From positions 1-64,000 of the forward strand of contig JAFYQR010000130.1 in assembly GCA_017559825.1 (NCBI GenBank): 64,000 nt of DNA, read 5' to 3'. Below are positions 1-64,000 of this stretch, piece by piece (position 1 is the stretch's first letter; the number at the start of each line of letters is the position of its first letter). Both the position numbers and the translations under genes were made by a program. The notes under the pieces were generated by a model, which saw nothing but the letters and a program-made list of their open reading frames with translations, was not told where the DNA came from and searched no databases. This stretch comes from Thermoguttaceae bacterium (GTDB taxonomy: Bacteria; Planctomycetota; Planctomycetia; Pirellulales; Thermoguttaceae).

Positions 1-2
1 AC

Positions 3-227
3 GGAGAAAACGGCGGAGAAAACTCCGGCGAGAACGGAGAAAAGGGCGGAGAAAACTCCGGCGAGAACGGAGAAAACGGCGACGATAACTCCGGCGAGAA
101 CGGAGAGAACGGCGGAGAAAACTCCGGCGAGAACGAAGACGACGATCTCCCGGAAATTGATCTCGGCGGTTTGACGAATATTGACGACGACGAGGACGAA
201 GACGGCGGTCTTCCGCTCCTCGCCTGA
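3..227 (+). CDS. C-terminal part of an acidic Gly-Glu-Asn repeat protein (5' end outside window)
   Basis: The third forward frame is open from the left edge to a TGA at 225-227, giving 74 residues of a protein that starts outside the window. Most of it is a degenerate 5-6 residue repeat of the type GENGGENS, seen about seven times, followed by an acidic tail (EDDDLPEIDLGG, then DDDEDEDGG). Nothing in it points to an enzyme. Such repeats usually lie in linkers or extracellular regions, so a role at the surface or as a flexible tail is only inference. The other frames across the repeat are open only because the DNA unit is periodic. A good terminator follows, which supports this as a genuine gene end. 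Confidence 0.7.
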   Translation, partial: GENGGENSGENGEKGGENSGENGENGDDNSGENGENGGENSGENEDDDLPEIDLGGLTNIDDDEDEDGGLPLLA

Positions 228-247
228 TTCGCTTAACGACGAAGGAC

Positions 248-293
248 AAAAACCGCGCGAACTCGACCGACCGTCGAACTCGCGCGGTTTTTC
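248..293 (+). terminator. Intrinsic terminator after the Gly-Glu-Asn repeat gene
   Basis: The arms AAACCGCGCGA and TCGCGCGGTTT pair, and a T-rich run follows. It lies 20 bases after the stop codon of the upstream gene. Confidence 0.8.
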
Positions 294-295
294 TT

Positions 296-339
296 TTCAC
301 AACGCGCTTTTCCCCAATTCACAACGCGCTTTTCCCCAA
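296..339. repeat. Tandem duplication of a 22-base unit
   Basis: Two identical, adjacent 22-base copies (296-317 and 318-339), each beginning TTCACAACGCGC and ending TTTTCCCCAA, sit just past the terminator. A partial third unit (GTTCGCGCTTTTTT) follows. No coding role is visible. Confidence 0.75.
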
Positions 340-702
340 CGTTCGCGCTTTTTTATTGTTTAGAAAGAGCCGAATCGGCTTCTTTCATCGCCCCCCAAAG
401 CCGAATCTATTTCTTTTATCGTTTAAAAAACCGGCTTCGCCTCTTCCATCGCCAAAAAAGTATCGAATCCGCTTCCCCATTTAAACGTTTTCTCCGCGCA
501 GTCCCGCTCCGCCAAGAAACGCCGCCGGCCCGCTTCGCGCCGTCGCGTTATTTCAACGCTAACGAAACGCCAAACGGGCTTCTATCGTCGATTTTCGGAG
601 GAAATCCGACGCGACGCCGATTCGAGGAACGCTCGTCGACCGTCGCGCGGCGGGGAAAACGCCGAAAATCGAACTAAACCGCGACGAGAACGTCGAAAAA
701 GA
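340..702. other. Gene-free stretch between the repeat and rpmG
   Basis: No ORF with coding character is visible. The stretch has A/T-rich tracts near 416-430 and then GC-rich sequence up to the rpmG stop codon. I see no tRNA and no clear hairpin with a T-tract for the minus-strand rpmG. Confidence 0.4.
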
Positions 703-870
703 CTACTTTTTCTTTTCGACGTGCAGCGTGTGCTTGCGAAGACGCGGGTTGTACTTCTTCAACTTGAGCTTTTCGCCGCCGGGCTTGCGACGAACGATGT
801 AGTTGTAATCGCCGGTTTCTTCGCAAACGAGATAAACGGTTTCCGCCTTTTTCTTACTTTTCCCTGCCAT
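703..870 (-). CDS. rpmG: 50S ribosomal protein L33
   Basis: A 55-residue basic protein, too short for many ORF finders. It reads [18 protein letters not shown] at the start and carries the L33 core: [13 protein letters not shown], a basic RRKPGGEKL segment, and the family hallmark [11 protein letters not shown] ending in VEKKK. L33 is a component of the large ribosomal subunit near the E site. The ATG at 868-870 has an AGAGGA ribosome-binding site about nine bases upstream. Only one Cys (C16) is present, so this looks like the zinc-independent type. It stands alone on the minus strand with its own promoter. Confidence 0.93.
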
Positions 871-1061
871 GTTTCCATCCTCTTTTATTGTTCGGCCGTC
901 GCGGCGCGACGTCGCTTTTTTTAACGTAAAACGTTCGACGTTCGAGTTTTCCTCGTCGACGGAAACGAGTCCGTCGGAAACGCGGTCGTTTCGAAGCCGC
1001 GAAAGGTTCCCTCGAAAAACGAAAAAACCGGCGGCGGAACGCGCGTCGACGCTTTCGTCCC

Positions 1062-1089
1062 ATTATACCGCCGAAATCGCAACCAACAA
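1062..1089 (-). promoter_or_regulatory. Sigma-70-type promoter for rpmG
   Basis: On the minus strand, TTGTTG (1084-1089), a 16-base spacer and TATAAT (1062-1067). It would leave a leader of about 190 bases before rpmG. The rest of the 871-1408 gap shows only AT-rich tracts. A TTAAAAT near 1328 could be a -10 for the plus-strand gene at 1409, but no -35 is visible. Confidence 0.6.
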
Positions 1090-1408
1090 CGCCCCCCGCC
1101 GCGAATTTTCTTGTTTTTGTCGAAAAAATTTTTCGAGGCGTCTTTTTCAACAAACTGCGCAACTTAGGCAATTTAAACAAAGGCGCGTTTTCACCTCCGG
1201 CTTCAACCGATCGTCTATCTATCCTCCCTATTTCCTTCAAACTCGCACGCGCGCTTTTTTCAACGCTTAAAGTTGGAAAAAATTTGAAAAAAACGTTTGA
1301 AAAACTCTACCGAACGACGCGAAAAAATGTTAAAATAACGGCGTTGAAGTCGACGGCGATTCGGTCTCGCCGCCGCGCCCGCATTCGTCTCTTTTCGTCC
1401 GACGCGCC

Positions 1409-3631
1409 ATGACCACGCCCCGCCGCCCCGCGCCCTCCGAAAACGCCGAATCTCGACGCGTTCCTCTGTCCGTTCCGACGCAAACCGACGCGGACAAGCC
1501 GATCCTTTTGCCGCCGCGCTCCGTTAAGCAACCGCTCTTCGTCGCGACGCAAACCGACTCCGAACGCCCGATTCCTATTCCGGAACGCAAAGCGACGACG
1601 CCCCTTTTCGTCGCGTCTCAAACCGACGCCGAGCGTCCGATTCCCGTGCCGAACCGAGCGCCGGTCGCGCCTCCGCTTCCGACGCCGCCGGCCCTCGAAG
1701 AAAAATCCTCGTCCAACGTCGTCCCTAAAGCCGCGCCGACCGTTCTCGTCGCGACCGTTCCCGGAGGCGCGACCGTTCCGCTGACGACGCCCGACGGCTC
1801 GACCGTTCTCGTTGCGACCGTCCCCATTCCCGCGCTTGGAACGCCGAACGCCGCGGTCGGAAACGTCGTTTCGAACGTTCCCGCCAACGCCGTTCCGACG
1901 ACGCCCGCGGCGAGCGTCCCGACCGCCTCCGCCGCGACGAACGGAAACGCCGTCCCCAACGCTCGCGCCGCGACGAACGCCCCGACAAGCCCCGTCGAAC
2001 CCGCCTCCGTCCCGGAAACTCCGAAACGCCGTCGGTTCCGCCGCGAGAAAAACCGCTCGCAAAACGCCGAGCCCGCCGAAACGAAATCGACTCGCGTCGA
2101 ATCGACGCCTCCGCCGCAAAACGAATCGGAAACCGACGACGAGCTCGATTTCCTCCGCCAACCGTCCTTTTTCGAAAAAGCTTTTCAGGACGCGCCCGGT
2201 TGGTTGACCAGCGCGCTGTTGCACCTTATCCTCGTCTTCCTCCTCGGGTTGCTCGTCATAAAAGTCGACCTGCCAAACCCGATGGCGCTCGTCTCGCAAC
2301 CGGGCATGAGCGACGAATTCGTTTTCGACGAAGTCTTCGACAACGCGATCGAAAACGCCGAAAACGAAGAGGTCGAGTTCGAAACGTCCGCGGAAGACTT
2401 CGCCGAATCGGAAAACATCGCCGAAATCACCGAAGTTTCCGACTACGACGACCCGACGAGCGCGCCCCTGTCCCTCTCCGACGACTCCTTAACGAGCGAA
2501 ACGCTCGCGGCGGACGTCGATTCGCTCCTCGGCTCGCTAACCGGCGACGAGCTCTCCGGTCGCGGCGCGAACAAAGCGGCGGCGCTCGCGTCCGGCGGCG
2601 GCACCGAAGGAAGCGAAAAGTCGGTCGCGCTCGCGCTCGCTTGGCTCGCCGAACACCAAAACGCCGACGGCTCTTGGTCGTTCGAACACCGCTGCCCCTG
2701 CTCGGCGCCCGGAACGAAAAACTCGCCGAACGCCGCGACCGCGATGGCGATCCTTCCGTTCCTCGCGGCCGGACACACGCCGGTCGAAGGCAAATATAAG
2801 GAAAACGTCGCCGCCGCGATCAATTTTCTCGTCGCGAACGGCAAAACGGAGCAAGCCGGGCTCGCCTTCAACGACGACGGGCAAATGTACGCGCACGGTC
2901 TCGCGACGATCGCGCTTTGCGAATGTTACGCGATGCTCCCGGCGCGAGCGAAAAAGAAAAACCGCGAGCTCGGCTACGCGGCGCAAGCGGCGATTCGCTT
3001 CATTGAAAACGCGCAAAATACTGAAGACGGCGGCTGGCGTTACAATCCGGGCGACAAAGGCGACACGTCCGTCGTCGGTTGGCAGATGATGGCGCTGCGC
3101 AGCGGAGTCGTCGGCTCGCTCGACGTCGCGCCGAACGTTCTCGACGGCGCGCTTCACTTTCTCCGCGACGTCGTCGCGTTCGAGGGCGGCAGTCGTTATC
3201 ACTATATGAAGGATACGAGCGAATCGACCGCGACGAGCGCCATCGGGCTCCTTTGCCGACTCTACCTCGACTGGACGCCGGACGACGAAACGCTTCTCAA
3301 AGGCGTCGACCGCCTCGTCGAAATCGGGCCGAGCTTCGGGAACCCTTACTACAACTACTACGCGACGCAACTCGTCCACCACGTCGGCGGCTCGCGTTGG
3401 GTTCGCTGGAACGGAGCGATTCGCGACAAGCTGATCGAAACGCAGGTTCTCGAAGGACACGAGCGCGGAAGCTGGTACCCCTCCGACGCGGACGGACACT
3501 GTCAAACCGGCGGACGACTTTACGCGACCGCGCTTAACTGTTTGATCCTCGAAGTTTACTACCGGCACCTGCCGATTCACCAAAAGATTCAAAGCGAGCC
3601 GTCGTTCGACGTCGATTTTTCGCTCGAGTAG
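1409..3631 (+). CDS. Membrane-anchored prenyltransferase/squalene-oxidase-repeat protein
   Basis: A 740-residue protein in three parts. Residues 1-250 are a Pro/Ala/Thr-rich, probably disordered region with three near-identical units of about 23 residues (VPTQTDADKP, VATQTDSERP, VASQTDAERP) and then VLVATVP repeats. One hydrophobic segment at about 265-286 (LLHLILVFLLGLLVI) is a probable membrane anchor. After an acidic linker, residues about 400-735 have alpha-toroid repeats of the squalene-cyclase/prenyltransferase type (ALAWLAEHQNADGSWSF, FIENAQNTEDGGWRYNPG, YYATQLVHHVGG). I do not see the DxDD catalytic motif of squalene-hopene cyclase, so a binding or structural role is as likely as catalysis. 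The start is the ATG at 1409; no strong ribosome-binding site is seen. Confidence 0.82.
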   Translation: MTTPRRPAPSENAESRRVPLSVPTQTDADKPILLPPRSVKQPLFVATQTDSERPIPIPERKATTPLFVASQTDAERPIPVPNRAPVAPPLPTPPALEEKSSSNVVPKAAPTVLVATVPGGATVPLTTPDGSTVLVATVPIPALGTPNAAVGNVVSNVPANAVPTTPAASVPTASAATNGNAVPNARAATNAPTSPVEPASVPETPKRRRFRREKNRSQNAEPAETKSTRVESTPPPQNESETDDELDFLRQPSFFEKAFQDAPGWLTSALLHLILVFLLGLLVIKVDLPNPMALVSQPGMSDEFVFDEVFDNAIENAENEEVEFETSAEDFAESENIAEITEVSDYDDPTSAPLSLSDDSLTSETLAADVDSLLGSLTGDELSGRGANKAAALASGGGTEGSEKSVALALAWLAEHQNADGSWSFEHRCPCSAPGTKNSPNAATAMAILPFLAAGHTPVEGKYKENVAAAINFLVANGKTEQAGLAFNDDGQMYAHGLATIALCECYAMLPARAKKKNRELGYAAQAAIRFIENAQNTEDGGWRYNPGDKGDTSVVGWQMMALRSGVVGSLDVAPNVLDGALHFLRDVVAFEGGSRYHYMKDTSESTATSAIGLLCRLYLDWTPDDETLLKGVDRLVEIGPSFGNPYYNYYATQLVHHVGGSRWVRWNGAIRDKLIETQVLEGHERGSWYPSDADGHCQTGGRLYATALNCLILEVYYRHLPIHQKIQSEPSFDVDFSLE

Positions 3632-3693
3632 CGTCGCGCCGATTTCAACGTTTACGCCGACGCGAAAATCGCCCTTTTTTGCGCCGGTCGCCG

Positions 3694-3721
3694 TTGTTTT
3701 CTCGCCGAACGACGTTATACT
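3694..3721 (+). promoter_or_regulatory. Promoter for the zinc-ribbon pair
   Basis: TTGTTT (3694-3699), a 16-base spacer and TATACT (3716-3721), about 80 bases upstream of the ATG at 3801. It fits the promoter pattern found elsewhere in the window. Confidence 0.55.
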
Positions 3722-3800
3722 TAAGTAGCGTCGAACGCCGGACGGGCCGCGCGTCGACCTTCGCCCCCTTCGCCGATTCTCGATTTCGCCGATTCACAAG

Positions 3801-4466
3801 ATGAAAAAATGCGAACGTTGCGGCGCGTCGAACGCGGAACGCGCTCGCTTTTGCTCTTACTGCGCCGCGCCGTTCGCGACGGCTTCCGACGCGTCGTCGA
3901 ACGCGCTCGCTCGTTTCGACGCGCCGACGCGGTCGGTTTCCGCTTCGTTTGACGCTTCCGAACGCGGCTCGGCGCCTCGAGTCGATTCGACCGACGATTT
4001 TTATCGAGCGTTGGCGACGATTTTCGCGACGCTCGGACGCGTTTTCGCGTTCCTTTTCGGACGCGCGTTTTCGTTTTTAAGCCGTTGTTTCGTCGGATTT
4101 TGGCGCGCGACCGAAACGCCGCGTTCCCGTTTTTTCGCTCAAACGTTCAAAGTCGGTCGCGACGCGGCGAAAGCGTTCGCTCAGCTTTTCGTTCCGTCGA
4201 CGAGTTGGGCGCCGAACGCTCCGCCGAACTTCCTTTTGCCGAGCGGCGTCCTCTTTTTCCTTTGGGCGCGTCCCTTCGCTCTCGTCGCGGTCGTTTGCTC
4301 GATTTTGTCGAGCGAAGCGCTAAAAACCGACGACGAGCGGCGCGCGGCTCGCCTTGCTTCGACGGCTCGCAACTGGATTTTCGTCGAGCTTTTTTTCGCC
4401 GCCGGCCTCGCGTTTTTTCGAGCGTTCGTCGCGACGAGCGCGCTCTTCGCTCGCCTGTTTTCCTAA
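3801..4466 (+). CDS. Zinc-ribbon membrane protein (first of a tandem pair)
   Basis: A 221-residue protein that opens with a zinc-ribbon, CERCGASN at residues 4-11 and CSYC at 18-21, giving four metal-ligand cysteines. The middle is rich in Phe, Arg and Ala. Two hydrophobic stretches near the C-terminus (ARPFALVAVVCSILSS, and the last 40 residues beginning NWIFVELFFAAGLAFF) are probable membrane segments. The layout (N-terminal zinc-ribbon, linker, C-terminal helices) is shared with the next gene 51 bases downstream, so the two are likely co-transcribed and related. Function is unknown; such proteins are often membrane sensors or assembly factors, which is only a guess here. Confidence 0.7.
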   Translation: MKKCERCGASNAERARFCSYCAAPFATASDASSNALARFDAPTRSVSASFDASERGSAPRVDSTDDFYRALATIFATLGRVFAFLFGRAFSFLSRCFVGFWRATETPRSRFFAQTFKVGRDAAKAFAQLFVPSTSWAPNAPPNFLLPSGVLFFLWARPFALVAVVCSILSSEALKTDDERRAARLASTARNWIFVELFFAAGLAFFRAFVATSALFARLFS

Positions 4467-4517
4467 ATCGGCGCTCGCCGTCCGTTTTCCCCTTCGCCGT
4501 TTTGAAAGCGACTCGAC

Positions 4518-5264
4518 ATGTCGAACAAATGCGTTAAATGCGGCGCGCCAACGCGCTGGTACGACAAAAAATGCGCTCAATGCGGCGCGACGCTAGCGGT
4601 TGTCGCGCCGACGACGCCGATCGCGCTCCCCGACTTCGGCGTTTCAAAACCGCGCGAAAACTCGACGCCCGTCGCCGCTCGCCCCCAACCGACCTCGGAA
4701 CCGGAAAGCAACGCGCTCGACAAACCGCTCGCCTCTGAAAACGCCGTCTCGCTAGTAGCGTCGCGCGAAGAGAAACCGCCGCAACAAACGCTCGCGACGA
4801 ACGAAAACGGCGACAAAGAAGCGGCGGCGGAAGAAGAAGAAGAAGAAGAAGAAACGTCGCGACGCGCTTCGGCCGACGCAGCCAAACGTCGCCGCCGCGC
4901 CGAACGGCTCGCGACGCTCGGACGCGTCGCCGACGTTTGGAGCTCCGCGTTTCTCTCGACAAGAACAAGCGTTTCGCTGGCCCCGAGCCAAGTCCGCCGT
5001 TACGCGCTTTGGATCGCGTTCGAACTCGTCGCCTGCCCGCCTTGCGCCGTCTTGGGCGCTTATTTTTTGACCCAAGCGCTTCTCGCCGACCGTCGAGCGG
5101 CGTACTCCGAAGCGCAACGAAAAGCGAAGCAAACGCGAACGACGCTCTTCGCCGGACTCGGCGTTTTCGCGGCAAGCCTTTGCGCGTTCATGTTTTACAT
5201 TCAATCGCAACAAACGAGCGTCGCCCCGAGCGCGACTCCGAACGCCTCGCTCTTTAAGCGATAG
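4518..5264 (+). CDS. Zinc-ribbon membrane protein (second of a tandem pair)
   Basis: 248 residues. The N-terminus holds a zinc-ribbon, CVKCGAPT and CAQCGATL (residues 5-8 and 19-22). A Pro/Ala/Glu-rich linker follows that contains a run of eight or nine glutamates (EEEEEEEET) coded by a GAA/GAG run near 4828-4852, a spot prone to slippage. Two hydrophobic segments are near 165-190 (ALWIAFELVACPPCAVLG) and 213-232 (TTLFAGLGVFAASLCAFMFY). The end is short and cytoplasm- or periplasm-facing. It is the probable partner and paralogue of the preceding gene. No catalytic motif is visible. Confidence 0.7.
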   Translation: MSNKCVKCGAPTRWYDKKCAQCGATLAVVAPTTPIALPDFGVSKPRENSTPVAARPQPTSEPESNALDKPLASENAVSLVASREEKPPQQTLATNENGDKEAAAEEEEEEEETSRRASADAAKRRRRAERLATLGRVADVWSSAFLSTRTSVSLAPSQVRRYALWIAFELVACPPCAVLGAYFLTQALLADRRAAYSEAQRKAKQTRTTLFAGLGVFAASLCAFMFYIQSQQTSVAPSATPNASLFKR

Positions 5265-5348
5265 ACCGCCGCTTCCGACGAACGCCTCGCTCTTCCCCAA
5301 ACGCCCGGCGAACGCGACGCTCGCCGGCGCCATAAACTCTAAAGCCGA

Positions 5349-6371
5349 TTACTCGTCGACCTCTTTCGGAGCGCAGAACCACGCGATCGCCGCCGCGATC
5401 GCGCCGACGGCGACGCCGACGCCGACCGCTTTCCCCATCCCGGCTTTCATCGCCAGCGTCGAACCGACCGCGCCGAGCATCACGCCGAAATTAAAGCAAA
5501 CGATCGTCAGCTTCAAACGGTTTTTCTTCGCCGCCGACGACAGCTCGACCGTTTCTTTCGCGGCCTTTTGCTTCTTCGCGGCTTTCGGCGCCGCCTCTTT
5601 CGTCGAGGTCGAACCGTCCGCGGCGCGTTCGACGACTTGCCGCACCGCTCCGCGCGGATAATATTTCTCAATCGCGGCGTTCACCTGTTGCGGCGCGCAG
5701 ATCGCGCAGCGAGTCGGCATGTCGAAGAGCATGCGCAATTCGTCCTCGACGTCGAGGCTCAACGGCTCCGGCGACGCGAGAATCAGCTTGCCCATGTCGG
5801 CCATGACCGGGACGAACGAGTGTTGGCGCGCCGTCGCCGGTTCGATTTGCGGCGCGTAATACTCGTCGACCGGCACGTCGTCGAGGTTGACGAACGGCAG
5901 GCCTTCCGATTCGGCGTACGCCATCATAATCCGCTCCGGTTCCACCGTTTTTTGCTGCAGCAACGCTTGATGGAGCGGCAGGCCGATCGCGTCCGACAAG
6001 TTTTTCGCCTTCTTCAACTGCTCCGGCGTCGCGAGTTTTTCCTCGACGACGATTCCCTCGAACGTTCGCCGTCCGCTCGACGACGTTTCCGCCGCGGCTT
6101 GCTTGCGTCCGAGCGAAAAGTCGTACTCGGCCTTGCGCTCGGCGTCGGTCAGACAGAGCATCGCCTTGGCCAGCTCGTTCAGGAGAGCTTGCGATTCTTC
6201 GATAAAATCGCCGGTCGCGAACTTGCGGACGTAAGCGTTCAGCTCGCGGTAACGTTGGCGAATGACCGCCGGATCGTCTTCGAAGCGATTAAATTTCAAC
6301 AGCTGATAATAGTTCAGCGGACGATTCGTCGCCTCGATTTTCAACCATTCCTTATAAACGTCGATAGCCAT
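5349..6371 (-). CDS. J-like/MshEN (GspE N-terminal) domain membrane protein
   Basis: 340 residues. Residues about 17-88 resemble the degenerate J-like module of planctomycete proteins ([14 protein letters not shown], then [21 protein letters not shown]); the HPD tripeptide of true J-domains is absent. Residues about 100-250 match the MshEN or GspE N-terminal domain, with [12 protein letters not shown]-like helices and the phrase [16 protein letters not shown], a module that binds cyclic di-GMP in some ATPases. No Walker ATPase follows. Instead there is an Ala/Lys linker and two hydrophobic segments at the C-terminus ([17 protein letters not shown] and [17 protein letters not shown]). A stand-alone regulatory or adaptor protein at the inner membrane is a reasonable inference. 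Confidence 0.72.
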
Positions 6372-6472
6372 TTTATCTATTTTCTCCGTTTTACCCGTTT
6401 GGTTTATTTCCTAAGGAAAAGCCGCCGAAAGCGCCGCGCGTTTCCGCGTCGACGTCTTCGACCGTTCCGTCT

Positions 6473-6501
6473 ATTTTAGCCGCGACGGCGAGAAAAAACA
6501 A
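6473..6501 (-). promoter_or_regulatory. Promoter for the J-like/MshEN gene
   Basis: On the minus strand, TTGTTT (6496-6501), 17 bases, TAAAAT (6473-6478), about 100 bases upstream of the start at 6371. Confidence 0.55.
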
Positions 6502-6603
6502 GCGCGTCTCCCCTCCGAACGACAAAATTCTCGAAAATCGCCGCGCAAACTCCGAAAAATCGCTTCGTTTTTTCGCCGAAAATCGTTTCCGAGGCGTTCG
6601 TCC

Positions 6604-6633
6604 TCTTTTGCAATCGCCGCGAAGCGTTATAAT
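6604..6633 (+). promoter_or_regulatory. Probable promoter for panD
   Basis: A perfect TATAAT lies at 6628-6633. The -35 region (CTTTTG around 6605) is poor. It gives a leader of about 100 bases before panD. The 6372-6736 gap holds this and the divergent minus-strand promoter and nothing else I can support. Confidence 0.45.
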
Positions 6634-6736
6634 GAGAAAGAAAACGGCTCGCTCGTTCCCGCGACGTTTCGGGAGAGCGCCGTCCTTATTTTCATATCGC
6701 CCGCCCTTCGCCCCCCGTTTCGAAAAGAGCTCGCCC

Positions 6737-7084
6737 ATGCGCCGCACAATGTTGAAATCGAAAATCCACCGCGCCACTCTGACCGAATGCAACCTTGAAT
6801 ACGAAGGCAGCATAGCGATCGATTCGAACCTGTTGAAGGCCGCCGACATTCTTCCCGGCGAATTGGTTCACGTCCTGAACGTCAACAACGGTTCGCGCCT
6901 CGTTACCTACGCCATCGAAGCGCCCGCCGGTTCCGGGACGGTGATGCTGAACGGCCCGGCCGCTCGCGAAGGCTACAAGGGCGACGTCCTCGTAATCATC
7001 ACTTACGCCGAATACGACGAAGCGGAACTCGCGAACCACGTTCCGAACGTCGTCAAAGTCGACGCTCAAAACCGGGTGAAATAA
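6737..7084 (+). CDS. panD: Aspartate 1-decarboxylase precursor
   Basis: A 115-residue pyruvoyl enzyme that converts L-aspartate to beta-alanine for pantothenate and CoA synthesis in the cytoplasm. The family start [15 protein letters not shown] is present as [15 protein letters not shown], so I place the start at the ATG at 6737 and not at upstream in-frame codons. The self-cleavage site Gly24-Ser25 (YEGSIAID) is intact, as are NNGSRLVTY and the GxVxLNGPAAR segment ([10 protein letters not shown]) with GDxxIIxxYA ([10 protein letters not shown]). Length is normal for the family. It stands apart from other pan genes. The following SDR gene starts 132 bases later and need not be in the same transcript. 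Confidence 0.95.
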
Positions 7085-7216
7085 GCGCTCTCCGGCGTTT
7101 GATTTTCCCGTTTTCCCGAATAAACCGTCGAGCCGAGCGTTATTTATGCGACGCTTGCCTCGACGCGCCGTTATTTTTCGCCCGTTTTATCCTTAATTTT
7201 ATCGGAAGGCGCAATT

Positions 7217-8005
7217 ATGCAAAACGCGGAATATTTGAACGAACTCTTCGGCATGAACGGTCAAGTCGCGGTCGTGATCGGCGGCGCCGGCGCGCTCGGT
7301 CTTTGCCTCTCGACCGGTCTCGGCCAAAACGGCGCCAAGATCGTCGTCGCGGACGTGAACCCGGACGCTTGCCAAGCCGCGGTCGACAAGCTGACCGCCG
7401 AGGGAATCGAAGCCGTTTGGAAGACGGTCAACGTTACCGACAAAGCGTCGCTTATCGAACTTCGCGAAGAAGCGCTCAAATTGACCGGCAAGGTCGACAT
7501 GCTCGTCAACTGCGCGGGGATTAACGTCGGCAACCCGTTCTTGGAAGTCGACCCGGACCATTGGGACAAAATCCTCGCCGTCAACTTGAAGGGGACGATG
7601 CTCTCTTGCCAAGTCTTTATCGAATCGATGCTTAAAAACGACGACGGCGGTTCGATTTTGAATATTGGGAGCGTCAACTCGGACAAGCCGCTTTCCCGCG
7701 TTTTCGCTTACGCGGCGTCGAAGGCGGGCGTCGTCAACCTGACGCAAAACATCGCGCAAGAGTTCGCGTCGCAAGGCGTTCGTTGCAACGCGATTTGCCC
7801 GGGCTTTTTCCCGGCGGAACAGAACCGCAAACTCCTCGACGAACAGCGAGTCGCGAACATTATGAACGGCACGCCGATGCGTCGTTACGGCGACCCGAAC
7901 GAACTGATCGGCGCCGCGATCTTGCTCCTCTCGAAGAAAGCGGGCAGCTACATGACCGGCTCCGCGGTCTACGTCGACGGCGGCTTCACCTGCAGCTGGT
8001 TCTAA
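7217..8005 (+). CDS. SDR-family NAD(P)-dependent oxidoreductase
   Basis: 262 residues, a classical short-chain dehydrogenase. The nucleotide-binding glycine motif is GGAGALG at 22-28, D46 after the second strand (VVADVN) suggests preference for NAD, NCAGI is at 98-102, and the catalytic set is Ser152, Tyr165 and Lys169 (YAASK). The C-terminus ends with the usual GSAVYVDGGF. The 8-10 residue N-terminal extension and sequence style recall sugar-acid dehydrogenases such as gluconate 5-dehydrogenase or SDR-type fructuronate/mannonate oxidoreductases, but the substrate cannot be read from sequence. GGAAGGCG just upstream of the ATG at 7217 serves as ribosome-binding site, and a strong terminator follows. 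Confidence 0.85.
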   Translation: MQNAEYLNELFGMNGQVAVVIGGAGALGLCLSTGLGQNGAKIVVADVNPDACQAAVDKLTAEGIEAVWKTVNVTDKASLIELREEALKLTGKVDMLVNCAGINVGNPFLEVDPDHWDKILAVNLKGTMLSCQVFIESMLKNDDGGSILNIGSVNSDKPLSRVFAYAASKAGVVNLTQNIAQEFASQGVRCNAICPGFFPAEQNRKLLDEQRVANIMNGTPMRRYGDPNELIGAAILLLSKKAGSYMTGSAVYVDGGFTCSWF

Positions 8006-8048
8006 ACCGTTAAACGACGTCGCTTAACAAACGTCGCAACTCAAACGC

Positions 8049-8096
8049 AAACCGGCGTTCGCTCGGATTTCCCTTCCGAAACGAACGCCGGTTTTC
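8049..8096 (+). terminator. Intrinsic terminator after the SDR gene
   Basis: Perfect 13-base arms AAACCGGCGTTCG and CGAACGCCGGTTT around a 20-base loop, 44 bases past the stop. Confidence 0.8.
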
Positions 8097-8250
8097 GCGT
8101 CTTTCTTCGCCGTTTTCCCGCTTGCGATAGCGCCGCTTCGGCCGGGATTCCGTTTTCGACGAGCGCGTTCCTCCGCGACGCAAAGAGTTAATAGCGTCCT
8201 TCATATTTATACGAATACGAGCAAACGCTCCAACCTTCGCATAACTCGCC

Positions 8251-8511
8251 TCAGTTCTCCGATTCCCTCCAATATCGGAGAGTAGCGCCCTCGCTCTCGC
8301 TCATAAATCCGGGGTGCCTTTCTTCCCACTCGCGCTGTTCTTCAGGCGTCCGTTCTAACGAACCGCGATACGTCCAAATTTCGCGTTGTTGCTTTTGCCA
8401 TTCTTGGCCTTCCTCGGTTTTAAGCCATTCACTATGTCTCTTACTACGCTCTTCCATACTCCTCGCCATCGCTTTAAAATCGATTCGTATGTTTGTCCCC
8501 TTTATTGGCAT
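8251..8511 (-). CDS. Small Glu/Arg-rich protein of unknown function
   Basis: I do not recognise this 86-residue protein. It is strongly charged and helical in character, with two Trp-rich patches (EGQEWQKQQREIWTYRG and EEQREWEERHPGF), and has no membrane segment or signal peptide. The frame can be extended to a TTG at 8544, but the ATG at 8511 is preferred because GAGAGGAG sits nine bases before it. Codon use is richer in A/T than in its neighbours, suggesting recent acquisition. It lies next to the BspA-like cluster and shares with it a duplicated upstream block (see 8611-8773), so it may be part of the same mobile or recombining locus. Confidence 0.6.
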   Translation of the reverse strand: MPIKGTNIRIDFKAMARSMEERSKRHSEWLKTEEGQEWQKQQREIWTYRGSLERTPEEQREWEERHPGFMSESEGATLRYWRESEN

Positions 8512-8610
8512 TTTTCTCAACTCCTCTCGTTGCGTTAATTCCAATATTTCCGAGCCCGACGGCTCCGTTTGCCGTTTTACTGCAACTCGTTATCGCGACG
8601 TCCGACGGCA

Positions 8611-8773
8611 AAAACGGCGGAAACGTCGTTCCTTTATATTATAGAGTCGACGCGGCCCAATTTTATGCGAAAAATTTCAAAAAACGTCGTTTTTTTTGAG
8701 GGGAAAATCGCCGCGCCTCCGCCGTTTCGTCGCGACGCTCGCCCCATTAAGGCGAAAGTCGACCGCGACCAAC
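8611..8773 (-). repeat. Promoter-bearing duplicated block, copy 1
   Basis: About 160 bases here match 10271-10433 with scattered changes and small indels. Shared parts include AAAACGGCGGAAACGTCGTT, a TATATTATAGAGTCGAC segment and GAGGGGAAAATCGCC. Read on the minus strand it carries TATAAT (8638-8643) with no good -35, 127 bases upstream of the small gene at 8511. The remainder of 8512-8930 contains this copy and the short remnant at 8873 only. Confidence 0.75.
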
Positions 8774-8872
8774 AGCGTTAACGTCGGCGAGCGCGTTAAC
8801 TCTTGCGACGCCTCCCTTGGCGCCACAAGAGTTAACGCAATCGGTTGAGTCCAAGACTCCCGCCTCTATTCT

Positions 8873-8910
8873 CCCCCACCCTAATTCGATATATGCCGCC
8901 GCGCTCGGCT
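8873..8910 (-). repeat. Degenerate second copy of the LRR gene's 3' end
   Basis: The sequence from CCCCC at 8873 through ATATATGCCGCCGCGCTCGGC repeats, with changes, the 3' end of the neighbouring LRR gene at 8943-8977 (ATATACCCCGCCGCGCTTGG). It lies just beyond that gene's stop, so it looks like the remnant of a second gene tail left by recombination. Confidence 0.5.
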
Positions 8911-8930
8911 TCTCGTTGGGTGCGCAAACG

Positions 8931-10118
8931 TCAAAACGGGTTCCCCCAATCCGCATATACCCCGCCGCGCTTGGCCCAGTAAAACGGGTCGCGGGAGGAC
9001 TGCGATTCGAACTCGGGCGGCAATTCGCGCCCAAACACATTTTTACCAATTTTCACCCCCTTTGGAAACGCAACGTTACCAAGCGATTTACAACCGAAAA
9101 ACGCCTCGTCGCCAATCGTTTGCAAGCCCGACGGAAACGAGACTTCCGTAAGTGAAGAACAACCGGCAAACGCCCTGTCGCCAATCGTTTGCAAACCCTC
9201 CGGAAACGAGACGTTAGAAAGCGAAGAACAATTGGAAAACGCCCGGTTGCCGATCGTTTGCAAACCCTCCGGAAACGTAACTTTCCTAAGCAAAAAACAG
9301 CCACCAAACGCCGAGTCGCCGATCGTTTTCAATCCCTTCGGAAACGAGACTTTCGTAAGCGATTCACACCAGTCAAACGCCCTGTCGCCGATCGTTTTCA
9401 ATCCCTTCGGAAACGAGACTTTCGTAAGCGATTTACACTTGGAAAACGCCTCGGCGCCAATCGTTTGCAAACCCTCCGGAAACGAGACTTTCGTAAGCGA
9501 AGAACAATAGGAAAACGCCCAGTCGCCAATCGTTTGCAAACCCGACGGAAACGAGACTTTCGTAAGCGCAGAACAATCGGAAAACGCTCTATTGGCGATT
9601 TCTACGACGCCATCCGGAACGACATACTCGGTTTTTTGACGCCCGCCGGGATACATGCGTAGCTTTTTACCGTCCGCGCTAAAAAGAACGCCGTCGACCG
9701 AACGGAAATTCGCATTCCCCTTGGCAACCAGAAAATTTAAAAGCGATTTACACTCGTAAAACGCGCAGTCGCTAATCGTTTGCAAGCCCTCCGGAAGCGA
9801 GACTTCCGTAAGCGAAGAACAATAGCCAAACGCCCAGTCGCCAATCGTTTGCAAACCCGACGGAAGCGAGACTTCCGTAAGCGAAGAACAACCCCGAAAC
9901 GCCTCGTTGGCAATTCTTTGCAATCCCTTCGGCAACGAGACTTCCAAAAGCGATTTACACTCGGAAAACGCCTTGCAGCCAATTACGACGACCGGTTTTC
10001 CGTCGATTTCGCTTGGGACGTCGACGCTCGTCGCGTTTTTTTGACGGAATTTCGTTATCGTAACGCCGTCGTCGTCGACGCGCCATTCGAAAATTTCGGA
10101 CCAATCTTTAGCGGACAT
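8931..10118 (-). CDS. BspA-type leucine-rich-repeat protein (no signal peptide)
   Basis: 395 residues. Residues 1-50 form an N-terminal domain (EWRVDDDGVTITKF, then SVDVPSEIDGKPVVVIG) shared with two neighbours. About eleven 23-residue repeats of the BspA/LRR_5 type follow, consensus CxSLTxVSFPxGLQTIGDxAF, with a 50-residue island after the third repeat (FRSVDGVLFSADGKKL) typical of the family. The C-terminus (YWAKRGGVYADWGNPF) is not a known anchor. No signal peptide or membrane helix is visible, unusual for a family mainly known from cell surfaces. TTAGGAG lies seven bases before the ATG. The repeats are nearly identical at DNA level, which favours unequal recombination. Confidence 0.82.
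   Translation of the reverse strand: MSAKDWSEIFEWRVDDDGVTITKFRQKNATSVDVPSEIDGKPVVVIGCKAFSECKSLLEVSLPKGLQRIANEAFRGCSSLTEVSLPSGLQTIGDWAFGYCSSLTEVSLPEGLQTISDCAFYECKSLLNFLVAKGNANFRSVDGVLFSADGKKLRMYPGGRQKTEYVVPDGVVEIANRAFSDCSALTKVSFPSGLQTIGDWAFSYCSSLTKVSFPEGLQTIGAEAFSKCKSLTKVSFPKGLKTIGDRAFDWCESLTKVSFPKGLKTIGDSAFGGCFLLRKVTFPEGLQTIGNRAFSNCSSLSNVSFPEGLQTIGDRAFAGCSSLTEVSFPSGLQTIGDEAFFGCKSLGNVAFPKGVKIGKNVFGRELPPEFESQSSRDPFYWAKRGGVYADWGNPF
9063..9597 (-). repeat. Array of near-identical 69-base coding repeats
   Basis: About eight copies of a 69-base unit encode the C-terminal LRRs. The strings AATCGTTTGCAAACCC and GGAAACGAGACTTTCGTAAG recur with few changes. The high DNA identity points to recent expansion or gene conversion within the gene. 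Confidence 0.75.
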
Positions 10119-10270
10119 TGAACGCTCCTAAAATAATAAAGTTAAATAAGGGGACAAAACCGACGCGAACGCCGAAACGGTCAAACGTCGACGGAACGCA
10201 ACGGCGCGTCTCGGTCGGTCTTGTCGACGCGCGAACGTCGCCCCAACGCTGCGCCGCGACGGCGGAGGCC

Positions 10271-10433
10271 AAAACGGCGGAAACGTCGTTTCTTTATATT
10301 ATAGAGTCGACGCGGCCCAATTTTACGCGAAAAATTCAAAAAACGTCGTTTTTTTGAGGGGAAAATCGCCCTTTTTCTTCGTTCGCCCGTCGCGACGCCG
10401 TCCAATTAAGGCCAACGTCGACCGCGACGGCAA
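10271..10433 (-). repeat. Promoter-bearing duplicated block, copy 2
   Basis: Second copy of the block at 8611-8773. Its minus-strand TATAAT is at 10298-10303, about 180 bases upstream of the LRR gene that starts at 10118. It sits between that gene and the truncated paralogue, and together with copy 1 marks the limits of past duplications. The 10119-10446 gap holds nothing else I can support. Confidence 0.75.
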
Positions 10434-10446
10434 ACCGCTCCGTTTC

Positions 10447-10668
10447 TCACCGTTTGCCAATCCGCCGGGAACGGAATTTTCGTCGCCGCCGGAAACCGAA
10501 AAAACGCGCCGGGCCGATTTCAACAACCGGTTTGCCGTCGATTTGCGCCGGCACGTCGACGCTCGTCGCCTTATCGTCGAGAAACGCGGTAATAACGACG
10601 CCGCCGGTTTCGTCGAGTTCCCAACGGAAAAGTTCGTTCGCCGACGCGCAAGTTTCATTGCCAACCAT
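10447..10668 (-). pseudogene. Truncated, frameshifted BspA-type LRR gene
   Basis: An ATG at 10666-10668 with AGGGG ribosome-binding site starts a 73-residue reading frame whose first 52 residues match the N-terminal domain of the two neighbouring LRR proteins (WELDETGGVVITAFLDD, then SVDVPAQIDGKPVVEIG). It then goes out of register: the frame ends in an Arg-rich stretch, while an LRR-like piece (ENSVPGGLANG) can be read in another frame near 10440-10500. No LRR array remains and the duplicated block starts at once. It is a decayed paralogue; a short translated product is possible but unlikely to fold as an LRR protein. Confidence 0.7.
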
Positions 10669-10705
10669 TATTACCCCTTTCTTTAAACCAAGCCAAACGC
10701 GGCGA

Positions 10706-11941
10706 TTACGGTTCCGGCGTCGGCTCGGCGCTTTCGTCGTTCTCCGCGTCGGTCGCTTCGAACGAGATTCCGGCTTCGGCGGCGAACGTCTCCGCGTAAG
10801 ACCCGGCAACGCCGCGAATTACCAAATCGGCGTTTCTCGGGAACGAACGACCGCCGATCTCCTCGACGCTCGCCGGGATTTCGACCGACGTCAACGCCGC
10901 GCACCAGGCAAACGCTTCGTCGCCAATGTTTTTAAGACCGTCCGCAAACAACGCGGACGCAAGTTTTACGCAACCGCCGAACGCGCCCGGTTCGACAACT
11001 CGAAGCCCGCTCGGGAACGAAACCTTTTCCAGCGAAACGCAATCTTCGAACGCGTCGTCGCCGATCAAATCGAGTCCGTCCGGCAAGACGACGCTCGTCA
11101 ACGATTCGCAACCGATGAACGCGTGCGGCGCGATCGCTTTAAGTCCGCTCGGAAACTTTACTTCCGCAAGAGACGAACACCCTAAAAACGCCGACGCCGG
11201 AATCGTTTCGACGCCGTCCGGAAGCGCGACCGAACGAAGCGCGGCGCAACCTAAAAACGCTTCGCCGCCGAGTTCGCGAACGCTCGCCGGAAACGAAACC
11301 GCCGTCAGCGACGCGCAGTCGCGAAACGCCGAGGCCGCGATCTTCTCCGTCCCGTCCGGAACCGCGTATTCGGTCGCCGCCTTCCCCAACGGGTAAAAGA
11401 GCAAGGTTCGCCCGCCGACGGAGAAAAGAACGCCGTCGACCGAACGAAAATGTTTATTCCCCGGCGCGACAAGTATTTCCGTTAGCGACGAACATCCGGC
11501 GAAGGTCGCGCGCAACGTTTCGAGTTTCGCCGGAAGCGTTATCGTTTTTAACGCGGCGCAATCGTCGAACGCGTTCGAGCCGATTTCGCGACCCCCTTGC
11601 GGCAATTTGATTTCCGTCAACGACGCGCAACCGGAGAACGCGGCGGCGCCGATCTTCGTTACGCGACGTCCGGCGATTTTCTCCGGAACGACGGCTTCGG
11701 TCGCCTCCGCGTCGAGAAAACCGGTAATCGTCGCGCTAAACGTCGTCGCTTCGTAAGCGAAAGCGCCCTCTTCGCCGGTCGTTACCGTCGACGCGGCCCG
11801 ACGCGCCGCTTGCGCGCCCAAGACGCCTAAAAGCGCAAAAAGAAAGACGATAAGAACGCCCAAACGGCGACGCTTCGGACGCGGCGCGGCGTTCGCGGCG
11901 GCGGGTTCGGTTTCAACGACGGTCGGTTCGTTCGTTTGCAT
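10706..11941 (-). CDS. BspA-type leucine-rich-repeat protein with N-terminal membrane anchor
   Basis: 411 residues. A basic stretch (RPKRRRLG) precedes one hydrophobic segment at about 28-46 (VLIVFLFALLGVLGAQAA), which is a signal anchor or uncleaved signal. Then comes the same N-terminal domain as in the neighbours (FSATITGFLDAEATEAVVP) and about ten BspA/LRR_5 repeats (CASLTEIKLPQG, CSSLAEVKFPSGLKAIAPHAF) interrupted by the family island FRSVDGVLFSVGGRTL. The tail is acidic. It is likely displayed outside the inner membrane, while the paralogue at 8931 lacks this anchor, so the two may act in different compartments. TTAGGGAG upstream resembles the leader of the paralogue. Confidence 0.83.
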   Translation of the reverse strand: MQTNEPTVVETEPAAANAAPRPKRRRLGVLIVFLFALLGVLGAQAARRAASTVTTGEEGAFAYEATTFSATITGFLDAEATEAVVPEKIAGRRVTKIGAAAFSGCASLTEIKLPQGGREIGSNAFDDCAALKTITLPAKLETLRATFAGCSSLTEILVAPGNKHFRSVDGVLFSVGGRTLLFYPLGKAATEYAVPDGTEKIAASAFRDCASLTAVSFPASVRELGGEAFLGCAALRSVALPDGVETIPASAFLGCSSLAEVKFPSGLKAIAPHAFIGCESLTSVVLPDGLDLIGDDAFEDCVSLEKVSFPSGLRVVEPGAFGGCVKLASALFADGLKNIGDEAFAWCAALTSVEIPASVEEIGGRSFPRNADLVIRGVAGSYAETFAAEAGISFEATDAENDESAEPTPEP

Positions 11942-11986
11942 TGTAAAAACTCCCTAAAATAACAAGGTCGACGGTACAATAAGACG

Positions 11987-12020
11987 CAAAAAAACCGCCG
12001 CCTCGAAAACCGAAGCGGCG
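11987..12020 (-). terminator. Intrinsic terminator after the HzsA-like gene
   Basis: On the minus strand, CGCCGCTTCG pairs with CGAGGCGGCG (one mismatch), followed by seven T residues, 24 bases past the stop at 12044. Confidence 0.7.
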
Positions 12021-12043
12021 CATAAACTTTTAAATAACGTCGC

Positions 12044-15000
12044 TTACGGTTCCGGACGCGAGTTTTGGAAACCGGGACGGTCGGCGTCGGGTCGCGTTTC
12101 GGCGTCCGCTTGACCGCGGCGAATCGCTTTCAAAAGCGTTTGCCAAGTCGGGTCGGCTTTCGACTCGAAAACGTATTTCGGCGCGGCGCCGTCGGCGGTC
12201 GGCTCGGTCGAGAGTCCGCGACCGCCCGCTTCTTTCGGCAGGTGCGCCGTCAAGAGCGGACTATTTTCCGGTCGCGACAGGTTGATCCAACCGAAACGCC
12301 CCGTCCAGTCGGTGTTTTGCGAATCGTAAACGCCCGGCAAATCGCGGTTTCCGCCGAGAATATTTTTGTGGCAACTCGCGCACTTCGCGTCGTAAATCGG
12401 CTTCAACTCCTTCTCGAACCAATCGGCGCGCCCCGAACCGTCGAGCGGAGCCCAACGGTCGCGACGACCGGCGGATTTCGGACGAACGTGCGCGTAAGTC
12501 CCGTGATAAATCGCGTTCGAGTCGAGCCAAAAGTTAATTCGCGCCAGCGACGCCGCGTCGACTTCCGTTTCGCAATGCTCCGGCTTGAAGTAATCGGGAA
12601 GTCGGCTCGCAAGCGCCCCGGACGTATACGGGACGCAGACGCCGGACGTCGTGTAAAGAAGCCAATAGAATTGCACTAACGGCTTGCCCAACGCGACCTG
12701 GTCCGGCGGAAGCGAACCGTCGAACATGTCCGCTTGGCGATACGACCGGCTTCGGCACGTCAGCGAATCGTACGACGCGCTGAAAAATCGGGTCGCGTCG
12801 CCGCTCAAATCGCAGCCGCCCGCCGGGTTCGCGCCCTCGTGGCAACGGACGCAATAACGGTCTAAAACCGGTTGCACCAAACTCGGATAATCGACGACGC
12901 CGGCGTCGAGCGTCGCGTTCGTCCCGCTTTCGATTCGCGTTTTTTGCGCTTCGTATAAGAAGTTAGGCAAGACCGGAACGCTCGGGGCGCGCTCCGCCGC
13001 TTTCGGACGACGGCCGACTTCGAGCGCCGTCGCGGGAATCGAATCGCGGTCTTCGTGGCAACCGACGCAGCCGATCGACTCGCCCGGCATGAACTGAACC
13101 GCGCTCGTCATTCGCTGGATTTCGCGGCCTTCGGCGTCGAGCGCTTGGAAGTAAATTTCGCGCAGAGCCGGCACGTAAAAGTTCGCGCTCCCGTCTTCCT
13201 CGACCGGAACGACGCCCCAACACCGCTTGGCGTAATAGGTCGCGACGCCCATCGACGGCGATTGGTCGAACGCGCGGTCGCGGAGTTCCTCCGTTTTGCG
13301 GATTTGCTCCATAATGCGGAGCGACTTCACGGCGCCGCGCTTCACGTAAGGTTGCAGACCTTCGTAAACGTCCGCCAACACGACTTGACCGACCGGGTCG
13401 CCGTCGAGAAGATTCGTTCTTTCGGGAATCCCCCAATCGTCGGCGAGCGACGCTTTAAACGCCGCGACGGTCGAACCTTGCGCTTCGATTCCGTCGGTGC
13501 GACGCGGCGCCGGGGCGACTTCGTTCGCGGCGAGGTTCGGACGCAGTTTGACCTTTAAATTCGGGTCGACGATTCGCGAAGCGGGCGTCGGCGGCGTCGG
13601 CGTTTCGACGAGCGCGATCGGGCAAAAACAGCCGAGTTCCGGCTCTTCCCAAAGGAGCCGCTTTTCGCCGTCGCAGTCGAGGAGCCAAATTCGGTACCGC
13701 TCGAGTTTGCCGTCCGCGTCGGCGCCCAAGACGGACGTCGCGTCGCCAAACGAGCAAAGCGCCCGCGTTTCGTCGAGCGGGAACGGGTCGCGGTAAGCGT
13801 ATTCGCGGGAAACGTCTTGAATAACCGGAAATTCTTTCGTCCAATACGTAAAGCCTTCGCCGGCGGGCGCTTCGACTCCCGCGCTTCGATCGACGACGCC
13901 GATCGCGCCGTGCGGGTAGCCGTGGTGCGGCGCGAAGGTCGCGAGAACTTGCGACGGCGAACCGTTCGGGAACGGCCGCGCGTGCAAAATCGAGCCGAAA
14001 TCGCGAATCGTGTTCCCGTAATAAAGCTGGTAGAGCGTCCCTTCCGGATTTTGCGTCCAAAGCGACTGTCGGTAAGTCAAGTCGCGGTCGATATATTCCC
14101 AACGCGTAAAGAGAATCCGCCCGTCCGGGAGCGACTGCGGGTTGAAGTCGGACAAGGTGTTCATACTGACGCAACGGATATCGCTTCCGTCGGCGTTCAT
14201 CGTAAAGAGGTTCGAAGCCGGGCCCGGTTGGCAAACGGTGCGACCGAAGCGCCGCGTCGAGACGAAAACGATTCGCCCGTCCGCCGCCTCCGTCGGGGAA
14301 ACGTCGAAGAACGGGCCGTCGGTCAGTTGCGTTAAGCCGGTTCCGTCGACGCCGACTTTCCAAATGTTCCAAAACTCGGAGCCTTCCGGGCGGTAAGAGA
14401 AGTAAATCGTCGACGCGTCGAACGATAGGTTCATATCGTAAATCGAGCCGTTCGGGTCTTCAAAAATTGTCGTCGCTCCGGCGTTTAAGTCGTTCGGGTC
14501 GACGCGGCGAATCGCGCAGCCGCGGCGCTTCGGCGTCGCTTGCCAAAGGTCGTTTCCGACGGAGTTGGCGCGGTTCAACATTCCTCGAGCGACGTAAATA
14601 AAAGGCGGAACGTCTTCGAGCGCGAGCGTTTCCGGATAGTCGCCCGTCGACGTTGCGGTCGGAGCGAGCGCGACCGTTTGCCAATCGACCGTTTTCCCGT
14701 CCGCGTCGAACGCTCCGTCGGCATTTTCGAGAAGTTTCACCCGCAAATCGCCGTATTCGACGTCGTTTTGCCAAAGCCGAAACGCGAACGTTCCGGCGCG
14801 AAGCGCGTCGTCTTTCGGCGCGTTTTCGGCGCGGTGCGAACCTTTTTTCTCGCCGTCGAGATAAACGTCGAACCCGGTTTCGTCGAACGCGACGCGGAGT
14901 CGAAACGCTTTTCCGACCGGAATCGGCGTCTCGATCAATTGGAGCCGGTTGTAATTTTTGCGGTGTTCGCCCAAGTTGAGGAGCCCGGCGCTCGGGTCGA

Positions 15001-15424
15001 ACCCGATCTCGTATCCGTTGAACGCGTCCGCGCCGACGCCGGAATCGGAAATCTTGAAGCAGAGACCGGAAAAGCCCGCTTTCGCCTCCGGGAAACGAAC
15101 GGAAAGCTCGATTTCGCCGCGTTTGACCGTCGCCCAAGCGGGATCGGCGAACGTCAGCCGCGAACCGGAGTCGCCGCGACCGAAAACGCGCCCGCCGTCG
15201 ACTTTCCAATCGCCGCCGAACGCGTCGAACCCGTCGACCGGTCGCGCCGGGCCCGCCGGAACAAACGGAAGCGCTTCGATTCGCGCCCCTAACGACGCCG
15301 AATTCGCCGCCTCCGCGCCGAACGCCGCGACGCTTAGCGCCAACGCTCCGAAAAACGCGCCGAACGCTCGCGCAAGCCGCCGTCCGCAACGCTTCTTTTC
15401 GCTAATTTTTCCGATTTTTCTCAT
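12044..15424 (-). CDS. Secreted three-haem protein of the hydrazine-synthase-alpha-like family
   Basis: 1126 residues with a signal peptide (about 1-39, ending FGAEA). Residues about 60-235 look like a concanavalin-type fold (FGGDWKVDGGRVFG, then GYEIGFDPSAGLLNLG). The middle has WD40/PD40 beta-propeller blades (SIYDMNLSFDASTIYFSYRP, FVSTRRFG). The C-terminal part holds three CxxCH haem sites: CVGCH at 786, CVRCH at 858 and CASCH at 1015. This arrangement and the phrase DVYEGLQPYVKRG match proteins annotated as HzsA-related in many planctomycetes that do not perform anammox, so hydrazine synthesis should not be assumed. A periplasmic redox or dehydrogenase role is the inference. It is monocistronic, with its own promoter and terminator. 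Confidence 0.82.
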   Translation of the reverse strand: MRKIGKISEKKRCGRRLARAFGAFFGALALSVAAFGAEAANSASLGARIEALPFVPAGPARPVDGFDAFGGDWKVDGGRVFGRGDSGSRLTFADPAWATVKRGEIELSVRFPEAKAGFSGLCFKISDSGVGADAFNGYEIGFDPSAGLLNLGEHRKNYNRLQLIETPIPVGKAFRLRVAFDETGFDVYLDGEKKGSHRAENAPKDDALRAGTFAFRLWQNDVEYGDLRVKLLENADGAFDADGKTVDWQTVALAPTATSTGDYPETLALEDVPPFIYVARGMLNRANSVGNDLWQATPKRRGCAIRRVDPNDLNAGATTIFEDPNGSIYDMNLSFDASTIYFSYRPEGSEFWNIWKVGVDGTGLTQLTDGPFFDVSPTEAADGRIVFVSTRRFGRTVCQPGPASNLFTMNADGSDIRCVSMNTLSDFNPQSLPDGRILFTRWEYIDRDLTYRQSLWTQNPEGTLYQLYYGNTIRDFGSILHARPFPNGSPSQVLATFAPHHGYPHGAIGVVDRSAGVEAPAGEGFTYWTKEFPVIQDVSREYAYRDPFPLDETRALCSFGDATSVLGADADGKLERYRIWLLDCDGEKRLLWEEPELGCFCPIALVETPTPPTPASRIVDPNLKVKLRPNLAANEVAPAPRRTDGIEAQGSTVAAFKASLADDWGIPERTNLLDGDPVGQVVLADVYEGLQPYVKRGAVKSLRIMEQIRKTEELRDRAFDQSPSMGVATYYAKRCWGVVPVEEDGSANFYVPALREIYFQALDAEGREIQRMTSAVQFMPGESIGCVGCHEDRDSIPATALEVGRRPKAAERAPSVPVLPNFLYEAQKTRIESGTNATLDAGVVDYPSLVQPVLDRYCVRCHEGANPAGGCDLSGDATRFFSASYDSLTCRSRSYRQADMFDGSLPPDQVALGKPLVQFYWLLYTTSGVCVPYTSGALASRLPDYFKPEHCETEVDAASLARINFWLDSNAIYHGTYAHVRPKSAGRRDRWAPLDGSGRADWFEKELKPIYDAKCASCHKNILGGNRDLPGVYDSQNTDWTGRFGWINLSRPENSPLLTAHLPKEAGGRGLSTEPTADGAAPKYVFESKADPTWQTLLKAIRRGQADAETRPDADRPGFQNSRPEP

Positions 15425-15494
15425 CGTCGTTTCTCCTCCGTTTTATCCTTCGGTCGCCGCGCCGCCCGCGACGGTCGCGTCGACGCCGTCCTCT

Positions 15495-15523
15495 ATTATA
15501 AGGGACGCGAATCGGAAAATCAA
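15495..15523 (-). promoter_or_regulatory. Promoter for the HzsA-like gene
   Basis: On the minus strand, TTGATT (15518-15523), 17 bases, TATAAT (15495-15500). It is one of the best promoters in the window, 70 bases before the start at 15424. Confidence 0.7.
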
Positions 15524-15579
15524 CGGCGCGTTCGACAAAACTCAATTTGTCGAAAAAACGGAAAAATCCCAAAAAAACG

Positions 15580-15608
15580 TTGACGAGCGGCAAAAATTCT
15601 GTTAAACT
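15580..15608 (+). promoter_or_regulatory. Promoter for the RND efflux genes
   Basis: TTGACG (15580-15585), 17 bases, TAAACT (15603-15608), giving a leader of about 180 bases. It is divergent from the promoter at 15495. The 15425-15792 gap holds these two promoters; no operator palindrome or regulator gene is evident. Confidence 0.65.
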
Positions 15609-15792
15609 AGACAAGATTGGCGCTCGACGAAGCGCCGCCCAATTTCGGGAAAACCGACGCCGCTTTCCGCCTCCTATCGACTCGCTTCCGCCGTTTTCGA
15701 ACGCGTTCCGTTCCGCGCACGTCGTTCGTTTTCCTCTTTCGTCCTTAGCATTCCCCCCTTATTGCCCTTTAAAATCAAAGGAGTCGAACCTA

Positions 15793-17133
15793 ATGACGCG
15801 TCGCTTTTCAACGCTCGTCGTTTGCGCGTTTCTCGCCGTCGCCGCGACCGGTTGCGATCGGTTAAAACCGGAAAAAAAGGCCGAATCGCTCGGCAAACCG
15901 AAAGAAACGCTCCAAGTCTCCGTCGTCGAGCCGACGACGCGAACCATCGTCGACTACGAAGAATTGAACGGGCGAACCGCGGCGGTCGAATCGGTCGACG
16001 TGCGAGCGCAAGTCTCCGGCTACCTTGAAGAGATCCGCTTCCAACCGGGCCAAAACGTTAAAGAAGGCGACGTTCTTTTTAAACTCGACGACGCCGTTTA
16101 CGCCGCGGTCGTCGAACAGCGCAAAGCCGACGTCGTCGCGAAAGAAGTCGAACTCGAACAAGCGCGCCTCGACTGGAACCGTCAAAAAGATTTGAGCGAA
16201 CGAGCCGCGACGGCGCGCCAAGAGCTCGAGCTCGCCGAAACGAAATACAAGCGCTGCCAAGCGGAGCTGACCGCCGCGCAAGCGAACCTCAACCGCGCTC
16301 AAATCGACCTCGACTACGCGACGGTCAAGTCCCCGATCGACGGCGTCGTCAGCCGCGAGCAAATCACCGTCGGGAACCTTGTCGAAACCGGCTCGACGCT
16401 TCTTACGAGCGTCGTCGCGGTCGACCCGCTCTACGTCTTCTTCGACGTCGACGAGCGAACGCTCCTCGGCTTCCGCCGCAACGTTCTCCCGAACATCGAA
16501 AAAAACGGTTTTTCCGTTAAATTCGCGGTCGGCGACGAAGAGTTCGAACGCGAGGCGAAAGTCGACTTCAACGAGCCGCGCCTCAACGAAACGACCGGCA
16601 CGCTCGAATTCCGCTCCGTCGCCGAGAATAAGCCGAACGCCAACGGAACGCGCAACCTCCTGCCGGGCGTTCGCCTGCGCGTTCTCTTCCCGACGAGCCT
16701 TCCTTACGAAGCGACGATTATCCCGGAAGAAGCGATCCTCACCGACCAAAACGTCAAATACGTCTTCACCGTCGACGCCGAAAACAACGCCGTCTACACG
16801 CCGATCGAACTCGGCGCGCTCCAAGACGACAATATGCGCGTCGTCCTCTCCGGGCTCGAACCGGGCGCCCGCGTCGTTATCGACCAACTCCTCAAAGTTC
16901 GCGACGGCGAGCCGGTCGAGGCGACCGTCGTCGAAAACCGCTCGACGACGATGGTGATCCGCGAAGACGGCACGTTTTACCCCAACGACGGCGGCGCTCC
17001 CTACCAAGACGACCTCGCGACGACGCCGTTCGTCGGCGAAGGAAAAGAGGCGCCCGCCGAAACGCCGGCTTCCGCTCCGGTCGAAAACGCGGAGCCGCAA
17101 AGCGCGTCCGAAACGCCGAATCCGCAAAACTAA
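15793..17133 (+). CDS. RND efflux periplasmic adaptor subunit (lipoprotein)
   Basis: 446 residues from the ATG at 15793, chosen because AAAGGAG lies ten bases before it and the product then starts with a lipoprotein signal ending AVAATGC (Cys20). The upstream in-frame extension is charged and has no such signal. The order of domains is that of the membrane-fusion proteins AcrA/MexA: a lipoyl half (VRAQVSGYLEEIRF), an alpha-hairpin (residues about 108-165), the second lipoyl half (YATVKSPIDGVVSRE), beta-barrel and membrane-proximal domain, then an acidic Pro-rich tail. It links the inner-membrane pump encoded next to an outer-membrane channel. No TolC-type gene lies in the window. Confidence 0.93.
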   Translation: MTRRFSTLVVCAFLAVAATGCDRLKPEKKAESLGKPKETLQVSVVEPTTRTIVDYEELNGRTAAVESVDVRAQVSGYLEEIRFQPGQNVKEGDVLFKLDDAVYAAVVEQRKADVVAKEVELEQARLDWNRQKDLSERAATARQELELAETKYKRCQAELTAAQANLNRAQIDLDYATVKSPIDGVVSREQITVGNLVETGSTLLTSVVAVDPLYVFFDVDERTLLGFRRNVLPNIEKNGFSVKFAVGDEEFEREAKVDFNEPRLNETTGTLEFRSVAENKPNANGTRNLLPGVRLRVLFPTSLPYEATIIPEEAILTDQNVKYVFTVDAENNAVYTPIELGALQDDNMRVVLSGLEPGARVVIDQLLKVRDGEPVEATVVENRSTTMVIREDGTFYPNDGGAPYQDDLATTPFVGEGKEAPAETPASAPVENAEPQSASETPNPQN

Positions 17134-17223
17134 CGCGGTTTCCGTTTCGGTTTCCAACCTCTTATTCTCCGAGACGAGCGCCGCCCGAAAACGACGTTCG
17201 TCGCAACATAAAGGAACAATACG

Positions 17224-20200
17224 TTGGCGCGCTTTTTTACCGACCGACCGATTTTCGCGAGCGTTCTGTCGATCTTGATCGTTTTGATCGGCGGCATCGC
17301 TTACTTTTCCCTCCCGGTGGCGCAGTACCCGAACGTCGCGCCGCCGATGATTCACGTCAGCGCGAACTACTCCGGCGCGAACGCCAAAGCCGTCGCCGAG
17401 TCCGTCGCGACGCAAATCGAAGACCAAGTCAACGGCGTCGAAGGGATGCTCTATATGGAGTCGACCAGTTCCAACGACGGCCGAATGGGGCTTTCCGTCG
17501 CGTTCGAACCGGGAACCGACCTCGACGACGCGCTCGTTCTCGTTCAAAACCGCGTTTCGCTGGCGACCTCGAAACTTCCGGAACAGGTGAAGCGCGTCGG
17601 CGTTACCGTCCGCAAGCGTTCGCCGTCCTTGTTGATGATGGTCAACTTCGTTTCGCCGGGAAACAAATACGACCAAGTTTACCTTAGCAATTACGTTTCG
17701 CTCCGCGTTCGCGACGCGATTTCCCGCGTTTACGGCGTCGGCGACATCTCGATTTGGGGCGAAAAGGCGTACAGTCTCCGCGTTTGGCTCGACCCGGCCA
17801 AGATGCGCGCTCGCAGTTTGAACGCGTCCGACGTCGTCGCCGCGATTCAAGAGCAAAATCAACTCGTCGCGACCGGCTCGCTCGGCGAACCGCCGATGGA
17901 CGAACCGATCGTCTTCCAACGTCCGTTCGACCTCGAAGGGCGCCTTTCCCCGGACGAAAACGGCAAAGCGTTCGAAGATATCGTCGTTCAAACCGACGAA
18001 ACGGGCCGCGTCACGCTCCTGAAAGACGTCGCTCGCGTCGAGTTAAGCGCGCTCAGCACGAACGTTACGAGTTCCTTCGACGGTCTCCCGACCGTTACGC
18101 TCTCGATCAACCAGCTCCCGGACGCCAACGCCGTCGACACGGCCGACCGCGTTCGCGCCCGTTTGGCGGAACTCTCCAAAGAATTCCCGGACGGCGTCGA
18201 CTACGTCGTCGCTTACGACACGACGCCGTTCGTTAAATCGTCGATCGAAGCGGTTCAACACACCTTGATCGAAGCGATTATTTTGGTCGGTTTGGTCGTC
18301 GTATTGTTCCTGCAAAGTTGGCGCGCGGCGCTGATTCCGCTCTTGGCGGCGCCGATTTCCTTGATCGGAACGTTCATCGCGATGAGCGCGCTCGGCTTCA
18401 GCTTGAACAACCTTTCGCTTTTCGGGCTCGTTTTGGCGATCGGGATCGTCGTCGACGACGCGATCGTCGTCGTCGAGAACGTCGAGCGCCACATTCACGA
18501 AGGTCTTTCCGCTCGCGAAGCGACTTACAAAGCGATGAGCGAAGTTTCCGGCGCGCTCGTCGCGATCGCGTTGGTGTTGGCGTCGGTCTTTATTCCGGCG
18601 GCTTGCGTTCCGGGAGCGGTCGGAATGTTCTACCGCGAGTTCGCGTTGACCATCGCCGTTTCGACGTTGATTTCGTGCTTCGTTTCGTTGACGCTGAGCC
18701 CGGCGCTTTGCGCGTCGATGTTGCATGACAAGGGCGCTCGCCGCGACCCGTTGACTTGGCTGATCGACGTTTTCTTCGGTTGGTTCTTCAAACTCTTCAA
18801 CGTCGTTTTCGACGCGTCGACGGCGATTTACGTCGGCGTCGTCCGTTACATGCTGCGATTAAGCCTTATCGTCTTAATCGTTTACGGCGGCCTTCTTTAC
18901 TTGACGGCCGACGCGTTCCAGTCGACGCCGACCGGCTTTATTCCGGTTCAAGACAAGGGCGTTATGCGCGGCGCTTGCGAGCTTCCGGACTCCGCGTCGC
19001 TCTTCCGCACTCGCGAAATGATGCGCAAAGCGTACAAAATGGCGCTCGACACGCCGGGCGTCGCGCACGTCATCGGCACCGAGGGGCGCAGTTCGCTCGT
19101 CGACTCCGCCGCGTCGAACGTCGGTTCGTTCAACTTCGTTTTGGAACCGTTCGCCGAACGCGCGAAAAAGGGCCTCACCGACGTCGTTATTAAGCAAGAA
19201 TTGGAAAAGAAGTTCGCGACGCTGACCGAAGGCAAATGCTACGTCTTCCGCGCGGCCCCGGTCGACGGCGTCGGGCTCGGCGGCTTGAAGGTTCAGCTGC
19301 AGTACAAGGGCGGCTCGTCCGATTACTCGACGCTGCAAGAAGTCGGCGACAACGTCGTTTACATCGCCTCGCAAATGGCCGAATTTAACACGTTGAAGAA
19401 CGCGTTCCGCGGCTCCGTTCCGCAAGTTTTCCTCGACGTCGACCGCAACAAAGCGAAGGCGATGAACGTTTCGCTCGACGACGCGTTCGAGACGATCAAC
19501 ATCTACTTCGGTTCGCGTTACGTCAACGACATCACGTTCCTGAACCGCACGTTCCAAGTGAAGGTGCAAGGCGATTCGCAGTACCGCGACGAACCGGAGG
19601 ACGTCTACCGCGTCTTCGTTCGCAACAACTTCGGCGAAATGACGCCGCTCGGCTCGTTCGTTACCGCGAAAGACTCGACCGGCCCGCTCGCGATCAAGCG
19701 TTTCAATATGTTCCCGTCGTCGGCGTTGAACTTCCAAGTCAACGAAGGCGTCAGCTCCGGCGAAGCGATCAAAGCGATGGAAAACCTCCTCGACGAAACG
19801 CTTCCGGACACGGTCGGGTACGAATGGACGGAGCTCGCGCTCCTCGAAAAGCGCGCCGGGAACACCGCGATTTACGTTTTCGGTCTTTCCGTTTTGCTCG
19901 TTTTCCTTTTGTTAGCCGCGCTTTACGAAAGCTGGTCGCTTCCGTTTGCGATCGTGTTGGTCGTCCCGATGTGCTTGCTCAGCTCGCTCGTCGGAGTCAA
20001 CCTCGCGAAGCTCGACATGAACGTCTTTACGCAGATCGGCTTCTTCGTCTTGATCGGTTTGGCGAGCAAAAACGCGATTTTGATCGTCGAATTCGCCAAG
20101 GACGCGCAGGTCAAAGAGGGCAAAAGCGGTTTCGCCGCGACGTTGGAAGCCTGCCGCTTGCGTTTGCGTCCGATTATTATGACGTCTCTCGCGTTCATTT

Positions 20201-20424
20201 TGGGCGTCGTTCCGTTGATGACCGGAACCGGCGCGGGTCGCGAGATGCGTTTCACGCTCGGCGTCGCGGTTTTCTCCGGAATGCTCGGCGTCACGCTCTT
20301 CGGGATTTTCCTGACGCCGGTCTTCTACTACGTCATGCAAAAGTTTTCGCGTCAAACCCGCCGCGCCGAGGCGAAGCGTCGCGCCGCGTTGAAAGCGAAA
20401 AAAGCGTCGAACGAAGCCGCGTAA
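17224..20424 (+). CDS. RND multidrug efflux pump, inner-membrane subunit (HAE1/AcrB family)
   Basis: 1066 residues, the normal length for hydrophobe/amphiphile efflux pumps. It starts at a TTG (17224) with AAAGGAA ten bases upstream, and the protein opens with the family's ARFFTDRPIFASVLS and first membrane helix. Visible hallmarks are ISLIGTFIAMSALGFSLNNL, GIVVDDAIVVVENVERH with the paired proton-relay aspartates in helix 4 (VVDDA), and the C-terminal repeat of the fold (GLASKNAILIVEFAKD, then PLMTGTGAG). It uses the proton gradient to expel small molecules through the adaptor encoded 90 bases upstream. Substrates cannot be deduced. The pair is one operon, and no regulator is adjacent. Confidence 0.95.
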   Translation: MARFFTDRPIFASVLSILIVLIGGIAYFSLPVAQYPNVAPPMIHVSANYSGANAKAVAESVATQIEDQVNGVEGMLYMESTSSNDGRMGLSVAFEPGTDLDDALVLVQNRVSLATSKLPEQVKRVGVTVRKRSPSLLMMVNFVSPGNKYDQVYLSNYVSLRVRDAISRVYGVGDISIWGEKAYSLRVWLDPAKMRARSLNASDVVAAIQEQNQLVATGSLGEPPMDEPIVFQRPFDLEGRLSPDENGKAFEDIVVQTDETGRVTLLKDVARVELSALSTNVTSSFDGLPTVTLSINQLPDANAVDTADRVRARLAELSKEFPDGVDYVVAYDTTPFVKSSIEAVQHTLIEAIILVGLVVVLFLQSWRAALIPLLAAPISLIGTFIAMSALGFSLNNLSLFGLVLAIGIVVDDAIVVVENVERHIHEGLSAREATYKAMSEVSGALVAIALVLASVFIPAACVPGAVGMFYREFALTIAVSTLISCFVSLTLSPALCASMLHDKGARRDPLTWLIDVFFGWFFKLFNVVFDASTAIYVGVVRYMLRLSLIVLIVYGGLLYLTADAFQSTPTGFIPVQDKGVMRGACELPDSASLFRTREMMRKAYKMALDTPGVAHVIGTEGRSSLVDSAASNVGSFNFVLEPFAERAKKGLTDVVIKQELEKKFATLTEGKCYVFRAAPVDGVGLGGLKVQLQYKGGSSDYSTLQEVGDNVVYIASQMAEFNTLKNAFRGSVPQVFLDVDRNKAKAMNVSLDDAFETINIYFGSRYVNDITFLNRTFQVKVQGDSQYRDEPEDVYRVFVRNNFGEMTPLGSFVTAKDSTGPLAIKRFNMFPSSALNFQVNEGVSSGEAIKAMENLLDETLPDTVGYEWTELALLEKRAGNTAIYVFGLSVLLVFLLLAALYESWSLPFAIVLVVPMCLLSSLVGVNLAKLDMNVFTQIGFFVLIGLASKNAILIVEFAKDAQVKEGKSGFAATLEACRLRLRPIIMTSLAFILGVVPLMTGTGAGREMRFTLGVAVFSGMLGVTLFGIFLTPVFYYVMQKFSRQTRRAEAKRRAALKAKKASNEAA

Positions 20425-20481
20425 AAAACGGCGGTCCGACGATAAAACGCGTCTCGCGGCGACTTTTGCCCTCGTCGGCTC

Positions 20482-20510
20482 TTGTCGAAGCGGCCCGCGT
20501 CGAGTAAAAT
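20482..20510 (+). promoter_or_regulatory. Promoter for the FAD/Fe-S dehydrogenase gene
   Basis: TTGTCG (20482-20487), 17 bases, TAAAAT (20505-20510), 94 bases before the GTG start at 20605. Confidence 0.6.
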
Positions 20511-20604
20511 AAGGAAGGCGTTCCGCGCCGTCGACGGTTCGGCGGGCGGCGCGCCTTCGTTTTTGCCCGTTTCCCTTAGATTAACGTCGAAAGGCGCTCC
20601 TCCC

Positions 20605-23600
20605 GTGTCCGACTCGCTCGCCGCGTCGCAAGCGCGACTCCAAGAAGATCTCCGCGGTTTGGTTCGCGGGGACGTTCGTTGCGACGAAATCGTTCTCCAG
20701 CTCTTTTCGTCGGACGGCGGCCCGTTCCAAGAGCGTCCGACGTGCGTCGTTTGGCCGCGCTCGACGTCGGACGTCGCGGCGGTCGCTCGGTACGCGGCGG
20801 AGAAAAAGATTTCGGTTCATCCGCGCGGCTCCGGTTCGAGCGGCGGCGGAGGCGCGATCGGCTCCGGGATCGTTCTCGACTTTTCGCGCTACATGCGCCG
20901 CCTTCTCAGCGCCGACGACGAAAGCATCCGCGTTCAGCCGGGCGCCGTTCGCGAGCGGGTCAACAACAGCTTGCGAACGACGAAGCGCCGTTTCTTCGCG
21001 CCGAGTTCCGGACACGTTCCGGTCGGGACGATCGGGAGCATTTTGTCGGCCGACGTAACCGGCCCGCGTTGGCTGCGGCACGGCTCGCCGAACGAGCGCG
21101 TTCTCGAGCTGACGGTCGTCGACGCCGACGGAAAAATTTGGAATCTCCGTCCCTTTAACTCGCGTCCGGAGCGCGGATTCGTCGACTCGTTCGGCGGAGC
21201 CGCGGCCTTTCGCCGAACGCTCCTCGACGCGCTGATCGCCGAGTTGGAAGCCGCGTCGCTCTCCGGTTCCGCGCCGTCGACCGTCGGAGGCGGGTTCGAT
21301 TTCGGCGACGGCGGCGGCTTCCGCTCGTTCCGTTCCGACGTTGTTCGCGAGGATTTTTTCCGTCGAACGTTCGGCGGCGACGCGCGAGCGGTTCGCGAGT
21401 GGGTTCGCGTCGGGCCGTGGGGCGCCGCGCTCCGAGTAATCCGCGACGCCGAGCCGTTTCTCGACGCGGAGCTTCCGCCGAACGGCCCGTCTCGCCGCGG
21501 CTATCCGTTGCGCGACGTCGTTCGTTCCGGCGTCGATCCGACGCGTTTCTTCGTCGGCTCCGAGGGAACGCTCGGAATTATCGCCGAGGCCCGCCTTGCG
21601 ACGTCGCCCCTCTCGAACGCGTCCGCGGCGGCGATTTTCCTTTTCGACTCGCTCGACAAAGCGGCGCGGGCCGTCCCAAAAATTCTTGAGTTCGAGCCGA
21701 CCCTTTGCGATCTCCTCGACGGACGGGTCGTCGCGCTGACTCGCGATTGGGACGCCCGTTTCGAAACGATTTTTCCGCAAACGACGCAAGCCGCGCTCGT
21801 CGTCGAGCTCGACGCGGACTCCGACGTCGAACTGCGCCGTCGCGTCGAAGACCTGCGTCTGCGCGTCGTTTCCGACGCCGAGGCTCGCGCCTGTTGGACG
21901 GCGTTTTCGTCCGACGAAAAGCAAATTTTTCGCGACCTTCTTCGCAAGTCGAGCTGCGCGCGGCTGCGAATGGCGCCGTCGTTCCAAATCTTCCCTTACT
22001 GGGAGGACGTCCGCCTTCCGGTCGAGCGAATCCCCGATTTTCTGAGCGAAATCCGCGAGCTGTTCCAACGCGAGCGCTTAATTTACTCGGTCGGCGGCTT
22101 CGTCGGTTGCGGACAACTCTCGATTCGCCCGATTTTGCCTTATTCCGACGAGGAGGAGAGCCGCGCGTTCGCGCTTTCGGAACGCGTTGAAGAGCTCGTG
22201 CTCGAACGCGGCGGCGACGTCGGCTCGGCCAAGGGGCACGGACGCGTCCGCACCGCCGTAATTCCGAAGCGATTTCCGAAACTTTTCCCGTCGTTCGTTC
22301 GCTTGAAAGACGCGCTCGACCCGGAAAACCGACTCAACCCGGACTGCGTCGTTTCTCCGGAAATGCGCCGTCTCGCCGCCGAGCGCGCTCGCGGCGTCGA
22401 ACGCGTTCGCCCCGTCGCTTCGCCTTCCGACGCGTTCGACGTTCTCGCGCCGGAAACGGACGCAGCGCTTCGGGAAAGCTCGCTCCATTCTCGAACGATC
22501 CGGCGCCGAACGCCGTTTGACGCCGCGCGGCTCGAGCGCGACAAAAAGATCGACTGGCTCAACCGTCCGACGCGTTCGCAGCTCGAATTTCAGCTCGCTT
22601 GGAACCCGACGCTGGTTTATTCGCCGACGTTCCAATGCGTCGGGTGCGGACACTGCCGTATTCGCACCGCCGAAACGCGCATGTGCCCGGCCTTCCGCAA
22701 CGCGCCGGACGAGAAGGCGTCGTGCCGCGCGAAAGCGAATCTGTTGCGAGGCGTTTTCGACGGCGACCTCGACTTGAGCGCGCTGACGAGCGACGACGCC
22801 CGCCGCGTCGCCGACTTCTGCATTCGTTGCCATTCCTGCTCTTCCGAGTGTCCGGCGCAGGTCGACGTTCCGCGCTTGGCGTTCCGTTTGCAGAGCGCGT
22901 ATCAGGCGGCGACGGGCCTTTCGGTCGCCGATCTTTTCGCCGTTCGATTCGACGACGCGCTCCGGTTGGCGTCCCGTTTTTCCTCCGTCGTCAACGCGGC
23001 GCTTCGAATCGACGCGTTCCGTTGGGCGCTCGAAAAAACGCTCGGCTTGGCTCGCCGACGCCGTCTTCCGCGTCTGGAGCGCCGTCCTTATTTGAGCCGC
23101 CCGCGCAAAACGCCGTCGCTCGACGCGTTCGCCGACGACGCGCCGAAACCGGCTCGCCGCCGCGTCGTTCTTTTCGTCGATTCATTCGCCAACTACTTCG
23201 ACGCCCAATTAATTGAAGCGGCGAAAAGCGTCCTCGAACTCAACGGCGTCGAGGTCGTCGTTCCGTCGGAGCCGCGCGCTTCCGGAACCGTTTCGTTCGC
23301 TCGCGGCGACGTCGACGGAGCGGAGCGGATCGCGACGCGCAACGTCTCGATTTTCCGCGAGCTTTTGCGCTCCGGCGCCGAGATCGTCGCGCTCGAGCCG
23401 TCGTCCGCCGTTTGCATAAAGCGCGAGTATCCTTATTTTTGCGACGACGCCGACGCCAAGGTCGTTTACGCGAACACGACCGACGTTTGCTCTTATTTAG
23501 CGCGGCTCAACCGGCTCGGCGAGCTGAACCGCGCCGCGTTGCGTCCGTTAAATATAGAGAAAACGGTCGGTTACCACGCTCCGTGTCGAACGCTCGCGCT

Positions 23601-23952
23601 GACCGGCGGCGCGTTGTCGTCCCCGACTCCGGCGCAAACGCTCTTAGAGGCGATTCCGAAATTAACGGTTCGTCGTTTGGAGCGCGGCTGCTGCGGCTTG
23701 GCGAACTACTCAGGTTTCCTTAAAACGCGTTATTCCGAGAGTTTGCGACTTGGCGCTCGACTTTTTTTAGCGATGCGCGACCCGGCGATCGGGGTGTGCT
23801 CGTCCGAGTGTTCGCTCTGTTGCCTACAGCTGTCGCAAGGCGTCGACAAACGCGCCCGCAAAAGTTCGAAACGCGTCGCGCACGTCTTAAAGCTCTTAGC
23901 CGCGTCCTACGGCGTTTTTTCGCTCGACGAAGCGTTCGCCAACGACGAATAA
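20605..23952 (+). CDS. Fused FAD-linked oxidase and Fe-S/CCG-domain dehydrogenase
   Basis: 1115 residues from the GTG at 20605; AAAGG lies 11 bases before it and the upstream in-frame sequence has no protein character. The N-terminal half is a GlcD-type FAD-binding oxidase of the VAO/PCMH fold (HPRGSGSSGGGGAIGSG for the pyrophosphate loop, FVGSEGTLGIIAEARL). Then come two Fe-S binding clusters (CVGCGHC and CIRCHSCSSECPAQ) and a heterodisulfide-reductase-like region with CCG-type cysteines (HAPCRTL, ERGCCGLANYSG, CSSECSLC). The same fused order is known from D-lactate or 2-hydroxyacid dehydrogenases of the YdiJ/Dld-II type, which pass electrons to the membrane quinone pool. The exact 2-hydroxyacid is unknown. 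A bidirectional terminator follows. Confidence 0.88.
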   Translation: MSDSLAASQARLQEDLRGLVRGDVRCDEIVLQLFSSDGGPFQERPTCVVWPRSTSDVAAVARYAAEKKISVHPRGSGSSGGGGAIGSGIVLDFSRYMRRLLSADDESIRVQPGAVRERVNNSLRTTKRRFFAPSSGHVPVGTIGSILSADVTGPRWLRHGSPNERVLELTVVDADGKIWNLRPFNSRPERGFVDSFGGAAAFRRTLLDALIAELEAASLSGSAPSTVGGGFDFGDGGGFRSFRSDVVREDFFRRTFGGDARAVREWVRVGPWGAALRVIRDAEPFLDAELPPNGPSRRGYPLRDVVRSGVDPTRFFVGSEGTLGIIAEARLATSPLSNASAAAIFLFDSLDKAARAVPKILEFEPTLCDLLDGRVVALTRDWDARFETIFPQTTQAALVVELDADSDVELRRRVEDLRLRVVSDAEARACWTAFSSDEKQIFRDLLRKSSCARLRMAPSFQIFPYWEDVRLPVERIPDFLSEIRELFQRERLIYSVGGFVGCGQLSIRPILPYSDEEESRAFALSERVEELVLERGGDVGSAKGHGRVRTAVIPKRFPKLFPSFVRLKDALDPENRLNPDCVVSPEMRRLAAERARGVERVRPVASPSDAFDVLAPETDAALRESSLHSRTIRRRTPFDAARLERDKKIDWLNRPTRSQLEFQLAWNPTLVYSPTFQCVGCGHCRIRTAETRMCPAFRNAPDEKASCRAKANLLRGVFDGDLDLSALTSDDARRVADFCIRCHSCSSECPAQVDVPRLAFRLQSAYQAATGLSVADLFAVRFDDALRLASRFSSVVNAALRIDAFRWALEKTLGLARRRRLPRLERRPYLSRPRKTPSLDAFADDAPKPARRRVVLFVDSFANYFDAQLIEAAKSVLELNGVEVVVPSEPRASGTVSFARGDVDGAERIATRNVSIFRELLRSGAEIVALEPSSAVCIKREYPYFCDDADAKVVYANTTDVCSYLARLNRLGELNRAALRPLNIEKTVGYHAPCRTLALTGGALSSPTPAQTLLEAIPKLTVRRLERGCCGLANYSGFLKTRYSESLRLGARLFLAMRDPAIGVCSSECSLCCLQLSQGVDKRARKSSKRVAHVLKLLAASYGVFSLDEAFANDE

Positions 23953-23954
23953 CG

Positions 23955-24006
23955 AAAAAGGGCGCGCTTCGAACCTCGAAGTTCCGAAACGCGCCCTTTT
24001 CCTTTT
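23955..24006. terminator. Bidirectional intrinsic terminator
   Basis: Arms AAAAGGGCGCG and CGCGCCCTTTT with A and T tracts on either side serve the plus-strand dehydrogenase and the minus-strand corrinoid gene that converge here. Confidence 0.8.
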
Positions 24007-24025
24007 TAAAAAGTCGTTTTTCGCG

Positions 24026-24688
24026 TCAAGCGGCGTCCTTCCAATCGTCGAGAAGCCGCTTAGCCAACGCGACGCAAGCGTTAGCGCTGTCGCTGTATCC
24101 GTCCGCTCCGATGGAAGCCGCGAACTCCGCCGTTACCGGCGCTCCGCCGACGAGCGTTTTCGTCGTTTCGGCAAGTCCTTCCTTTTCAAGAAGTTCGATC
24201 GTCGCCTTCATTTGCGGAGTCGTCGTCGTCAGAAGCGCGGAAAGCGCGACGAACGTCTTCGCTCCGCCGCGGGCCTTGACCGCTTCGACGAATTTTTCCG
24301 GCGCGACGTTGACGCCAAGGTCGACGACTTCGAACCCGGCGCCTTCGAGCATCGCGGCGACGAGGTTCTTCCCGACGTCGTGCATGTCGCCCTTGACCGT
24401 TCCAATGACGACGCAACCGATTTTCTCGACGCCCGCGCTCTTCATTAACGGTTCAAGAATTCCCATCGCGATTTGCGTTACCTTCGACGCCATCAGGAGT
24501 TCCGGAACAAAGTACTCCCCTTCGTCGAAGAGGCGGCCGACTTCGTCCATCGCCGGAACGACGCTGCCTTCCAAAATCTCGTCGGTCGACAATCCGGCGT
24601 CGATCAGCGCTTGCGTCGCGTCGGCGGCGGAGGCGACGTCGCCTTCGACGATCGCTTCGTAAAGTTCGGTTCGAGTCGGTTCGCTCAT
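24026..24688 (-). CDS. Corrinoid (B12-binding) protein of the methyltransferase type
   Basis: 220 residues. Residues 1-88 are the helical cap domain of B12-dependent methyltransferase corrinoid proteins (ELYEAIVEGD, LFDEGEYFVPELLMASK). Residues 89-215 are the Rossmann B12-binding domain with the DxHxxG motif, GDMHDVGKN, in which His103 is the lower axial ligand, and the later VGGAPVTAEFA loop. It would carry the methyl group between a substrate-specific methyltransferase and an acceptor. No MtaB/MtbA/MttB-like partner or reactivation protein is in the window, so the substrate is unknown. It lies 68 bases after uvrB on the same strand with no terminator between, so it may be co-transcribed. 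Confidence 0.9.
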   Translation of the reverse strand: MSEPTRTELYEAIVEGDVASAADATQALIDAGLSTDEILEGSVVPAMDEVGRLFDEGEYFVPELLMASKVTQIAMGILEPLMKSAGVEKIGCVVIGTVKGDMHDVGKNLVAAMLEGAGFEVVDLGVNVAPEKFVEAVKARGGAKTFVALSALLTTTTPQMKATIELLEKEGLAETTKTLVGGAPVTAEFAASIGADGYSDSANACVALAKRLLDDWKDAA

Positions 24689-24756
24689 TTTCTTAATCCT
24701 TTATTGTTAAACGGTTTTCAACGTCAAAAATTTATTTTCTTTCGTCGCGCCGACGC

Positions 24757-26850
24757 TTAACGCTCCGGTTTCGGAACGCGGGTTCGTCCGGTCGAGGAAC
24801 CGTCTCTCGCGCCCCGTTTGCCGCGACCGCGTCCTCGTCCGCTCTTTCGCGCTTGCCGCTCGAAATCGGCGAGCGTCGTTTTCTTTCCGATTTGTTCGCG
24901 CAGCGCCTCGACTTGGTCGCGCAGCTCCGCCGCCCGTTCGAATTCGAGCGCGTCCGCCGCTTCGAGCATTTCTTTTTCGAGCGCGGCGACGTATTCCCGG
25001 GTAACGTATTCTTGCTCGTCGGCGGCGCCCGCCGCTTCGTTCGCCCGTTCGCGAGCGGCGATTTCCGCGTCGATCCCGGCTCGAACGCCGCGTTTGACCG
25101 TCTCCGGCGTGATTCCGTGTTCCTCGTTGTACGCCTGTTGCAAGCGTCGGCGACGCTCCGTTTCGTCGATCGCTTTGCGCATCGAGTCGGTAATTTTGTC
25201 GGCGTAAAGGATAACTTTCGCGTTGACGTTCCGCGCGCTCCGCCCGATCGTTTGAATCAGCGACGTTTCGCTCCGCAGAAAGCCTTCTTTGTCGGCGTCG
25301 AGAATCGCGACGAGCGACGCTTCCGGGAGGTCGAGCCCTTCGCGGAGGAGGTTGACGCCGACCAACACGTCGAAAACGCCGTTGCGCAAGTCGCGCAAAA
25401 GCTCGACCCGTTCGAACGCGTCCAACTCGCTGTGCAACCAGCGACACTTGATATTTTGTTGCGTAAAATACGACGCGACGTCTTCGGCGAGTCGCTTCGT
25501 CAGCGCCGTTACCAAAACGCGCTCTTTCTTGGCGACGCGTTCTAAAATCTGCTCGCGCAAGTGTTTAATCTGAATATCCGCCGGAACGACTTCGATAATC
25601 GGGTCGAGAAGCCCGGTCGGACGAATCGCCTGTTCGACGACGCGACCGTTCGAGGCTTGAATTTCGTATTCGGCGGGCATCGCGCTGACGAAAACGACCT
25701 TGTCGACGCGCTCTTCCCATTCGTCGAATTTGAGCGGGCGGTTGTCGAGGGCGCTCGGCAATCGGAACCCGTGTTCGATCAAATTCCGTTTGCGCGCTTG
25801 GTCTCCGGCGAACATCGCGCGGATTTGCGGAATCGTAACGTGCGACTCGTCGACGAAGAGGAGAAAATCGTCCGGAAAGAAGCTGAAAAGGGTTTCCGGC
25901 GGCTCGCCCGGCTTGCGGTCGGCGAGAATCGCGCTGTAATTTTCGATTCCCGGGCAAAAGCCGATTTCCTGCATCAGCTCCATATCGTACCGCGTTCGCG
26001 CTTGGAGCCGTTGCGCTTCGAGCAACTTCCCTTGGTCGCGAAACTTTTTCACCTGCGCCGCCAACTCGACTTCAATCCGCTCGATCGCGCCTTGAATCCG
26101 CTCCTCCGGCAAGACGAAGTGTTTCGCCGGGTAAATAAACGCGTCTTGAACGGAGCCGATTTTTTCGCCGGTCGTCGGATTGACGAGGCTTAACGCTTCG
26201 ATCTCGTCTCCCCAAAACTCGATTCGAAGCGCGTATTCCTCGTAAGAGAGACGCGCCTCGACCGAGTCGCCGCGCACTCGGAATTGGCCGCGTTCAAAGG
26301 CGACGTCGTTCCGCTCGTACTGAATGTCGACCAGCCGACGCAGCAAATCGTCGCGGTCCATTTCGTCGCCGACGCGGAGCGAAACGGTCAAATTCTTGTA
26401 GTCTTCCGGCGAGCCCAAGCCGTAAATCGAGCTGACGCTGGCGACGACGATCACGTCCTGGCGGCTGACGAGCGAACTGGTGGCGGCCAAGCGCAGACGG
26501 TCGATTTCGTCGTTGATCGACGCGTCCTTTTCGATGTAAATATCCCGTTGCGGAATATAGGCTTCCGGCTGATAATAGTCGTAATAGCTGACGAAATAGG
26601 AAACGGCGTTGTTCGGGAAAAACGCTTTAAATTCATCGTAAAGCTGCGCCGCGAGGGTCTTATTGTGCGACAAAACGAGCGCGGGCCGCTGCAGTTCCTG
26701 AATGACGTTCGCCATCGTGAACGTCTTCCCGGAGCCGGTGACGCCGAGGAGCGTTTGTTTTTTCGCGCCGTTTCGAAAGCCGTCGACGAGCGCGCGAATC
26801 GCCTTCGGCTGGTCTCCGGACGGTTCGAACGGTTTCTGCAAATCGAACAT
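24757..26850 (-). CDS. uvrB: Excinuclease ABC subunit B
   Basis: 697 residues, slightly longer than Escherichia coli UvrB because of a basic C-terminal extension. It is the DNA-damage verifying helicase of nucleotide excision repair, working with UvrA and UvrC in the cytoplasm. Walker A is GVTGSGKT at 36-43; the beta-hairpin that clamps the strand is at about 88-102 ([12 protein letters not shown]). The helicase motifs [13 protein letters not shown] and the QTIGRSARN arginine-finger motif are intact, and a UVR domain ([19 protein letters not shown]) precedes the basic tail [10 protein letters not shown] strong promoter (26926-26953) lies in the end of the upstream gene. No LexA-like box was recognised. 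Confidence 0.97.
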
Positions 26851-26867
26851 AATCGCGCCTTTCCGCT

Positions 26868-27725
26868 TTAACGCTCGTTAAAAACACTTCCAGCGAAACG
26901 CCGAACGCCGACGCTCGAATCGTTAATTATACCCGCTTTAACCGCCGCGTCAAGCGGACTTGCGATAAACGCCGCGCTGCAAAAATTCAAGGAAACCGCG
27001 ATCGCGTAAAAGTTGCGTCTGCTGACGAATTTTCTCCCTAATATGATCGTTCTTCGGATATTTTCGTTCAACTCGTCGACGAACGCGTAAACGTCGTTTA
27101 AACGAAAAACGTCCGTCGGAATTTTTTCAATACAGGTCATCACCTCAAGAAGCCAACCGCGGCTTTCTAAGTTTCTCGTTTGCAACCGTTCGCAACGCCG
27201 ATACGCCGCAACGACTTCCGTTTTTTCAAGCGCCTTTCCATCTCGAACAACGGGAACGCGCCCGCTTTCCGGAATCTCACTCAACCAAATTTTACTACCA
27301 ACCCAACCGGCGCGTCGAGCCGTCGCCGGTAAAGGAGATCGACGTTCGACGACGCTCGGCGTAAAGAAAAATTTTGGAATCAACGTCAAACCGCAAACTT
27401 CGAAACGCGTTCCCGCAACCCGATATTCTAGCGCTAACAAATGCGGATTTTTGTCGCTCGTAATTCGTTTGATCGTCGCGTCGTAAGCGCCGCCGGAAAT
27501 TTTCCGTCCAAACTTTCCTTTTTTACTTTTCAGCTCGAAAATTTCGTTGCAGCGCGAACAAAAAAAATCGGCGACCGGTTTGCCGTTCGGAAATTTTGTT
27601 AATCGGTCGTTTCCGCAACAAGGACAAAAAAGTTCCTTCGCCGCCCAAGGTTCGCTCATTACGCGCGTCTTTTGCGAACCGCTCGAATAATCGTTCGCCA
27701 ACGCTTCGTCGAAAAATAAATTCAT
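26868..27725 (-). CDS. DpnI-family methyl-directed restriction endonuclease, frameshifted near its C-terminus
   Basis: The open frame gives 285 residues. Residues 1-225 align closely, from memory, with DpnI of Streptococcus pneumoniae, which cuts G(m6A)TC: SQKTRV at 17-22, zinc cysteines 34, 37, 56 and 59, and a PD-(D/E)xK active site Asp53, Glu64, Lys66 (VADFF, then FELKSKKG), all at the same residue numbers. After residue about 222 the frame becomes unlike DpnI. Another frame reads [18 protein letters not shown] and on to GVYRKSA, which matches the DpnI winged-helix domain, and stops at 26950. One extra A in the AAAA run (T run at 27061-27064 on the given strand) would join them. It may be a lesion, a phase-variable site or a sequence error. 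It starts 24 bases after the Gfo/Idh gene. Confidence 0.85.
26926..26953 (-). promoter_or_regulatory. Promoter for uvrB, inside the end of the DpnI-like gene
   Basis: On the minus strand, TTGACG (26948-26953), 16 bases, TATAAT (26926-26931), about 75 bases before uvrB. The TTGA of the -35 contains the stop codon that the DpnI-like gene would use if its frameshift were repaired. Confidence 0.7.
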
Positions 27726-27749
27726 CGCCGTTTTTTCGTTCTTCGTTCC

Positions 27750-28952
27750 TTAAAGCGATTCCCAACGCCGGCTCGCGACCGAGCGTTTGACGACGTCGAG
27801 CGCGTCTTGGATTCGCAAACCTTGCGCCAAATCCGGGCCGAACGAGCCGCCCTCGCCGACCGAACGGTAAAACGTCGCCAACGACGCGACGTGCGCTCGC
27901 AACCAGCCGGTCGTCGATTTCGCCGACGGGAAGTCGCACTCCGGCGCTTCGTAACGCGCGCCCGCCGCGATTCGCGTCCAACCGGATTCGCCGCCGTTCG
28001 GCCCGCTCGGTTTCGTTCCGTCGAAAAACTCCAAATAGTGCGGCTCCATCAGCGAAAACCTTACCGCGCCTTGCGTTCCGCCGATCTCGAACGTCATTTC
28101 GTCCTCCGCGCCGGTCGCCAACTTCGTCGCTTCGACGACGCCGGTCAACGCCGCCGGATTCGTCGGGTCGCTCGCCGCGTCGTTTTTCGCCGGGCGCGAC
28201 AGGCCCCGCGTCAAAATCGAAACGGCGTCCTCCGCTTCGACCGGGCGCGTCGGAACGTCCGCCGCGTTCTCGCCCTGTCGAATTGCTCTCTCCGGTCGCG
28301 TCGGCCAAAGAGTCGTCGCCGTCGCCGTCAACTCCGCCGGAAGTCCTACCAAATAGTCGGTTAAGTCGAGCAAGTGCGAAGCTAAGTCGAGAATCGTTCC
28401 GCCGCTGGGCGCGTGTTTCCAACGGAACGGCGCCGACGCGTCCAAAGCGCCCGCGTGATAGTAGCCGATTCGATAACGAACCAACCGCCCGAGCCGCCCC
28501 GACGCGATCAGCTCTTTCGCCCGTCGAATCGCCGCGAACCCCCGCAAGTGAAACGCGACTTGCGTCGGCGCGTCGTAACCGGTCTCCGCCAACGCCGCCC
28601 GAACGGTCGCCGCCTCCGCCGCGTTCGAAACGACCGGCTTTTCGCAGTAAATCGGCTTTTTACAGCGAATCGCGGCGAGAAGCGCGGGCAAGTGTTCCGC
28701 GTTCGGCGCGCAAACGTGAACGACGTCGACCGCCGGATTCTCGATCAACGCCGTCCAATCGGTCGTCGCCAACTCGCAGCCGAGCGTTTGTCGCGCGGTC
28801 TCCGCCGTCTCCGCTCGACTCGTCGCGACGCCGAAAATCCGCGGCGCGACCGTCAAACCCGGCGCGAAAAACGGCAAACTAGCCAAGCCGTAAGCGTGCG
28901 CTTTGCCGATCATTCCGAACCCGATCAACCCGACGTTCAACGTTTTTTTCAT
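27750..28952 (-). CDS. Gfo/Idh/MocA-family oxidoreductase (cytoplasmic)
   Basis: 400 residues. The Rossmann fingerprint GLIGFGMIGKAHA is at 8-20, and the family EKP motif with its catalytic lysine is present in IYCEKPV (about residues 95-101). The C-terminal domain has GGTILDLASHLLDL, which carries the usual Asp/His pair. There is no Tat or Sec signal, so it acts in the cytoplasm as an NAD(P)-dependent sugar, inositol or related dehydrogenase. The substrate is not predictable. The next gene on the strand is the DpnI homologue 24 bases later, so the two may share a transcript even though no functional link is obvious. Confidence 0.87.
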   Translation of the reverse strand: MKKTLNVGLIGFGMIGKAHAYGLASLPFFAPGLTVAPRIFGVATSRAETAETARQTLGCELATTDWTALIENPAVDVVHVCAPNAEHLPALLAAIRCKKPIYCEKPVVSNAAEAATVRAALAETGYDAPTQVAFHLRGFAAIRRAKELIASGRLGRLVRYRIGYYHAGALDASAPFRWKHAPSGGTILDLASHLLDLTDYLVGLPAELTATATTLWPTRPERAIRQGENAADVPTRPVEAEDAVSILTRGLSRPAKNDAASDPTNPAALTGVVEATKLATGAEDEMTFEIGGTQGAVRFSLMEPHYLEFFDGTKPSGPNGGESGWTRIAAGARYEAPECDFPSAKSTTGWLRAHVASLATFYRSVGEGGSFGPDLAQGLRIQDALDVVKRSVASRRWESL

Positions 28953-29221
28953 CGCCGTTCCTTTCGTTTTTTCGTTGCGCGAACGCTCGCCAAACCGCTT
29001 AAGCTCCGCTAATTGCGTAAACCGCTCAAAATTCTCCGACGCGCGGACGCTCTATTTTTCTAAGCGCCGACAAAATAAAATCCGCTCAAAACGCCGTTAT
29101 TCCCCGCGTTCCCCGTTTGCCTCCACCCCAATTTCAACGCCGCGGACGACGTTTGTCGGCGCCCTCCAAACCGGAATCGCGCTTTCTCTCGCGCAATCGT
29201 TCCAGCGGAATGAAAAACTTG

Positions 29222-29307
29222 GTTGTCGACAACGATCGAAAATCGGCGGAATCTAGCGCCCCGCTCGTTCGTTCGCGCGAAAAGCGCAAACGCCGGTTGT
29301 CGACAAA
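29222..29307. promoter_or_regulatory. Pair of GTTGTCGACAAC-type palindromes in a gene-free gap
   Basis: A perfect 12-base palindrome GTTGTCGACAAC (29222-29233) and a near copy GTTGTCGACAAA (29296-29307) lie 74 bases apart between the Gfo/Idh gene and the tRNA terminator. They could be operator sites, but GTCGAC is common in this genome. The rest of 28953-29384 shows no gene. Confidence 0.25.
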
Positions 29308-29384
29308 ACGAGACCGCCGCCGCGGTTTCCCTTGTTCGACCGATTAAAACCGTCGTTTACCGGCGCGGGCGTTCCGTTCGGGGC

Positions 29385-29422
29385 AAAAAAAAAGAGTTTC
29401 GACAACTCGCCGAAACTCTTTT
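29385..29422 (-). terminator. Intrinsic terminator after tRNA-Ile
   Basis: On the minus strand, AAGAGTTTCG pairs with CGAAACTCTT and a run of nine T follows, just past the tRNA 3' end. Confidence 0.85.
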
Positions 29423-29430
29423 CTTCACAG

Positions 29431-29505
29431 TGGGCGCACATGGACTCGAACCATGGACCTCGTCCTTATCAGGGACGCGCTCTAACCAAACTGAGCTATG
29501 CGCCC
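29431..29505 (-). tRNA. tRNA-Ile (anticodon GAT)
   Basis: A 75-base cloverleaf on the minus strand: acceptor GGGCGCA pairs with TGCGCCC, D arm GCTC/GAGC, anticodon stem CGTCC/GGACG around CTGATAA, variable loop AGGTC, and T arm CATGG TTCGAGT CCATG. The discriminator base is A and the CCA end is not encoded. Here it stands alone, not inside an rRNA operon as is common for tRNA-Ile(GAT). Confidence 0.97.
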
Positions 29506-29570
29506 GACCGAGTCGTCGAAAACCGCCGCTCGAAGCGCGACAATTCCCAAACGTCTCAAATGTTTTTCGC

Positions 29571-29598
29571 ATTTTACCCCAAAACGTCAAAAGCGCAA
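29571..29598 (-). promoter_or_regulatory. Possible promoter for tRNA-Ile
   Basis: On the minus strand, TTGCGC (29593-29598), 16 bases, TAAAAT (29571-29576), ending 65 bases before the mature 5' end. Confidence 0.4.
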
Positions 29599-29657
29599 GG
29601 GGCTAAATCAAAAAATCCGCAAAAATTTCCCGAAATTTCGACGAATTTTCGCCAAGC

Positions 29658-31964
29658 TCAAAACGGCGGCGTTCCGGACGCGCCGCCTCTTCCGCTCGTT
29701 CTCCCGCCCGAGCCGGACGCGCCGCCTCTTTCGTTCGTTCTTCCGCCCGAGCCGGAAGCTCCGGCGCTTCCGCTCGCCCCCGCCGCGTCCAACGCTCCCG
29801 GCGCTCCGAACGCGGCGGACGTTTCCGATTCGACGGACGGCGTCGCCGCGGTTTCGGCGTCGGTCGACTCGCTCGAATTGCGCCAACGTCGATTCGACCG
29901 CATCGTTTGGAGCGCGTTCAGAAGTTGGTCGCGCCGCGACGTCGGAGCGGCGGGCTCGGTCGTTTCGGGAGCGGTCGCGTCGGTCGAAGCGCCGATTTCC
30001 TCGATCGGAAGTCCCAACGGATCGGTCGCTTCCAACGTTTGCGGCGTCGACGCGAAATCGGCGGGCCGGGCGACGGACGGATTCGCCCCGTTTCCCGTTC
30101 CCAACGCGGCGCCCGGCGTCGTCTCCGCTCCGCTCGGAGTCGGAACGCTCGGCGCGTCGAAACGGTATCCGGTCTGCCGGTCGAGTTCGGCGAACGGATC
30201 GGCCGCGCTTCCGGGCGTCTCGATTTCGAAAACGCCCGACGTCGCTTGGTCGAGCGCGTCCCACTCGGACCCGACGAGCGCGCCTCCGGAGCCAACCGCC
30301 GAGCCGCCGAGCAAAATCGCGTCGGAGAACCCTTTGCCGTTCATCGACAAGTCCTTGTAAAAGACTTGTCGCGGCGGCTCCGTCGTTCCGTCGACGACGA
30401 CCTCGGCTCTCGCCGACACGTCGACGCCGTCGAGAAAACCGACGATTTGAGCGCGATAAACGTCGCCTCGCGTCGTCGTTTTGTCGTAAATCGCCTTCAT
30501 CGTCTCCCAGTCGACGATTCCCTTCGTATAAAGCCAAGTCGCGTGTCGGTAATCGTCCGGAATCGCTTCGTCGAGCGCCGGACGGTCGTCCAAAATTCGC
30601 CGAACGTCCGCGGTCGCCAAACCGGGAATCGCCGCCAAGACCGGGCGTGGAGCCGCGTTGACGTTGACCCGCCCGACGATCGTCGTCGAAGGACTCGTCG
30701 ACGCGAAGTCGAGCAATTTGAAGATTTCCTCCGCGTTCGCGTTCGAACGCGCCGTCGTCAGCGGCGAATCGATCGCCGTTCCGCCGACTAAAACGCGCCC
30801 TCCGACGACGTCGAGCGGAGTCGCCAACGTAAAACTCGCCGGAACGCTAAAATCGACCGCCGTCGACGCGAGCCGTCCCGTCGGAACCGGATTCCCCTCG
30901 GCGTCCTTCGCGTCGACGCCGCTCGTCGGGCCGAACTGCCGCGCCCAAACGACGAACTTCGCCAACTCTTCGCCGACTCGCGGCGCCAGCTCTTGGTAGA
31001 GAAACTCCAAGTCGTCGACGTTCAAGTCGACGCGCGCTTCGCCGGTCGGGTCGACGTCCTTTTCGGCGCTGAAAACGGTCAGCAGCTCTTTCCAAGGAAC
31101 CGCGTTCCCTTGCCCGCTCCGCCGCGACGAAGCGGTCGGAAGCGCGAGCGTCGTCAGCGAGCCGCCGAGCGCTGAATCGCTCGGCGTCGACTCGTCGATA
31201 TTTTCGAGACCGAACGTAAAGTTTTCGTCCGTTCCGTAAAGATGCAAACGAGTAACGCCCCGCGCCAACAACAACTCTTCGAGGAAAACCGGGACGGCGT
31301 TGCGCGGACTGTACGGGAGCTTTTCGTCCGTATAATATCGAGTCTCGCCGCCGTTCGGACGCGCCGTTTCGTCGGCGTCGATCCAGTCGAGAATCGAGTC
31401 GGCGGCGGTCGCGGTCATTCCGGGCAACTTCATGAGCGCGTCGCGTCCGGCGCCCTCTTTCTCCGCTTCCCAAGCGAGCACGGCGTCGAGGTTCAAGCGC
31501 GTCGACTCGTCGACAAGGCCGTACCGAACGCCTTCGATATTCTCCTCTTCGAATTTCGGCGACAAAATCGTAAATCGCGACGTTTCCGTTCCGCCGTCTT
31601 CGAGCGTCAAGAGCGGGGCCGCGCAAAAATAGCTCGGATTGTCGTAAACGCCGCCGATTTTGTTCCGCTCTTTGGGGCTCGTTTCGAGCGTGCCGACCAA
31701 AAACGCGACCGCCGACCGGTCGACGCTCCGAACGAGCGCGTCGTACCCGCGTGTTTGCGTCGCCGTCCGCTCCGTTTGCATCAACGTCAAAAGGGTCGCG
31801 CCGCCGAGCGTCAGCGCCGCGACGACCAACGCGACGACCAGCAAAACGACGCCGTCCCGATCCGAACGCCGCCGAGCGAAACGCGCCGTCGCGATTCGTT
31901 TCGCCGTTTTCGTTTTTCGCGTTATTATTAATGAAAGAGCGTTCGCTCCGCCGTCGGTCGTCAT
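29658..31964 (-). CDS. Type II secretion/pseudopilin-like protein (GspK-like)
   Basis: 768 residues from the ATG at 31964. A basic N-terminus (RFARRRSDRDG) leads into one long hydrophobic helix (VVLLVVALVVAALTLGGATLL), the layout of minor pseudopilins. The central part has the GspK helix-hairpin-helix pattern twice: LNLDAVLAWE with ADSILDWIDAD, and VNVNAAPRPVLAAIPG with DVRRILDDRP. A long Pro/Ala/Thr-rich tail follows, ending in GASGSGGRT repeats. GspK is the tip of the type II secretion pseudopilus, but no other Gsp gene is nearby, so an orphan role in a planctomycete secretion or pilus system is inferred. The ATG overlaps the stop of the upstream gene as ATGA, which points to coupled translation. 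Confidence 0.8.
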   Translation of the reverse strand: MTTDGGANALSLIITRKTKTAKRIATARFARRRSDRDGVVLLVVALVVAALTLGGATLLTLMQTERTATQTRGYDALVRSVDRSAVAFLVGTLETSPKERNKIGGVYDNPSYFCAAPLLTLEDGGTETSRFTILSPKFEEENIEGVRYGLVDESTRLNLDAVLAWEAEKEGAGRDALMKLPGMTATAADSILDWIDADETARPNGGETRYYTDEKLPYSPRNAVPVFLEELLLARGVTRLHLYGTDENFTFGLENIDESTPSDSALGGSLTTLALPTASSRRSGQGNAVPWKELLTVFSAEKDVDPTGEARVDLNVDDLEFLYQELAPRVGEELAKFVVWARQFGPTSGVDAKDAEGNPVPTGRLASTAVDFSVPASFTLATPLDVVGGRVLVGGTAIDSPLTTARSNANAEEIFKLLDFASTSPSTTIVGRVNVNAAPRPVLAAIPGLATADVRRILDDRPALDEAIPDDYRHATWLYTKGIVDWETMKAIYDKTTTRGDVYRAQIVGFLDGVDVSARAEVVVDGTTEPPRQVFYKDLSMNGKGFSDAILLGGSAVGSGGALVGSEWDALDQATSGVFEIETPGSAADPFAELDRQTGYRFDAPSVPTPSGAETTPGAALGTGNGANPSVARPADFASTPQTLEATDPLGLPIEEIGASTDATAPETTEPAAPTSRRDQLLNALQTMRSNRRWRNSSESTDAETAATPSVESETSAAFGAPGALDAAGASGSAGASGSGGRTNERGGASGSGGRTSGRGGASGTPPF

Positions 31965-33739
31965 CGTTCGTTTCGCTCCGCGCGATCGTCGTTTGTCGTC
32001 GTTTTTTTCTTGTTTTCGTTGTTTTCGCCCGTTTCGCCGTCGAGCCGTCGGTCGTGATAGGCGCGTTTTAGCGCAGCCAACTTGCACAGCGCCGGTTTCG
32101 GTCGTCCGTCGACGTCGAAAAGCCCGGACGTCGGCGCCTCCGCCCGCGTCGACGAAACCGAGCCTTTTTTCTTGTTTCGCGTCGCTTCGCAAGAAGCCGT
32201 TTCGGAGAAATCGCCGTCCCTCGCCGAGCCGACGTCGTCCCAACGGCTCCAAATAGCCTCGTCGACGGAGCGGCGGGCCATCGCGGTCAAAAAGAACCGC
32301 CGCGCGTTCTCCTGCTGCGTCTTTTCGCTCCAAAACGACTCGTCGATTTCCAGTTCCGGAGGAGCGGTCAGCCAATAGTCGACGCCGCGCTCGCCGTCGC
32401 GCCGCTCTCGTCCGAACCAACGTCCCCAACCGGCCTCCGCCGTCGTCGAAAAGAGCGTCGGAACAGGCCCCTTCGGGTTTGCGCTCGGAAACGACGCCGC
32501 GACGCTCAACGGAACGCCGAGCGCCGCCCAACGGTCGAAAAATCGATGCAGCTCGAACGGATCGCGAGGCGCCGTCGCCAAGCGCGAAAGTCCGAAATTC
32601 GTTTCGAGATAAAACCCGTCGAACGCTCGCCGCAAAGCGAAACGATAGGCGACGTCCCAAGGCGCGCCCGCCGCCGAGCGATCGAAAAGCCCGGCGTCGC
32701 CGAACGGACTCTCAAACCCTAAAAACGCCTCCGCGTTCGAATCGATTCGTCGAATCCGACGCGCCGCCTCCTCGACCGTCGCGAAACGCGTTTCCGAACT
32801 CGGCGCGAAATCGCTACGCTCGACGTTCGTCGAAACGACCCAACGCCGAACCCGCCCCGCGGCGCGCTCGACCGCCGCCTCGACGAACCGCAAAAACGCC
32901 TCCGCGATCTCCGAATCGGAACGCCCGACAAGCCGCCGCGGCGTCGTCTCCAAATTCCAGCGCGTCAACGGCCCGAACGTCGTCCGCAAGCCGCGTTTTT
33001 CAGCGAACGCCAACGCTCGGTCGAACGCCGTCCAATCGAACGCGCCGGATCGTCGCTCGACGTCCGCCCAGGAAATCGTCGGATTAAAAACGTCGAACGC
33101 CGCTCGAAAACGCCGTCGCGCTCCGCTTCGAGTCGGATCGACGAACGGATTTTTTCCGCCGCGAAACGCCGACGCTCCCGCCGCGAACCCGAACGCCGTC
33201 GACCGCTCGAACGCGCCGTCGCGACGCGCTTCCGACGCTTGTTCGAGAAAGACGTCGTTGAGCCGCGAGCACGTCGCTCGCAACGATTCGAACGCCGCGA
33301 AACACTCCTCCTCGAACTCGGACGCGCTTCGATCCGCCGTCGCCAGCGCCGCGAAACGCCGCGTCTCGCGCCGAATCGTCGCTCGCAGAGCTCGAGAAAT
33401 ATCCAGTCCGAGCGTCCCCCACTCGAACCGCTTACGCAACAACCGAGCGAGCTGTCCCCGCGCCAACTCCAAAAAGAGCGAGCGAGGAACGCTCGACGGC
33501 GCCAACGTGCCCGTCGACGCAAAAATCAGCCCCTCTCGCCTCGAAAGACAGGGAACGTAAAAAACGCCCGACGCGATCGACGGAACAAAAAAACGAAGCG
33601 CGTTCGCCGTTTCCGTCGCCGGTTCGACTCGCGCTTCCGTCGGCGTCGGCGTTCGACCTCGCTCGACGAAAAACGCTCGCCGCGCCCTCGCCGGATCGAG
33701 CCGACGCTTCGGATAAATAAAAACGAACTCGTTCGCCAT
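31961..33739 (-). CDS. GH10-like (xylanase-fold) protein
   Basis: 592 residues from the ATG at 33739. Residues about 1-180 do not resemble a catalytic domain. From about 215 the sequence reads like a GH10 TIM barrel: FDVFNPTISWADVERRSGAFDW, then ALAFAEKRGLRTTFGPLTRWN and GRVRRWVVSTNVERSDF. In GH10 the acid/base Glu follows an Asn in that segment; here it is N-V-E, so activity is uncertain. A second Glu in FYLETNFGLS could be the nucleophile. No signal peptide is visible, odd for a xylanase. The basic tail (KKKTTTNDD) ends in a stop that overlaps the GspK-like start by four bases. A substrate in plant polysaccharide breakdown is only a guess. Confidence 0.6.
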   Translation of the reverse strand: MANEFVFIYPKRRLDPARARRAFFVERGRTPTPTEARVEPATETANALRFFVPSIASGVFYVPCLSRREGLIFASTGTLAPSSVPRSLFLELARGQLARLLRKRFEWGTLGLDISRALRATIRRETRRFAALATADRSASEFEEECFAAFESLRATCSRLNDVFLEQASEARRDGAFERSTAFGFAAGASAFRGGKNPFVDPTRSGARRRFRAAFDVFNPTISWADVERRSGAFDWTAFDRALAFAEKRGLRTTFGPLTRWNLETTPRRLVGRSDSEIAEAFLRFVEAAVERAAGRVRRWVVSTNVERSDFAPSSETRFATVEEAARRIRRIDSNAEAFLGFESPFGDAGLFDRSAAGAPWDVAYRFALRRAFDGFYLETNFGLSRLATAPRDPFELHRFFDRWAALGVPLSVAASFPSANPKGPVPTLFSTTAEAGWGRWFGRERRDGERGVDYWLTAPPELEIDESFWSEKTQQENARRFFLTAMARRSVDEAIWSRWDDVGSARDGDFSETASCEATRNKKKGSVSSTRAEAPTSGLFDVDGRPKPALCKLAALKRAYHDRRLDGETGENNENKKKTTTNDDRAERNER

Positions 33740-33816
33740 TCCTTTCCGCTCCGCCGCTCTCGCCGGCTCGTCCGCCGCGCAACCTTTTTCGCCGTCGCTT
33801 CCCAAACTTACCCTAA

Positions 33817-33845
33817 AATATAAAGCAAAGCGTCCGAAAAATCAA
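33817..33845 (-). promoter_or_regulatory. Promoter for the GH10-like/GspK-like operon
   Basis: On the minus strand, TTGATT (33840-33845), 17 bases, TATATT (33817-33822), about 80 bases before the ATG at 33739. Confidence 0.6.
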
Positions 33846-34011
33846 CGCCGCGCGACGACGTTTCGAGAAAAAAACGCTCGAAAACTTGGAAAACCCGATT
33901 CTTTCCTAAAGACAAAACGTTTTTTCACGCTATATTTCGCCTATCTTTACTAAATTTCCAAAAAATTTCAAGAAAAATCGGAAAAGTTTTGAAAATTTCC
34001 ACAGTTACGTC

Positions 34012-34083
34012 TGGAAAAACAGACTGTTCTTTTGTATAATGAGCGACGGAGGAGAAATTGGGCGTTTTTAACGCCTCCGTCCG
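34012..34083 (+). promoter_or_regulatory. Promoter and leader hairpin for the Tat oxidoreductase gene
   Basis: TGGAAA (34012-34017), 17 bases, TATAAT (34035-34040). The leader then forms a hairpin from GACGGAGG and CCTCCGTC (34046-34083), with no T-tract, so it may stabilise the message rather than terminate it. The surrounding 33846-34011 is AT-rich with no gene. Confidence 0.55.
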
Positions 34084-34175
34084 ATAACGAATACGCGAAC
34101 CGTTCTCCGCGACGCGCTCGGCGCCGTCGGCGATTCGGTTGGCGACGATTTATTTTGAACTTTTAGGAGTTTCAC

Positions 34176-35687
34176 ATGAGCATTAAGACTTCCCGTCGCG
34201 ATTTTCTTAAGGTTTCGACGATCGCGGGCGCCGGTTTCATGGTTGGCGCCGGCAACACCGTTAAACTCGCCCGCGCTTCCGCTCTCCAAGGCGTCGCGGT
34301 CGCCGGTATCGGCGTCGGCGGCAAGGGTTCCAGCGACATCCAACAAGCCGGCATTTACGGCAACGTCGTCGCGCTTTGCGATATCGACAAAGGGACGCTC
34401 GAAGGTCAAGCGAAAAACTTCAAACAACCGAAATGCTACCAAGACTACCGCGATCTGTACGCCGAAATGATGGACAAGATCGACGCCGTCGTCGTCAGCA
34501 CCCCGGACCACACCCACACCTGCATCACCGCGCAAGCGTTGAAAGCCGGCAAACACGCTTACACGCAAAAACCGCTCACCCGCACGATCGGCGAAGCCCG
34601 TTACCTCGGCTACCTCGCCAAGAAAAACGGCGTCTGCACCCAAATGGGCAACCAAGGCAGCACGCTCGACTCGATGCGCAACTGCGTCGCCCAAATTAAA
34701 GCCGGCGTTATCGGCGAAATCAAAGCCGTCCACATTTGGACGAACCGTCCGATTTGGGCTCAAGGTCCGAACCGCGACATGACGATGGCGAAATTCGAAG
34801 CGCAAATGAAAAAAGACTTCGCCGACGACCCGGAATTGGCCGAAGAAGAAGTCGCCGCCAAGAAAAAGCAAATCGCCGACGCTCTCAAGAACATCGATTG
34901 GGACTGCTGGATTGGTCCGGCTCCGAAACGCGAATTCTGGCCGGGCATCTACCACTCGTTCCAATGGCGCGGTTGGTGGGACTTCGGTTCCGGTTCGCTC
35001 GGCGACATGGCGTGCCACACCGCCAACATGCCGTACGGCGCTTGCGACCTGAAATTCCCGACCGAAGTCGTCGCGGAATCCTCCGGCCACGACTTCAACT
35101 CCTTCCCGGCGTTGAGCAAGATTTGGTTCCAATTCCCGGCCAACGATTGGCGCGACGCCGTCGAAGTTTCCTGGTTCGACGCCAAGACCCGTCCGGACGC
35201 TTCGATCTTCGAAAAATACGGCATTACGAAACCGACCGACTCCGGCTCGATCATCATCGGCACCAAGGGTTGCGCTTACAGCCCGGACGACTACGCTCGC
35301 AACTACGAACTTCGCGCTGAAGGCGGCGCCAAGCTCGAAGAAATCAAGGGCGTCGAATACCGCAAAGCCCCGACCGACGCCAAATCCGGCGACTTCGACA
35401 CCCGCAACAAACTCGAATGGTTCACCGCCATTCAAGAAAACAAACCGGAACTCTGCTGGAGCAACTTCCCGGAATTCGCCGGCCCGCTCACCGAAACGAT
35501 CCTCCTCGGCAACCTCGCCGTTTGGGCCGCTCCGGAAGCCGGCAAACGCGGCGAAACGATCAAGTGGGACGCGAAGAAACTCGAAGTTACCAACCTCGCC
35601 GATCTCAAGACCCCGGGCGTCGCGAAACTCGTCCGTCCGGAATACGAAAACGGCTACGAAAAGATCGACTGGTCCGAACTCAACTGA
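34176..35687 (+). CDS. Tat-exported Gfo/Idh/MocA-family oxidoreductase
   Basis: 503 residues. The N-terminus is a twin-arginine signal, SRRDFLKVS followed by a hydrophobic stretch (IAGAGFMVGAG), so the protein is exported folded with its cofactor. The Rossmann motif is VAGIGVGGKG, and the catalytic-lysine motif is QKP (AYTQKPLTRT) instead of the commoner EKP, a variant seen in planctomycete members. GSLGDMACHTANMP supplies the C-terminal His/Asp pair. Codon choice is strongly biased to C-ending codons (AAC, GAC, TTC, AAG), unlike most neighbours, which suggests high expression. AGGAG precedes the ATG. It is monocistronic, with its own promoter and terminators. The natural substrate is probably a sugar derivative, not deducible here. 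Confidence 0.9.
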   Translation: MSIKTSRRDFLKVSTIAGAGFMVGAGNTVKLARASALQGVAVAGIGVGGKGSSDIQQAGIYGNVVALCDIDKGTLEGQAKNFKQPKCYQDYRDLYAEMMDKIDAVVVSTPDHTHTCITAQALKAGKHAYTQKPLTRTIGEARYLGYLAKKNGVCTQMGNQGSTLDSMRNCVAQIKAGVIGEIKAVHIWTNRPIWAQGPNRDMTMAKFEAQMKKDFADDPELAEEEVAAKKKQIADALKNIDWDCWIGPAPKREFWPGIYHSFQWRGWWDFGSGSLGDMACHTANMPYGACDLKFPTEVVAESSGHDFNSFPALSKIWFQFPANDWRDAVEVSWFDAKTRPDASIFEKYGITKPTDSGSIIIGTKGCAYSPDDYARNYELRAEGGAKLEEIKGVEYRKAPTDAKSGDFDTRNKLEWFTAIQENKPELCWSNFPEFAGPLTETILLGNLAVWAAPEAGKRGETIKWDAKKLEVTNLADLKTPGVAKLVRPEYENGYEKIDWSELN

Positions 35688-35699
35688 GTTTGGTCTCGC

Positions 35700-35767
35700 A
35701 AACCGTTTGATTCAAGCGGTTTAGGTTGACGCAAAGGCGGTTCGTCGCAAGGCGAGCCGCTTTTTTT
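35700..35767 (+). terminator. Two successive terminator hairpins after the Tat oxidoreductase gene
   Basis: The first hairpin pairs AACCGTTTG with CAAGCGGTT (35700-35721). The second (about 35738-35760) pairs GCGGTTCGTC with GGCGAGCCGC using G-U pairs and is followed by seven T. Confidence 0.65.
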
Positions 35768-35904
35768 ATCGCTTTTTCTCTTTCACCGACGCTATTCCGC
35801 CCTATTTTTGCAAGTCGCCAACCAAATGTTCGCTTAATTTCGTTCCGTCTCATTTCCCTAGGCAAAACCCGCCGGTTTCTTCGCCGTCGTTCTAATCGGA
35901 ACGC

Positions 35905-35931
35905 AAAAAAGCCGCTTTCGCAAGCGGCTTT
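35905..35931 (-). terminator. Intrinsic terminator after lptB
   Basis: Perfect arms AAAGCCGCTT and AAGCGGCTTT; on the minus strand six T follow, 24 bases past the lptB stop. Confidence 0.8.
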
Positions 35932-35954
35932 CAAGGAGCGAACACGCCCCGTCT

Positions 35955-36998
35955 TCAACGTTGTCTTTTTTTCTTAAAAAGACTTCCGAGTTTATCGGCG
36001 AAGCGATTCGGCGTTCGATGCTCGAGCGGCGACGGCGTTCGCCGCGGCGGGCCGACGTCGCGACGACTCAACGTTAATCCCGTTCGGCGCGGCGTCTCAA
36101 CGCGTTCTTCGTCGTCGGCGGCCTCCGGACTCGCCTGAAATTCATTCGCGAGCCGATTGCGCGCGAGCGTTTCTTCGTCTTCGCGTATCCCCAACTTTTC
36201 TAGAATCCGTCGACGACTAAAATCCGCTCTGGTTCCGAAATAAAGCTCGACGGCGACGGGATCTGAAAGCACCTCGAGCGGCGTTCCGGAACACAACACC
36301 TTACCGCTGTTGACGATATAACTTCTGTTGGTGATCGCGAGCGTTTCGTCGACTTGGTGGTCGGTGATGAGCACCGCGATCCCTTCGTCGGCCAGCTGCC
36401 GCACGACGCCTTGAATCTCCTGAACGTTGAGCGGGTCGACGTTCGCAAACGGTTCGTCGAGAAGCAAAATCCGCGGTTTCGCCAACAAAGCTCGCGCGAT
36501 TTCAAGTCGCCGCCGCTCGCCGCCGGAAAGCCCTCCGGCGCCGCCCATTCCGACCTTGTTGCGGCGAACGTGATTCAAGCTGAATTTTTTAAGCGATTCT
36601 TCGAGCGCAACCTTCTGCTCGGCGCGAGAATATCCAAGAAATTCCATCGCCGCGACAAGATTCTGCTCGGTCGTCAGCGTTCCAAAAACGCTTCGGTCTT
36701 GCGGCAAATACCCGAGCCGCCCCTCTTTCGCGCGGCGATACATCGGCCACGACGTTACGTCGAGCCCGTTGAGCGTTATTTTTCCCTCGTTCGCCGGAAT
36801 CAGCCCGCACGACATGCGAAAACTCGTCGTTTTTCCAGCGCCGTTCGCGCCGAGCAAACCGACGACTTCGCCCTCGCGCACCTCGAAACTTACGCCGTCG
36901 ACGACGCGCCGCTTGCCGTAAATCTTGACCAACCCTTCGGCTTTAAGAACGACCGCTCGTTCCGAACCGTCGTTCGCGTTCCTTTCGTTTCGCTCCAT
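35955..36998 (-). CDS. lptB: LPS export ABC transporter ATP-binding protein
   Basis: 347 residues, against about 240 for the usual LptB; the surplus is a charged C-terminal extension of about 85 residues rich in Arg and Pro. The ATPase core is complete: Walker A GANGAGKT, Q-loop GYLPQDRSVF, signature LSGGERRRLEIARAL, Walker B RILLLDEPFANVD and switch His in TDHQVDET. The phrases VGLLGANGAGKTTSF and EPFANVDP match LptB more than other branched ATPases. It energises lipopolysaccharide transport with LptF, LptG and LptC, none of which is in the window. AAGGAG lies before the ATG. Confidence 0.88.
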   Translation of the reverse strand: MERNERNANDGSERAVVLKAEGLVKIYGKRRVVDGVSFEVREGEVVGLLGANGAGKTTSFRMSCGLIPANEGKITLNGLDVTSWPMYRRAKEGRLGYLPQDRSVFGTLTTEQNLVAAMEFLGYSRAEQKVALEESLKKFSLNHVRRNKVGMGGAGGLSGGERRRLEIARALLAKPRILLLDEPFANVDPLNVQEIQGVVRQLADEGIAVLITDHQVDETLAITNRSYIVNSGKVLCSGTPLEVLSDPVAVELYFGTRADFSRRRILEKLGIREDEETLARNRLANEFQASPEAADDEERVETPRRTGLTLSRRDVGPPRRTPSPLEHRTPNRFADKLGSLFKKKRQR

Positions 36999-37051
36999 CG
37001 TCGTTCGTTCTCCTTCGTTCGCGCGGCTTGCAAGGTCTCCGCGCGTTCCAT

Positions 37052-37080
37052 ATTATACGCGCCCGCGCCGAAAAAACGAG
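37052..37080 (-). promoter_or_regulatory. Promoter for lptB, overlapping a terminator
   Basis: TATAAT on the minus strand at 37052-37057; 17 bases upstream the -35 would be CTCGTT (37075-37080), which is part of the terminator hairpin at 37077-37102. The leader is about 50 bases. Confidence 0.5.
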
Positions 37081-37109
37081 CGTTTTTCGACGAACGCTCG
37101 CTTTTTTTT
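37072..37109. terminator. Terminator after the symporter genes
   Basis: Arms GAGCGTT and AACGCTC with A/T tracts at both ends, placed 42 bases past the stop of the symporter at 37151 on the minus strand. Confidence 0.7.
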
Positions 37110-37150
37110 GCGAAAAATTCGAAATTCGCGGCTCGTTCGCCGTTACGCCG

Positions 37151-38845
37151 TTACGCCGACGCGTTCGACGATTCCTCGACCTCGGCAAGCGCCGCCTCTT
37201 CTTCGCGTCGCCAACGCTTCGAAGCGAGGAAAGTAAGACCGATCAACGCCGCGGCCGTCGCGACAAGGAAAAGAACGACTTTCAACTCGACGGGATTTTG
37301 CGCGACGCCGGCGAGCCGTCCGCCCCCGTTTTTGAAGCACCAAAACGCGAAAACCAACGCTAAGTACGGCGTCGTTATATACTTAACCACGAAACCGAAA
37401 CAACGCGGAACGCGAGTTTTCGCGCCTCGGTCGAGCTCGGCCGTCGTTTTGTCGGCGCCCCAAACCCAAGCGGCCAACGCCGTTTGCAGAAAGACGACGA
37501 CGAACGGCATAAAAGTCGCAATCCAAAAATCGAACGCGTCGAGCGCCGCCGCGTTCTTCGTATGCCAACAAACGATCGCCGTCCCGATCAGCGCGACCGC
37601 CGCCGTCAGCGCGACGCTCGCTCCGTTCGAAAGACGCAGCGTCTCCTTCGTCCACGCGACCGCCGGCTGCGCTTGCGACACCGAGCTCGTTATCCCGGCG
37701 ATGAAAAGGAGACTAAAGAAGAAAAAGCCGAAAAACTCGCCCCCCGGCATCAATCCGAACACGTTCGGCAATACGATAAAGCCCATCGTAAAGGTGCTGG
37801 CGAAACCGTCCGCCGCCGCGACGCCGAGGAACATAATCGCCGCCGGAATCGTCATCAGCCCGCCGAGCGCGACTTCGCAAAACCCGTTCGCCGCGACCGC
37901 CGTCAACGACGAGAGCGCGATATCTTTATTCGGCTTCACGTAACTCGCGTAAGTCGCGATCGCGCCGACGCATAACGACGCCGAAAAAAAGATGTGCGAC
38001 GTCGCCGCAAGCCAAACTTCCGGGTTCGCCAACGCCGTCCAAACGCTCGTTTGTCCGACGACCGCGCCGCACTCGTCGAGAAGCGGGCGCGACGGATTCC
38101 ACATAAACCCGAGCCCGTCGACGAAACTTTGCCCCTCGACGCCGGTCGGATTGCCGAGCGTCGCGACGCGCAAAATCACCAAAAACGAACAGAGTAAAAG
38201 AAGCGGCGTCGCGATCTTGCAAAACCTCTCGATCCCCTTGGCGATCCCGCAATAAACCAGCGTAAAATTCGCCGCCGCGCAGAAAAGCGTCGCTAACGCA
38301 ACCGGCGATTTCCAAAAGTTTTGAAAGAGCGTTCCGTCGCCGTTCATTCCGACAAAATTCGCGAACGCCGCTTCATAAGACGCGGAATCGCCGAGTTTAA
38401 ACCCGGAATCTACCGCTGGAAAAACCGAGAACTCCACCCCCAGCGGTCGCAGACATCCGCCGAGATACTGCAGCGCGTAAAGAAGGCACCACGCCTCGAC
38501 AAAAATGTAAAACATGCAAATGCCGATCGGAACCAAAGCGACCAGCCCGCCGGCGACGCCCCAACGCGTTTTACGCTTCCCGGCCGCGCGGTAAATTCCC
38601 GGCAGCGAATGGTACCCGTTGCGTCCGCCATGCCGCCCCAGCGCCCACTCCGTCCAAGCGATCGGAATCGCGACGATCAACATCGAAATAAAATACGGGA
38701 TCATGAACGCGCCGCCGCCGTAAGTCGCCACTTGGCCCGGGAAGCGCAAAAAGTTCCCCAAGCCGACCGCGCTTCCGGCGACCGCCAGCACGACGCCTAA
38801 ATTCGATTCCCAATGTTCGTTTTTACCGTTTTTTTCGCGAGCCAT
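37151..38845 (-). CDS. Neurotransmitter:sodium symporter (NSS) family transporter, second copy
   Basis: 564 residues, about twelve membrane helices. Helix 1 has the NSS signature GSAVGLGNFLRFPGQVATYGGGAF, where the unwound GLGNFLRFP segment forms the substrate and sodium sites. EWALGRHGG follows helix 2, and helix 6 contains FSASLCVGAIATYASY. The family imports amino acids or related compounds with sodium. It is the downstream member of a tandem pair; a 53-base gap separates it from the paralogue at 38899, and the two share long identical DNA stretches (for example around 38100 and 39850). The C-terminus is a short charged cytoplasmic tail. Confidence 0.92.
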   Translation of the reverse strand: MAREKNGKNEHWESNLGVVLAVAGSAVGLGNFLRFPGQVATYGGGAFMIPYFISMLIVAIPIAWTEWALGRHGGRNGYHSLPGIYRAAGKRKTRWGVAGGLVALVPIGICMFYIFVEAWCLLYALQYLGGCLRPLGVEFSVFPAVDSGFKLGDSASYEAAFANFVGMNGDGTLFQNFWKSPVALATLFCAAANFTLVYCGIAKGIERFCKIATPLLLLCSFLVILRVATLGNPTGVEGQSFVDGLGFMWNPSRPLLDECGAVVGQTSVWTALANPEVWLAATSHIFFSASLCVGAIATYASYVKPNKDIALSSLTAVAANGFCEVALGGLMTIPAAIMFLGVAAADGFASTFTMGFIVLPNVFGLMPGGEFFGFFFFSLLFIAGITSSVSQAQPAVAWTKETLRLSNGASVALTAAVALIGTAIVCWHTKNAAALDAFDFWIATFMPFVVVFLQTALAAWVWGADKTTAELDRGAKTRVPRCFGFVVKYITTPYLALVFAFWCFKNGGGRLAGVAQNPVELKVVLFLVATAAALIGLTFLASKRWRREEEAALAEVEESSNASA

Positions 38846-38898
38846 TCGAGTCTCCGCCTTCCACGTTTCGACGCGTTTTCAACCGTTTCGCTAAACGT

Positions 38899-40611
38899 TT
38901 AACGTTTTAACGCCGTTCCACATCCTTCGATTCGCCGCTCTTGTTTCGCGCGTTCGGCGTCCTCTTCCTCGCGCCGCCAACGACGCGCCGCCTTCAACGA
39001 CACGACGATCAGCGCCGCCGTCAAGAAGCCGATAAACGCTAACGAAACTCGCGCCGCTCCGTCCTCAGCGACTCCGGCGAGTCGAGCGCCCAAATTGTTC
39101 CAAAGCCAAAGCGCGAAAATAATCGCCAAATACGGCGCCGAAACAAACTTAACGACGAACCCCAGGCAACGCGGAAGACGAATTTTCGCTCCGCGGTCGA
39201 GCTCGGCCGCCATCTTGTCCGTTCCCCAAACCCAAGCGACAAGACAAGTTTGCAACAACGCGAAAACAAACGGCGTAAAGTTCGCCAACCAAAAATCAAA
39301 CGAATCGAGCGCCGCTAAATTCCGCGTAAACCAACAAACAATCCCGATCCCGACAAGATTAACCGCCAACGTCGCCGCGACGCTACAACCTCGCGACCAA
39401 CGAAACGCCTCTTGCGTCAGCGCGACCGTCGGCTGCACTAGCGAAATCGAACTCGTCAGCCCGGCGAGAAAGAGAAGGCTAAAGAAGAGGAAACCGAAAA
39501 TCTCGCCTCCCGGCGTCAAACCGAACACGTTCGGCAAAACGACGAACCCCATCGCGAAAGAACTCTCGAAACTCCCCGCCGCCGCGACGCCGAGGAACAT
39601 AATCGCCGCCGGAATCGTCATCAGCCCGCCGAGCGCGACTTCGCAAAATTCGTTCGCCGCGACCGCCGTCAACCCTGAGAGCGCAATATCTTTTTTCGGC
39701 TTCACGTAACTCGCGTAAGACGTGATCGCGCAAAGACATATCGACGTTGAGAAGAAAATCTGCGACGTCGCCGCGAGCCAAACTTCCGGGTTCGCCAGCG
39801 CCGTCCAAGCGCTCGTTTGTCCGACGACCGCGCCGCTTTCGTCGAGAATCGGTCGCGAAGGATTCCACATGAAGCCGAGCCCGTCGACGAAACTTTGCCC
39901 CTCGACGCCGGTCGGGTTGCCGAGCGTCGCGACGCGCAAAATCACCGAAACGGCGCAAAGAAGGAGAAGCGGCGTCGCGATCTTGCAAAACCGCTCGATC
40001 CCCTTGGAAATCCCGCAATAAATCAACGCAAAGTTCGCCAACGCGCACGCCAGCGTCGCCAACAACAGCGGCGACGTCGAAAAATCAAAGAGCGAACCGT
40101 CGCCGTTCATTCCGACGAAATCGGCGAAGAAACTTTCGTAAGCCGCCGAATCGCCGAGCTTTAACCCGGCGTCAAGCGTCGGAAAAAACGAAAACTCCAG
40201 TCCGATCGGACGCAAGCATCCGCCGAGATATTGCAGCGCGTAAAGCAAGCACCACGACTCGATAAAGACGTAATACATGCAAATCACGAGCGGAGCAAGA
40301 GAACACACTCCGCCGCAAACGCCCCAAAACGTCTTGCCGTTCCCCGCCGCGCGATAAATCGCCGGCTGCGAATGATAACCGCGCCGACCGCCGTTGCGCC
40401 CGAGCGCCCACTCCGACAAAGCGAGCGGAATCGCGACGATCAGCATCGAAACGAAATACGGGATCATGAACGCGCCGCCGCCGTAAGTCGCGACCTGACC
40501 GGGAAATCGCAAAAAGTTCCCCAAACCGATCGCGCCGCCGGCGACCGCCAACACGACCCCTACGCTCGAGCCCCAATGTTCTTTTTCACATCCTTGGTCG
40601 CGTCGCGACAT
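38899..40611 (-). CDS. Neurotransmitter:sodium symporter (NSS) family transporter, first copy
   Basis: 570 residues with the same layout as the following gene: AGGAIGLGNFLRFPGQVAT in helix 1, EWALGRNGG after helix 2, and FSTSICLCAITSYASY in helix 6. Differences are concentrated in helices 3-4, in the loop around residue 165 and in the C-terminal quarter, so the two copies may differ in substrate. The copies are similar enough to imply duplication within this lineage. Just upstream on the same strand is a 41-residue membrane peptide (40693-40818) that looks like a symporter small subunit. No regulator is adjacent. Confidence 0.92.
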   Translation of the reverse strand: MSRRDQGCEKEHWGSSVGVVLAVAGGAIGLGNFLRFPGQVATYGGGAFMIPYFVSMLIVAIPLALSEWALGRNGGRRGYHSQPAIYRAAGNGKTFWGVCGGVCSLAPLVICMYYVFIESWCLLYALQYLGGCLRPIGLEFSFFPTLDAGLKLGDSAAYESFFADFVGMNGDGSLFDFSTSPLLLATLACALANFALIYCGISKGIERFCKIATPLLLLCAVSVILRVATLGNPTGVEGQSFVDGLGFMWNPSRPILDESGAVVGQTSAWTALANPEVWLAATSQIFFSTSICLCAITSYASYVKPKKDIALSGLTAVAANEFCEVALGGLMTIPAAIMFLGVAAAGSFESSFAMGFVVLPNVFGLTPGGEIFGFLFFSLLFLAGLTSSISLVQPTVALTQEAFRWSRGCSVAATLAVNLVGIGIVCWFTRNLAALDSFDFWLANFTPFVFALLQTCLVAWVWGTDKMAAELDRGAKIRLPRCLGFVVKFVSAPYLAIIFALWLWNNLGARLAGVAEDGAARVSLAFIGFLTAALIVVSLKAARRWRREEEDAERAKQERRIEGCGTALKR

Positions 40612-40692
40612 ACTCGCCCCCGTCGACGCCGCGTCGTTCGAACCGACTCGGTTTCCGTCGAACTAAACCGTTGTTTTACGTTGCTTGTCTCG

Positions 40693-40818
40693 TTACTCGT
40701 CGTCGGCCGCGTCCGAGCTCGCGTCCGGCGTCGTCGTAATTTTCCAACAACACCAAATCAAAAGCCCGGTCGTCGCGCCGATCGCGAGCGTCATGCTGAT
40801 CCAACCGCCGAGAGTCAT
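40693..40818 (-). CDS. Putative small subunit of an NSS symporter (MetS-like)
   Basis: A 41-residue protein missed by longer ORF thresholds. The ATG at 40816-40818 has AAGGAG nine bases upstream. It consists of a single membrane helix (WISMTLAIGATTGLLIWCCW) and an acidic tail ending in DDE. The length, one-helix form and position directly upstream of two NSS symporters recall MetS, the small partner of the methionine/alanine importer MetP, and related symporter accessory peptides. This is an inference from context. Sequence similarity cannot be judged safely at this length. It is in the same direction as the ABC-F gene, 57 bases downstream of it. Confidence 0.7.
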   Translation of the reverse strand: MTLGGWISMTLAIGATTGLLIWCCWKITTTPDASSDAADDE

Positions 40819-40875
40819 CGCTTTTCTCCTTGCCAATATGAAACTTAGCGCAAACCCGTTTCGAACGTCGCGCCG

Positions 40876-43062
40876 TTACCAGTTAAGCTCGGTCGCTTCG
40901 TCCCAATGTTCGTAAAGGAGCTTGATCGCCTCTTGCTCGGCGGTGATTTCCGCTTGCAACTCCTTAATTTTCGCGCCGTCGCGGAGGATTTCCGGTTTCA
41001 GCGCGTCTTCGTTGAGCGAAGCGAGCCGAGTTTCACGGATGAAAATTTCGTCCTCGATGTCGGAAACCTTACGGAACGGGAACTTGCGCTTTCTCTTTTC
41101 TTTCTTCGCTTTTTGGTCGACCGCAGGCGCGCCTTGCGACGCTTTGAAATTCGCTTCGGCGTATTTCGACGGGTCGGAGTTTTTCCCTTTATTGCTCGGA
41201 ACGCCGTTCGTTCGGTTCTCGTCGAGATTCGGAACGGCGCCGCGATTTTTCCCTTTCCCTCCCTTCGGAACGCTCGGCGTCGACGGCGCGGAAGTCGTTT
41301 GCGCGTCGGCTTTACGATTTGTCGGTTTCTTTTCGAGCGACGAGCGGCGCGCGAGGTTCGAGTTCGCTTTGACCGGCGCTTTCCCCGACTTTTTCTCCGG
41401 TTCGAACGGTTCGTCGAGCGCGTTCGGAAGGAACGGGTCGGCCATCAGCCCCTTCTGCACCATATGACGGAACGTCGAGTAGTTGCCGTCGACGATTTTG
41501 TACGTCGCGTTCGGCTGGACGACGAGAAGCTTGTCCGCGACTTGGTCGACGAAGTAACGGTCGTGGCTGATGAAGATAACGCTTCCTTCGAAGTCGCGAA
41601 TCGCCTTTTCAAGCGCCTTGCGGGCCCAGAGGTCGAGGTGGTTCGTCGGTTCGTCGAGGATAAGGACGTTCGGGTCGTCGGCGGCGAGCTTCGCCAACGC
41701 GGCGCGGCACCGTTGGCCCCCGCTTAAATTGCAAACTTTAAGGAGTTGCTGATCGCCGGAAAGGCCGAACGCGCCGAGAAGTTTGCGGCGTTGCAGGTCT
41801 TCGAAAACCTTCTTTTTCGGGCGAATCGCGTCGACGACCGGCGTTTGGTCGTCGACGACGCGCAGTTGTTGGTCGAAATAACCGACTTCGACGCCCTGTC
41901 CGAAGCGGACGGCGCCGTCGTCCGGCGTTTCTTCGCCGAGCAAGCACTTCAAGAACGTTGTTTTACCGCAGCCGTTCGGGCCGAGAATCGCCCAGCGTTC
42001 GCCGCGTTGCACGTCGAACGTAAAGTCTTTAAAGAGAGTACGTTCGCCGTATCCTTTCGTCAAACCTTCGACGCGGAACACTATGTCGCCGGTGCGCGAC
42101 GCGGGCGGGAATTGCATCGGCGGCGCCGAGACGTTGCGCGGAACCTCCGGCGGATTTTCTTCGAGCCGTTCCAATTTTTTGCGACGGTCTTCGGCTTGCG
42201 CGGCCTTCATGCCGTAGTGGTGGCGGCGGATAAAGTCTTTCGCTTTCTCGACTTCCTCGACGTATTTCTCGTAAGTTTTCGTTTGGACGGCGAGGCGTTC
42301 TTCCTTCAAACCGAGGTATTTCGTGAAGTTCCCCGGATAATCGTCGACCGTGCCGGCGTAAAGCTCGAACGTGCGGTTCGTTACGCGGTCGAGGAAGTAA
42401 CGGTCGTGGCTGACGAGAATCACCGCCGCCCGCGTCGTTTTGAGGAAGTCTTCGAGCCATTCGGTCGCCGCCAAGTCGAGGTGGTTCGACGGTTCGTCGA
42501 GGAGCATAATGTCCGGCTCTTCGAGGAGCAACTTAGCCAAACCCAAGCGGTTGAGTTCGCCGCCGCTGAGGGTCGCGACGTCTTTTTCGAAGTCTTCGTC
42601 GCGGAAACCGACGCCGTGTAAAATCCGTTCGACGCGGTGTTCGATGTTGTACGCGTCTTTCCGCATTAGTTCTTCGTGAATTTTATCGTACCGCTTCGCC
42701 AAGCGATCGCGTTCGGCGTCGTCGGCAACCTCGCCCATTTGGACGGCGATTTCTTCGGCTTCTTTTTGCGCGTTGAAGAGCGGCGCCAACGCTTCGCGAG
42801 CGGCGTCGATGAGCGTCGCGTGAGAATCGGTCTTCGGCCGTTGCTCGAGGTATCCGATCGAAATTTCGCCGATCCGTTCGATCGAGCCTTTTTCCGTCTC
42901 TTCGCGTCCCGTTAAAATGTTGAGCAGCGTCGTTTTACCGCACCCGTTCGGCCCGACGAGCCCAATTTTGTCCCCCTCGCGCACCTGAAAGGTAACGTCG
43001 GCCAAGACCGGATCGGGCCCAAAGTGTTTTCGAAGATGTTCGACGTTGAGTATAACGGCCAT
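40876..43062 (-). CDS. ABC-F family ATPase (Uup-like)
   Basis: 728 residues with two ABC cassettes and no membrane helices. Cassette 1: Walker A GPNGCGKT, signature LSGGELNRLGLAKLLL, Walker B DIMLLDEPSNHLD. Cassette 2: GPNGCGKT, LSGGQRCRAALAKL, NVLILDEPTNHLD. The linker between them (residues about 235-320) has the ABC-F PtIM helices (EERLAVQTKTYEKYVEE, YGMKAAQAEDRRKKLERL). The C-terminus has a long Lys-rich insert and a terminal coiled coil (RDGAKIKELQAEITAEQEA), as in Uup. ABC-F proteins act on ribosomes or, for Uup, on DNA excision and ribosome assembly. It has its own promoter. Confidence 0.9.
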   Translation of the reverse strand: MAVILNVEHLRKHFGPDPVLADVTFQVREGDKIGLVGPNGCGKTTLLNILTGREETEKGSIERIGEISIGYLEQRPKTDSHATLIDAAREALAPLFNAQKEAEEIAVQMGEVADDAERDRLAKRYDKIHEELMRKDAYNIEHRVERILHGVGFRDEDFEKDVATLSGGELNRLGLAKLLLEEPDIMLLDEPSNHLDLAATEWLEDFLKTTRAAVILVSHDRYFLDRVTNRTFELYAGTVDDYPGNFTKYLGLKEERLAVQTKTYEKYVEEVEKAKDFIRRHHYGMKAAQAEDRRKKLERLEENPPEVPRNVSAPPMQFPPASRTGDIVFRVEGLTKGYGERTLFKDFTFDVQRGERWAILGPNGCGKTTFLKCLLGEETPDDGAVRFGQGVEVGYFDQQLRVVDDQTPVVDAIRPKKKVFEDLQRRKLLGAFGLSGDQQLLKVCNLSGGQRCRAALAKLAADDPNVLILDEPTNHLDLWARKALEKAIRDFEGSVIFISHDRYFVDQVADKLLVVQPNATYKIVDGNYSTFRHMVQKGLMADPFLPNALDEPFEPEKKSGKAPVKANSNLARRSSLEKKPTNRKADAQTTSAPSTPSVPKGGKGKNRGAVPNLDENRTNGVPSNKGKNSDPSKYAEANFKASQGAPAVDQKAKKEKRKRKFPFRKVSDIEDEIFIRETRLASLNEDALKPEILRDGAKIKELQAEITAEQEAIKLLYEHWDEATELNW

Positions 43063-43175
43063 AATCGCTTCTATTTCCTAAGTTTGCGGAACGTTCGTAA
43101 GTCGCGTCGCCTTTTCTCTGCCGCGACGCGTCCGCTCGCCTATTTCTCTTTTTCGGCGACGACAAAATTTTCTTT

Positions 43176-43203
43176 ATTTTACTCGATTTCGAGCAAACGA
43201 CAA
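43176..43203 (-). promoter_or_regulatory. Promoter for the ABC-F gene
   Basis: On the minus strand, TTGTCG (43198-43203), 16 bases, TAAAAT (43176-43181). It could also drive the downstream small subunit and symporter genes, as no terminator is seen between them. Confidence 0.55.
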
Positions 43204-43424
43204 GGACGGCGTCAACGCAATTTTCCCTTCTTTTGAGCCGTCGATTTCCGCGAGCGTTCGTCGACGCCGGAAAGCGCGCCGTTCGTTTTTCGCGCTTTTG
43301 CGACGGACGCTTCGTTTTTTACGCCTCGCGCTTTCCTTCTTACGCGGCGAAGGCGGCGAAATTCCGCGAAAAAAACTTTTCGACAAAAACGTTCGGCAAT
43401 CTTTACAAAACGGCGGCGAAACGC

Positions 43425-43453
43425 TTGAGAAACGACGCGATTTCGATTAACTT
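43425..43453 (+). promoter_or_regulatory. Possible promoter for the phage-derived cassette
   Basis: TTGAGA (43425-43430), 17 bases, TAACTT (43448-43453), 77 bases before the first cassette gene. The rest of the 43063-43529 gap holds the ABC-F promoter and no gene. Confidence 0.4.
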
Positions 43454-43529
43454 ATTCAACGCGGTCAGTCCAAGTTTAATAAATTCCCCAAATTAACGCA
43501 AAAATACCGCGTAAATTTCACCGGACGCG

Positions 43530-44099
43530 ATGCGTCCCAACGAGAAAGAGCGAGCGATGTTGGATCGCAAAACCTACGAAGCGTTGTCGGAAGCGCTGAA
43601 AAATCGCGAAGTTTCGTGCCGTTCGATCGCGCGTTCCTTCGGCGTCAGCCACACGTTGGCCCTCAAAATTCGCCGCCAAACCGGTCGCGTTCGAGTTTTC
43701 GACGCTCCGGAAATCGCCGCGCCGCTCGGCGAGTACCTCCGCTGTCCCCGTTGCGGAGCGAAAACCCGCCTCCCTTGCGTTTACTGCGCCGTCGTCGACG
43801 AGTTAAAACGCAAACCGCCCAAGCGAGAGCGTTCGGAAACCGAACTCGCCGACGAACGCGGCCCGGCGTTCCTCGGCGACGAGTTCGCGATCGACCTGCC
43901 GCCCGACGAGTACGCCCGTTACCAAGAGGTGCGCGCTTGGCGAGAACGAAGTCAAAACCCGCGTTTCGAAGTCGTTCCGGACGATTGGCCTTGGCGCGAC
44001 GAAACGTTCGTCGACGCGGAATCGCCCCGTCCCGCGTCCGCCGTCGAGACGATCTCGACGCCCGCCGTTCGCCGCCGCCCGACCCCGGTTCTCGTTTAA
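43530..44099 (+). CDS. HTH/zinc-ribbon protein at the head of the cassette
   Basis: 189 residues. Residues about 14-52 look like a helix-turn-helix (REVSCRSIARSFGVSHTLAL). A compact zinc-ribbon, Cys72, 75, 83 and 86 (CPRCGAKTRLPCVYC), follows. The rest is charged and Pro-rich and probably disordered. It is a likely DNA-binding regulator or packaging-related protein of the cassette. The start could also be the ATG at 43557 (GAGAAAGAG upstream); the ATG at 43530 is chosen only because it keeps the longer frame. I do not recognise a named family. Confidence 0.65.
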   Translation: MRPNEKERAMLDRKTYEALSEALKNREVSCRSIARSFGVSHTLALKIRRQTGRVRVFDAPEIAAPLGEYLRCPRCGAKTRLPCVYCAVVDELKRKPPKRERSETELADERGPAFLGDEFAIDLPPDEYARYQEVRAWRERSQNPRFEVVPDDWPWRDETFVDAESPRPASAVETISTPAVRRRPTPVLV

Positions 44100-44138
44100 C
44101 CGCCGTCTTTTCATCCTTTAACGCCTTTAATTTTAACA

Positions 44139-44858
44139 ATGAAAACGCAATCCGCCCCCTTTTTTCCTCCGTCCGGCGCGTTCGCCGACGCCGTTCAATC
44201 GTCGCAAAACGCGCCGCCTTACTATATTCCGTTCGAACGCGGGCGTTTTTTATTGCGCGACGCCGACCTTTTGCTCGTTCGAAGCGGCGGCGTCGTTCCT
44301 TGGCTCGGACGCGGCGTCCACGGCCACGTCGCGACGGTCGCTCGCTGGAACTCCGAACCGTTCGTTTTGGAAACGCGTCCCGGCGGCGGACGAGCCGTTC
44401 CGCTCGACGCCTTTTTGCGGCGCAACCCTCGACGCGTCGACGTTTTCCGCCCGAATCCGGACGGTCGTTGGCCGGAATATCGCCCGGAACGATGCGTCGC
44501 GTTCCTGCGTCGCGCTCTTTCGGCCCGCTACGGTTGGCGGAGCGTTTTCGCCGCGGCCTTCGCTCGCCTTCCCGGAACTCGCCGCCTTTGGGGCGCCGCT
44601 TATTTTGACGACGCCAAGTTCGCCGACGCAACCTCCCGGTTTCCCGAAACTTGCGCAAGCGAATGCCTCGACGCCGTTCGCCGCCTCGACCGCGAGCGTC
44701 CCCGACGCGCTTCGTTTCACTGCGCCGAGGCGCGAGCGCTCGCCGACCGTTGGGCGGGCGTCGACGCGATTCCGTTTTTGAGCGACCGTTTCGTCGAACC
44801 CGCCGACTTGGCTCGCAGTCCGTTTTACCGTTATCAATTTACCTTCGCCGCCCTTTAA
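44139..44858 (+). CDS. Permuted papain-like (YiiX/NlpC-P60-type) cysteine hydrolase
   Basis: 239 residues. The pattern DADLLLVRSGGVVPW, then HGHVATVARW and FVLETRPGGGRAVPLD, fits the circularly permuted NlpC/P60 group, in which the catalytic His (HGHVAT) comes first and Cys comes late. Candidate Cys positions are in ETCASECLDAV and in FHCAEARALAD. No signal peptide is visible. In a phage setting a cell-wall or acyl-chain hydrolase acting in entry or exit is the obvious inference, and it could stand in for a lysin. It sits 40 bases after the HTH gene. Confidence 0.6.
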   Translation: MKTQSAPFFPPSGAFADAVQSSQNAPPYYIPFERGRFLLRDADLLLVRSGGVVPWLGRGVHGHVATVARWNSEPFVLETRPGGGRAVPLDAFLRRNPRRVDVFRPNPDGRWPEYRPERCVAFLRRALSARYGWRSVFAAAFARLPGTRRLWGAAYFDDAKFADATSRFPETCASECLDAVRRLDRERPRRASFHCAEARALADRWAGVDAIPFLSDRFVEPADLARSPFYRYQFTFAAL

Positions 44859-44918
44859 CCTGCCCAATCGCGCGCCGTTATCCCTATTCGTCTCTTCCGT
44901 TTTTAAGGAAAACCGCTC

Positions 44919-46028
44919 ATGAATCGAATTGTTCGCCGCCGTCTTTTGTTAGCGCTCGCCCTCGGCTTGTCGGCGACGTCAACGCTCTCCGTTTCCTTTG
45001 CGCCGTCTCGTTTTACGACGCCGCCCAACGCCGCGTCGCGCCGCCTTTCCGAAACGGCTTTCGGTTCCGCTCCGCTTCCCAACCGTTTTCTCGACGCGCC
45101 GCCGTTCGACGATTTTTTGGGAGCGTCCGTTTGCCCTAACGGCTCGTGCTCGTTGGACTTCGGAACGCCGACGCCTTCCTTTCAACCGGCGCCGCAGGGA
45201 GCCGTTCGCGCCGTCGCTCGAATTTACAACGCTTACGAAGAGACGACGACGCTCGATCCGGCGCTCGGCCCAACGCGACGCAAGATCGTCGAAAAGGGAA
45301 GCGGCGCGTTCGTCGCCGACTCGCACGGAACGCGCTACGTTTTGACGGCGGCGCACATTTTTCGCGACGGGCGAGGCCAAATTTCGGCGCAGTCGGTCGA
45401 CGGTCGCGTCTTTTCCGCTTCGCTCGTTTTAGCGTCGGAGGAATGCGACGTCGCGCTCCTGCGAGTCGACCTTCCCGCCGACGTGCCGACGCTGACCGTT
45501 TCGGCGTCTTGGCCGCGCCAAGGCGAAACGGTTTGGCGCGCCGGATTCGGCCCGGACGAAACGCTCAAAGAACTTTCCGGAACCGTTAAAGGCTACGTTA
45601 AAACCGATCGTTGTTCTACTTACGAAACGCTCAAAATCGACGGTCCCGCTCGCCAAGGCGACTCCGGCGGCCCCGTTTACAACGCGGACGGCGAAATCGT
45701 CGGCGTCGTTTGGGGCACCGACGGTCAAGACGCTTACGCAACCTATTGCGGTCGCGTTCTTAAGACCCTTTGCGACTATTCGCCGACGTTCGATCCCGAC
45801 GCGTCGCTCCCGGAGCCGCCGACGCTCCCCGACCCCCCGATTCCCTCGCAACTCGCCGATTCGCAACCGATTAAAAACGATCCGTTCGCCGTCGAAGAGC
45901 CGCCGCTCGCGCCCGTCGAGTCGGTCGAATCGAAAACGCTCCTCGCCGATTTTTGCAACGCCGCGGTCGCGCTAACCGTCGGTTTCGCGTTCGGCTACTG
46001 CGGTTTTTTCGCTTCAAAGCGAGTCTAA
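44919..46028 (+). CDS. Secreted, membrane-tethered trypsin-like serine protease
   Basis: 369 residues. A signal peptide (RRRLLLALALGLSATSTLSVSFA) is followed by a trypsin-like domain at about 95-275 with the triad His146 (LTAAHIF), Asp177 (ECDVALLRV) and Ser249 (GDSGGPV), all intact. A Pro-rich linker and one C-terminal membrane segment (FCNAAVALTVGFAFGYCGFF) follow. A tethered periplasmic protease is unusual in a phage head module. It could process envelope proteins, act in release or immunity, or be a host gene caught in the cassette. AAGGAAAA precedes the ATG. Confidence 0.85.
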   Translation: MNRIVRRRLLLALALGLSATSTLSVSFAPSRFTTPPNAASRRLSETAFGSAPLPNRFLDAPPFDDFLGASVCPNGSCSLDFGTPTPSFQPAPQGAVRAVARIYNAYEETTTLDPALGPTRRKIVEKGSGAFVADSHGTRYVLTAAHIFRDGRGQISAQSVDGRVFSASLVLASEECDVALLRVDLPADVPTLTVSASWPRQGETVWRAGFGPDETLKELSGTVKGYVKTDRCSTYETLKIDGPARQGDSGGPVYNADGEIVGVVWGTDGQDAYATYCGRVLKTLCDYSPTFDPDASLPEPPTLPDPPIPSQLADSQPIKNDPFAVEEPPLAPVESVESKTLLADFCNAAVALTVGFAFGYCGFFASKRV

Positions 46029-46089
46029 CCCCTTATTTTTCGTCGTTTAATCTCGCTTATTTTTCCGCCGTTTACGAAAGGATTTCCCG

Positions 46090-46350
46090 ATGGAATGGAA
46101 CGCGTCGACCGGCTTGGCGCTCGGTATCGTTTCGACCTTAACCCCTTGGTTTTTCGCGATTCACTCGAAATTAGCGACTCTTGCCGAACAAACGTCGCAA
46201 GGCGCGAAAAAAATCGACGCGCTCGCCGCCGCAACCGCGCGAGCGTTCGAAAAGCTCTATGAATTTGAGAAGCGTTTGAACGCGCAAGACGTTCGTTTAC
46301 AAAACGTTGGCAAGCAAACTAGCGAACTCGCCGAAACGCTCGCCGACTAA
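46090..46350 (+). CDS. Small membrane/coiled-coil protein (holin-like or spanin-like)
   Basis: 86 residues: one hydrophobic segment at about 7-25 (TGLALGIVSTLTPWFFAIH) and then a helical coiled-coil stretch to the end (LAEQTSQGAKKIDALAAATA). This layout is common in phage proteins near lysis or packaging genes, but a single helix is little evidence. A ribosome-binding site GAAAGGA precedes the ATG. Function unknown. Confidence 0.6.
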   Translation: MEWNASTGLALGIVSTLTPWFFAIHSKLATLAEQTSQGAKKIDALAAATARAFEKLYEFEKRLNAQDVRLQNVGKQTSELAETLAD

Positions 46351-46374
46351 CCGACCGCCGCCTAGGAGAAAAAA

Positions 46375-46929
46375 ATGCGCAACCGCGTCAAAGAATTGCG
46401 TTTCGTCAAAGCTTCCGACTTAATCCCCAACGCCGACAACTGGCGTTCGCATCCCAAGCGCCAACGCGACTTAATGAAGAGCGTTCTGCAAACGATCGGT
46501 TACGCCGACGCGCTGATCGTTCGCGAAACCGAGGACGGCTCGCTCGAACTGATCGACGGACATCTCCGCGCCGACGTGTCGCCGAACGCTGAAGTTCCGG
46601 CGCTTGTGGTCGACCTTAACGCTAAGGAGGCCAAGGAGTTGCTTCTCGTTCACGACCCGATCGGCGCGATGGCCGAGCGCGACGACGAGGCGGTTTCGCG
46701 CCTTCTCGCCGACTTCGAAGCGACGAACGAAACGCTCGAACGTTTTATCGTCGAAGAGTTTAAGCTCGACGTCGACGCCGAAAACGACTCGCCGCCGCGC
46801 CGCGAAAAGTCGCTTTCGGTTCCGACTCTCTTCCAAATCGTCGTCGAGTGCGAAGACGAAGACGACCAGCGCGCCTGTTTCGACGAGCTGACGCGCTCCG
46901 GACGCAAGTGTCGCGTCGTCAACCTTTAA
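46375..46929 (+). CDS. ParB/Srx-like nuclease-fold protein
   Basis: 184 residues. The N-terminal 110 residues are a ParB-like domain: ASDLIPNADNWRSHPKRQ, then SVLQTIGYADALIVRE and the motif ELIDGHLRADV, the equivalent of the GxxR/DGHxR nucleotide-binding box of ParB N-terminal domains. The remainder is acidic and helical with a short terminal beta-rich domain (LFQIVVECEDEDDQ) like those in phage ParB proteins. Phage members often sit beside DNA-modification genes or the terminase; here the next gene is the ABC-GNAT fusion, 48 bases on. ParB-like domains can hydrolyse CTP or cut DNA; which applies here is unknown. AGGAG lies ahead of the ATG. Confidence 0.8.
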   Translation: MRNRVKELRFVKASDLIPNADNWRSHPKRQRDLMKSVLQTIGYADALIVRETEDGSLELIDGHLRADVSPNAEVPALVVDLNAKEAKELLLVHDPIGAMAERDDEAVSRLLADFEATNETLERFIVEEFKLDVDAENDSPPRREKSLSVPTLFQIVVECEDEDDQRACFDELTRSGRKCRVVNL

Positions 46930-46977
46930 TCGTTTATTCGCAACGTTTCTTCCCCGCATAAATAAGGAAAAATCGCG

Positions 46978-48105
46978 TTGGAAAACACGTCTCAAACGCA
47001 AACGATCCGCGTCGCGGCGCCGGTTTACGACTCGTTCCGAGTCCGCTCGATCGCCGGCATGTTCGACGCGCCGATCGAGACCAAAACGGAAAAAGTCATT
47101 ACGTTCGAACCTCCGCCGCCGCTCGACGAAGATTGGCGAATCGGCCTAATCGTCGGTCCGTCCGGAAGCGGCAAAAGCACCGTCGCTCAAACGATTTACG
47201 CGTCGGAAATTTTTCGCGGAGGCGATTGGGCGCCCGACAAAGCGACGATCGACAATTTCGGCGAGCGCCCGACGAAAGAAATCGTTCGCGCCCTAACGAC
47301 GGTCGGCTTCGCGTCGCCGCCGAGTTGGGTTCAACCGTTCGCGACGCTTAGCAACGGCGAGAAATTCCGCTGCGAACTCGCTCGAGCGCTCCTCGACGCG
47401 CCGACGGAACTCGTTGTCTTCGACGAGTTTACAAGCGTCGTCGACCGAACGGTCGCGAAAACGGCGTCCGCCGCGATTTCCGACGCGCTTCGAAACGGCT
47501 TCCTGAAAAAACGGTTCGTAGCGCTGTCGTGCCACTACGACGTCGTCGATTGGCTCGCGCCCGATTGGGTTCTCAACACGGCGACCGGCAAAACGACAAG
47601 GAGGCGTCTTCGGCGACCGCGAATCGAACTGGAAATCGTTCGCGGCGATAAAAAAAGTTGGCCCGTCTTTGCGAAACATCATTATTTGAGCGCGACGCTG
47701 CATCCCTCGGCGCAATGTTATTTAGCGTTTTGGGACGAAACGCCGGTCGCTTTTTGCGCGACGCTTCCGCTCTTCGGAGCCGTAGGACGGCGCCGCGTAA
47801 CGCGACTCGTCGTTCTCCCCGATTACCAAGGTTTAGGAATCGGAACGGCGGTCTTGGAAGCGGTCGGCGACCTCCATCGCGAACGGTCGCTGCGCTATCA
47901 TATCGCGTCGAGCCATCCGTCGATCATAAACCACTGCAAACGTTCGCCTTACTGGCGCGTCGTTTCAACGTCGAAATTCGGACGACAAGGCAAAATCGAC
48001 GGAAACCGACGAAGCGGCTCGCTCGGCCGCGCTATCGTTTCGTTCGAGTATTTAGGGCGCGACGACGAATCTTCGCCGTCTTCGCAACCCGCCGCGTTAC
48101 CATAA
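46978..48105 (+). CDS. ABC-type ATPase fused to a GNAT acyltransferase domain
   Basis: 375 residues from a TTG at 46978 with AAGGA nine bases upstream. Residues about 50-205 form a soluble ABC ATPase: Walker A GPSGSGKST (60-68), signature LSNGE (124-128), Walker B LVVFDEF (145-151), and switch His (ALSCHYDVVDW, 182-192). Residues about 218-345 form a GNAT domain (FAKHHYLSATLHPS, RLVVLPDYQGLGIG with the acyl-CoA loop at 284-289, and SSHPSIINHC). The GNAT half resembles phage Mom-like proteins, which modify adenine in DNA, more than ribosomal or aminoglycoside acetyltransferases. That resemblance is my reading and untested. The ATPase lacks membrane partners. The preceding ParB-like gene is the natural partner. 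Confidence 0.75.
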   Translation: MENTSQTQTIRVAAPVYDSFRVRSIAGMFDAPIETKTEKVITFEPPPPLDEDWRIGLIVGPSGSGKSTVAQTIYASEIFRGGDWAPDKATIDNFGERPTKEIVRALTTVGFASPPSWVQPFATLSNGEKFRCELARALLDAPTELVVFDEFTSVVDRTVAKTASAAISDALRNGFLKKRFVALSCHYDVVDWLAPDWVLNTATGKTTRRRLRRPRIELEIVRGDKKSWPVFAKHHYLSATLHPSAQCYLAFWDETPVAFCATLPLFGAVGRRRVTRLVVLPDYQGLGIGTAVLEAVGDLHRERSLRYHIASSHPSIINHCKRSPYWRVVSTSKFGRQGKIDGNRRSGSLGRAIVSFEYLGRDDESSPSSQPAALP

Positions 48106-48123
48106 CTTATCGAAACATCAATT

Positions 48124-48570
48124 ATGTCCCCCAAACGAAAAACGAAAAAAAAAGCGCCGCTCGACGCGACCGACAAAAACGGCGTGCTCGCGGTCGTCGC
48201 GCTCGGCGCCTCGCTCGAAACGGCCGCCCGCTACTTCAAGCGAGAACCGCTCGAAATCGTCGAAGCGCTGACCGACGACGCCGACTTCCAACGCGACTTC
48301 AAGCAAGCGCAAGAACAAGCGGAAGTATTTTTCCTCAAACAAGTTAAAACCGCCGCTCTCGACGCGAAAAACTGGCGCGCCGCGACGTGGTCGCTCGAAC
48401 GTCTGCGCCCGGATCGTTACGGTCGAATCAAAGCGAACGCGATTTCCGTCGAGGAAATCAAAGCGCTCTTCGCCCGCCTCCGCGAGACGCTCGCCGCCGA
48501 GTTCGCCGACGAAGACGAGCGGCGCAAAATCGAAGAAAAACTCGACGCGCTCCTCGCGACGCTTTCCTAA
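48124..48570 (+). CDS. Small terminase subunit candidate
   Basis: 148 residues. A basic start (KRKTKKK) precedes a helix-turn-helix-like region (VVALGASLETAARYFKREP), a helix with FLKQVKTAALDAKNWRAA and the phrase LERLRPDRYG that is common in small terminases, and a C-terminal helical segment (AEFADEDERRKIEEKL). It would bind the packaging site and stimulate the large terminase. It starts 18 bases after the ABC-GNAT gene and ends 50 bases before the large terminase, the standard order. Confidence 0.75.
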   Translation: MSPKRKTKKKAPLDATDKNGVLAVVALGASLETAARYFKREPLEIVEALTDDADFQRDFKQAQEQAEVFFLKQVKTAALDAKNWRAATWSLERLRPDRYGRIKANAISVEEIKALFARLRETLAAEFADEDERRKIEEKLDALLATLS

Positions 48571-48620
48571 CGCTTTAATTAACGTTATTTACCGTTTTAT
48601 TTATCGAAAGGTTCGCTCCG

Positions 48621-50198
48621 ATGCAAACGCGCCGCCTCCTCGAAATCGCTCGCGAATCGCTGCGAGAACCGCCGCCGTCCGACGCGACGCGCCTCGTTTT
48701 TCGCGATCTTATCGAATGGTCGCAACACTTTTTGCCGCGTTACTTTACGCTTCCCGTTTCGAAAGCGCACCGCTGGTTCGCCGAGACGGTCGAAGCGAAC
48801 GCGACGCGCCGAGGCGTCAAGGTTAATTTTCTCGCCCCGCGCGGCGCCGCCAAGTCGACGCTCGGAGCGTTGGCGTATCCGCTTCGCGAAGCGCTCGAGG
48901 GCCGCGAGCCTTACATTTGGATCGTCTCCGACGTTCGCTCGCAAGCGCAAAACCATCTAAACAACATTGTTAAAGAACTTGAAGAGAACCCGCTTATTCG
49001 AGCGCGTTACCTCGAACCGCGCAAAATCCGTTGGGCGCAACGCTCGAACCGCGTCGTTTTTAGTTCCGGTGTCGCGATCGAGTGTTACGGAACCGGCCAA
49101 AAACTGCGCGGACGTCGGGAACGCGAACGCCGCCCGTCGCTGATTATCTGCGACGACTTGCAAAACGACGACCACATCGTTTCGAAAACGCGACGCGAAC
49201 GCTCTCGCCGCTGGTTTTTCGGCGCGCTCCTAAAAGCGGGCGACGTCAAGACTAACGTCGTTTCATTGGCAACCGCGCTTCACCCGGAGGCGCTCGGCTG
49301 GGAACTCCTGTCGAATCCGGCTTGGATCGGCAAAGCGTTCCCCGCGATCCTCCGTTTTCCCGACGCGGTCGAACTTTGGAACGAGTGGAAGACGATTTAT
49401 CTCGCTTCCGACGCCGACGCGTCGCGCCGAGCCGACGAATTTTATCGCGCTCATTTCGACGAAATGAACGCCGGCGCCGAGGTTCTCTGGCCGGAAAACG
49501 AGTCGTTGCTGGACTTAATGAAAATGCGCGTCGAAAGCGGCGAGAAGGTTTTTCTCCGCGAAAAGCAAAACTCGCCGGTCGCGACGGAGTACAACGAGTT
49601 TCCCGACGAGTATTTCGACGACGCTTGCGCCGACTCGCTTCCGCAAACTATCGTCGCGTCGGCGCTCGCGCTCGATCCGAGCAAAGGACGCGACGCTTCG
49701 ACCGGCGACTACTCGGCGTTCGTTTTCGCCGCGCTCGCCGGAGACGGAACGATTTTTATCGACGCAAAGCTCGGGCGTTTCCCGACTTGCGAACTCGTCG
49801 ACGAAGCGTTCGAACTTTGGCGACGCTTCCGCCCCGACGTTTTCGCCGTCGAAACAAACCAATTTCAAGAGCTTCTCCGCGACGAATTAGAGCGAACCTT
49901 CCGCGAGCGAGGCGTTCCCGACGCGGCGATTTTTCCCATCGAAAACCGCCTCAACAAAAACGTTAGAATCCGACGCTTAGGCGCGCCGCTCGCGAAACGC
50001 AAACTTCGTTTCCTCCGCGACAATCCATCGAACGAACTCCTAATCGAGCAGCTGCGAGCGTTCCCCTGCGGAGCGCACGACGACGGCCCGGACGCGCTCG
50101 AAATGGCGCTGCGCGTCTTGACTTCGCTAACGGAAACCCCCGCCGTCGAAACCTTTAGCCAAGGAGATTTCGGCGCGATTCGCCCCGATTTTTTTTAA
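48621..50198 (+). CDS. Phage terminase large subunit
   Basis: 525 residues, normal for the family. The N-terminal packaging ATPase has Walker A APRGAAKST (72-80), Walker B LIICDDLQ, and the coupling motif near VVSLATALH. The C-terminal nuclease domain is of RNase H fold with acidic residues in ALDPSKGRDASTGDYS, FAVETNQF and HDDGPDALE, all present. It cuts concatemers and drives DNA into the procapsid. AAAGG precedes the ATG. The frame is intact, arguing that packaging is or was recently functional. Confidence 0.93.
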   Translation: MQTRRLLEIARESLREPPPSDATRLVFRDLIEWSQHFLPRYFTLPVSKAHRWFAETVEANATRRGVKVNFLAPRGAAKSTLGALAYPLREALEGREPYIWIVSDVRSQAQNHLNNIVKELEENPLIRARYLEPRKIRWAQRSNRVVFSSGVAIECYGTGQKLRGRRERERRPSLIICDDLQNDDHIVSKTRRERSRRWFFGALLKAGDVKTNVVSLATALHPEALGWELLSNPAWIGKAFPAILRFPDAVELWNEWKTIYLASDADASRRADEFYRAHFDEMNAGAEVLWPENESLLDLMKMRVESGEKVFLREKQNSPVATEYNEFPDEYFDDACADSLPQTIVASALALDPSKGRDASTGDYSAFVFAALAGDGTIFIDAKLGRFPTCELVDEAFELWRRFRPDVFAVETNQFQELLRDELERTFRERGVPDAAIFPIENRLNKNVRIRRLGAPLAKRKLRFLRDNPSNELLIEQLRAFPCGAHDDGPDALEMALRVLTSLTETPAVETFSQGDFGAIRPDFF

Positions 50199-50222
50199 CC
50201 CTTCGCCCCCAAGGACCCCGTT

Positions 50223-51545
50223 ATGCCCGCATCCCGCTCCTTCAACGGCGTTTTGTCCGCCGACGCGGTCGTTTCGACGCTCGAGTCGCGGTTCGCCTTC
50301 GACGATCCTAATTCTTTTGTTTTCGGCGATTTATCGTATTCGCTCGCCAGTTCGACCGATTCGGAAATGTTCAACGAGGCGGCGCGTCGTATTTCTCGCG
50401 ACCTTTGCTTAAACAACCCCTTCGCTATCAACGCTTTAGAAAATCGAATCAACTACGTCGTCGGCTTCGGGCACAAGTACCAAGCGACCGCTCGCGACGA
50501 AAGCGACGCCGAGCTCGCCCGAAAAACGCAGGACGTCGTCGTCGATTTTATCGTCGAAAACGATTGGTTTAAGCGTCAACAGGAGATTTTGCGCCGCTAC
50601 GACCGCGACGGCGAGGTTTTTCTCCGCTTTTTCCGCGACGAACGCGGGAAAACGGTCGTTCGCTTCGTCGAACCGGAGCAAGTCAAGACGCCGCAAGGGC
50701 CTAACGGTCGCCGCAGTCGTTGCGGAGTCGTCGCCGACAAACGCGACGCCGAGCGGATTCTCGGCTACTGGATCGACGGCTCGTTCGTCGACGCCGCGAA
50801 AATTCAACACCGTAAAGCGAACGTCGACGCGACCGCAAAACGAGGCGTTCCCTTGCTTTATCCGGTGCGCGAAAACCTGCGCCGCGCCGAAAAACTCCTC
50901 CGCAATATGAGCGTCGTCGCCGAAATTCAGTCGTCGATCGCCTTGATTCGCAAGCACGCCAACGGAACGCAAGAAAGCGTTCGTCGCTTTGTTCGCGATA
51001 AAAACCGAGAAGCCGACGGCATGCCGCCGCGAGAACGCTTTCAACCGGGCACCATCGTCGACGCGACCGCAGGGGTCGACTACGAATTTCCCATCGCCGG
51101 AATCGACGCGACTCGCTACGTTCAGATTTTACAGGCCGAACTGCGAGCGATCGCCGCGCGGCTCACGCTTCCGGAGTTCATGCTCAGCTCCGACGCCTCG
51201 AACGCCAACTACGCCTCGACGAGCGTCGCGGAAGGCCCCGCCGTTCGCAACTTCGAACGCATGCAACACGAGCTCGTTAAAGAAGATATGAAAATTGTTT
51301 GGCGCGTCGTCGAAGACGCCGTTCGACGCGGCGAACTCCCGGAAGACGTCGGCAAGCGCGTCTCGATCCAAGCGATTCCGCCGTCGTTGGCGACGCGCGA
51401 CCGCCTCAACGAAGCGAAAGCCGACGAAATTTTGATCGCCGCCGGCGTTATTTCGCCGCAAACCGCCGCGATGCGCCACGGTCTCGATCCGAATCGCGAG
51501 CGAGCGCTCCAACGTCAAGCTCGTCAAGAATTTACCGCCGACTAA
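50223..51545 (+). CDS. Phage portal protein
   Basis: 440 residues. The features expected of a portal are seen: an N-terminal alpha-helical stretch, NPFAINALENRINYVVGFG near residue 65, the wing region (FLRFFRDERGKTVVRFVEPEQV), and a clip/stem region (FMLSSDASNANYASTSVAEGP). It would form the ring at the capsid vertex for DNA entry and exit. AAGGA lies ahead of the ATG. It follows the terminase by 24 bases. Confidence 0.88.
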   Translation: MPASRSFNGVLSADAVVSTLESRFAFDDPNSFVFGDLSYSLASSTDSEMFNEAARRISRDLCLNNPFAINALENRINYVVGFGHKYQATARDESDAELARKTQDVVVDFIVENDWFKRQQEILRRYDRDGEVFLRFFRDERGKTVVRFVEPEQVKTPQGPNGRRSRCGVVADKRDAERILGYWIDGSFVDAAKIQHRKANVDATAKRGVPLLYPVRENLRRAEKLLRNMSVVAEIQSSIALIRKHANGTQESVRRFVRDKNREADGMPPRERFQPGTIVDATAGVDYEFPIAGIDATRYVQILQAELRAIAARLTLPEFMLSSDASNANYASTSVAEGPAVRNFERMQHELVKEDMKIVWRVVEDAVRRGELPEDVGKRVSIQAIPPSLATRDRLNEAKADEILIAAGVISPQTAAMRHGLDPNRERALQRQARQEFTAD

Positions 51546-51597
51546 CCTCGACTTTTTCCCGTTTCGTTTCCTCGCCCTCCATCTACGAAAGCGCGTT

Positions 51598-52488
51598 ATG
51601 AACAACGAAAACCTTTTGGAATTTTTCGATTTGTCGTCGCCGCGACGCAAAATCGACAAGGAAAACGGCGTCGTTTCCGACGTCAAAATTTTAGGCGTTA
51701 AAAGCCGCAACAACAGGATTTATCCGATCGAAACGCTGCGCGCCGCCGCTCCGCTTTACGAAAACGCCAAAGTCAACGTCAACCATCCGGACGGCTCGCC
51801 GACCGAATCGCGCAAGTATCAAGATCGCGTCGGTTCGATTAAGAACGTAACGCTCCGGGAAAACGGGCTTTACGGCGAGTTCCACTTCAATCCGAAACAT
51901 CCGCTCGCCGAGCAGATGCTTTGGGACGCGGAACGGGCGCCGGAAAACTTCGGTTTTTCGCACAACGTCGAAGCGGTCGTTCGACTCGAAAACGGCGCGC
52001 AAGTCGTCGATAAAATCGTTCGCGTGCGCAGCGTCGACCTTGTCGCGGATCCGGCGACGACGTCCGGGCTCTTCGAGTCCGCGCCGATAAGCGTCGATTC
52101 CGCAAGCGTTTACCCGACCTCGGCCGCAACGACGGCGACGCTCGAAAGCGCCGATTCCCGCCTTCAAACGCTTAAAGAAGAACGCGACGCCGCGACACGC
52201 CGTTTCGCCGTCGCCCGTCTTTTGCTCGAAAAACTCGCGTCGGAACGCGACGGCGACGCCGTTCGATTGGCGCTCGGCGCGGCGAGTTTTCTCGAACTCG
52301 CTTTTGAATCTCGCGACGTCGAATCGGCGCGACGCCTTATCGACGAACAACTTGCGCTCGTTCGCGAAGCGTTGAATCTTTCGACGCTCAAAACGCCGAG
52401 CGCGGAGGAGCCGGTCGTTTCGAAATCGCGCTCCGACGTCGACAACGAAGAAAACAACGAAAGTTTTGCGGAGGCGATTCTTTATTAA
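51598..52488 (+). CDS. Head maturation protease/scaffold-like protein
   Basis: 296 residues. The N-terminal 165 residues match a prohead protease: SRNNRIYPIETL, the catalytic-His segment VNVNHPDG (His63), GFSHNVEAV, and the conserved Ser strand VRSVDLVADPATT (Ser145). The C-terminal half is charged and helical (LQTLKEERDAATRRFAVARL) and acidic at the end, fitting an internal scaffold fused to the protease, as in many phages. It would trim scaffold or capsid during maturation. Confidence 0.8.
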   Translation: MNNENLLEFFDLSSPRRKIDKENGVVSDVKILGVKSRNNRIYPIETLRAAAPLYENAKVNVNHPDGSPTESRKYQDRVGSIKNVTLRENGLYGEFHFNPKHPLAEQMLWDAERAPENFGFSHNVEAVVRLENGAQVVDKIVRVRSVDLVADPATTSGLFESAPISVDSASVYPTSAATTATLESADSRLQTLKEERDAATRRFAVARLLLEKLASERDGDAVRLALGAASFLELAFESRDVESARRLIDEQLALVREALNLSTLKTPSAEEPVVSKSRSDVDNEENNESFAEAILY

Positions 52489-52572
52489 CGCCCGCCGAGC
52501 AAGCCGCAACCTTTTGTTTGTCAACGCTTAACCATTTTTCCAGTTCTTTACTTTCAACAGAAAGGCATTTTG

Positions 52573-53733
52573 ATGGCGACTATCAAATATCGCGAATTGA
52601 AACGACGCTACGACCTCGACGGCGCGCAAAAAACGGTTGCGCACCTCTCGGAAGCTCTTGCGAAAAAAGAACTTCGCGCCGACGACTTTAGCATCCGCGA
52701 CTTGGCCGAAGCGCTCGTTCCGAACGGCTCGCAATGGGTGCGCGAACTGAACCCGAGCGTCGGTTCGCTAACCGAATCGTTCCAAGGCGTCGACGTTTCC
52801 GCGTTCGCGACCATCGCCGGTCAACTGATTTATAGCCGCATTTTGGAAGCGTATCAATCGGAAGTCTTTTGTCTTTCGAAACTTATCTCGACGATTCCGA
52901 CGCGGCTCAACGGCGAAAAAATTCCCGGCTTCTCGTCGATCGCCGACGAAGCGGTCGAAATCGAGCCCGGCTCGGCGTATCCGAACGTCGGGTTTAGCGA
53001 AGATTACATCGAGACGCCGGAAACGACGAAACGCGGCCTCATCGTTCCGGTTACGCGCGAAGCCGTTTTCTTCGACCGCACGCACGTCGTCTTGGCGCGA
53101 GCGGGCGAAGTCGGCGAAACGCTCGCGCTCAATAAAGAAAAACGCGTTGCCGACATGATTCTCGGCGTTTCCAATCTGTATCAATGGAACGGAACCTCGT
53201 ACTCGACCTACTACGCCGCCGGCTCGTCCTCGCCGTGGGTCAACCTCCTTTCCGGCAACCCTTTAGAAACGGTCGAGAACGTCGACGCGGCCGAAAACGT
53301 TTTAGCGAGCGCGCTCGATCCGAACACCGGCGAACCGATTCTCTCCGAAGCGACCGCCGCGCTTGTTTCGCCCGCTAAACGTCGAATCGCCAACGTGTTG
53401 CTGCGCGGCTCGAATCTGCGCTGCGCCGACGGAACGCTCAGTTCGATTCCGAATCCGTTCGAGAAACTCGCGGTCGTTTCGAGCCGTATCGCCCGTCGCC
53501 AACTCGCGAAAGCGAACGCCTCCGCTTCCGCCGAAACCCTCGACAATTACTGGTTTTACGGCGACTTTAAAAAGGCGTTCGCGTACATGGAAAACTGGCC
53601 GATCACCGTTTCGGTCTCTTCGGCGGGCAGCGAAGCCGATTTCAGCCAAGACGTCGTCGCCCGCTTCAAGGCGAGCGAACGCGGAACCCCGGCCGTTTTG
53701 AACCCGCGTTGCGTCGTCAAGTGCGTCGGCTGA
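52573..53733 (+). CDS. Major capsid protein candidate
   Basis: 386 residues from the ATG at 52573 (AAAGG upstream; a TTG at 52570 is also in frame). An N-terminal helical part (YRELKRRYDLDGAQKTV) is followed by a mixed region with FSEDYIETPETTKRGLIVPVT. Position after the protease and length argue for an HK97-fold capsid protein of the Mu-like or similar groups, but I can see no motif that proves it. No delta-domain cleavage is obvious. It is the largest structural protein of the cassette. Confidence 0.75.
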   Translation: MATIKYRELKRRYDLDGAQKTVAHLSEALAKKELRADDFSIRDLAEALVPNGSQWVRELNPSVGSLTESFQGVDVSAFATIAGQLIYSRILEAYQSEVFCLSKLISTIPTRLNGEKIPGFSSIADEAVEIEPGSAYPNVGFSEDYIETPETTKRGLIVPVTREAVFFDRTHVVLARAGEVGETLALNKEKRVADMILGVSNLYQWNGTSYSTYYAAGSSSPWVNLLSGNPLETVENVDAAENVLASALDPNTGEPILSEATAALVSPAKRRIANVLLRGSNLRCADGTLSSIPNPFEKLAVVSSRIARRQLAKANASASAETLDNYWFYGDFKKAFAYMENWPITVSVSSAGSEADFSQDVVARFKASERGTPAVLNPRCVVKCVG

Positions 53734-53815
53734 TTTTTTAGCCGCCTCGTTTCGACCTTTTCCTCGTATTGCCGCCGTCTTATCGTCTTAATCGACGGCG
53801 TTTAGAAAGGACTTT

Positions 53816-54040
53816 ATGGAAGATTCGCTCGACGTCGGCGCGATCTTAGAAATCAAACGCCGAACCTTGGCGACGCTCGCCGACTTGGCGCGTTCGCCCA
53901 AACCGACGTGCAAAATCGACGGCGTCGTCGTCTCTTGGCGCGAGTACCAAGAGTCTTTGCAACAAACGATCGACTGGTGCGACCGACGACTTAGCGCCTT
54001 CAACGCGTTTGAGTCGCGTTCTCGCGGCGTCGTCGATTGA
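53816..54040 (+). CDS. Small head-associated protein
   Basis: 74 residues, with no membrane segment. The order CKIDGVVVSWREYQESL then QTIDWCDRRLSAF is characteristic of small proteins that follow capsid genes in several prophages, but no function is assigned to them. AAAGGACTTT precedes the ATG. A strong terminator comes right after. Confidence 0.65.
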   Translation: MEDSLDVGAILEIKRRTLATLADLARSPKPTCKIDGVVVSWREYQESLQQTIDWCDRRLSAFNAFESRSRGVVD

Positions 54041-54065
54041 CGCCGTTCGCCGCCGTTTCTTTTGA

Positions 54066-54127
54066 GTCGAGCGCTCGCGTTCTCGTTTTCGACGCGCCGC
54101 GAACGCTCGACGTTTTTTCTTTTTTTT
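54066..54127 (+). terminator. Intrinsic terminator/attenuator within the head operon
   Basis: Arms GTCGAGCG and CGCTCGAC (54066-54073 and 54104-54111) are followed by TTTTTTCTTTTTTTT. It lies between the small head protein gene and the connector candidate, so it may reduce expression of the last three genes relative to the capsid gene. Confidence 0.7.
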
Positions 54128-54144
54128 CACTTTAAGGATTCGCC

Positions 54145-54801
54145 ATGTCCTTTATCGACAACTTTTACGACTTCGTCGATTTAACCGAACGCGTCGACGT
54201 TCTTCAAAACCGCGACGGCGACGTTTCAACTTTTGAACTCGACCGAGCCGGCCTCTTTTCGAGCCGCTTTTCCAACGGCGGAGCCAACGACGTTCCGCCG
54301 CGCATCGTCGGCGTTTGGCGTCTGCCGCTCGACGAAAACACGCGCTCGATTCGCCGCGGCGACAAAATCCGCGACGCCGAGGCGCGTATTTGGATCGTAA
54401 GCGAAACGTCGCCGTCGCAAACGCTTCAACTTCTTACCTGTCAATGTTTTTGCGAACAGCTTTTCCCAGGCCCCTCCGATTTTATCAACGCGTCGCGCCC
54501 CTTGCGTTCCGGCGGCTTCGAAACGATCGCGACGCAAGCGCCCGCGCTCGTCAAGCGTCGAACGACGTCGAGCCTTCAAAACGCCGCCGCTTTTCCGGCC
54601 TTAACGCTCGTCGAAGAAATCGAATTTTGGATTCGAATCGACGTTCCGCTCCGTCCGAACGACGTCGTCGCAACGAGCGACGGAAACCGTTACGAAACGA
54701 CGAGTTACCGTTCGCCCGACGACGTTTCCGATTGGGGCGTTCTCGTCGCGAGACGACTCGGCGGCGCCGACGATTTTTGGCGCTCGCCGAAACCAAATTA
54801 A
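54145..54801 (+). CDS. Head-tail connector-like protein (uncertain)
   Basis: 218 residues. The beta-rich N-terminus (ERVDVLQNRDGDVSTFEL, then DKIRDAEARIWIVSE) is reminiscent of head-tail adaptor proteins that follow capsid genes in many phages, but the match is weak and the usual length is near 110. The second half (IRIDVPLRPNDVVATSDG) is of similar style, so the protein could be two copies of an adaptor fold. AAGGA precedes the ATG. Genuine coding is clear from the frame and context; function is uncertain. Confidence 0.55.
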   Translation: MSFIDNFYDFVDLTERVDVLQNRDGDVSTFELDRAGLFSSRFSNGGANDVPPRIVGVWRLPLDENTRSIRRGDKIRDAEARIWIVSETSPSQTLQLLTCQCFCEQLFPGPSDFINASRPLRSGGFETIATQAPALVKRRTTSSLQNAAAFPALTLVEEIEFWIRIDVPLRPNDVVATSDGNRYETTSYRSPDDVSDWGVLVARRLGGADDFWRSPKPN

Positions 54802-54906
54802 AAACGACGGCGTTTGCTTCGCCGCAAACAACCAAACGCGTTAATCGCCGTCTTTTCAGCGTTTAACTTTCATTACATTCGCATCCGCGCTTTTCGAGGC
54901 AACATC

Positions 54907-55833
54907 ATGGCGATTCAAATTCAAGAGCTGCCCGGCTCGCCGCAAGAAAAATACTCGCTCGACTCTTTCTCCGCAACTCGAACGTTCATCGTGCCTTGGG
55001 AGCAACGCGACGCGTTCGCTCGTTATTTTCTCGGCGACCGGCTTTACGCCTGCGAGTCGTTGACCCCGTCCGACGACGAAGACGAATCGCTCGTTCCGCC
55101 GTCGTCCGGCGCGCCGATTTCCGGGCCGACGACGCGGCTCGCATATCCCGGTAAACCGGGGGTTTACGTCAGCCAAATCGCGTTCGAACCGTTTGAGCCG
55201 AACTCGCTTGACGTCTCGAAAATCGCTCGGCCCGCGTCGACGCTCGGCGAATACGGCTCGTTCGCCAAAGCGACCGTGTCTTACCGCGCCGAAACGACTT
55301 CCGTCGACCGCGTTAATTCGCCGCTCGTTGATTCCGGCACGAGTCTTACGTATAAGATGGTCGCTTGCGGGGAGTCGTTTCCGCTTTCGACGCGCGGCTG
55401 GCGTTGGCGCAACGACGCGACGGCGTCGGTCTCGGAAGATTTGCAACTCGTCAAACGCGTTCCGACGATCGAGCATCAACTCGTTTGGTCGAACGTCGTA
55501 AACCCGCCTTGGGAAACGATTAGCGCAATACAAGGCACGGTCAATTCCGACCGTTTTCTCGATTACGCGCCCGGCACGCTCCTCTTCGAAGGCGCCGAGG
55601 CGAACAAAATTTTCAACGGCGAAATCGACGCGGGCGCCGTCGCGTACACTTGGCAGATTCGTTTTCTCTTCCGCGAAAAACGAATCGAGGCGGGCGGAAC
55701 CTACGGCTGGAACGACTTTTACCGCGAGTCGACGGGAACTTGGGAACGCCTCGTCGACGCCGCCGGGCAACCGCTTTACCGTTCCGCCAATCACGCCGCG
55801 CTTTTCGTCCAATCGCAAACCGTTTCCAATTAA
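54907..55833 (+). CDS. Unassigned structural protein of the cassette
   Basis: 308 residues from the ATG at 54907; an upstream in-frame start at 54814 would add 31 residues with no ribosome-binding site. The sequence is rich in beta-forming and aromatic residues (YPGKPGVYVSQIAFEP, RGWRWRNDATASVSED, RIEAGGTYGWNDFYRE). I do not recognise a family. In this position a tail-tube, neck or capsid decoration protein would be expected. Confidence 0.55.
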   Translation: MAIQIQELPGSPQEKYSLDSFSATRTFIVPWEQRDAFARYFLGDRLYACESLTPSDDEDESLVPPSSGAPISGPTTRLAYPGKPGVYVSQIAFEPFEPNSLDVSKIARPASTLGEYGSFAKATVSYRAETTSVDRVNSPLVDSGTSLTYKMVACGESFPLSTRGWRWRNDATASVSEDLQLVKRVPTIEHQLVWSNVVNPPWETISAIQGTVNSDRFLDYAPGTLLFEGAEANKIFNGEIDAGAVAYTWQIRFLFREKRIEAGGTYGWNDFYRESTGTWERLVDAAGQPLYRSANHAALFVQSQTVSN

Positions 55834-55887
55834 TAAGTTAAACGCTTGTCGCCGTTTTGTTTATTTTTTAAGCGTCGGAGGCTTAAT

Positions 55888-56613
55888 ATGTCGACTATCT
55901 CTTTAGAAAGCGCGACTTCCGGTTTCACTTCGCGCAACGTTCCGTTTCATCGCGTCGACGCGAACGGCCCTTGGGCGTTCGAGCAAGACGGGGCGTCGTT
56001 TCGCCTTGCCGAGCCGCGAACGTTGGAAATTAGCGTTTTCCAAGTCGCGCGAGCGCCCGAATTTCTCGCCTTTACTCGCGACGGCGCAACGTTTTACGAA
56101 CCGACTCTTAGTTTCGAAGCCGCGCCGGTTTACACGCCGTTTACCGAAATCGCGGTCGGTTCCGCCCAACCGACGCGACGCGAAAATTTACGTCGCGCCG
56201 CCGATTTGACTGAATCGGTTCGCCGCCGCGTTTACGCCCCGACGTTTCTCGAAAGATTAAACGTCGAACAAACGTTGACGTCAAACAACTTGCCGTTAGC
56301 GTTTTACGCGCCGTATCGCGTCGGCGACCGATTGAACGCGTTTTGGAATCGAACGAGCGGGCGTTGGGAAGTCGTCGCGCCGCCGGAATTTAACGTCGTT
56401 CGGTTTCAACTCTCTTCCGCGTTAACGCCCGGCTCGACCGCGACCGCCGACGCGCTTTACTTCGACGCGACAACGCAAACGTTTGTCGACGGCGGACTTA
56501 AAATCGCCGTCGCCGATTTTCTCGGGCGTTTTCAAGGAGCGGTCGGGAAGCGCGGTTACGCTCGACGGTTCGCCGACCGCGACTCTTGGGAAATCTTTGC
56601 GCTTGACGCTTAA
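55888..56613 (+). CDS. Last unassigned protein of the cassette
   Basis: 241 residues from the ATG at 55888 (GGAGG eight bases upstream). A beta-rich region (FHRVDANGPWAFEQDG, FLAFTRDGATFYEPTL) and a C-terminal part (SGRWEVVAPPEFNVVRF, ending FALDA) show no known motif. The closing part, with ATTQTFVDGG, could be a receptor-binding or decoration domain. Reading ends in the host terminator and there are no tail genes beyond. Confidence 0.5.
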   Translation: MSTISLESATSGFTSRNVPFHRVDANGPWAFEQDGASFRLAEPRTLEISVFQVARAPEFLAFTRDGATFYEPTLSFEAAPVYTPFTEIAVGSAQPTRRENLRRAADLTESVRRRVYAPTFLERLNVEQTLTSNNLPLAFYAPYRVGDRLNAFWNRTSGRWEVVAPPEFNVVRFQLSSALTPGSTATADALYFDATTQTFVDGGLKIAVADFLGRFQGAVGKRGYARRFADRDSWEIFALDA

Positions 56614-56654
56614 CCTCTTTAACGCCAATATCTTAAACAACGCGCAAGAAATAA

Positions 56655-56718
56655 AAAACGCCGAGTCGAACGCTCGGCGTTTTCTTTTCAGCGGTTAAAC
56701 GCGAACGCTTAACCGCTG
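56655..56718. terminator. Convergent terminator and second hairpin between cassette and alaS
   Basis: Arms AAAACGCCGAG and CTCGGCGTTTT (56655-56683) with A/T tracts both ways end the plus-strand cassette and minus-strand alaS. A second perfect inverted repeat CAGCGGTTAA/TTAACCGCTG at 56689-56718 lies nearer alaS and has no T-tract. Confidence 0.75.
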
Positions 56719-56733
56719 AATCGGCAATAGTTA

Positions 56734-59361
56734 TCAGCCGAGTTTTTCGGCGAGGAACGCCTTCGCGGCTTCGAGCGCGGCCGGGACGCCTTCCGGCTTT
56801 TTACCGCCCGCTTGCGCCATATCCGGACGACCGCCGCCGCCCCCTTGGACGTGCGACGCGACCGCTTTGATCCACTCGACGGCGCTGAATTTGCGCTCGA
56901 CCAAGTTGCGCGTCGCGGCGGCGATCAACGAAACTTTGCCGCCCTTCGAGTCGACGTTCGCGAAGAAGATCGCGGCGTTTTCCGTCTTGCGGCGGATTTG
57001 ATCGATCGCGTCGCGCAGGCCGTTCGCGTCGGCGTCGGTCGCGACGAGCGTCACAAACTTCGTTCCGGCAATCTCTTCCGCTTTCGAAATCAGTTCGTCG
57101 ACCGAAACGGCGTCTTTCTTCGACGCGGCTTCGAGTTCCTTGCGGAGCTTTTTCGTCGTCGCGAGGAGTTCTTCGACGCGTCCGACGATTTCGCTCGACG
57201 GAACGCGCAACGTCCCGGCCAACGTCGTTTCGATCGCGTCGGCTTGCGCGATTTTCGCGATCGCTTCGGCCCCGGTAACGGCGACGATGCGGCGCGTCCC
57301 GGCCCCGACGCTTTCTTCGGCGACGATCTTGCAGTAACCGACTTGCGCCGCGTTCTTCAAGTGCGTTCCGCCGCAGAACTCCAACGACGGCCCCATCTTA
57401 ACGACGCGAACAATGTCCGGGTATTTTTCGCCAAAGAGCATCATCGCGCCGAGTTTGCGAGCGTCTTCGAGCGGCGTTTCTTCGCAGGAAACCGGGTGCG
57501 CTTCCAAAATCGCTTCGTTGACGTCGCGTTCGATTTGAACGAGCGTTTCGCGATCGAGCGCCTTGTGGTTCGTGAAGTCGAAACGCAAAACGTCGGCGTC
57601 GACCTTCGAACCTTGTTGTTCGGCGTGGCTTCCGAGGCGAGCGCGGAGCGCGGCGTGCAGGAGGTGCGTCGCCGTGTGAGCGCGGCTAATCGCGGCGCGA
57701 CGTTTTTTGTCGACGGCGGCGAACGCGGCTTGGCCCGCTTCGAGCGTTCCGGCGGTCAGCTTGCCGACGCAAACGAGGAATTCGCCGTCGTAAACGGTCG
57801 TTTCGACGACGAAACGCGCGCCGTTCGCCGTCGTGATTTCGCCGGAGTCGCCGACTTGACCGCCCTTTTCGCCGTAGAACGGCGTTTTGTCAAGGACGAC
57901 GCGAAGCGCTTTTCCGTCGGCTTCGGCGGTCGCTTGCTCGACGAGCGTTTCGCCGTCGAGAATCGCGAGGACTTTCGCTTCCGTTTCGAGCGTTTCGTAA
58001 CCGACGAATTCCGGCGGGTTGTTCGACTTTTTAATCCCTTCGAGCGGGTCGCGCTTGAAGAGGAGGTTCTTTTCCGCGCTCCCGGAAAGTTCGCCGTGGC
58101 GTTCCATTTCTTTTTCGAACCCGGCCCAGTCGAAGCCGTATTTGCGTTCGCCGGCGAGCGTTTCGAAGAGTTCCGGCGGGAAGCCGTACGTTTGATACAT
58201 TTCAAACGCTTCGGAACCTTGAACTTCGGCGCGTTTTTCTTCTTCCATCGTCTTGAAGACGGAGTCCAAACGACGCAAACCGCCGTCGATGTTCGCCATA
58301 AAGTGTTCTTCTTCCGACGCGACGACGCCTTGGACGCGTTCGATCGTTTCGGAAAGTTCCGGATACGGAACCTTCATCAGGTCGGCGACGACCGGAACGA
58401 GGTGGAAGAGGAACGGTTTTTTCATCCCCATTTGAACGCCGTCGAGAACCGCGCGACGGAGCAAGCGGCGAATGACGTATTTTTCTTCTTTCGGGCCCGG
58501 ATAGACGTTTTCGTGAATCGCGAACGAGCAAGCGCGAATGTGGTCGGCGATGCGGCGCAGACGGCGGCCGTTTTCGTTCGTCAAATCTTGATCGTCGTAT
58601 TTTTGCGAGCAGACTTCCGCCGCCGCGTCGACCAACGGACGAAGCGAGTCGATGTGGAAGTTCGTTTCGACGCCTTGCAGAACGGACGTAACGCGTTCGA
58701 GGCCCATCCCGGTGTCGATGTTTTTGCTCGGAAGCGGACGCAAGTTGTTCGGCGGGTTGCCGACGCGGTTGAATTGCGTAAAGACGAGGTTCCAAATTTC
58801 GACTTCGCCTTGCGGCGTTTTGTGGTAAATTTCGGAACACGGGCCGCAAACGCCGTCCGGGCCTTCGCTCGGGGCGGACGCCGGCCAGAAGTTTTCGTCT
58901 TCGTCGAGATATTGCAGTTTTTCGGCCGGAAGTTTGATTTCTTCGAGCCAAATCTTCGCGGCTTCATGGTCGTCTTTATAGACGGTCGCGGAGAGCATCG
59001 CCGGGTCGATCCCGAGCCATTTCTTGTCGGTCAGGAACTCCCAAGCCCAGTGGATCGCTTCGCGCTTGAAGTAGTCGCCGAAGCTGAAGTTCCCGAGCAT
59101 TTCGAAGAACGTGTGGTGGAACGCGGTGCGTCCGACGTTGTCGATGTCGCCGGTGCGGAGGCACTTTTGGCAGGTGGTGGCGCGGGTGTAGTCGAGCTTG
59201 CAACGCCCGAGAAAGTGGTCTTTGAATTGGTTCATCCCGGCCGGCGTGAAGAGAACCGACGGGTCCCAACGCGGAACGAGGACGTCGCTCGGACGGCGAA
59301 CGCAACCTTTGGATTCAAAGAACGTTAAGTACTTTTCGCGAATTTCGTTTGTCGTGAACAT
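56734..59361 (-). CDS. alaS: Alanine-tRNA ligase
   Basis: 875 residues, full length. Class II catalytic core (residues 1-about 240): FFESKGCVRRPSDVLVPRWDPS, then RTAFHHTFFEMLGNFSFGDYF as motif 2 region and DTGMGLERV as motif 3. The editing domain has the zinc-type HTATHLLHAALR and CGGTH motifs, and the C-Ala domain follows with GGGGRPDMAQAGG. It charges tRNA-Ala and clears mischarged Ser/Gly. The start is the ATG at 59361. It lies 111 bases after proS on the same strand, so the two synthetase genes are probably one operon. Confidence 0.97.
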   Translation of the reverse strand: MFTTNEIREKYLTFFESKGCVRRPSDVLVPRWDPSVLFTPAGMNQFKDHFLGRCKLDYTRATTCQKCLRTGDIDNVGRTAFHHTFFEMLGNFSFGDYFKREAIHWAWEFLTDKKWLGIDPAMLSATVYKDDHEAAKIWLEEIKLPAEKLQYLDEDENFWPASAPSEGPDGVCGPCSEIYHKTPQGEVEIWNLVFTQFNRVGNPPNNLRPLPSKNIDTGMGLERVTSVLQGVETNFHIDSLRPLVDAAAEVCSQKYDDQDLTNENGRRLRRIADHIRACSFAIHENVYPGPKEEKYVIRRLLRRAVLDGVQMGMKKPFLFHLVPVVADLMKVPYPELSETIERVQGVVASEEEHFMANIDGGLRRLDSVFKTMEEEKRAEVQGSEAFEMYQTYGFPPELFETLAGERKYGFDWAGFEKEMERHGELSGSAEKNLLFKRDPLEGIKKSNNPPEFVGYETLETEAKVLAILDGETLVEQATAEADGKALRVVLDKTPFYGEKGGQVGDSGEITTANGARFVVETTVYDGEFLVCVGKLTAGTLEAGQAAFAAVDKKRRAAISRAHTATHLLHAALRARLGSHAEQQGSKVDADVLRFDFTNHKALDRETLVQIERDVNEAILEAHPVSCEETPLEDARKLGAMMLFGEKYPDIVRVVKMGPSLEFCGGTHLKNAAQVGYCKIVAEESVGAGTRRIVAVTGAEAIAKIAQADAIETTLAGTLRVPSSEIVGRVEELLATTKKLRKELEAASKKDAVSVDELISKAEEIAGTKFVTLVATDADANGLRDAIDQIRRKTENAAIFFANVDSKGGKVSLIAAATRNLVERKFSAVEWIKAVASHVQGGGGGRPDMAQAGGKKPEGVPAALEAAKAFLAEKLG

Positions 59362-59472
59362 CGTTATTTTCGTTTGATTTATTTCGAGCGGTTCGAAGGA
59401 AGGCGCGCCGACTTCAAACGCCGACCGCCTTCGCTTCTTAAAATCGTTAAATTGCCAAGCGCTTGAACGGCT

Positions 59473-61281
59473 TTACTTTTTCTTTTGGAATTCCTTCGCG
59501 GATTTTTGCGATTCGATATCCTTTTTCGCGCTAATGAAGCGAGCGCCGGTTTTGCGTTCGTCGGCCAACGCGTCGGCGAGCTTGGCGGCGACTTCGTCGA
59601 CCGAAACCAACGTCGCGTCCTTTTCCCAACGCCATTTGACTTCGACTTGACCGTCTTGCAGGCTCTTGCCGATCGTAACGCGCACCGGGAAACCGATCAG
59701 GTCGGCGTCCTTGAACTTGACGCCCGGGCGTTGGTCGCGGTCGTCGATAATCACGTCGACGCCTTGCGCTTCGAGTTCCGCGGCGATCTTTTCTGCGGCG
59801 GCCATACTCGCTTCGTCCGTCGCTTTAATCGGGCAAACGCAGACTTCGTAAGGCGCGAGCGCGACCGGCCAAACGATCCCGGCGTCGTCCCAACTCGTTT
59901 CGACCAAACCGGCGACGACGCGGCTGACGCCGATTCCGTAGCACCCCATAATGATCGTTTGTTGCGCCAAGGAGTCGTCGAGGAATTTCGCGTTCAGCGC
60001 TTCGGTGTATTTCGTGCCAAGTTTAAAGACGTGGCCGACTTCGATCGCGTTTTGCATCGTCAGCGGAGCGCCGCAGCGCGGGCAAGCGTCGCCCGGGAGC
60101 GCGTTGCGGACGTCGCCGTAAACGTCGACCGTAAAGTCGCGGTCGAGGTTGACGTTGACCAAGTGTTTTTCCGCTTTGTTCGCGCCGACGATCACATTGA
60201 CCAGCTCTTTAATCGTCGGGTCGGCGACGATCTTGATCTTTTCCTTCAAACCGACCGGGCCCGCGAAACCGACCGGAGCGCCGGTAACGCGCTCGATCGT
60301 CGCGTCGTCGGCCAACTCGACCTTTTCGGCGCCGAGAACGCGGCGGAGTTTGTTTTCGTTGACGTCGCAATCGCCGCGAACCAAGACCGCGACCGCGGCG
60401 CCGTCGACGTTGTAGATCAACGTTTTAACGACGCGCTTCGGTTTCGCTTTCAGGAACGCGCAAACTTGGTCGATCGTGTGGGCGCCGGGCGTGTCGAGCT
60501 CGGCGATTTCCTTCAAAACCGCGTCTTCCGGACGGACGTAAACCGTTTCGCCGATTTCCGCTTTTTCGACGTTCGCCGCGTAACGGCAAGTCGGGCAGTA
60601 GACGACGTCGTCTTCGCCGTTCGGGGACGGAATCATGAACTCGTGCGACGCGTCGCCGCCGATCGGGCCGGACTCCGCTTCGACCGGCAAATACGGGAGG
60701 CCGCAACGTTCGAAAACGCGGCAGTAAGCGTCGTACATCGTTTGGTACGTTTCGTTCAGCGACTCGACGTTCGCATGAAAGCTGTACGCGTCCTTCATCA
60801 AGAATTCGCTCGTACGCAGGAGCCCAAACTTCGGACGCTCTTCGTTGCGGAACTTCGTTTGAATTTGGTAAAGCGTCGTCGGAAGCTGACGATAGCTCGA
60901 GACGTATTGCGAAACGATGCTCGTGATTTCTTCTTCGTGCGTCGGGCAGAAGACGACAGGCGTTTTCGCGCCGCCGCGAGTCAGCGTCGTTTTCACGAGG
61001 ACGTTGCCGAACGCTTCGACGCGGTTCGTTTGTTCGTAAAGCGATTGCGGACAGAGCGCCGACATAAAGAGTTCGGAAGCGCCTGTTCGGTTCATTTCTT
61101 CGCGAACGATGTTCGTCGCCTTGTGGAGCGCGCGCCATCCGAGCGGCAGGAACGCGTAGGCGCCCGCCATCACTTGCGAAATCATCCCGGCGCGGAGCAT
61201 TAAAATATGACTCGGAATCTCCGCTCCGTTCGGCGTTTCCTTCATCGTCGGAATCAGCGTTTTCGACCATTTCATCGACAT
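59473..61281 (-). CDS. proS: Proline-tRNA ligase
   Basis: 602 residues, bacterial type with the insertion (editing) domain between motifs 2 and 3. Motif 1 region: MISQVMAGAYAFLPLGWRAL; motif 2: QIQTKFRNEERPKFGLLRTSEF; motif 3: CYGIGVSRVVAG. The insertion domain includes VLVRGDCDVNENKLRR and the anticodon-binding domain ends with DRDQRPGVKFKDADLIGFP. It charges tRNA-Pro in the cytoplasm. The start at 61281 is favoured by AAGGAG eight bases upstream; an in-frame ATG two codons later is possible. It is the first gene of the proS-alaS pair. Confidence 0.96.
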   Translation of the reverse strand: MSMKWSKTLIPTMKETPNGAEIPSHILMLRAGMISQVMAGAYAFLPLGWRALHKATNIVREEMNRTGASELFMSALCPQSLYEQTNRVEAFGNVLVKTTLTRGGAKTPVVFCPTHEEEITSIVSQYVSSYRQLPTTLYQIQTKFRNEERPKFGLLRTSEFLMKDAYSFHANVESLNETYQTMYDAYCRVFERCGLPYLPVEAESGPIGGDASHEFMIPSPNGEDDVVYCPTCRYAANVEKAEIGETVYVRPEDAVLKEIAELDTPGAHTIDQVCAFLKAKPKRVVKTLIYNVDGAAVAVLVRGDCDVNENKLRRVLGAEKVELADDATIERVTGAPVGFAGPVGLKEKIKIVADPTIKELVNVIVGANKAEKHLVNVNLDRDFTVDVYGDVRNALPGDACPRCGAPLTMQNAIEVGHVFKLGTKYTEALNAKFLDDSLAQQTIIMGCYGIGVSRVVAGLVETSWDDAGIVWPVALAPYEVCVCPIKATDEASMAAAEKIAAELEAQGVDVIIDDRDQRPGVKFKDADLIGFPVRVTIGKSLQDGQVEVKWRWEKDATLVSVDEVAAKLADALADERKTGARFISAKKDIESQKSAKEFQKKK

Positions 61282-61584
61282 CGGACGTTCTCCTTTTCGG
61301 CGTCGCCCCGCCTCGGACGCGGTTGCTCGACCGCCGAACGGGTTGAATTGGGTTTTATTTTCGAAGCGTTCTAACGCGCTCGCCGCTCGTTTTTTCTCGC
61401 AAACGCTCCGAAAAGCGTCGAAAGAGAGCGGTTCGGCAAACGCGCGGAACCAACTTTTAATTTTACTCGTTTTTCCGTTCGTTTTAAGGGGCCCCGCCCG
61501 CTCGAAACGCGACTTTTCCGAAAAAACGTCGCCAATTTCGCCGAGCGTCTTTCATTAATAACGAAGGAACTCGCCCTCCAAAGC

Positions 61585-61621
61585 CAAAAAGGACGAACGC
61601 CTCTCGACGCTCGTCCTTTTT
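61585..61621. terminator. Terminator after the GGxDxY-repeat gene
   Basis: Arms AAAAAGGACGA and TCGTCCTTTTT with T and A tracts; it lies just past the minus-strand stop at 61652. The remaining 61282-61584 upstream of proS is AT-rich with no gene and no clear promoter. Confidence 0.75.
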
Positions 61622-61651
61622 ATTTTTGTTCGCCTCAATCAGCGACGCGAA

Positions 61652-64000
61652 TCACATGCCGCCGCCGAAGAGACGCCAACCGCGGCCGAATCCGCCCTGC
61701 GGAGCCGAATCGATATGCGGAGGCTCGACCGTGGGAGGCGGGCTCGCCATCGTTTTGATCGCGCCGGTTTGCGCCGGGAAACCTTGCGACGTCGTCGGAC
61801 GCGTCCCCGCTTGCGCTTGGCCCTGCGCGTTCGTCTGCGGCTGCTCTTCGTTCGGAGCCGGACGGTCGATAATGAAACCGGTCGTCATGCCGCGCGTCGA
61901 AACGGCGTTGTTCGCGACGCGGCTTCCGTATTGGTCGTAACCGCCGTGGTCGACGACGAAACTGTAGTTCGCGCCGCAATCGCTCGGCGAGTGATACGTC
62001 AGGTGCGAAGTGGCGTAACCTTGGTTGTTGCCGCGGTAAAGGTCGGAGCCGCGATAATTCATCAACACGCCGAGGCTGCCTTCGCCCCCCGCGCCTTGCG
62101 TCAGACCGCCGGTCGCTTCGAACGCGTCGTCGCCGAGAAAGTCGACGAGGAAACCGGCGCCGAGGTCCCAGCCCATGCCGAGCCCCATGATCGTGCCGTT
62201 GTACGCGTCGTCGCCTTGGTCGTCGAACAGATAACCGACCGCGTAGTGGCAGCCAAATCCGCAGCCGAAACGTTGCCAACGTCCTTGAACGCGTTGCGAA
62301 CCGTCGTAACGCGTCGACGTCGCGGCGTAGCGAATATCGTTTCCGCCAAAGTCGCGAGCCGCTCCGACGCCCATCCAGTAGCCGCCGCCGTGCGCGAAAT
62401 AGTCGAACTCGTAAGCGTCGTCGCCACCGCAGTCAAGGCAGAGCCCGATCCCGCCGCAAGCGACGCGGCGAATCCCGGCGCCGACGCCTTGGCCCCAACC
62501 GTCGTGCCCCGGGTGCTCCGGATACGAGTCGTAATAGTAGCCGCCGACGTAATAATGGTCGTTTCCGTCTTTGTCGAGAAGAGCCCCGAAACCGCCCGGA
62601 TGCCCGAACCCTTGCGCGAGGAGCGCGGCGCGGTAATCGTCGTTTCCGCCGCGGTCGATATGAAGCCCAAGTCCGCAAAGCGCTTGACCTTGCGCTCGCA
62701 GGAAACCGAGATAACGGTCGTCGCCGTCTTCGTCGACGAGAACGCCGACGCCGCCGATGCAACTCCCTTGCGCGACGTCTTTCGCGAGGTAACGGTCGTT
62801 CCCGCCGCCGTCGTACCAAACGGAGACGCCGAGAATCGCGCCGCCTTGAATCCCGGGATTTTGCCCGACGTAATTGTCGTCGTCCGCGCCCAAGTCGATC
62901 ACGAGCAACACCGGACGGTTAACGTTGCAAACGCCTTCGCGGTACTCGTCGCGACCGCCCAAATCGACGACGCAGCAAACCGTCGAGTATTGGTCGAGGT
63001 TCCAAACCGTCGAGTTTTTATCGCCGAAAAGAATATCGCCCGCCTCGGTCGAAATTCGCCCCCTCTCTTGACCGTCGACGCTCACTTTTTCAAGCGAGTC
63101 CCAGTCGACTTGCGCCAACAGCTCGAGCGTTTTTTCGTCGAGCGTCGAAATCAGCGTTTCCGCCGCGTCGTAAAGCGCGTTTTTGTTCATTTTTTGCATC
63201 GCGTCGATCAAATACTTCGCTCGACCGCGACTCGGCACGGTGTGCCCGCTTTGCACTTGGCCGCAGAAAATCGAGTGCGCTTCCTTCGAAACCGCCGCGA
63301 CGTCGTCTTTGCTCATCGGCGCGAGAGCGCGAGCGTGCAGAGCCGCCGTTTCGACGAGCGACGTCTTCAAAACTTCGATCGCCTCTTGCGGAGTCTTCGG
63401 AGTCGGACGAGACGGACGATCGTCTCGCGTCGCGACGTCCATCTTAGCGCGCGCCAAACGAACGCCGGAAACGACGTCCGCCGTCGAACCGGAGAAGAAA
63501 CCGCCCCAAGCGCGCGTGAAGAATTCGACTTCGCCCGCCGAGCGCATCGGATCGGCGTACAGTTTTTCGTACCAACGCAAACGACAGCGGCCGTTCAACT
63601 CGCTCCCCGATTCGAGCGCCGACGTTTGCCGACGCACGCCCGCGTTGTACGCGCGCCAACGGTCGTAAAGATGCGTTCCGCCGCGAGCTTGCAACGTCGC
63701 GACCATATCGTTCGTCATTTCGAGCGTCGCCTTTTGAGCGTCGGCGAACCCAAGCCCGTTTCCGGCGGTCGTCCCGCTCGTCGACGCGGCGGGCGCGGTC
63801 GGCTCGTTCGGTTCCGGCGCTTTTTCCGTCGGTTCGACTTTCGGCAAATCGACGCGAGCGTCCGGCGCGTTCTCTTCGTCGCCGGTCAAAGCGCGAGTCT
63901 TCTCTTCGGCGGAGCGTTCCGCGGCTTGTTCGGACGCGGCCTCGGCGGCCAATTTCGCGGCTTCTTCGGCGGCTTTCTTGGCGGCTTCTTCCGCTTCTTT
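61652..64000 (-). CDS. GGxDxY-repeat protein with Ala/Glu/Lys coiled coil (5' end outside window)
   Basis: At least 782 residues; the frame is open to the window edge, so the start lies outside (a TTG at 63952 is only an in-frame codon). The visible N-terminus is a charged Ala/Glu/Lys helix (KEAEEAAKKAAEEAAK), followed by a Pro-rich linker and a helical domain (GSELNGRCRLRWYEKL). From about 330 residues before the C-terminus there are around ten repeats of about 35 residues with consensus GxGxLxDxGGxDxY (GGNDRY, DGDDRY, GGNDDY, DGNDHY, GGDDAY), suggesting a beta-solenoid whose Asp/Asn could bind metal. The last 70 residues are Pro/Gln-rich. I do not recognise a named family; a surface or scaffold role is inference. 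Confidence 0.75.
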   Translation of the reverse strand, partial: KEAEEAAKKAAEEAAKLAAEAASEQAAERSAEEKTRALTGDEENAPDARVDLPKVEPTEKAPEPNEPTAPAASTSGTTAGNGLGFADAQKATLEMTNDMVATLQARGGTHLYDRWRAYNAGVRRQTSALESGSELNGRCRLRWYEKLYADPMRSAGEVEFFTRAWGGFFSGSTADVVSGVRLARAKMDVATRDDRPSRPTPKTPQEAIEVLKTSLVETAALHARALAPMSKDDVAAVSKEAHSIFCGQVQSGHTVPSRGRAKYLIDAMQKMNKNALYDAAETLISTLDEKTLELLAQVDWDSLEKVSVDGQERGRISTEAGDILFGDKNSTVWNLDQYSTVCCVVDLGGRDEYREGVCNVNRPVLLVIDLGADDDNYVGQNPGIQGGAILGVSVWYDGGGNDRYLAKDVAQGSCIGGVGVLVDEDGDDRYLGFLRAQGQALCGLGLHIDRGGNDDYRAALLAQGFGHPGGFGALLDKDGNDHYYVGGYYYDSYPEHPGHDGWGQGVGAGIRRVACGGIGLCLDCGGDDAYEFDYFAHGGGYWMGVGAARDFGGNDIRYAATSTRYDGSQRVQGRWQRFGCGFGCHYAVGYLFDDQGDDAYNGTIMGLGMGWDLGAGFLVDFLGDDAFEATGGLTQGAGGEGSLGVLMNYRGSDLYRGNNQGYATSHLTYHSPSDCGANYSFVVDHGGYDQYGSRVANNAVSTRGMTTGFIIDRPAPNEEQPQTNAQGQAQAGTRPTTSQGFPAQTGAIKTMASPPPTVEPPHIDSAPQGGFGRGWRLFGGGM

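Follow-up and report, generated by a model that had tools for sequence, protein, structure and literature searches.

The question raised by this locus is whether a DpnI-type restriction gene whose reading frame breaks inside its winged helix has been damaged, switched or misread, and how such a gene came to end within the promoter of uvrB. It lies in a 64,000-nucleotide stretch (the window) of contig JAFYQR010000130.1 of a Thermoguttaceae bacterium (GCA_017559825.1), where an open reading frame on the reverse strand, 26868-27725, was confirmed to code for 285 aa. We consider it highly probable that this is an orphan DpnI gene, horizontally acquired and inactivated by a single-base frameshift in the winged helix, with a gain in the ancestor of its clade and a later deletion in six sister genomes. 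The features on which the argument rests are collected in Table 1.

Table 1. Features of the DpnI-uvrB locus, in window coordinates.
Feature	Position	Strand	Basis
Residues 1-221 of DpnI in frame 0, comprising the catalytic domain (PF06044) and half of the winged helix (its first)	27063..27725	-	profile and structure-sequence matches, PADLOC
Second half of winged helix (PF17726 positions 36-70), other frame; TGA stop at 26952-26950; K229/R231 counterparts	26950..27063	-	profile match, homologue frames
Frame-change site at an ordinary AAAA tract	27061..27065	-	sequence, homologue frames
Predicted disordered end of the 285-aa frame-0 product, read out of frame	26868..27062	-	ORF, pLDDT <50 at residues 229-285
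uvrB promoter, TTGACG-16-TATAAT; -35 overlaps the DpnI stop	26926..26953	-	sequence, pattern match
20-base block upstream of the -35; GVYRKSA in the DpnI frame; kept in six DpnI-less sisters	26954..26973	-	genome comparison
uvrB, downstream neighbour	24757..26850	-	annotation by match
GFO/IDH/MocA oxidoreductase, upstream neighbour	27750..28952	-	annotation by match
Stretch present in the window, absent at the same place in G064 (773 vs 48 bases)	26978..27750		alignment

The body of the gene is that of a DpnI-family enzyme. A profile search matched PF06044 to residues 1-183 of the 285-aa product (4.5e-66), the sequence of the DpnI structure (PDB 4esj) matches residues 1-221 (1.9e-58), and PADLOC assigns the product to the type II methyl-directed restriction enzymes (1.3e-72). 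An earlier sequence-only reading had named D53, E64 and K66 as catalytic residues and Cys34, 37, 56 and 59 as zinc ligands; the former are all kept at the aligned DpnI columns and the latter are likewise present. Family membership suggests a methyl-directed restriction endonuclease, with a predicted specificity for Gm6ATC.

The winged helix, by contrast, is divided between two frames. Residues 187-221 of frame 0 match positions 1-35 only of the 70-position PF17726 profile, whereas positions 36-70 are matched by the DNA from 27063 to 26953 in another frame (6e-16), whose translation aligns to DpnI chain residues 223-256 (2.8e-8). The proposed frame change at about 27061-27065 is thus borne out, the alignment to DpnI continuing past residue 222 in the other frame. 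The statement that the DNA-reading domain is removed holds for the second half of the winged helix, which is lost, and not for the first half, which stays in frame 0. No complete C-terminal winged helix is found in the frame of the catalytic domain, and since its two halves lie in two frames, the gene is a broken member of the DpnI family and not a complete enzyme.

Comparison with homologues indicates that the split is a lesion and not a different architecture, because all 14 homologous loci from other organisms, as well as 11 loci of the same family (L017-L027), have the end of the first piece and the second piece in one frame; in L012 the first piece carries a split of its own, farther upstream. 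The long frame ending at 26868 was considered as a conserved form and rejected: its tail is matched in five genomes, and a second time in G058, but what matches is a translated uvrB promoter block and not a DpnI fusion. Nor do close relatives all share that long frame, since the nearest ones have no DpnI at the site.

Three readings had been offered for the frameshift, and a real lesion is the best supported among them. That it is recent agrees with its being the sole lesion found in the gene, with the lack of any other frameshift among the window's 55 compared ORF loci, and with the presence of more broken copies in related genomes. A sequencing or assembly error, behind which the true gene would be intact and active, is improbable. 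The assembly is in 240 contigs and is 91% complete, and a one-base change in a short A run, with the remainder of the gene intact, is what such an error could look like. When the window was compared with 80 kb of syntenic DNA from the sister genome G064, however (55 ORF loci and 20,888 aligned aa in one direction, 49 loci and 19,912 aa in the reverse), G064 showed no candidate frame change and the window only one, which turned out to be non-coding sequence extending upstream from a start. Because the remainder of the window is free of frameshifts, an error at the DpnI site is unlikely; moreover, AAAA is below the usual length for homopolymer errors.

The suggestion that slipped-strand mispairing in the A run toggles restriction fared worse, and we regard a phase-variable switch as very unlikely. 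The frame does shift in a homopolymer, but no long mononucleotide or short-unit tract occurs there. The tract has four bases only, in a window with 281 A4 and 296 T4 runs as well as longer ones, and an A tract is absent from the frame-change place in 20 homologues, in a comparison set with one genome per species. Phase variation is therefore without support, the AAAA being ordinary and not shared by homologues. Full-length DpnI could also be made from the split frames by programmed ribosomal frameshifting, the needed shift being in the -1 direction and near A-rich codons. This too is very unlikely: no X XXY YYZ heptamer was seen at the site when read by eye, folding of the downstream RNA does not exceed that of shuffled sequences (z = +1.0), and the homologues need no shift for a full-length product.

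A real lesion of this kind would be expected to disable the enzyme. The out-of-frame piece has a K and an R as the counterparts of DpnI K229 and R231, assigned with a three-residue offset between chain and protein numbering in the 4esj match. The accessible text of PMC4117772 reports that the winged-helix mutants K229A and R231A each impair the enzyme and that in the double mutant DNA binding by the catalytic domain is severely compromised too. Against inactivation stands that the literature describes the catalytic domain of DpnI as methyl-specific in itself. In the predicted structure of the frame-0 product, the catalytic domain is confidently modelled and confidence falls in the out-of-frame tail (Table 1). 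Because the lost half holds the K229 and R231 counterparts, inactivity of the 285-aa product is very probable, and we infer that it does not restrict DNA.

The place of the gene in the chromosome bears on how it arrived. As had been noted, a sugar oxidoreductase, of the GFO/IDH/MocA family, adjoins DpnI. DNA of G064 aligns to the window up to 26977 and resumes at 27751, so that the DpnI gene fills the gap between oxidoreductase and uvrB. Its GC content (48.3%, vs 64.1% and 58.6% in the neighbours) points to horizontal acquisition. Six of the genus's 20 genomes (G058, G059, G061, G062, G064 and G065) have the site without DpnI and keep the same uvrB promoter. In 12 others whose sequence was read, oxidoreductase and uvrB lie within about 100 bases of each other without the 20-base block of Table 1, and G076, where the spacing alone was read, shows the same distance. 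The DpnI genes of other family genomes sit at other places.

At its 3' end the repaired frame meets the promoter of uvrB as the sequence-only reading had it, the TGA stop falling inside the -35 hexamer TTGACG (26953-26948). The promoter pattern TTGAC-N17-19-TATAAT has 64 matches in the genome (the one at the locus and 63 others) vs 1 for a reversed control, an excess that is a strong signal of putative sigma-70-type promoters. The 20 bases upstream of the -35 are identical to the window in five of the sisters and differ by one base in G065; with the letters that follow they read G-V-Y-R-K-S-A-stop, and most DpnI homologues end in a form of EFLxRGxYRK. Across the window's 127,996 codon positions, the pattern G.[YF][RK]K with a stop no more than five codons on is present a single time, besides one match that contains a stop. 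Upstream of 27 other such promoters of the genome (recovered out of 30 loci fetched, from the 64 matches), 3-12 of 20 bases agree with the block, which is thus no general promoter element.

The similarity extends upstream of the block. When the anchored spacers of the empty sites were compared with the DpnI 3' end, the score was reached by 1 of 1000 shuffles for G061, 18 for G062, 30 for G064 and 46 for G065; the test is weak for G058 and G059 (109 of 1000 each). A model of leader plus DpnI 3' end, summed over three of the six empty-site spacers (G061, G064 and G062), scored 43, which none of 99 DpnI-internal, 120 shuffled or 150 window control tails reached; the G064 spacer alone does not beat these controls (7/99, 7/120 and 6/150). 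On this similarity the empty sister sites look like deletion scars. Since DpnI tail codons stand in six empty sites with scar-like spacers, a probable history is gain of the gene by the common ancestor, its deletion in the six, and its frameshift here.

The course of events may then be sketched as follows. With good support, DpnI would have entered the ancestor of the seven-genome clade between oxidoreductase and uvrB, and its last codons would have become the sequence upstream of the uvrB -35. A later deletion in the ancestor of the six sisters would have left the 5' leader and approximately the last 35-55 bases of the gene, while in the window genome a frameshift would have arisen inside the winged helix. 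Trees of rpoB, built for 18 of the genus's 20 genomes (leaving out G071 and G075, where rpoB is split), join the window genome to the six as their sister (support 100/100, or 99.9/100 with codon positions 1+2), so that one gain and one deletion suffice. The tree of the uvrB locus leaves the root of the clade unsettled (26/60), by which more than one loss is possible; re-acquisition of DpnI at an old scar in the window genome is possible as well.

That unsettled root also leaves room for a simpler course, compatible with the frameshift, in which DpnI was gained in the window genome only, by recombination at a pre-existing uvrB promoter, and the sister sites were never occupied. It would take one event rather than two, and by a rough estimate some 12-15 bases of microhomology at one end could suffice. 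We think it unlikely, for the DpnI C-terminus can already be read, in frame and up to a stop, at the sister sites, the similarity runs on upstream of the block (1 of 1000 shuffles for G061, and none of 369 controls for the summed spacers), and the agreement of 3-12 bases at the 27 other promoters speaks against a common promoter element.

Under the preferred reading, of an ancestral gain followed by deletion, conservation of the block suggests that the tail may matter for uvrB expression. More tentatively, and as a possibility that we hold to be somewhat short of probable, the gain of DpnI may have supplied uvrB, in this clade, with a promoter of its own whose upstream edge, together with part of the -35, consists of the last codons and stop; selection on the promoter would then have kept the tail after the enzyme was lost, leaving a lasting regulatory element from an immunity gene beside a DNA-repair gene. 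If so, turnover of restriction genes can alter the regulation of DNA repair.

The description of the gene as an orphan, with no methylase in the window, holds for the D12 class, which is absent from the 64 kb; the three D12 matches of the genome lie on other contigs and score below the TIGR00571 cut-off (73.5, 65.2 and 56.8 vs 114.85 bits), and no match to PF05869 was found in this genome, 91% complete. Avoidance of GATC was considered and rejected: the window has 234 sites vs 290 +/- 15 in dinucleotide shuffles, but under a trinucleotide model the ratio is 0.90 of expectation, rank 9 of 16 palindromes, which is no signal. At 1.53 times expectation in the window, CATG contrasts with the syntenic 80 kb of G064 (L077-L080), where it stands at 0.36 times, which suggests a possible history of CATG-directed restriction in G064 only.

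Across the 16 family genomes with a DpnI body, TIGR00571 exceeds its cut-off in G051 and G066, where DpnI is broken, and in G068 and G053, where it is intact (the G053 match being truncated C-terminally), and does not in the window genome (G000) or G116, both broken; the cases are too few for a conclusion on a link between Dam and broken DpnI. Two of the DpnI-less sisters carry full-length Dam-type methylases (G059:C164:5427-6242 and G065:C73:5038-5853, 291 and 293 bits). In G053 (L088:6572-8509, contig C31) a D12/Dam-type methylase of 325 aa with an N-terminal extension, matching TIGR00571 positions 1-228 of 267 only, overlaps the start of the intact DpnI, which is followed by a 71-aa ORF that we take to be DpnD-like. 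This dam gene looks like one truncated by a DpnI insertion, as in Neisseria drg.

Turnover of DpnI is the rule in the family. Broken copies are present in 4 of those 16 genomes, G000, G051, G066 and G116. Besides the window gene, copies interrupted by frame changes, stops or contig ends were seen at L094:2392-3149 (G116), L092:123-598 with L096:7237-7494 (G066), L093:8003-8707 (G051) and L012:1903-2660. The homologue at L095:9334-10047 (G060:C14) retains all four zinc cysteines as well as a winged helix, but K and I stand where the catalytic D53 and K66 would be expected; it is possibly a methyl-reader without cleavage. Viral carriage was considered and rejected, no relative being found in the viral contigs searched.

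The locus would thus be a clean case of turnover of an orphan methyl-directed restriction gene, with gain, frameshift in one species and deletion in six sisters, where the deletion ends at the overlap of DpnI with its neighbour's promoter. It is ordinary decay plus one evolutionary curiosity at a promoter. The frameshift alone is ordinary, such alleles of DpnI-type genes being already published for Neisseria drg: in N. meningitidis, single-base frameshifts were reported in 3 of 19 fragment alleles, in the accessible text of PMC516771. In the literature searched on frameshifted DpnI genes or a promoter link, the drg precedents alone were found, and a DpnI tail kept as promoter-flanking sequence was not. 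What is new is the exact placement between oxidoreductase and uvrB, and the presence of GVYRKSA-stop, directly before the uvrB -35, in six sisters that lack the gene.

With R.DpnI of Streptococcus pneumoniae (4esj, 4kyw; PF06044 + PF17726) the window gene shares the two-domain plan, D53/E64/K66, the four zinc cysteines and the sequence around K229/R231; unlike it, the winged helix is split across two frames, and uvrB, not a DpnD-like gene, comes next. The pneumococcal DpnI/DpnII alternative cassettes are likewise a case of DpnI at a site that in some relatives has no such gene, as the available part of PMC12707154 describes, whereas at the window site there is no alternative cassette and the sister sites are empty. 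Neisseria drg (dam replacing gene, NmeBII), as presented in the accessible text of PMC4269198, is likewise an orphan, low-GC DpnI homologue between housekeeping genes; but drg occupies the dam/leuS locus, whereas the window DpnI lies between an oxidoreductase and uvrB, with its tail kept in sister genomes as promoter-flanking sequence.

Follow-up and report, generated by a model that had tools for sequence, protein, structure and literature searches.

A phage-derived head-and-packaging gene cassette, probably domesticated, in planctomycetes of the order Pirellulales

Bacteria may retain one module of a phage after losing the rest, as in the tailocins (e.g. monocin), where the tail was kept and the head was lost. 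Among gene transfer agents (GTAs), those that have been characterised are mostly tailed (PMC9662315), and the capsid-forming satellites known as cfPICIs are mobile elements with their own capsid or head and packaging genes and without tail genes (PMC11389934). For planctomycetes, the literature searched held nothing relevant on GTAs or domesticated prophages, the closest item being a Zavarzinella prophage TerL (PMC7947584), and no report of a GTA from the Pirellulales was found in it. Here we describe a gene cassette of this order which, on balance, we take to be the domesticated head-and-packaging cluster of an ancient siphovirus-like phage, GTA-like and with a shrinking tail.

The window, the whole stretch of 64,000 nucleotides that was analysed, comes from a planctomycete MAG that totals 3.68 Mb over 240 contigs and whose nearest named relatives are gut Thermoguttaceae MAGs. 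The cassette (43,530-56,613) consists of 15 intact, co-directional open reading frames (ORFs) on the plus strand, and is real and intact. As a sequence-only reading of this DNA had proposed, host genes follow directly on both sides: abc-F (40,876-43,062, minus strand) ends 468 bp ahead of the cassette and alaS (56,734-59,361, minus strand) lies 121 bp past its end, the identity of both being confirmed. The same reading had described terminases, portal, protease and a capsid candidate in the standard order and with intact frames, which the family matches bear out, and had seen no tape measure, integrase or repressor. In line with this, family searches among the 15 ORFs recognised no integrase, repressor of a known type, replication gene or tape-measure gene. 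Scans of the cassette for promoters and terminators stayed at chance level, and searches for terminal or flanking repeats around it returned only chance-like matches of GC-rich sequence.

The head genes, accompanied by accessory genes, run in the order TerS, TerL, lambda-type portal, maturation protease, HK97-type capsid protein and two connectors. The terminase small subunit TerS (g7, 48,124-48,570, plus strand like all genes below) matches phrog_4102 at 6e-6, and the large subunit TerL (g8, 48,621-50,198) matches phrog_38 at 6e-76 as well as TIGR01630, with every near-invariant column retained, including the P-loop, acidic ATPase and nuclease Asp positions. These are followed by a portal protein of the lambda family (g9, 50,223-51,545; PF05136, 1.4e-27), by a prohead maturation protease with a C-terminal scaffold-like part (g10, 51,598-52,488; weak match to phrog_207), whose His, Ser-His and Asp motifs are near-invariant in an alignment of 103 rows, and by the major capsid protein (g11, 52,570-53,733; PF25209 Phage_capsid_4, 4e-14). 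Across TerL, portal and protease, the window cassette has lost none of the near-invariant positions. Behind the capsid gene lies a conserved connector-like protein of 74 aa (g12, 53,816-54,040), for which the family search gave no match and which has homologues at the same place in 84 sources, a tailed phage contig among them. Next to it is a head-tail adaptor/stopper-like protein (g13, 54,145-54,801) of a family (F7) that was also found in 84 sources; its phage homologue matches the head-tail adaptor phrog_1059 (E 8.5e-4). By their TerL, portal and capsid families, the head genes derive from a caudoviricete. Searches of 50,697 phage records returned no match for the capsid protein or for g14 (see below), and for TerL only distant ones, none of the best listed exceeding 35% identity. 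That the cassette would package DNA is a well-supported prediction from TerS, TerL and the portal.

Six genes precede the terminase. The first (g1, 43,530-44,099), relatives of which stand ahead of the cassette in 17 sources, encodes a helix-turn-helix and zinc-ribbon-like protein that is a possible regulator, the zinc-ribbon matches being weak and below the cut-off. The second (g2, 44,139-44,858) gave no Pfam match; its His and Cys, conserved as H76 and C208 of the frame in an alignment of 19 homologues, suggest a candidate permuted papain/NlpC-like hydrolase, a family assignment made from motifs. The third (g3, 44,919-46,028) is a trypsin-like serine protease (PF13365, 6e-20) that retains the catalytic His, Asp and Ser positions and ends in a C-terminal hydrophobic segment. 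These two peptidases had been thought unusual companions of a head cassette, a view that has to be given up since relatives of both precede the cassette in other genera too. Weak family matches were obtained for g4 (46,090-46,350; 86 aa), which combines a single N-terminal membrane segment with a coiled coil. This feature of g4 and the retained His and Cys of the g2 candidate hydrolase make the earlier statement that lysis genes are missing uncertain. The remaining two genes encode a phage-type ParB-like protein (g5, 46,375-46,929; phrog_620, 2e-12) and a phage-type ABC ATPase-GNAT fusion (g6, 46,978-48,105; phrog_11143, 2e-99), the latter with matches in 54 phage records.

The cassette had also been read as having no tail, and this is correct for terminator, tube and tape measure: the intergenic gaps between protease, capsid gene, g12, g13 and g14 measure 82-105 bp, too short for a decoration gene or for any gene of terminator, tube or tape measure. 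It does not extend to the last two genes, a tail-tip-like protein (g14, 54,904-55,833) and a tail-tip-associated protein (g15, 55,888-56,613), the latter of a family that also stands behind g14 in relatives and the tailed phage. Both have homologues directly behind the tape measure of a tailed relative, an uncultured phage represented by a 35.7 kb IMG/VR contig (IMGVR_UViG_3300029258_000634; L076/L097), whose tape measure of 691 aa matches several tape-measure PHROGs (to 3e-17). By position g14 and g15 are thus tail-tip-side genes, and a tail tip may survive in the window cassette. The phage contig shares the gene order of the cassette and has homologues of its TerL, portal, protease, capsid protein (42%), g12, g13, g14 and g15, together with decoration, terminator and tube genes homologous to those of cassette relatives. 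Unlike the cassette, it carries two tail-chaperone-like genes in addition to the tape measure and, by our reading of the sequences, appears to have replication-type genes; counterparts of g1, g2 and g4-g7 were not found on it. The AlphaFold model of g14 (pLDDT 80) matches solely uncharacterised phage proteins (E 6e-14). Against the PDB nothing was significant, baseplate- and tube-like proteins appearing at Z about 5 mixed with RNA polymerase chains, and the tip role therefore rests on synteny with the phage contig.

We then compared the tail genes of relatives with profiles run against 80 named loci as well as further genomes, and assigned a tail class where the sequence continued for at least 7.5 kb past the capsid gene. 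Of these loci, 11 have adaptor, terminator, tube and tip, 13 have adaptor, terminator and tip with the tube not detected, and 14 have the adaptor only, with decoration; the window's genus has adaptor and tip without decoration, terminator or tube (genes absent from a locus could sit elsewhere in the genome, the cassette being scattered in some genomes). Across the relatives, tail genes are thus lost step by step. The model of the tube family (F13; pLDDT 83) matches the tubes of siphophage R4C, RcGTA and lambda in fold (E 3e-6 to 3e-4), and the terminator family matches tail-terminator PHROGs. A full prophage at the relatives' loci, which would make the cassette a chance deletion, was looked for; in none of the chromosomal relatives did the profile searches detect a homologue of the tape measure of the phage at the locus, and the gap between tube and tip genes is below 0.8 kb in 21 of the 22 loci that have both. 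The set of genes expected of a functional tailed prophage, with a tape measure, a tail, an integrase and genes for lysogeny, is absent from the window, and no relative's locus holds a full tape measure. In some genomes short ORFs lie between the tube and tip genes. Two of these, one in L135 (14,658-15,044; 128 aa) and one in G054, resemble the tape-measure C-terminus so closely that only 1 of 2000 shuffles did as well or better, and five other ORFs in the tube-tip gap failed this shuffle test; tentatively, the short ORFs may be miniature tape measures. Short tube-tip ORFs are also seen in L111 (13,745-13,954) and L130 (14,354-14,563), with conservation among L111, L112 and L130.

The cassette is widespread in one order. 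Searches for the portal succeeded in 38 of 60 relatives and those for the capsid gene in 36 of 59, mostly with one copy each, and in good-quality genomes the counts are 26/32 and 25/31. Carriers span about 20 families of the Pirellulales and include the cultured strains Botrimarina colliarenosi Pla108, Bythopirellula polymerisocia Pla144 and Aeoliella straminimaris. Among 294 genomes drawn evenly from the phylum, 33 matched, all within the window's class, and a scan of one genome per species gave 143 relatives, the 80 listed being planctomycetes throughout. Within the window's genus, species with near-identical alaS (98-100%) carry the cassette, and 13 species of a sister clade of the same genus (alaS 79-85%) are without portal, capsid gene and cassette-type TerL. 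This absence is most simply a loss, and it means that the cassette is dispensable. An empty-site test found no clean empty site, the alaS of the sister clade adjoining an orthologue of window positions 12,044-15,424. Relative to window positions 12,044-56,734, the sister clade (L229-L233) lacks some 41 kb, abc-F and the cassette among them, or has this DNA elsewhere.

Elsewhere in the order the arrangement varies: G041 and G034 have a scattered cassette, and G033/L171 and L144 a rearranged one. In the scattered cases (L038, L043, L080-L083), cassette genes with open frames are spread over roughly 40-65 kb among other genes. An apparent viral carrier in IMG/VR (L069, IMGVR_UViG_3300029305_011631) was rejected as a misfiling, because the contig holds alaS together with the cassette and is a piece of planctomycete chromosome. 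A distant element (family f16; L088, L087, L063), with a capsid protein about 35% identical and tail-type genes, is present in several genomes and may be a prophage or a tailed GTA.

A cassette tree built from portal, capsid and TerL was compared with the alaS tree. The two have 7 of 25 splits in common, whereas none of 2000 label shuffles gave more than 3. In the cassette tree, every sampled member of the window's family belongs to a single clade. Identity of the two topologies is nevertheless rejected by the AU test in both directions, which means that there has been some exchange or that the model is in error. In G026, of another genus of the family (g8; alaS 60% identical), the cassette is convergent to alaS with one ORF between them; the alaS-adjacent position is common to these two genera, and the chromosomal position differs among many others. 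In the capsid tree, no free viral contig groups within the chromosomal clade, where only the long-branched G230 is of unsure placement. The shared splits, the shared alaS neighbourhood and the order-wide presence indicate that the cassette was mainly inherited vertically with its host and in large part follows host phylogeny, although congruence is imperfect. The same data bear on whether separate prophages were instead acquired repeatedly, one lineage at a time, each losing its tail by decay. Such a history would explain the varied chromosomal positions, the scattered and rearranged copies (G041, G034, G033) and the failure of full congruence in the AU test, but it appears quite unlikely given the family-level clade, the alaS neighbourhood common to two genera, the exclusion of viral contigs from the chromosomal clade, the same front genes in many genera and the lack of a tailed prophage version among the clade's chromosomal relatives.

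Selection was assessed within the genus, where dN/dS is 0.115 for both the capsid gene and g14, 0.14 for TerL, 0.16 for TerS and 0.17 for the portal. The genes g13, g15, g3 and g10 evolve fast (0.35-0.44, the upper value for g13), and values for alaS, proS and abc-F are 0.03-0.10. Synonymous divergence of the cassette lies within the upper range of the neighbouring genes, and neither a stop nor a frameshift was seen in the genus orthologues. The head genes are thus under purifying selection, and the unconstrained evolution that the sequence-only reading had named as telling against its proposals was not found. Its remark on host-like codon use holds as a measurement (distance to host 0.09, within the host-subset limit of 0.11) and proves little, since prophage contigs of the same genome are equally host-like (0.055). 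A plain, functionless remnant of a decaying prophage would be expected to lose tail, integration and replication genes and to let some genes diverge fast; with frames that stay open in the orthologues of the genus, dN/dS values well under 1, carriers in about 20 families and no near-invariant residue lost, we regard this as extremely improbable, and for the head and packaging genes it is already contradicted by dN/dS and the retained residues.

The earlier suggestion of a satellite that borrows tails, taken here as one that packs its own DNA and uses the tails of a helper prophage as a cfPICI might, requires tail genes elsewhere in the genome. Two further contigs of the window genome do carry tape measures (C54, L239, and C194, L240; PF10145, 2e-45), and C194 has its own terminase and head-like genes; both are apparently ordinary prophages unrelated to the cassette, and could supply tails to a locus with head and packaging genes on the cfPICI plan (PMC11389934). 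TerL-like ORFs also occur on C187 and C214 of this genome. Against this reading, a tape measure over the family cut-off was absent from 15 of 16 related genomes, the sole match being G017 of the same genus, which likewise has two tape-measure contigs; the model responds in only 7 of 14 control genomes, missing tape measures in the other half, so that this absence, which includes the single-contig genomes G172, G059 and G041, is supporting evidence only. Furthermore, the integrase, regulation and replication genes of satellites were not recognised in the cassette, which abc-F and alaS flank; terminal repeats do not stand out, and g14 and g15 would be the cassette's own tip genes. Nor is the distribution mobile or patchy, being order-wide and largely vertical, with the capsid gene in 25 of 31 good-quality relatives and a largely congruent tree. 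The satellite reading is therefore poorly supported and very unlikely.

Taken together, the lack of a full prophage in relatives and the purifying selection on head genes support domestication, in the GTA-like or domesticated-capsid form that had been proposed; domestication itself is highly probable, and host use, perhaps in packing and passing on DNA, is suggested. Under our preferred reading, the cassette would have been held by the host lineage through much of Pirellulales history, passing mainly from mother to daughter cell. A host signal, perhaps acting via g1, would cause some cells to make heads, into which TerS and TerL would load DNA by way of the portal; this would most likely be the host's, given that there is no longer a phage genome for them to package. 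The protease would mature the capsid, g12 and g13 would close the portal and g14 and g15 would cap the vertex as a stub tip, with the front hydrolases g2 and g3 and perhaps g4 aiding release, so that the particle would act as a gene transfer agent nearly without a tail. Packaging and release in such a GTA-like manner has about an even chance. The bolder proposal, of an order-wide viriform in which the tail was miniaturised and then lost under selection, leaving a tube-less, DNA-filled head with a tip on the portal stopper that the host uses for DNA transfer or another task, is tentative and somewhat doubtful.

The absence from the sister clade, the AU rejection and the fast evolution of g13, g15, g3 and g10 count against a domesticated GTA-like cluster, and we know of no way in which a head without a tube could inject. 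The prevalence of tails among characterised GTAs (PMC9662315) also weighs against it. No tail would be needed if the heads remained inside or near the cell and stored DNA, sequestered DNA or protein, or interfered with incoming phages. This use would suit the strong constraint on the capsid, and also the 14 loci of one class and others that lack a tip, which retain just head, terminase, portal and connector genes, have no tail gene within 7.5 kb and are nonetheless intact; we consider it unlikely, though less so than the prophage and satellite readings, because the retained TerS, TerL and portal would mean that DNA is pumped through a phage-type vertex, and the window lineage keeps g14 and g15, g14 being as constrained as the capsid. 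If the preferred GTA-like reading is right, GTA-like domestication has occurred in a phylum without an earlier report in the literature searched, stages of tail reduction are preserved in living lineages, and the cultured carriers make the role of a tail-less head, in DNA movement or otherwise, directly testable.

Compared with described systems, the cassette is the mirror image of a tailocin, since here it is the head that was kept. With cfPICIs it shares its own head and packaging genes, adding the tip-like g14 and g15; cfPICIs are mobile satellites, whereas the cassette is without an integrase and largely vertical. It also resembles the viriforms RcGTA, BaGTA and BhGTA (PMC9662315): like them, the cassette is a head and packaging cluster of caudoviricete derivation that is fixed in host lineages, mostly single-copy and under purifying selection, with no self-replication or integration genes recognised in its 15 ORFs, and the tube protein of its relatives matches the RcGTA tube in fold. 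It differs in belonging to another phylum, in its reduction across the order and in lacking tube, terminator and tape measure. A GTA is expected to form a tailed, caudoviricete-like particle, yet the window leaves no room for terminator, tube or tape measure and relatives show no full tape measure; we therefore describe the cassette as GTA-like up to the neck and do not class it as a GTA.

Follow-up and report, generated by a model that had tools for sequence, protein, structure and literature searches.

A ParB-like protein and an ABC ATPase-GNAT fusion as a probable phage module for ATP-dependent acylation of DNA bases

A ParB-like protein and a fusion of an ABC ATPase with a GNAT acyltransferase (ABC-GNAT), encoded side by side ahead of the terminase genes in a 64,000-nucleotide stretch of DNA from a Thermoguttaceae bacterium (the window), probably form a phage ATP-dependent DNA-base acyltransferase module, coupled through an adaptor tail of the ParB-like protein; DNA as the target and the acyl group transferred are putative. 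The Mom-like context of the ABC-GNAT is strongly supported: phages exchange it for Mom beside a common ParB core. Our best reading is that the module acts like the Com-Mom system without being homologous to it by profile. In outline the idea that an ABC-GNAT modifies DNA is already known as a prediction (Iyer et al. 2013). What appears to be new is that tails are partitioned between the two enzymes and that the ABC-GNAT and Mom have been exchanged repeatedly; a ParB partner may already be mentioned in Iyer et al. 2013.

Results

The window belongs to a genome of 3.68 Mb in 240 contigs, whose nearest relatives, all Thermoguttaceae (Planctomycetota), inhabit the guts of ruminants and deer. Flanked on the minus strand by an ABC-F gene (40876-43062) and by alaS (56734-59361), a plus-strand cluster of head and packaging genes (43530-56613) encodes a trypsin-like protease, the ParB-like protein, the ABC-GNAT, the two terminase subunits, the portal and the capsid. 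As the sequence-only reading of this DNA had stated, the genes for the ParB-like protein (46375..46929, plus strand, 184 residues, ATG start) and the ABC-GNAT (46978..48105, plus strand, 375 residues, TTG start), with starts taken from simple ORF calling, directly precede the terminase. TerS (48124..48570, plus strand; phrog_4102, 6.3e-6) and TerL (48621..50198, plus strand; phrog_38, 5.8e-76) follow, and the portal gene comes after both. The sequence AAGGAAAA was found upstream of the TTG start. A tblastn search with window TerL had matches in 66 of 81 planctomycete-type loci, the cluster of terminase neighbours itself being judged from sequence. In most relatives, DNA or packaging genes lie close to the locus; the earlier reading had said that their absence would count against it.

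The ABC-GNAT protein (P0002) matches ABC_tran (2.1e-8) and Acetyltransf_1 (4.9e-9) in Pfam and, over its full length (residues 10-364, E 2.2e-99), the PHROGs family phrog_11143, annotated as of 'unknown function'. Its AlphaFold2 (AF2) model has a pLDDT of 92.2 and a pTM of 0.87. The ABC motifs, like the QGLGIG loop of the GNAT half, are conserved in an alignment of 75 diverse relatives. On the plus strand, these are the Walker A motif GPSGSGKS (residues 60-67, 47155..47178; G60, S62, G65 and K66 invariant), the ABC signature LSNGE (residues 124-128, 47347..47361; L124, S125 and G127 invariant), the Walker B motif with the D-loop, VVFDEFTSVVDR (residues 146-157, 47413..47448; D149, E150, S153 and R157 invariant), and the invariant H-loop His186 in CHYD (47533..47535). 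No membrane partner adjoins the gene in the window, and the description of a soluble ABC ATPase with intact motifs is upheld. The GNAT domain (about residues 214-360, 47617..48057, plus strand; Y236, R276 and G285 invariant) includes the motif HHYLS (47677-47691) and the acyl-CoA loop QGLGIG (residues 284-289, 47827-47844), and its fold is supported by Acetyltransf_1, the AF2 model and Foldseek GNAT matches. A confident match to a specific protein or small-molecule acetyltransferase family had been named as a refuting outcome; this half matched superfamily-level GNAT models only. The fusion or a relative is encoded in 54 phage records and at least 591 IMG/VR loci, and the occurrence of the pair is therefore not chance; the loci are the best matches per scan rather than a random sample, so that counts given here describe those branches and not the whole family. 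A text search of the literature returned no paper on COG2401.

PHROG ParB families together with the AF2 model confirm the predicted ParB fold of the 184-residue partner. Its core matched phrog_498 (ParB region of DNA methyltransferase; 3.8e-14) and phrog_620 (1.8e-12), the ParB_N match in Pfam (0.016) lying below the cut-off, and the model (pLDDT 91.9) matched ParB-CDP structures in Foldseek (6sdk, 7.2e-7, TM 0.48 by query length). Box II, IDGHLR (residues 60-65, 46552..46569, plus strand), contains the arginine of the NTP-binding motif (GHLR, residues 62-65, as read from the sequence), whose role in NTP binding is described in PMC12704722; ParB relatives bind CTP, ATP or GTP (PMC12704722). 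No helix-turn-helix was seen among the Pfam and PHROG matches of the protein, which thereby falls outside the canonical chromosome-partition ParBs, defined by helix-turn-helix and C-terminal dimerisation domains.

The ParB-like protein ends in a tail of about 35 residues (46822..46926, plus strand; FQIVVEC..E..Q......L...G..CRVVNL) with a beta-alpha-beta sequence pattern. In the AF2 model the helix (residues 162-174) is confident and the strands are unpaired in the monomer. Among relatives the tail follows the consensus hhhEC..E.EQ.....L..EG..CR.L.L, with C, E, Q, G and C conserved at 90-97%. An ORF ending in this tail lies upstream of the ABC-GNAT gene in 161 of 182 loci and, in a second subfamily, in 75 of 80. 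Mostly the tail is the C-terminus of a ParB-like protein; in 47 loci (6 from the set of 182 and 41 from the set of 80) it is a free-standing ORF of fewer than 100 residues, a count from which L069, where the ORF is cut by the contig end, was set aside. Since free-standing tail ORFs occur without a ParB core, the constant partner of the ABC-GNAT is the tail rather than the core. Large phages with no tail upstream of the ABC-GNAT are Vibrio VmeM-32, PX29, pT24, P12024S and Enterococcus 9184.

A ParB-like gene is also found immediately upstream of Mom relatives. This holds for 129 of the 136 non-redundant loci, and every one of these ParBs has a C-terminus of the CPxC zinc-knuckle-like type. Tail type and enzyme go together: ParBs with a recognised tail were beta-alpha-beta in 180 cases and zinc-type in none beside the ABC-GNAT, and zinc-type in 129 cases and beta-alpha-beta in none beside Mom, a split for which the Fisher value is nominal only because the sequences are related. 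Thus a CxxC tail, as in a Com-like zinc partner, was seen in 0 of the 180 classified ABC-GNAT partners; three further ones were left unclassified. In a tree of the ParB core, from which the tail was excluded, partners of Mom and of the ABC-GNAT are intermingled within clades. Grouping of the Mom-ParBs into one clade is rejected (p-AU 4.7e-53), and the supported branches force at least 16 enzyme switches, on a tree of 140 columns only with a bootstrap not fully settled. The tail goes with the enzyme in 16/16 independent pairs, with states assigned from the 180/129 classification.

Two Arthrobacter phages show the exchange at a syntenic locus, where EastWest encodes an ABC-GNAT and Sonny encodes gp70 and Mom. 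Identities between them are 64% for gp73/gp68 and about 55% for the ParB core and, in the 3' flank, 80% for a DNA-binding protein, 45% for the sliding clamp and 32% for the next gene. The Mu-like Pseudomonas phage Komp_PAO1_1 has, following its tail-fibre genes, a free-standing tail ORF that runs into the start of the ABC-GNAT gene, and com overlaps mom at the corresponding position in Mu; tail-fibre genes precede many other free-standing-tail loci too. Homology between Com and the Mom-side ParB tail is not claimed, because Com has four cysteines and the tail two, a CxxC feature being all that they have in common. Aeromonas phage PX29 encodes both an ABC-GNAT (L021 5896-7074) and Mom (L219 1932-2816), and the two enzymes are therefore not mutually exclusive.

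The sequence-only reading had placed the GNAT half closer to Mom than to common acetyltransferases, and this had to be abandoned: the domain is of the canonical Acetyltransf_1 type. P0002 had no match at E<=1 to the Pfam Mom profile (PF25680), which, as a control, was strongly matched by Mom of Mu, PX29, Antuna and Sonny. The profile comparison with Mom suggested beforehand, in which hhalign aligned the GNAT halves from 75 relatives with a set of 162 Mom sequences, returned a probability of 0.3%. Membership of the Mom family by sequence is ruled out by these two results. The sole stretch that hhalign aligned includes HHYLS of the ABC-GNAT and WHYS of Mom; these motifs may have been the source of the earlier resemblance and are not evidence of membership. 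What survives of the proposed DNA-modification module is its function, strongly supported on independent grounds by the ParB in common with Mom, the tail partition, the syntenic swap and the acyl- and formyl-related neighbours, and not by a Mom-like sequence.

These neighbours are found 3' of the ABC-GNAT gene. In one subfamily a Formyl_trans_N protein is encoded directly 3' in 62 of the 70 loci with enough downstream sequence. It keeps the active-site His and Asp of PurN, but none of the 65 formyltransferase sequences compared has Asn at the position of PurN Asn106, Gly being the usual substitute. Phage Komp_PAO1_1 is one carrier of a formyltransferase. Rhodococcus phage Jace and two IMG/VR contigs instead encode, 3' of the ABC-GNAT, an aspartate decarboxylase (PanD, PF02261) and a short class III CoA-transferase (PF02515); the third CoA-transferase (L062) was recognised by a profile of the Jace protein and not by Pfam. 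As judged from their domains, the accessory genes suggest that the acyl donor is unusual or that the group, once transferred, is altered further. Neither a formyltransferase nor a PanD/CoA-transferase neighbour was found at the window locus, and plain acetylation is possible there because no gene marks an unusual donor. An acyl-CoA role was also considered for the upstream 'enoyl-CoA hydratase-like' proteins of phrog_1128 and set aside, the name probably being a misnomer for tail proteins; ten upstream proteins yielded either phage domains (DUF4376, Mu Gp48, Gp13-like) or no match above the cut-off.

Among 43 high-quality genomes of the host family, the ABC-GNAT is present in 36 and TerL in 35, mostly as one intact copy. 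The ABC-GNAT tree partly follows host families, and presence of the cluster varies within the window's own genus. No integrase or lysis gene was recognised between 43530 and 56613, and the cluster looks like a domesticated or gene-transfer-agent-like element. Its presence in most genomes of the family weighs against a phage DNA-modification reading, because the particles of this lineage, if any, may be non-infectious. The genome to which the window belongs encodes a second ABC-GNAT (L002, G000:C216:7894-8931), 55% identical, which is accompanied by a ParB of its own and by another type of terminase.

Discussion

In the mechanism that we propose, the ABC-GNAT would spend acyl-CoA and ATP to acylate a nucleobase of DNA bound for packaging. 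The ParB core, an NTP-binding, clamp-type fold, would load on or scan that DNA, and its C-terminal tail would dock the ABC-GNAT, a zinc-knuckle-like tail serving Mom instead. ATP binding or hydrolysis may drive scanning or base opening, and the modified DNA would resist restriction. We infer the DNA target, the docking by the tail, the role of ATP, the acyl group and the protection from restriction. Our literature search found no experimental modification data for any family member.

For the Tenacibaculum jumbo phage pT24, the relevant passage of PMC7824862 describes a GNAT coupled with an ABC ATPase, which Iyer et al. 2013 (NAR gkt573) had predicted to acylate a DNA base in an as yet uncharacterised way. 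That system resembles the window pair in its domain pairing and in the predicted acyl modification of a DNA base; the ParB partner, the adaptor tail and the exchange with Mom go unmentioned in that passage. The phage encodes a homologue of P0002 (tblastn 3e-39), putatively identical to QAX98348.1. Its ABC-GNAT frame (L022 6004-7176) is broken by one in-frame TGA between two annotated ORFs. The literature search returned no experimental test of this prediction by the Aravind group.

Several known systems share parts of this arrangement. Com-Mom of Mu (PF25680) likewise has a GNAT-superfamily enzyme (for Mom, as stated in a passage of PMC7824862), a small partner ORF overlapping the enzyme gene, the same genome position in Mu-like phages and, in Mom relatives, a ParB partner. 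It differs in that the ABC-GNAT is without profile similarity to Mom, carries an ABC ATPase together with a canonical QxxGxG loop, and is paired with a beta-alpha-beta-like rather than a zinc-type partner. Com is a translation activator of mom mRNA (PMC6483171), whereas the ABC-GNAT tail is a proposed adaptor. In phage ParB-DNA methyltransferase fusions (phrog_498), the ParB region is the best PHROG match of the window ParB core; those fusions hold ParB and the modifying enzyme in one protein, whereas in the window the enzyme has a separate gene and the tail is the proposed link. DndD-DndE of the phosphorothioate system, an ABC ATPase with a DNA-binding partner like the window pair, has been proposed as the DNA-scanning core for a modification enzyme (PMC10853773) and offers a precedent for ABC-based scanning, although DndD has long coiled coils and no GNAT and the chemistry is on the backbone.

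Alternative functions were weighed against DNA acylation. The tRNA cytidine acetyltransferase TmcA/NAT10 also carries an ATPase and a GNAT in one polypeptide and acts on a nucleobase. Of the best PDB fold matches of the ABC-GNAT, TmcA (2zpa) alone is an ATPase-GNAT that modifies a nucleobase; the Foldseek alignment is long and the overall TM-score low. As an established case of such an enzyme at work on a base, it also counts in favour of base acylation in DNA. The ABC-GNAT might then be a phage counterpart that acylates a tRNA or mRNA base with the aid of ATP, and Jace does carry tRNA genes. We regard this as unlikely: TmcA has a helicase-type ATPase and an RNA substrate, the ATPase of the fusion is an ABC, and the ParB partnership, the exchange with the DNA enzyme Mom and the position before terminase genes fit DNA better than RNA.

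Acetylation of a protein (ParB, terminase or a host factor), by which the ParB-like protein and the ABC-GNAT would regulate packaging or transcription, also seems improbable. The GNAT half is indeed of a canonical type and often adjoins the terminase, and the phage protein Rac acetylates host RNA polymerase (in a passage of PMC7824862). This explanation would nevertheless account neither for the replacement of one enzyme by the other, Mom or ABC-GNAT, next to the same ParB cores nor for the formyltransferase and PanD/CoA-transferase neighbours, and in Komp, Porphyromonas, PX29 and Vibrio phages the ABC-GNAT gene lies apart from the terminase genes. A phage-borne toxin-antitoxin or defence cassette is very unlikely, even though ABC ATPases and GNATs are known from such systems and the ABC half is weakly similar to PADLOC mad3 (5.4e-13, best stretch residues 111-158). 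The recurrent partner is ParB or its tail rather than an antitoxin- or nuclease-like protein, the genes are placed in late or packaging regions, and the ParB-like protein has no PADLOC match.

Acylation of DNA bases by the ABC-GNAT may be extended, quite tentatively, to a scheme in which one ParB core carries a swappable tail that picks the enzyme (zinc for Mom, beta-alpha-beta for the ABC-GNAT), accessory genes set non-acetyl acyl groups, and Com descends from or mimics an enzyme adaptor. Example groups in such a scheme would be beta-alanyl (from PanD and the CoA-transferase) and a formylated aminoacyl made by a PurN-like enzyme without the usual catalytic Asn. If the module does acylate DNA, hundreds of phages of many bacterial phyla would carry an uncharacterised base modification, made by an ATP-driven enzyme unlike any DNA-modifying enzyme so far studied. 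The culturable phages EastWest and Sonny, which differ at one locus, would give a concrete handle by which the old prediction becomes directly testable, and the exchange of Mom and ABC-GNAT could also throw light on the part that ParB and Com play for Mom.

Some variants of the genes were noted in passing. Many relatives (e.g. G088:C1:497303-498445) have an insertion near residue 142 of the ABC-GNAT, just ahead of Walker B, with the frame mostly open. In five Firmicutes-phage loci (L008 7974-9028; L017 5959-7019; L020 5962-7025; L019 5914-7310; L025 5917-7358), the ABC and GNAT halves are in overlapping ORFs with about 96-135 nt in common, and the second frame inside the overlap encodes the GNAT N-terminus with an HYL motif. 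The P335 overlap contains AAATTTA and TTTAAAC, read as in register for a -1 shift; a programmed frameshift that yields both the ABC alone and the fusion is possible in these split loci. At L061 8351-10867, a terminase-like protein has an apparent intein start (CLSHDTLVAMADG) behind its Walker A region.
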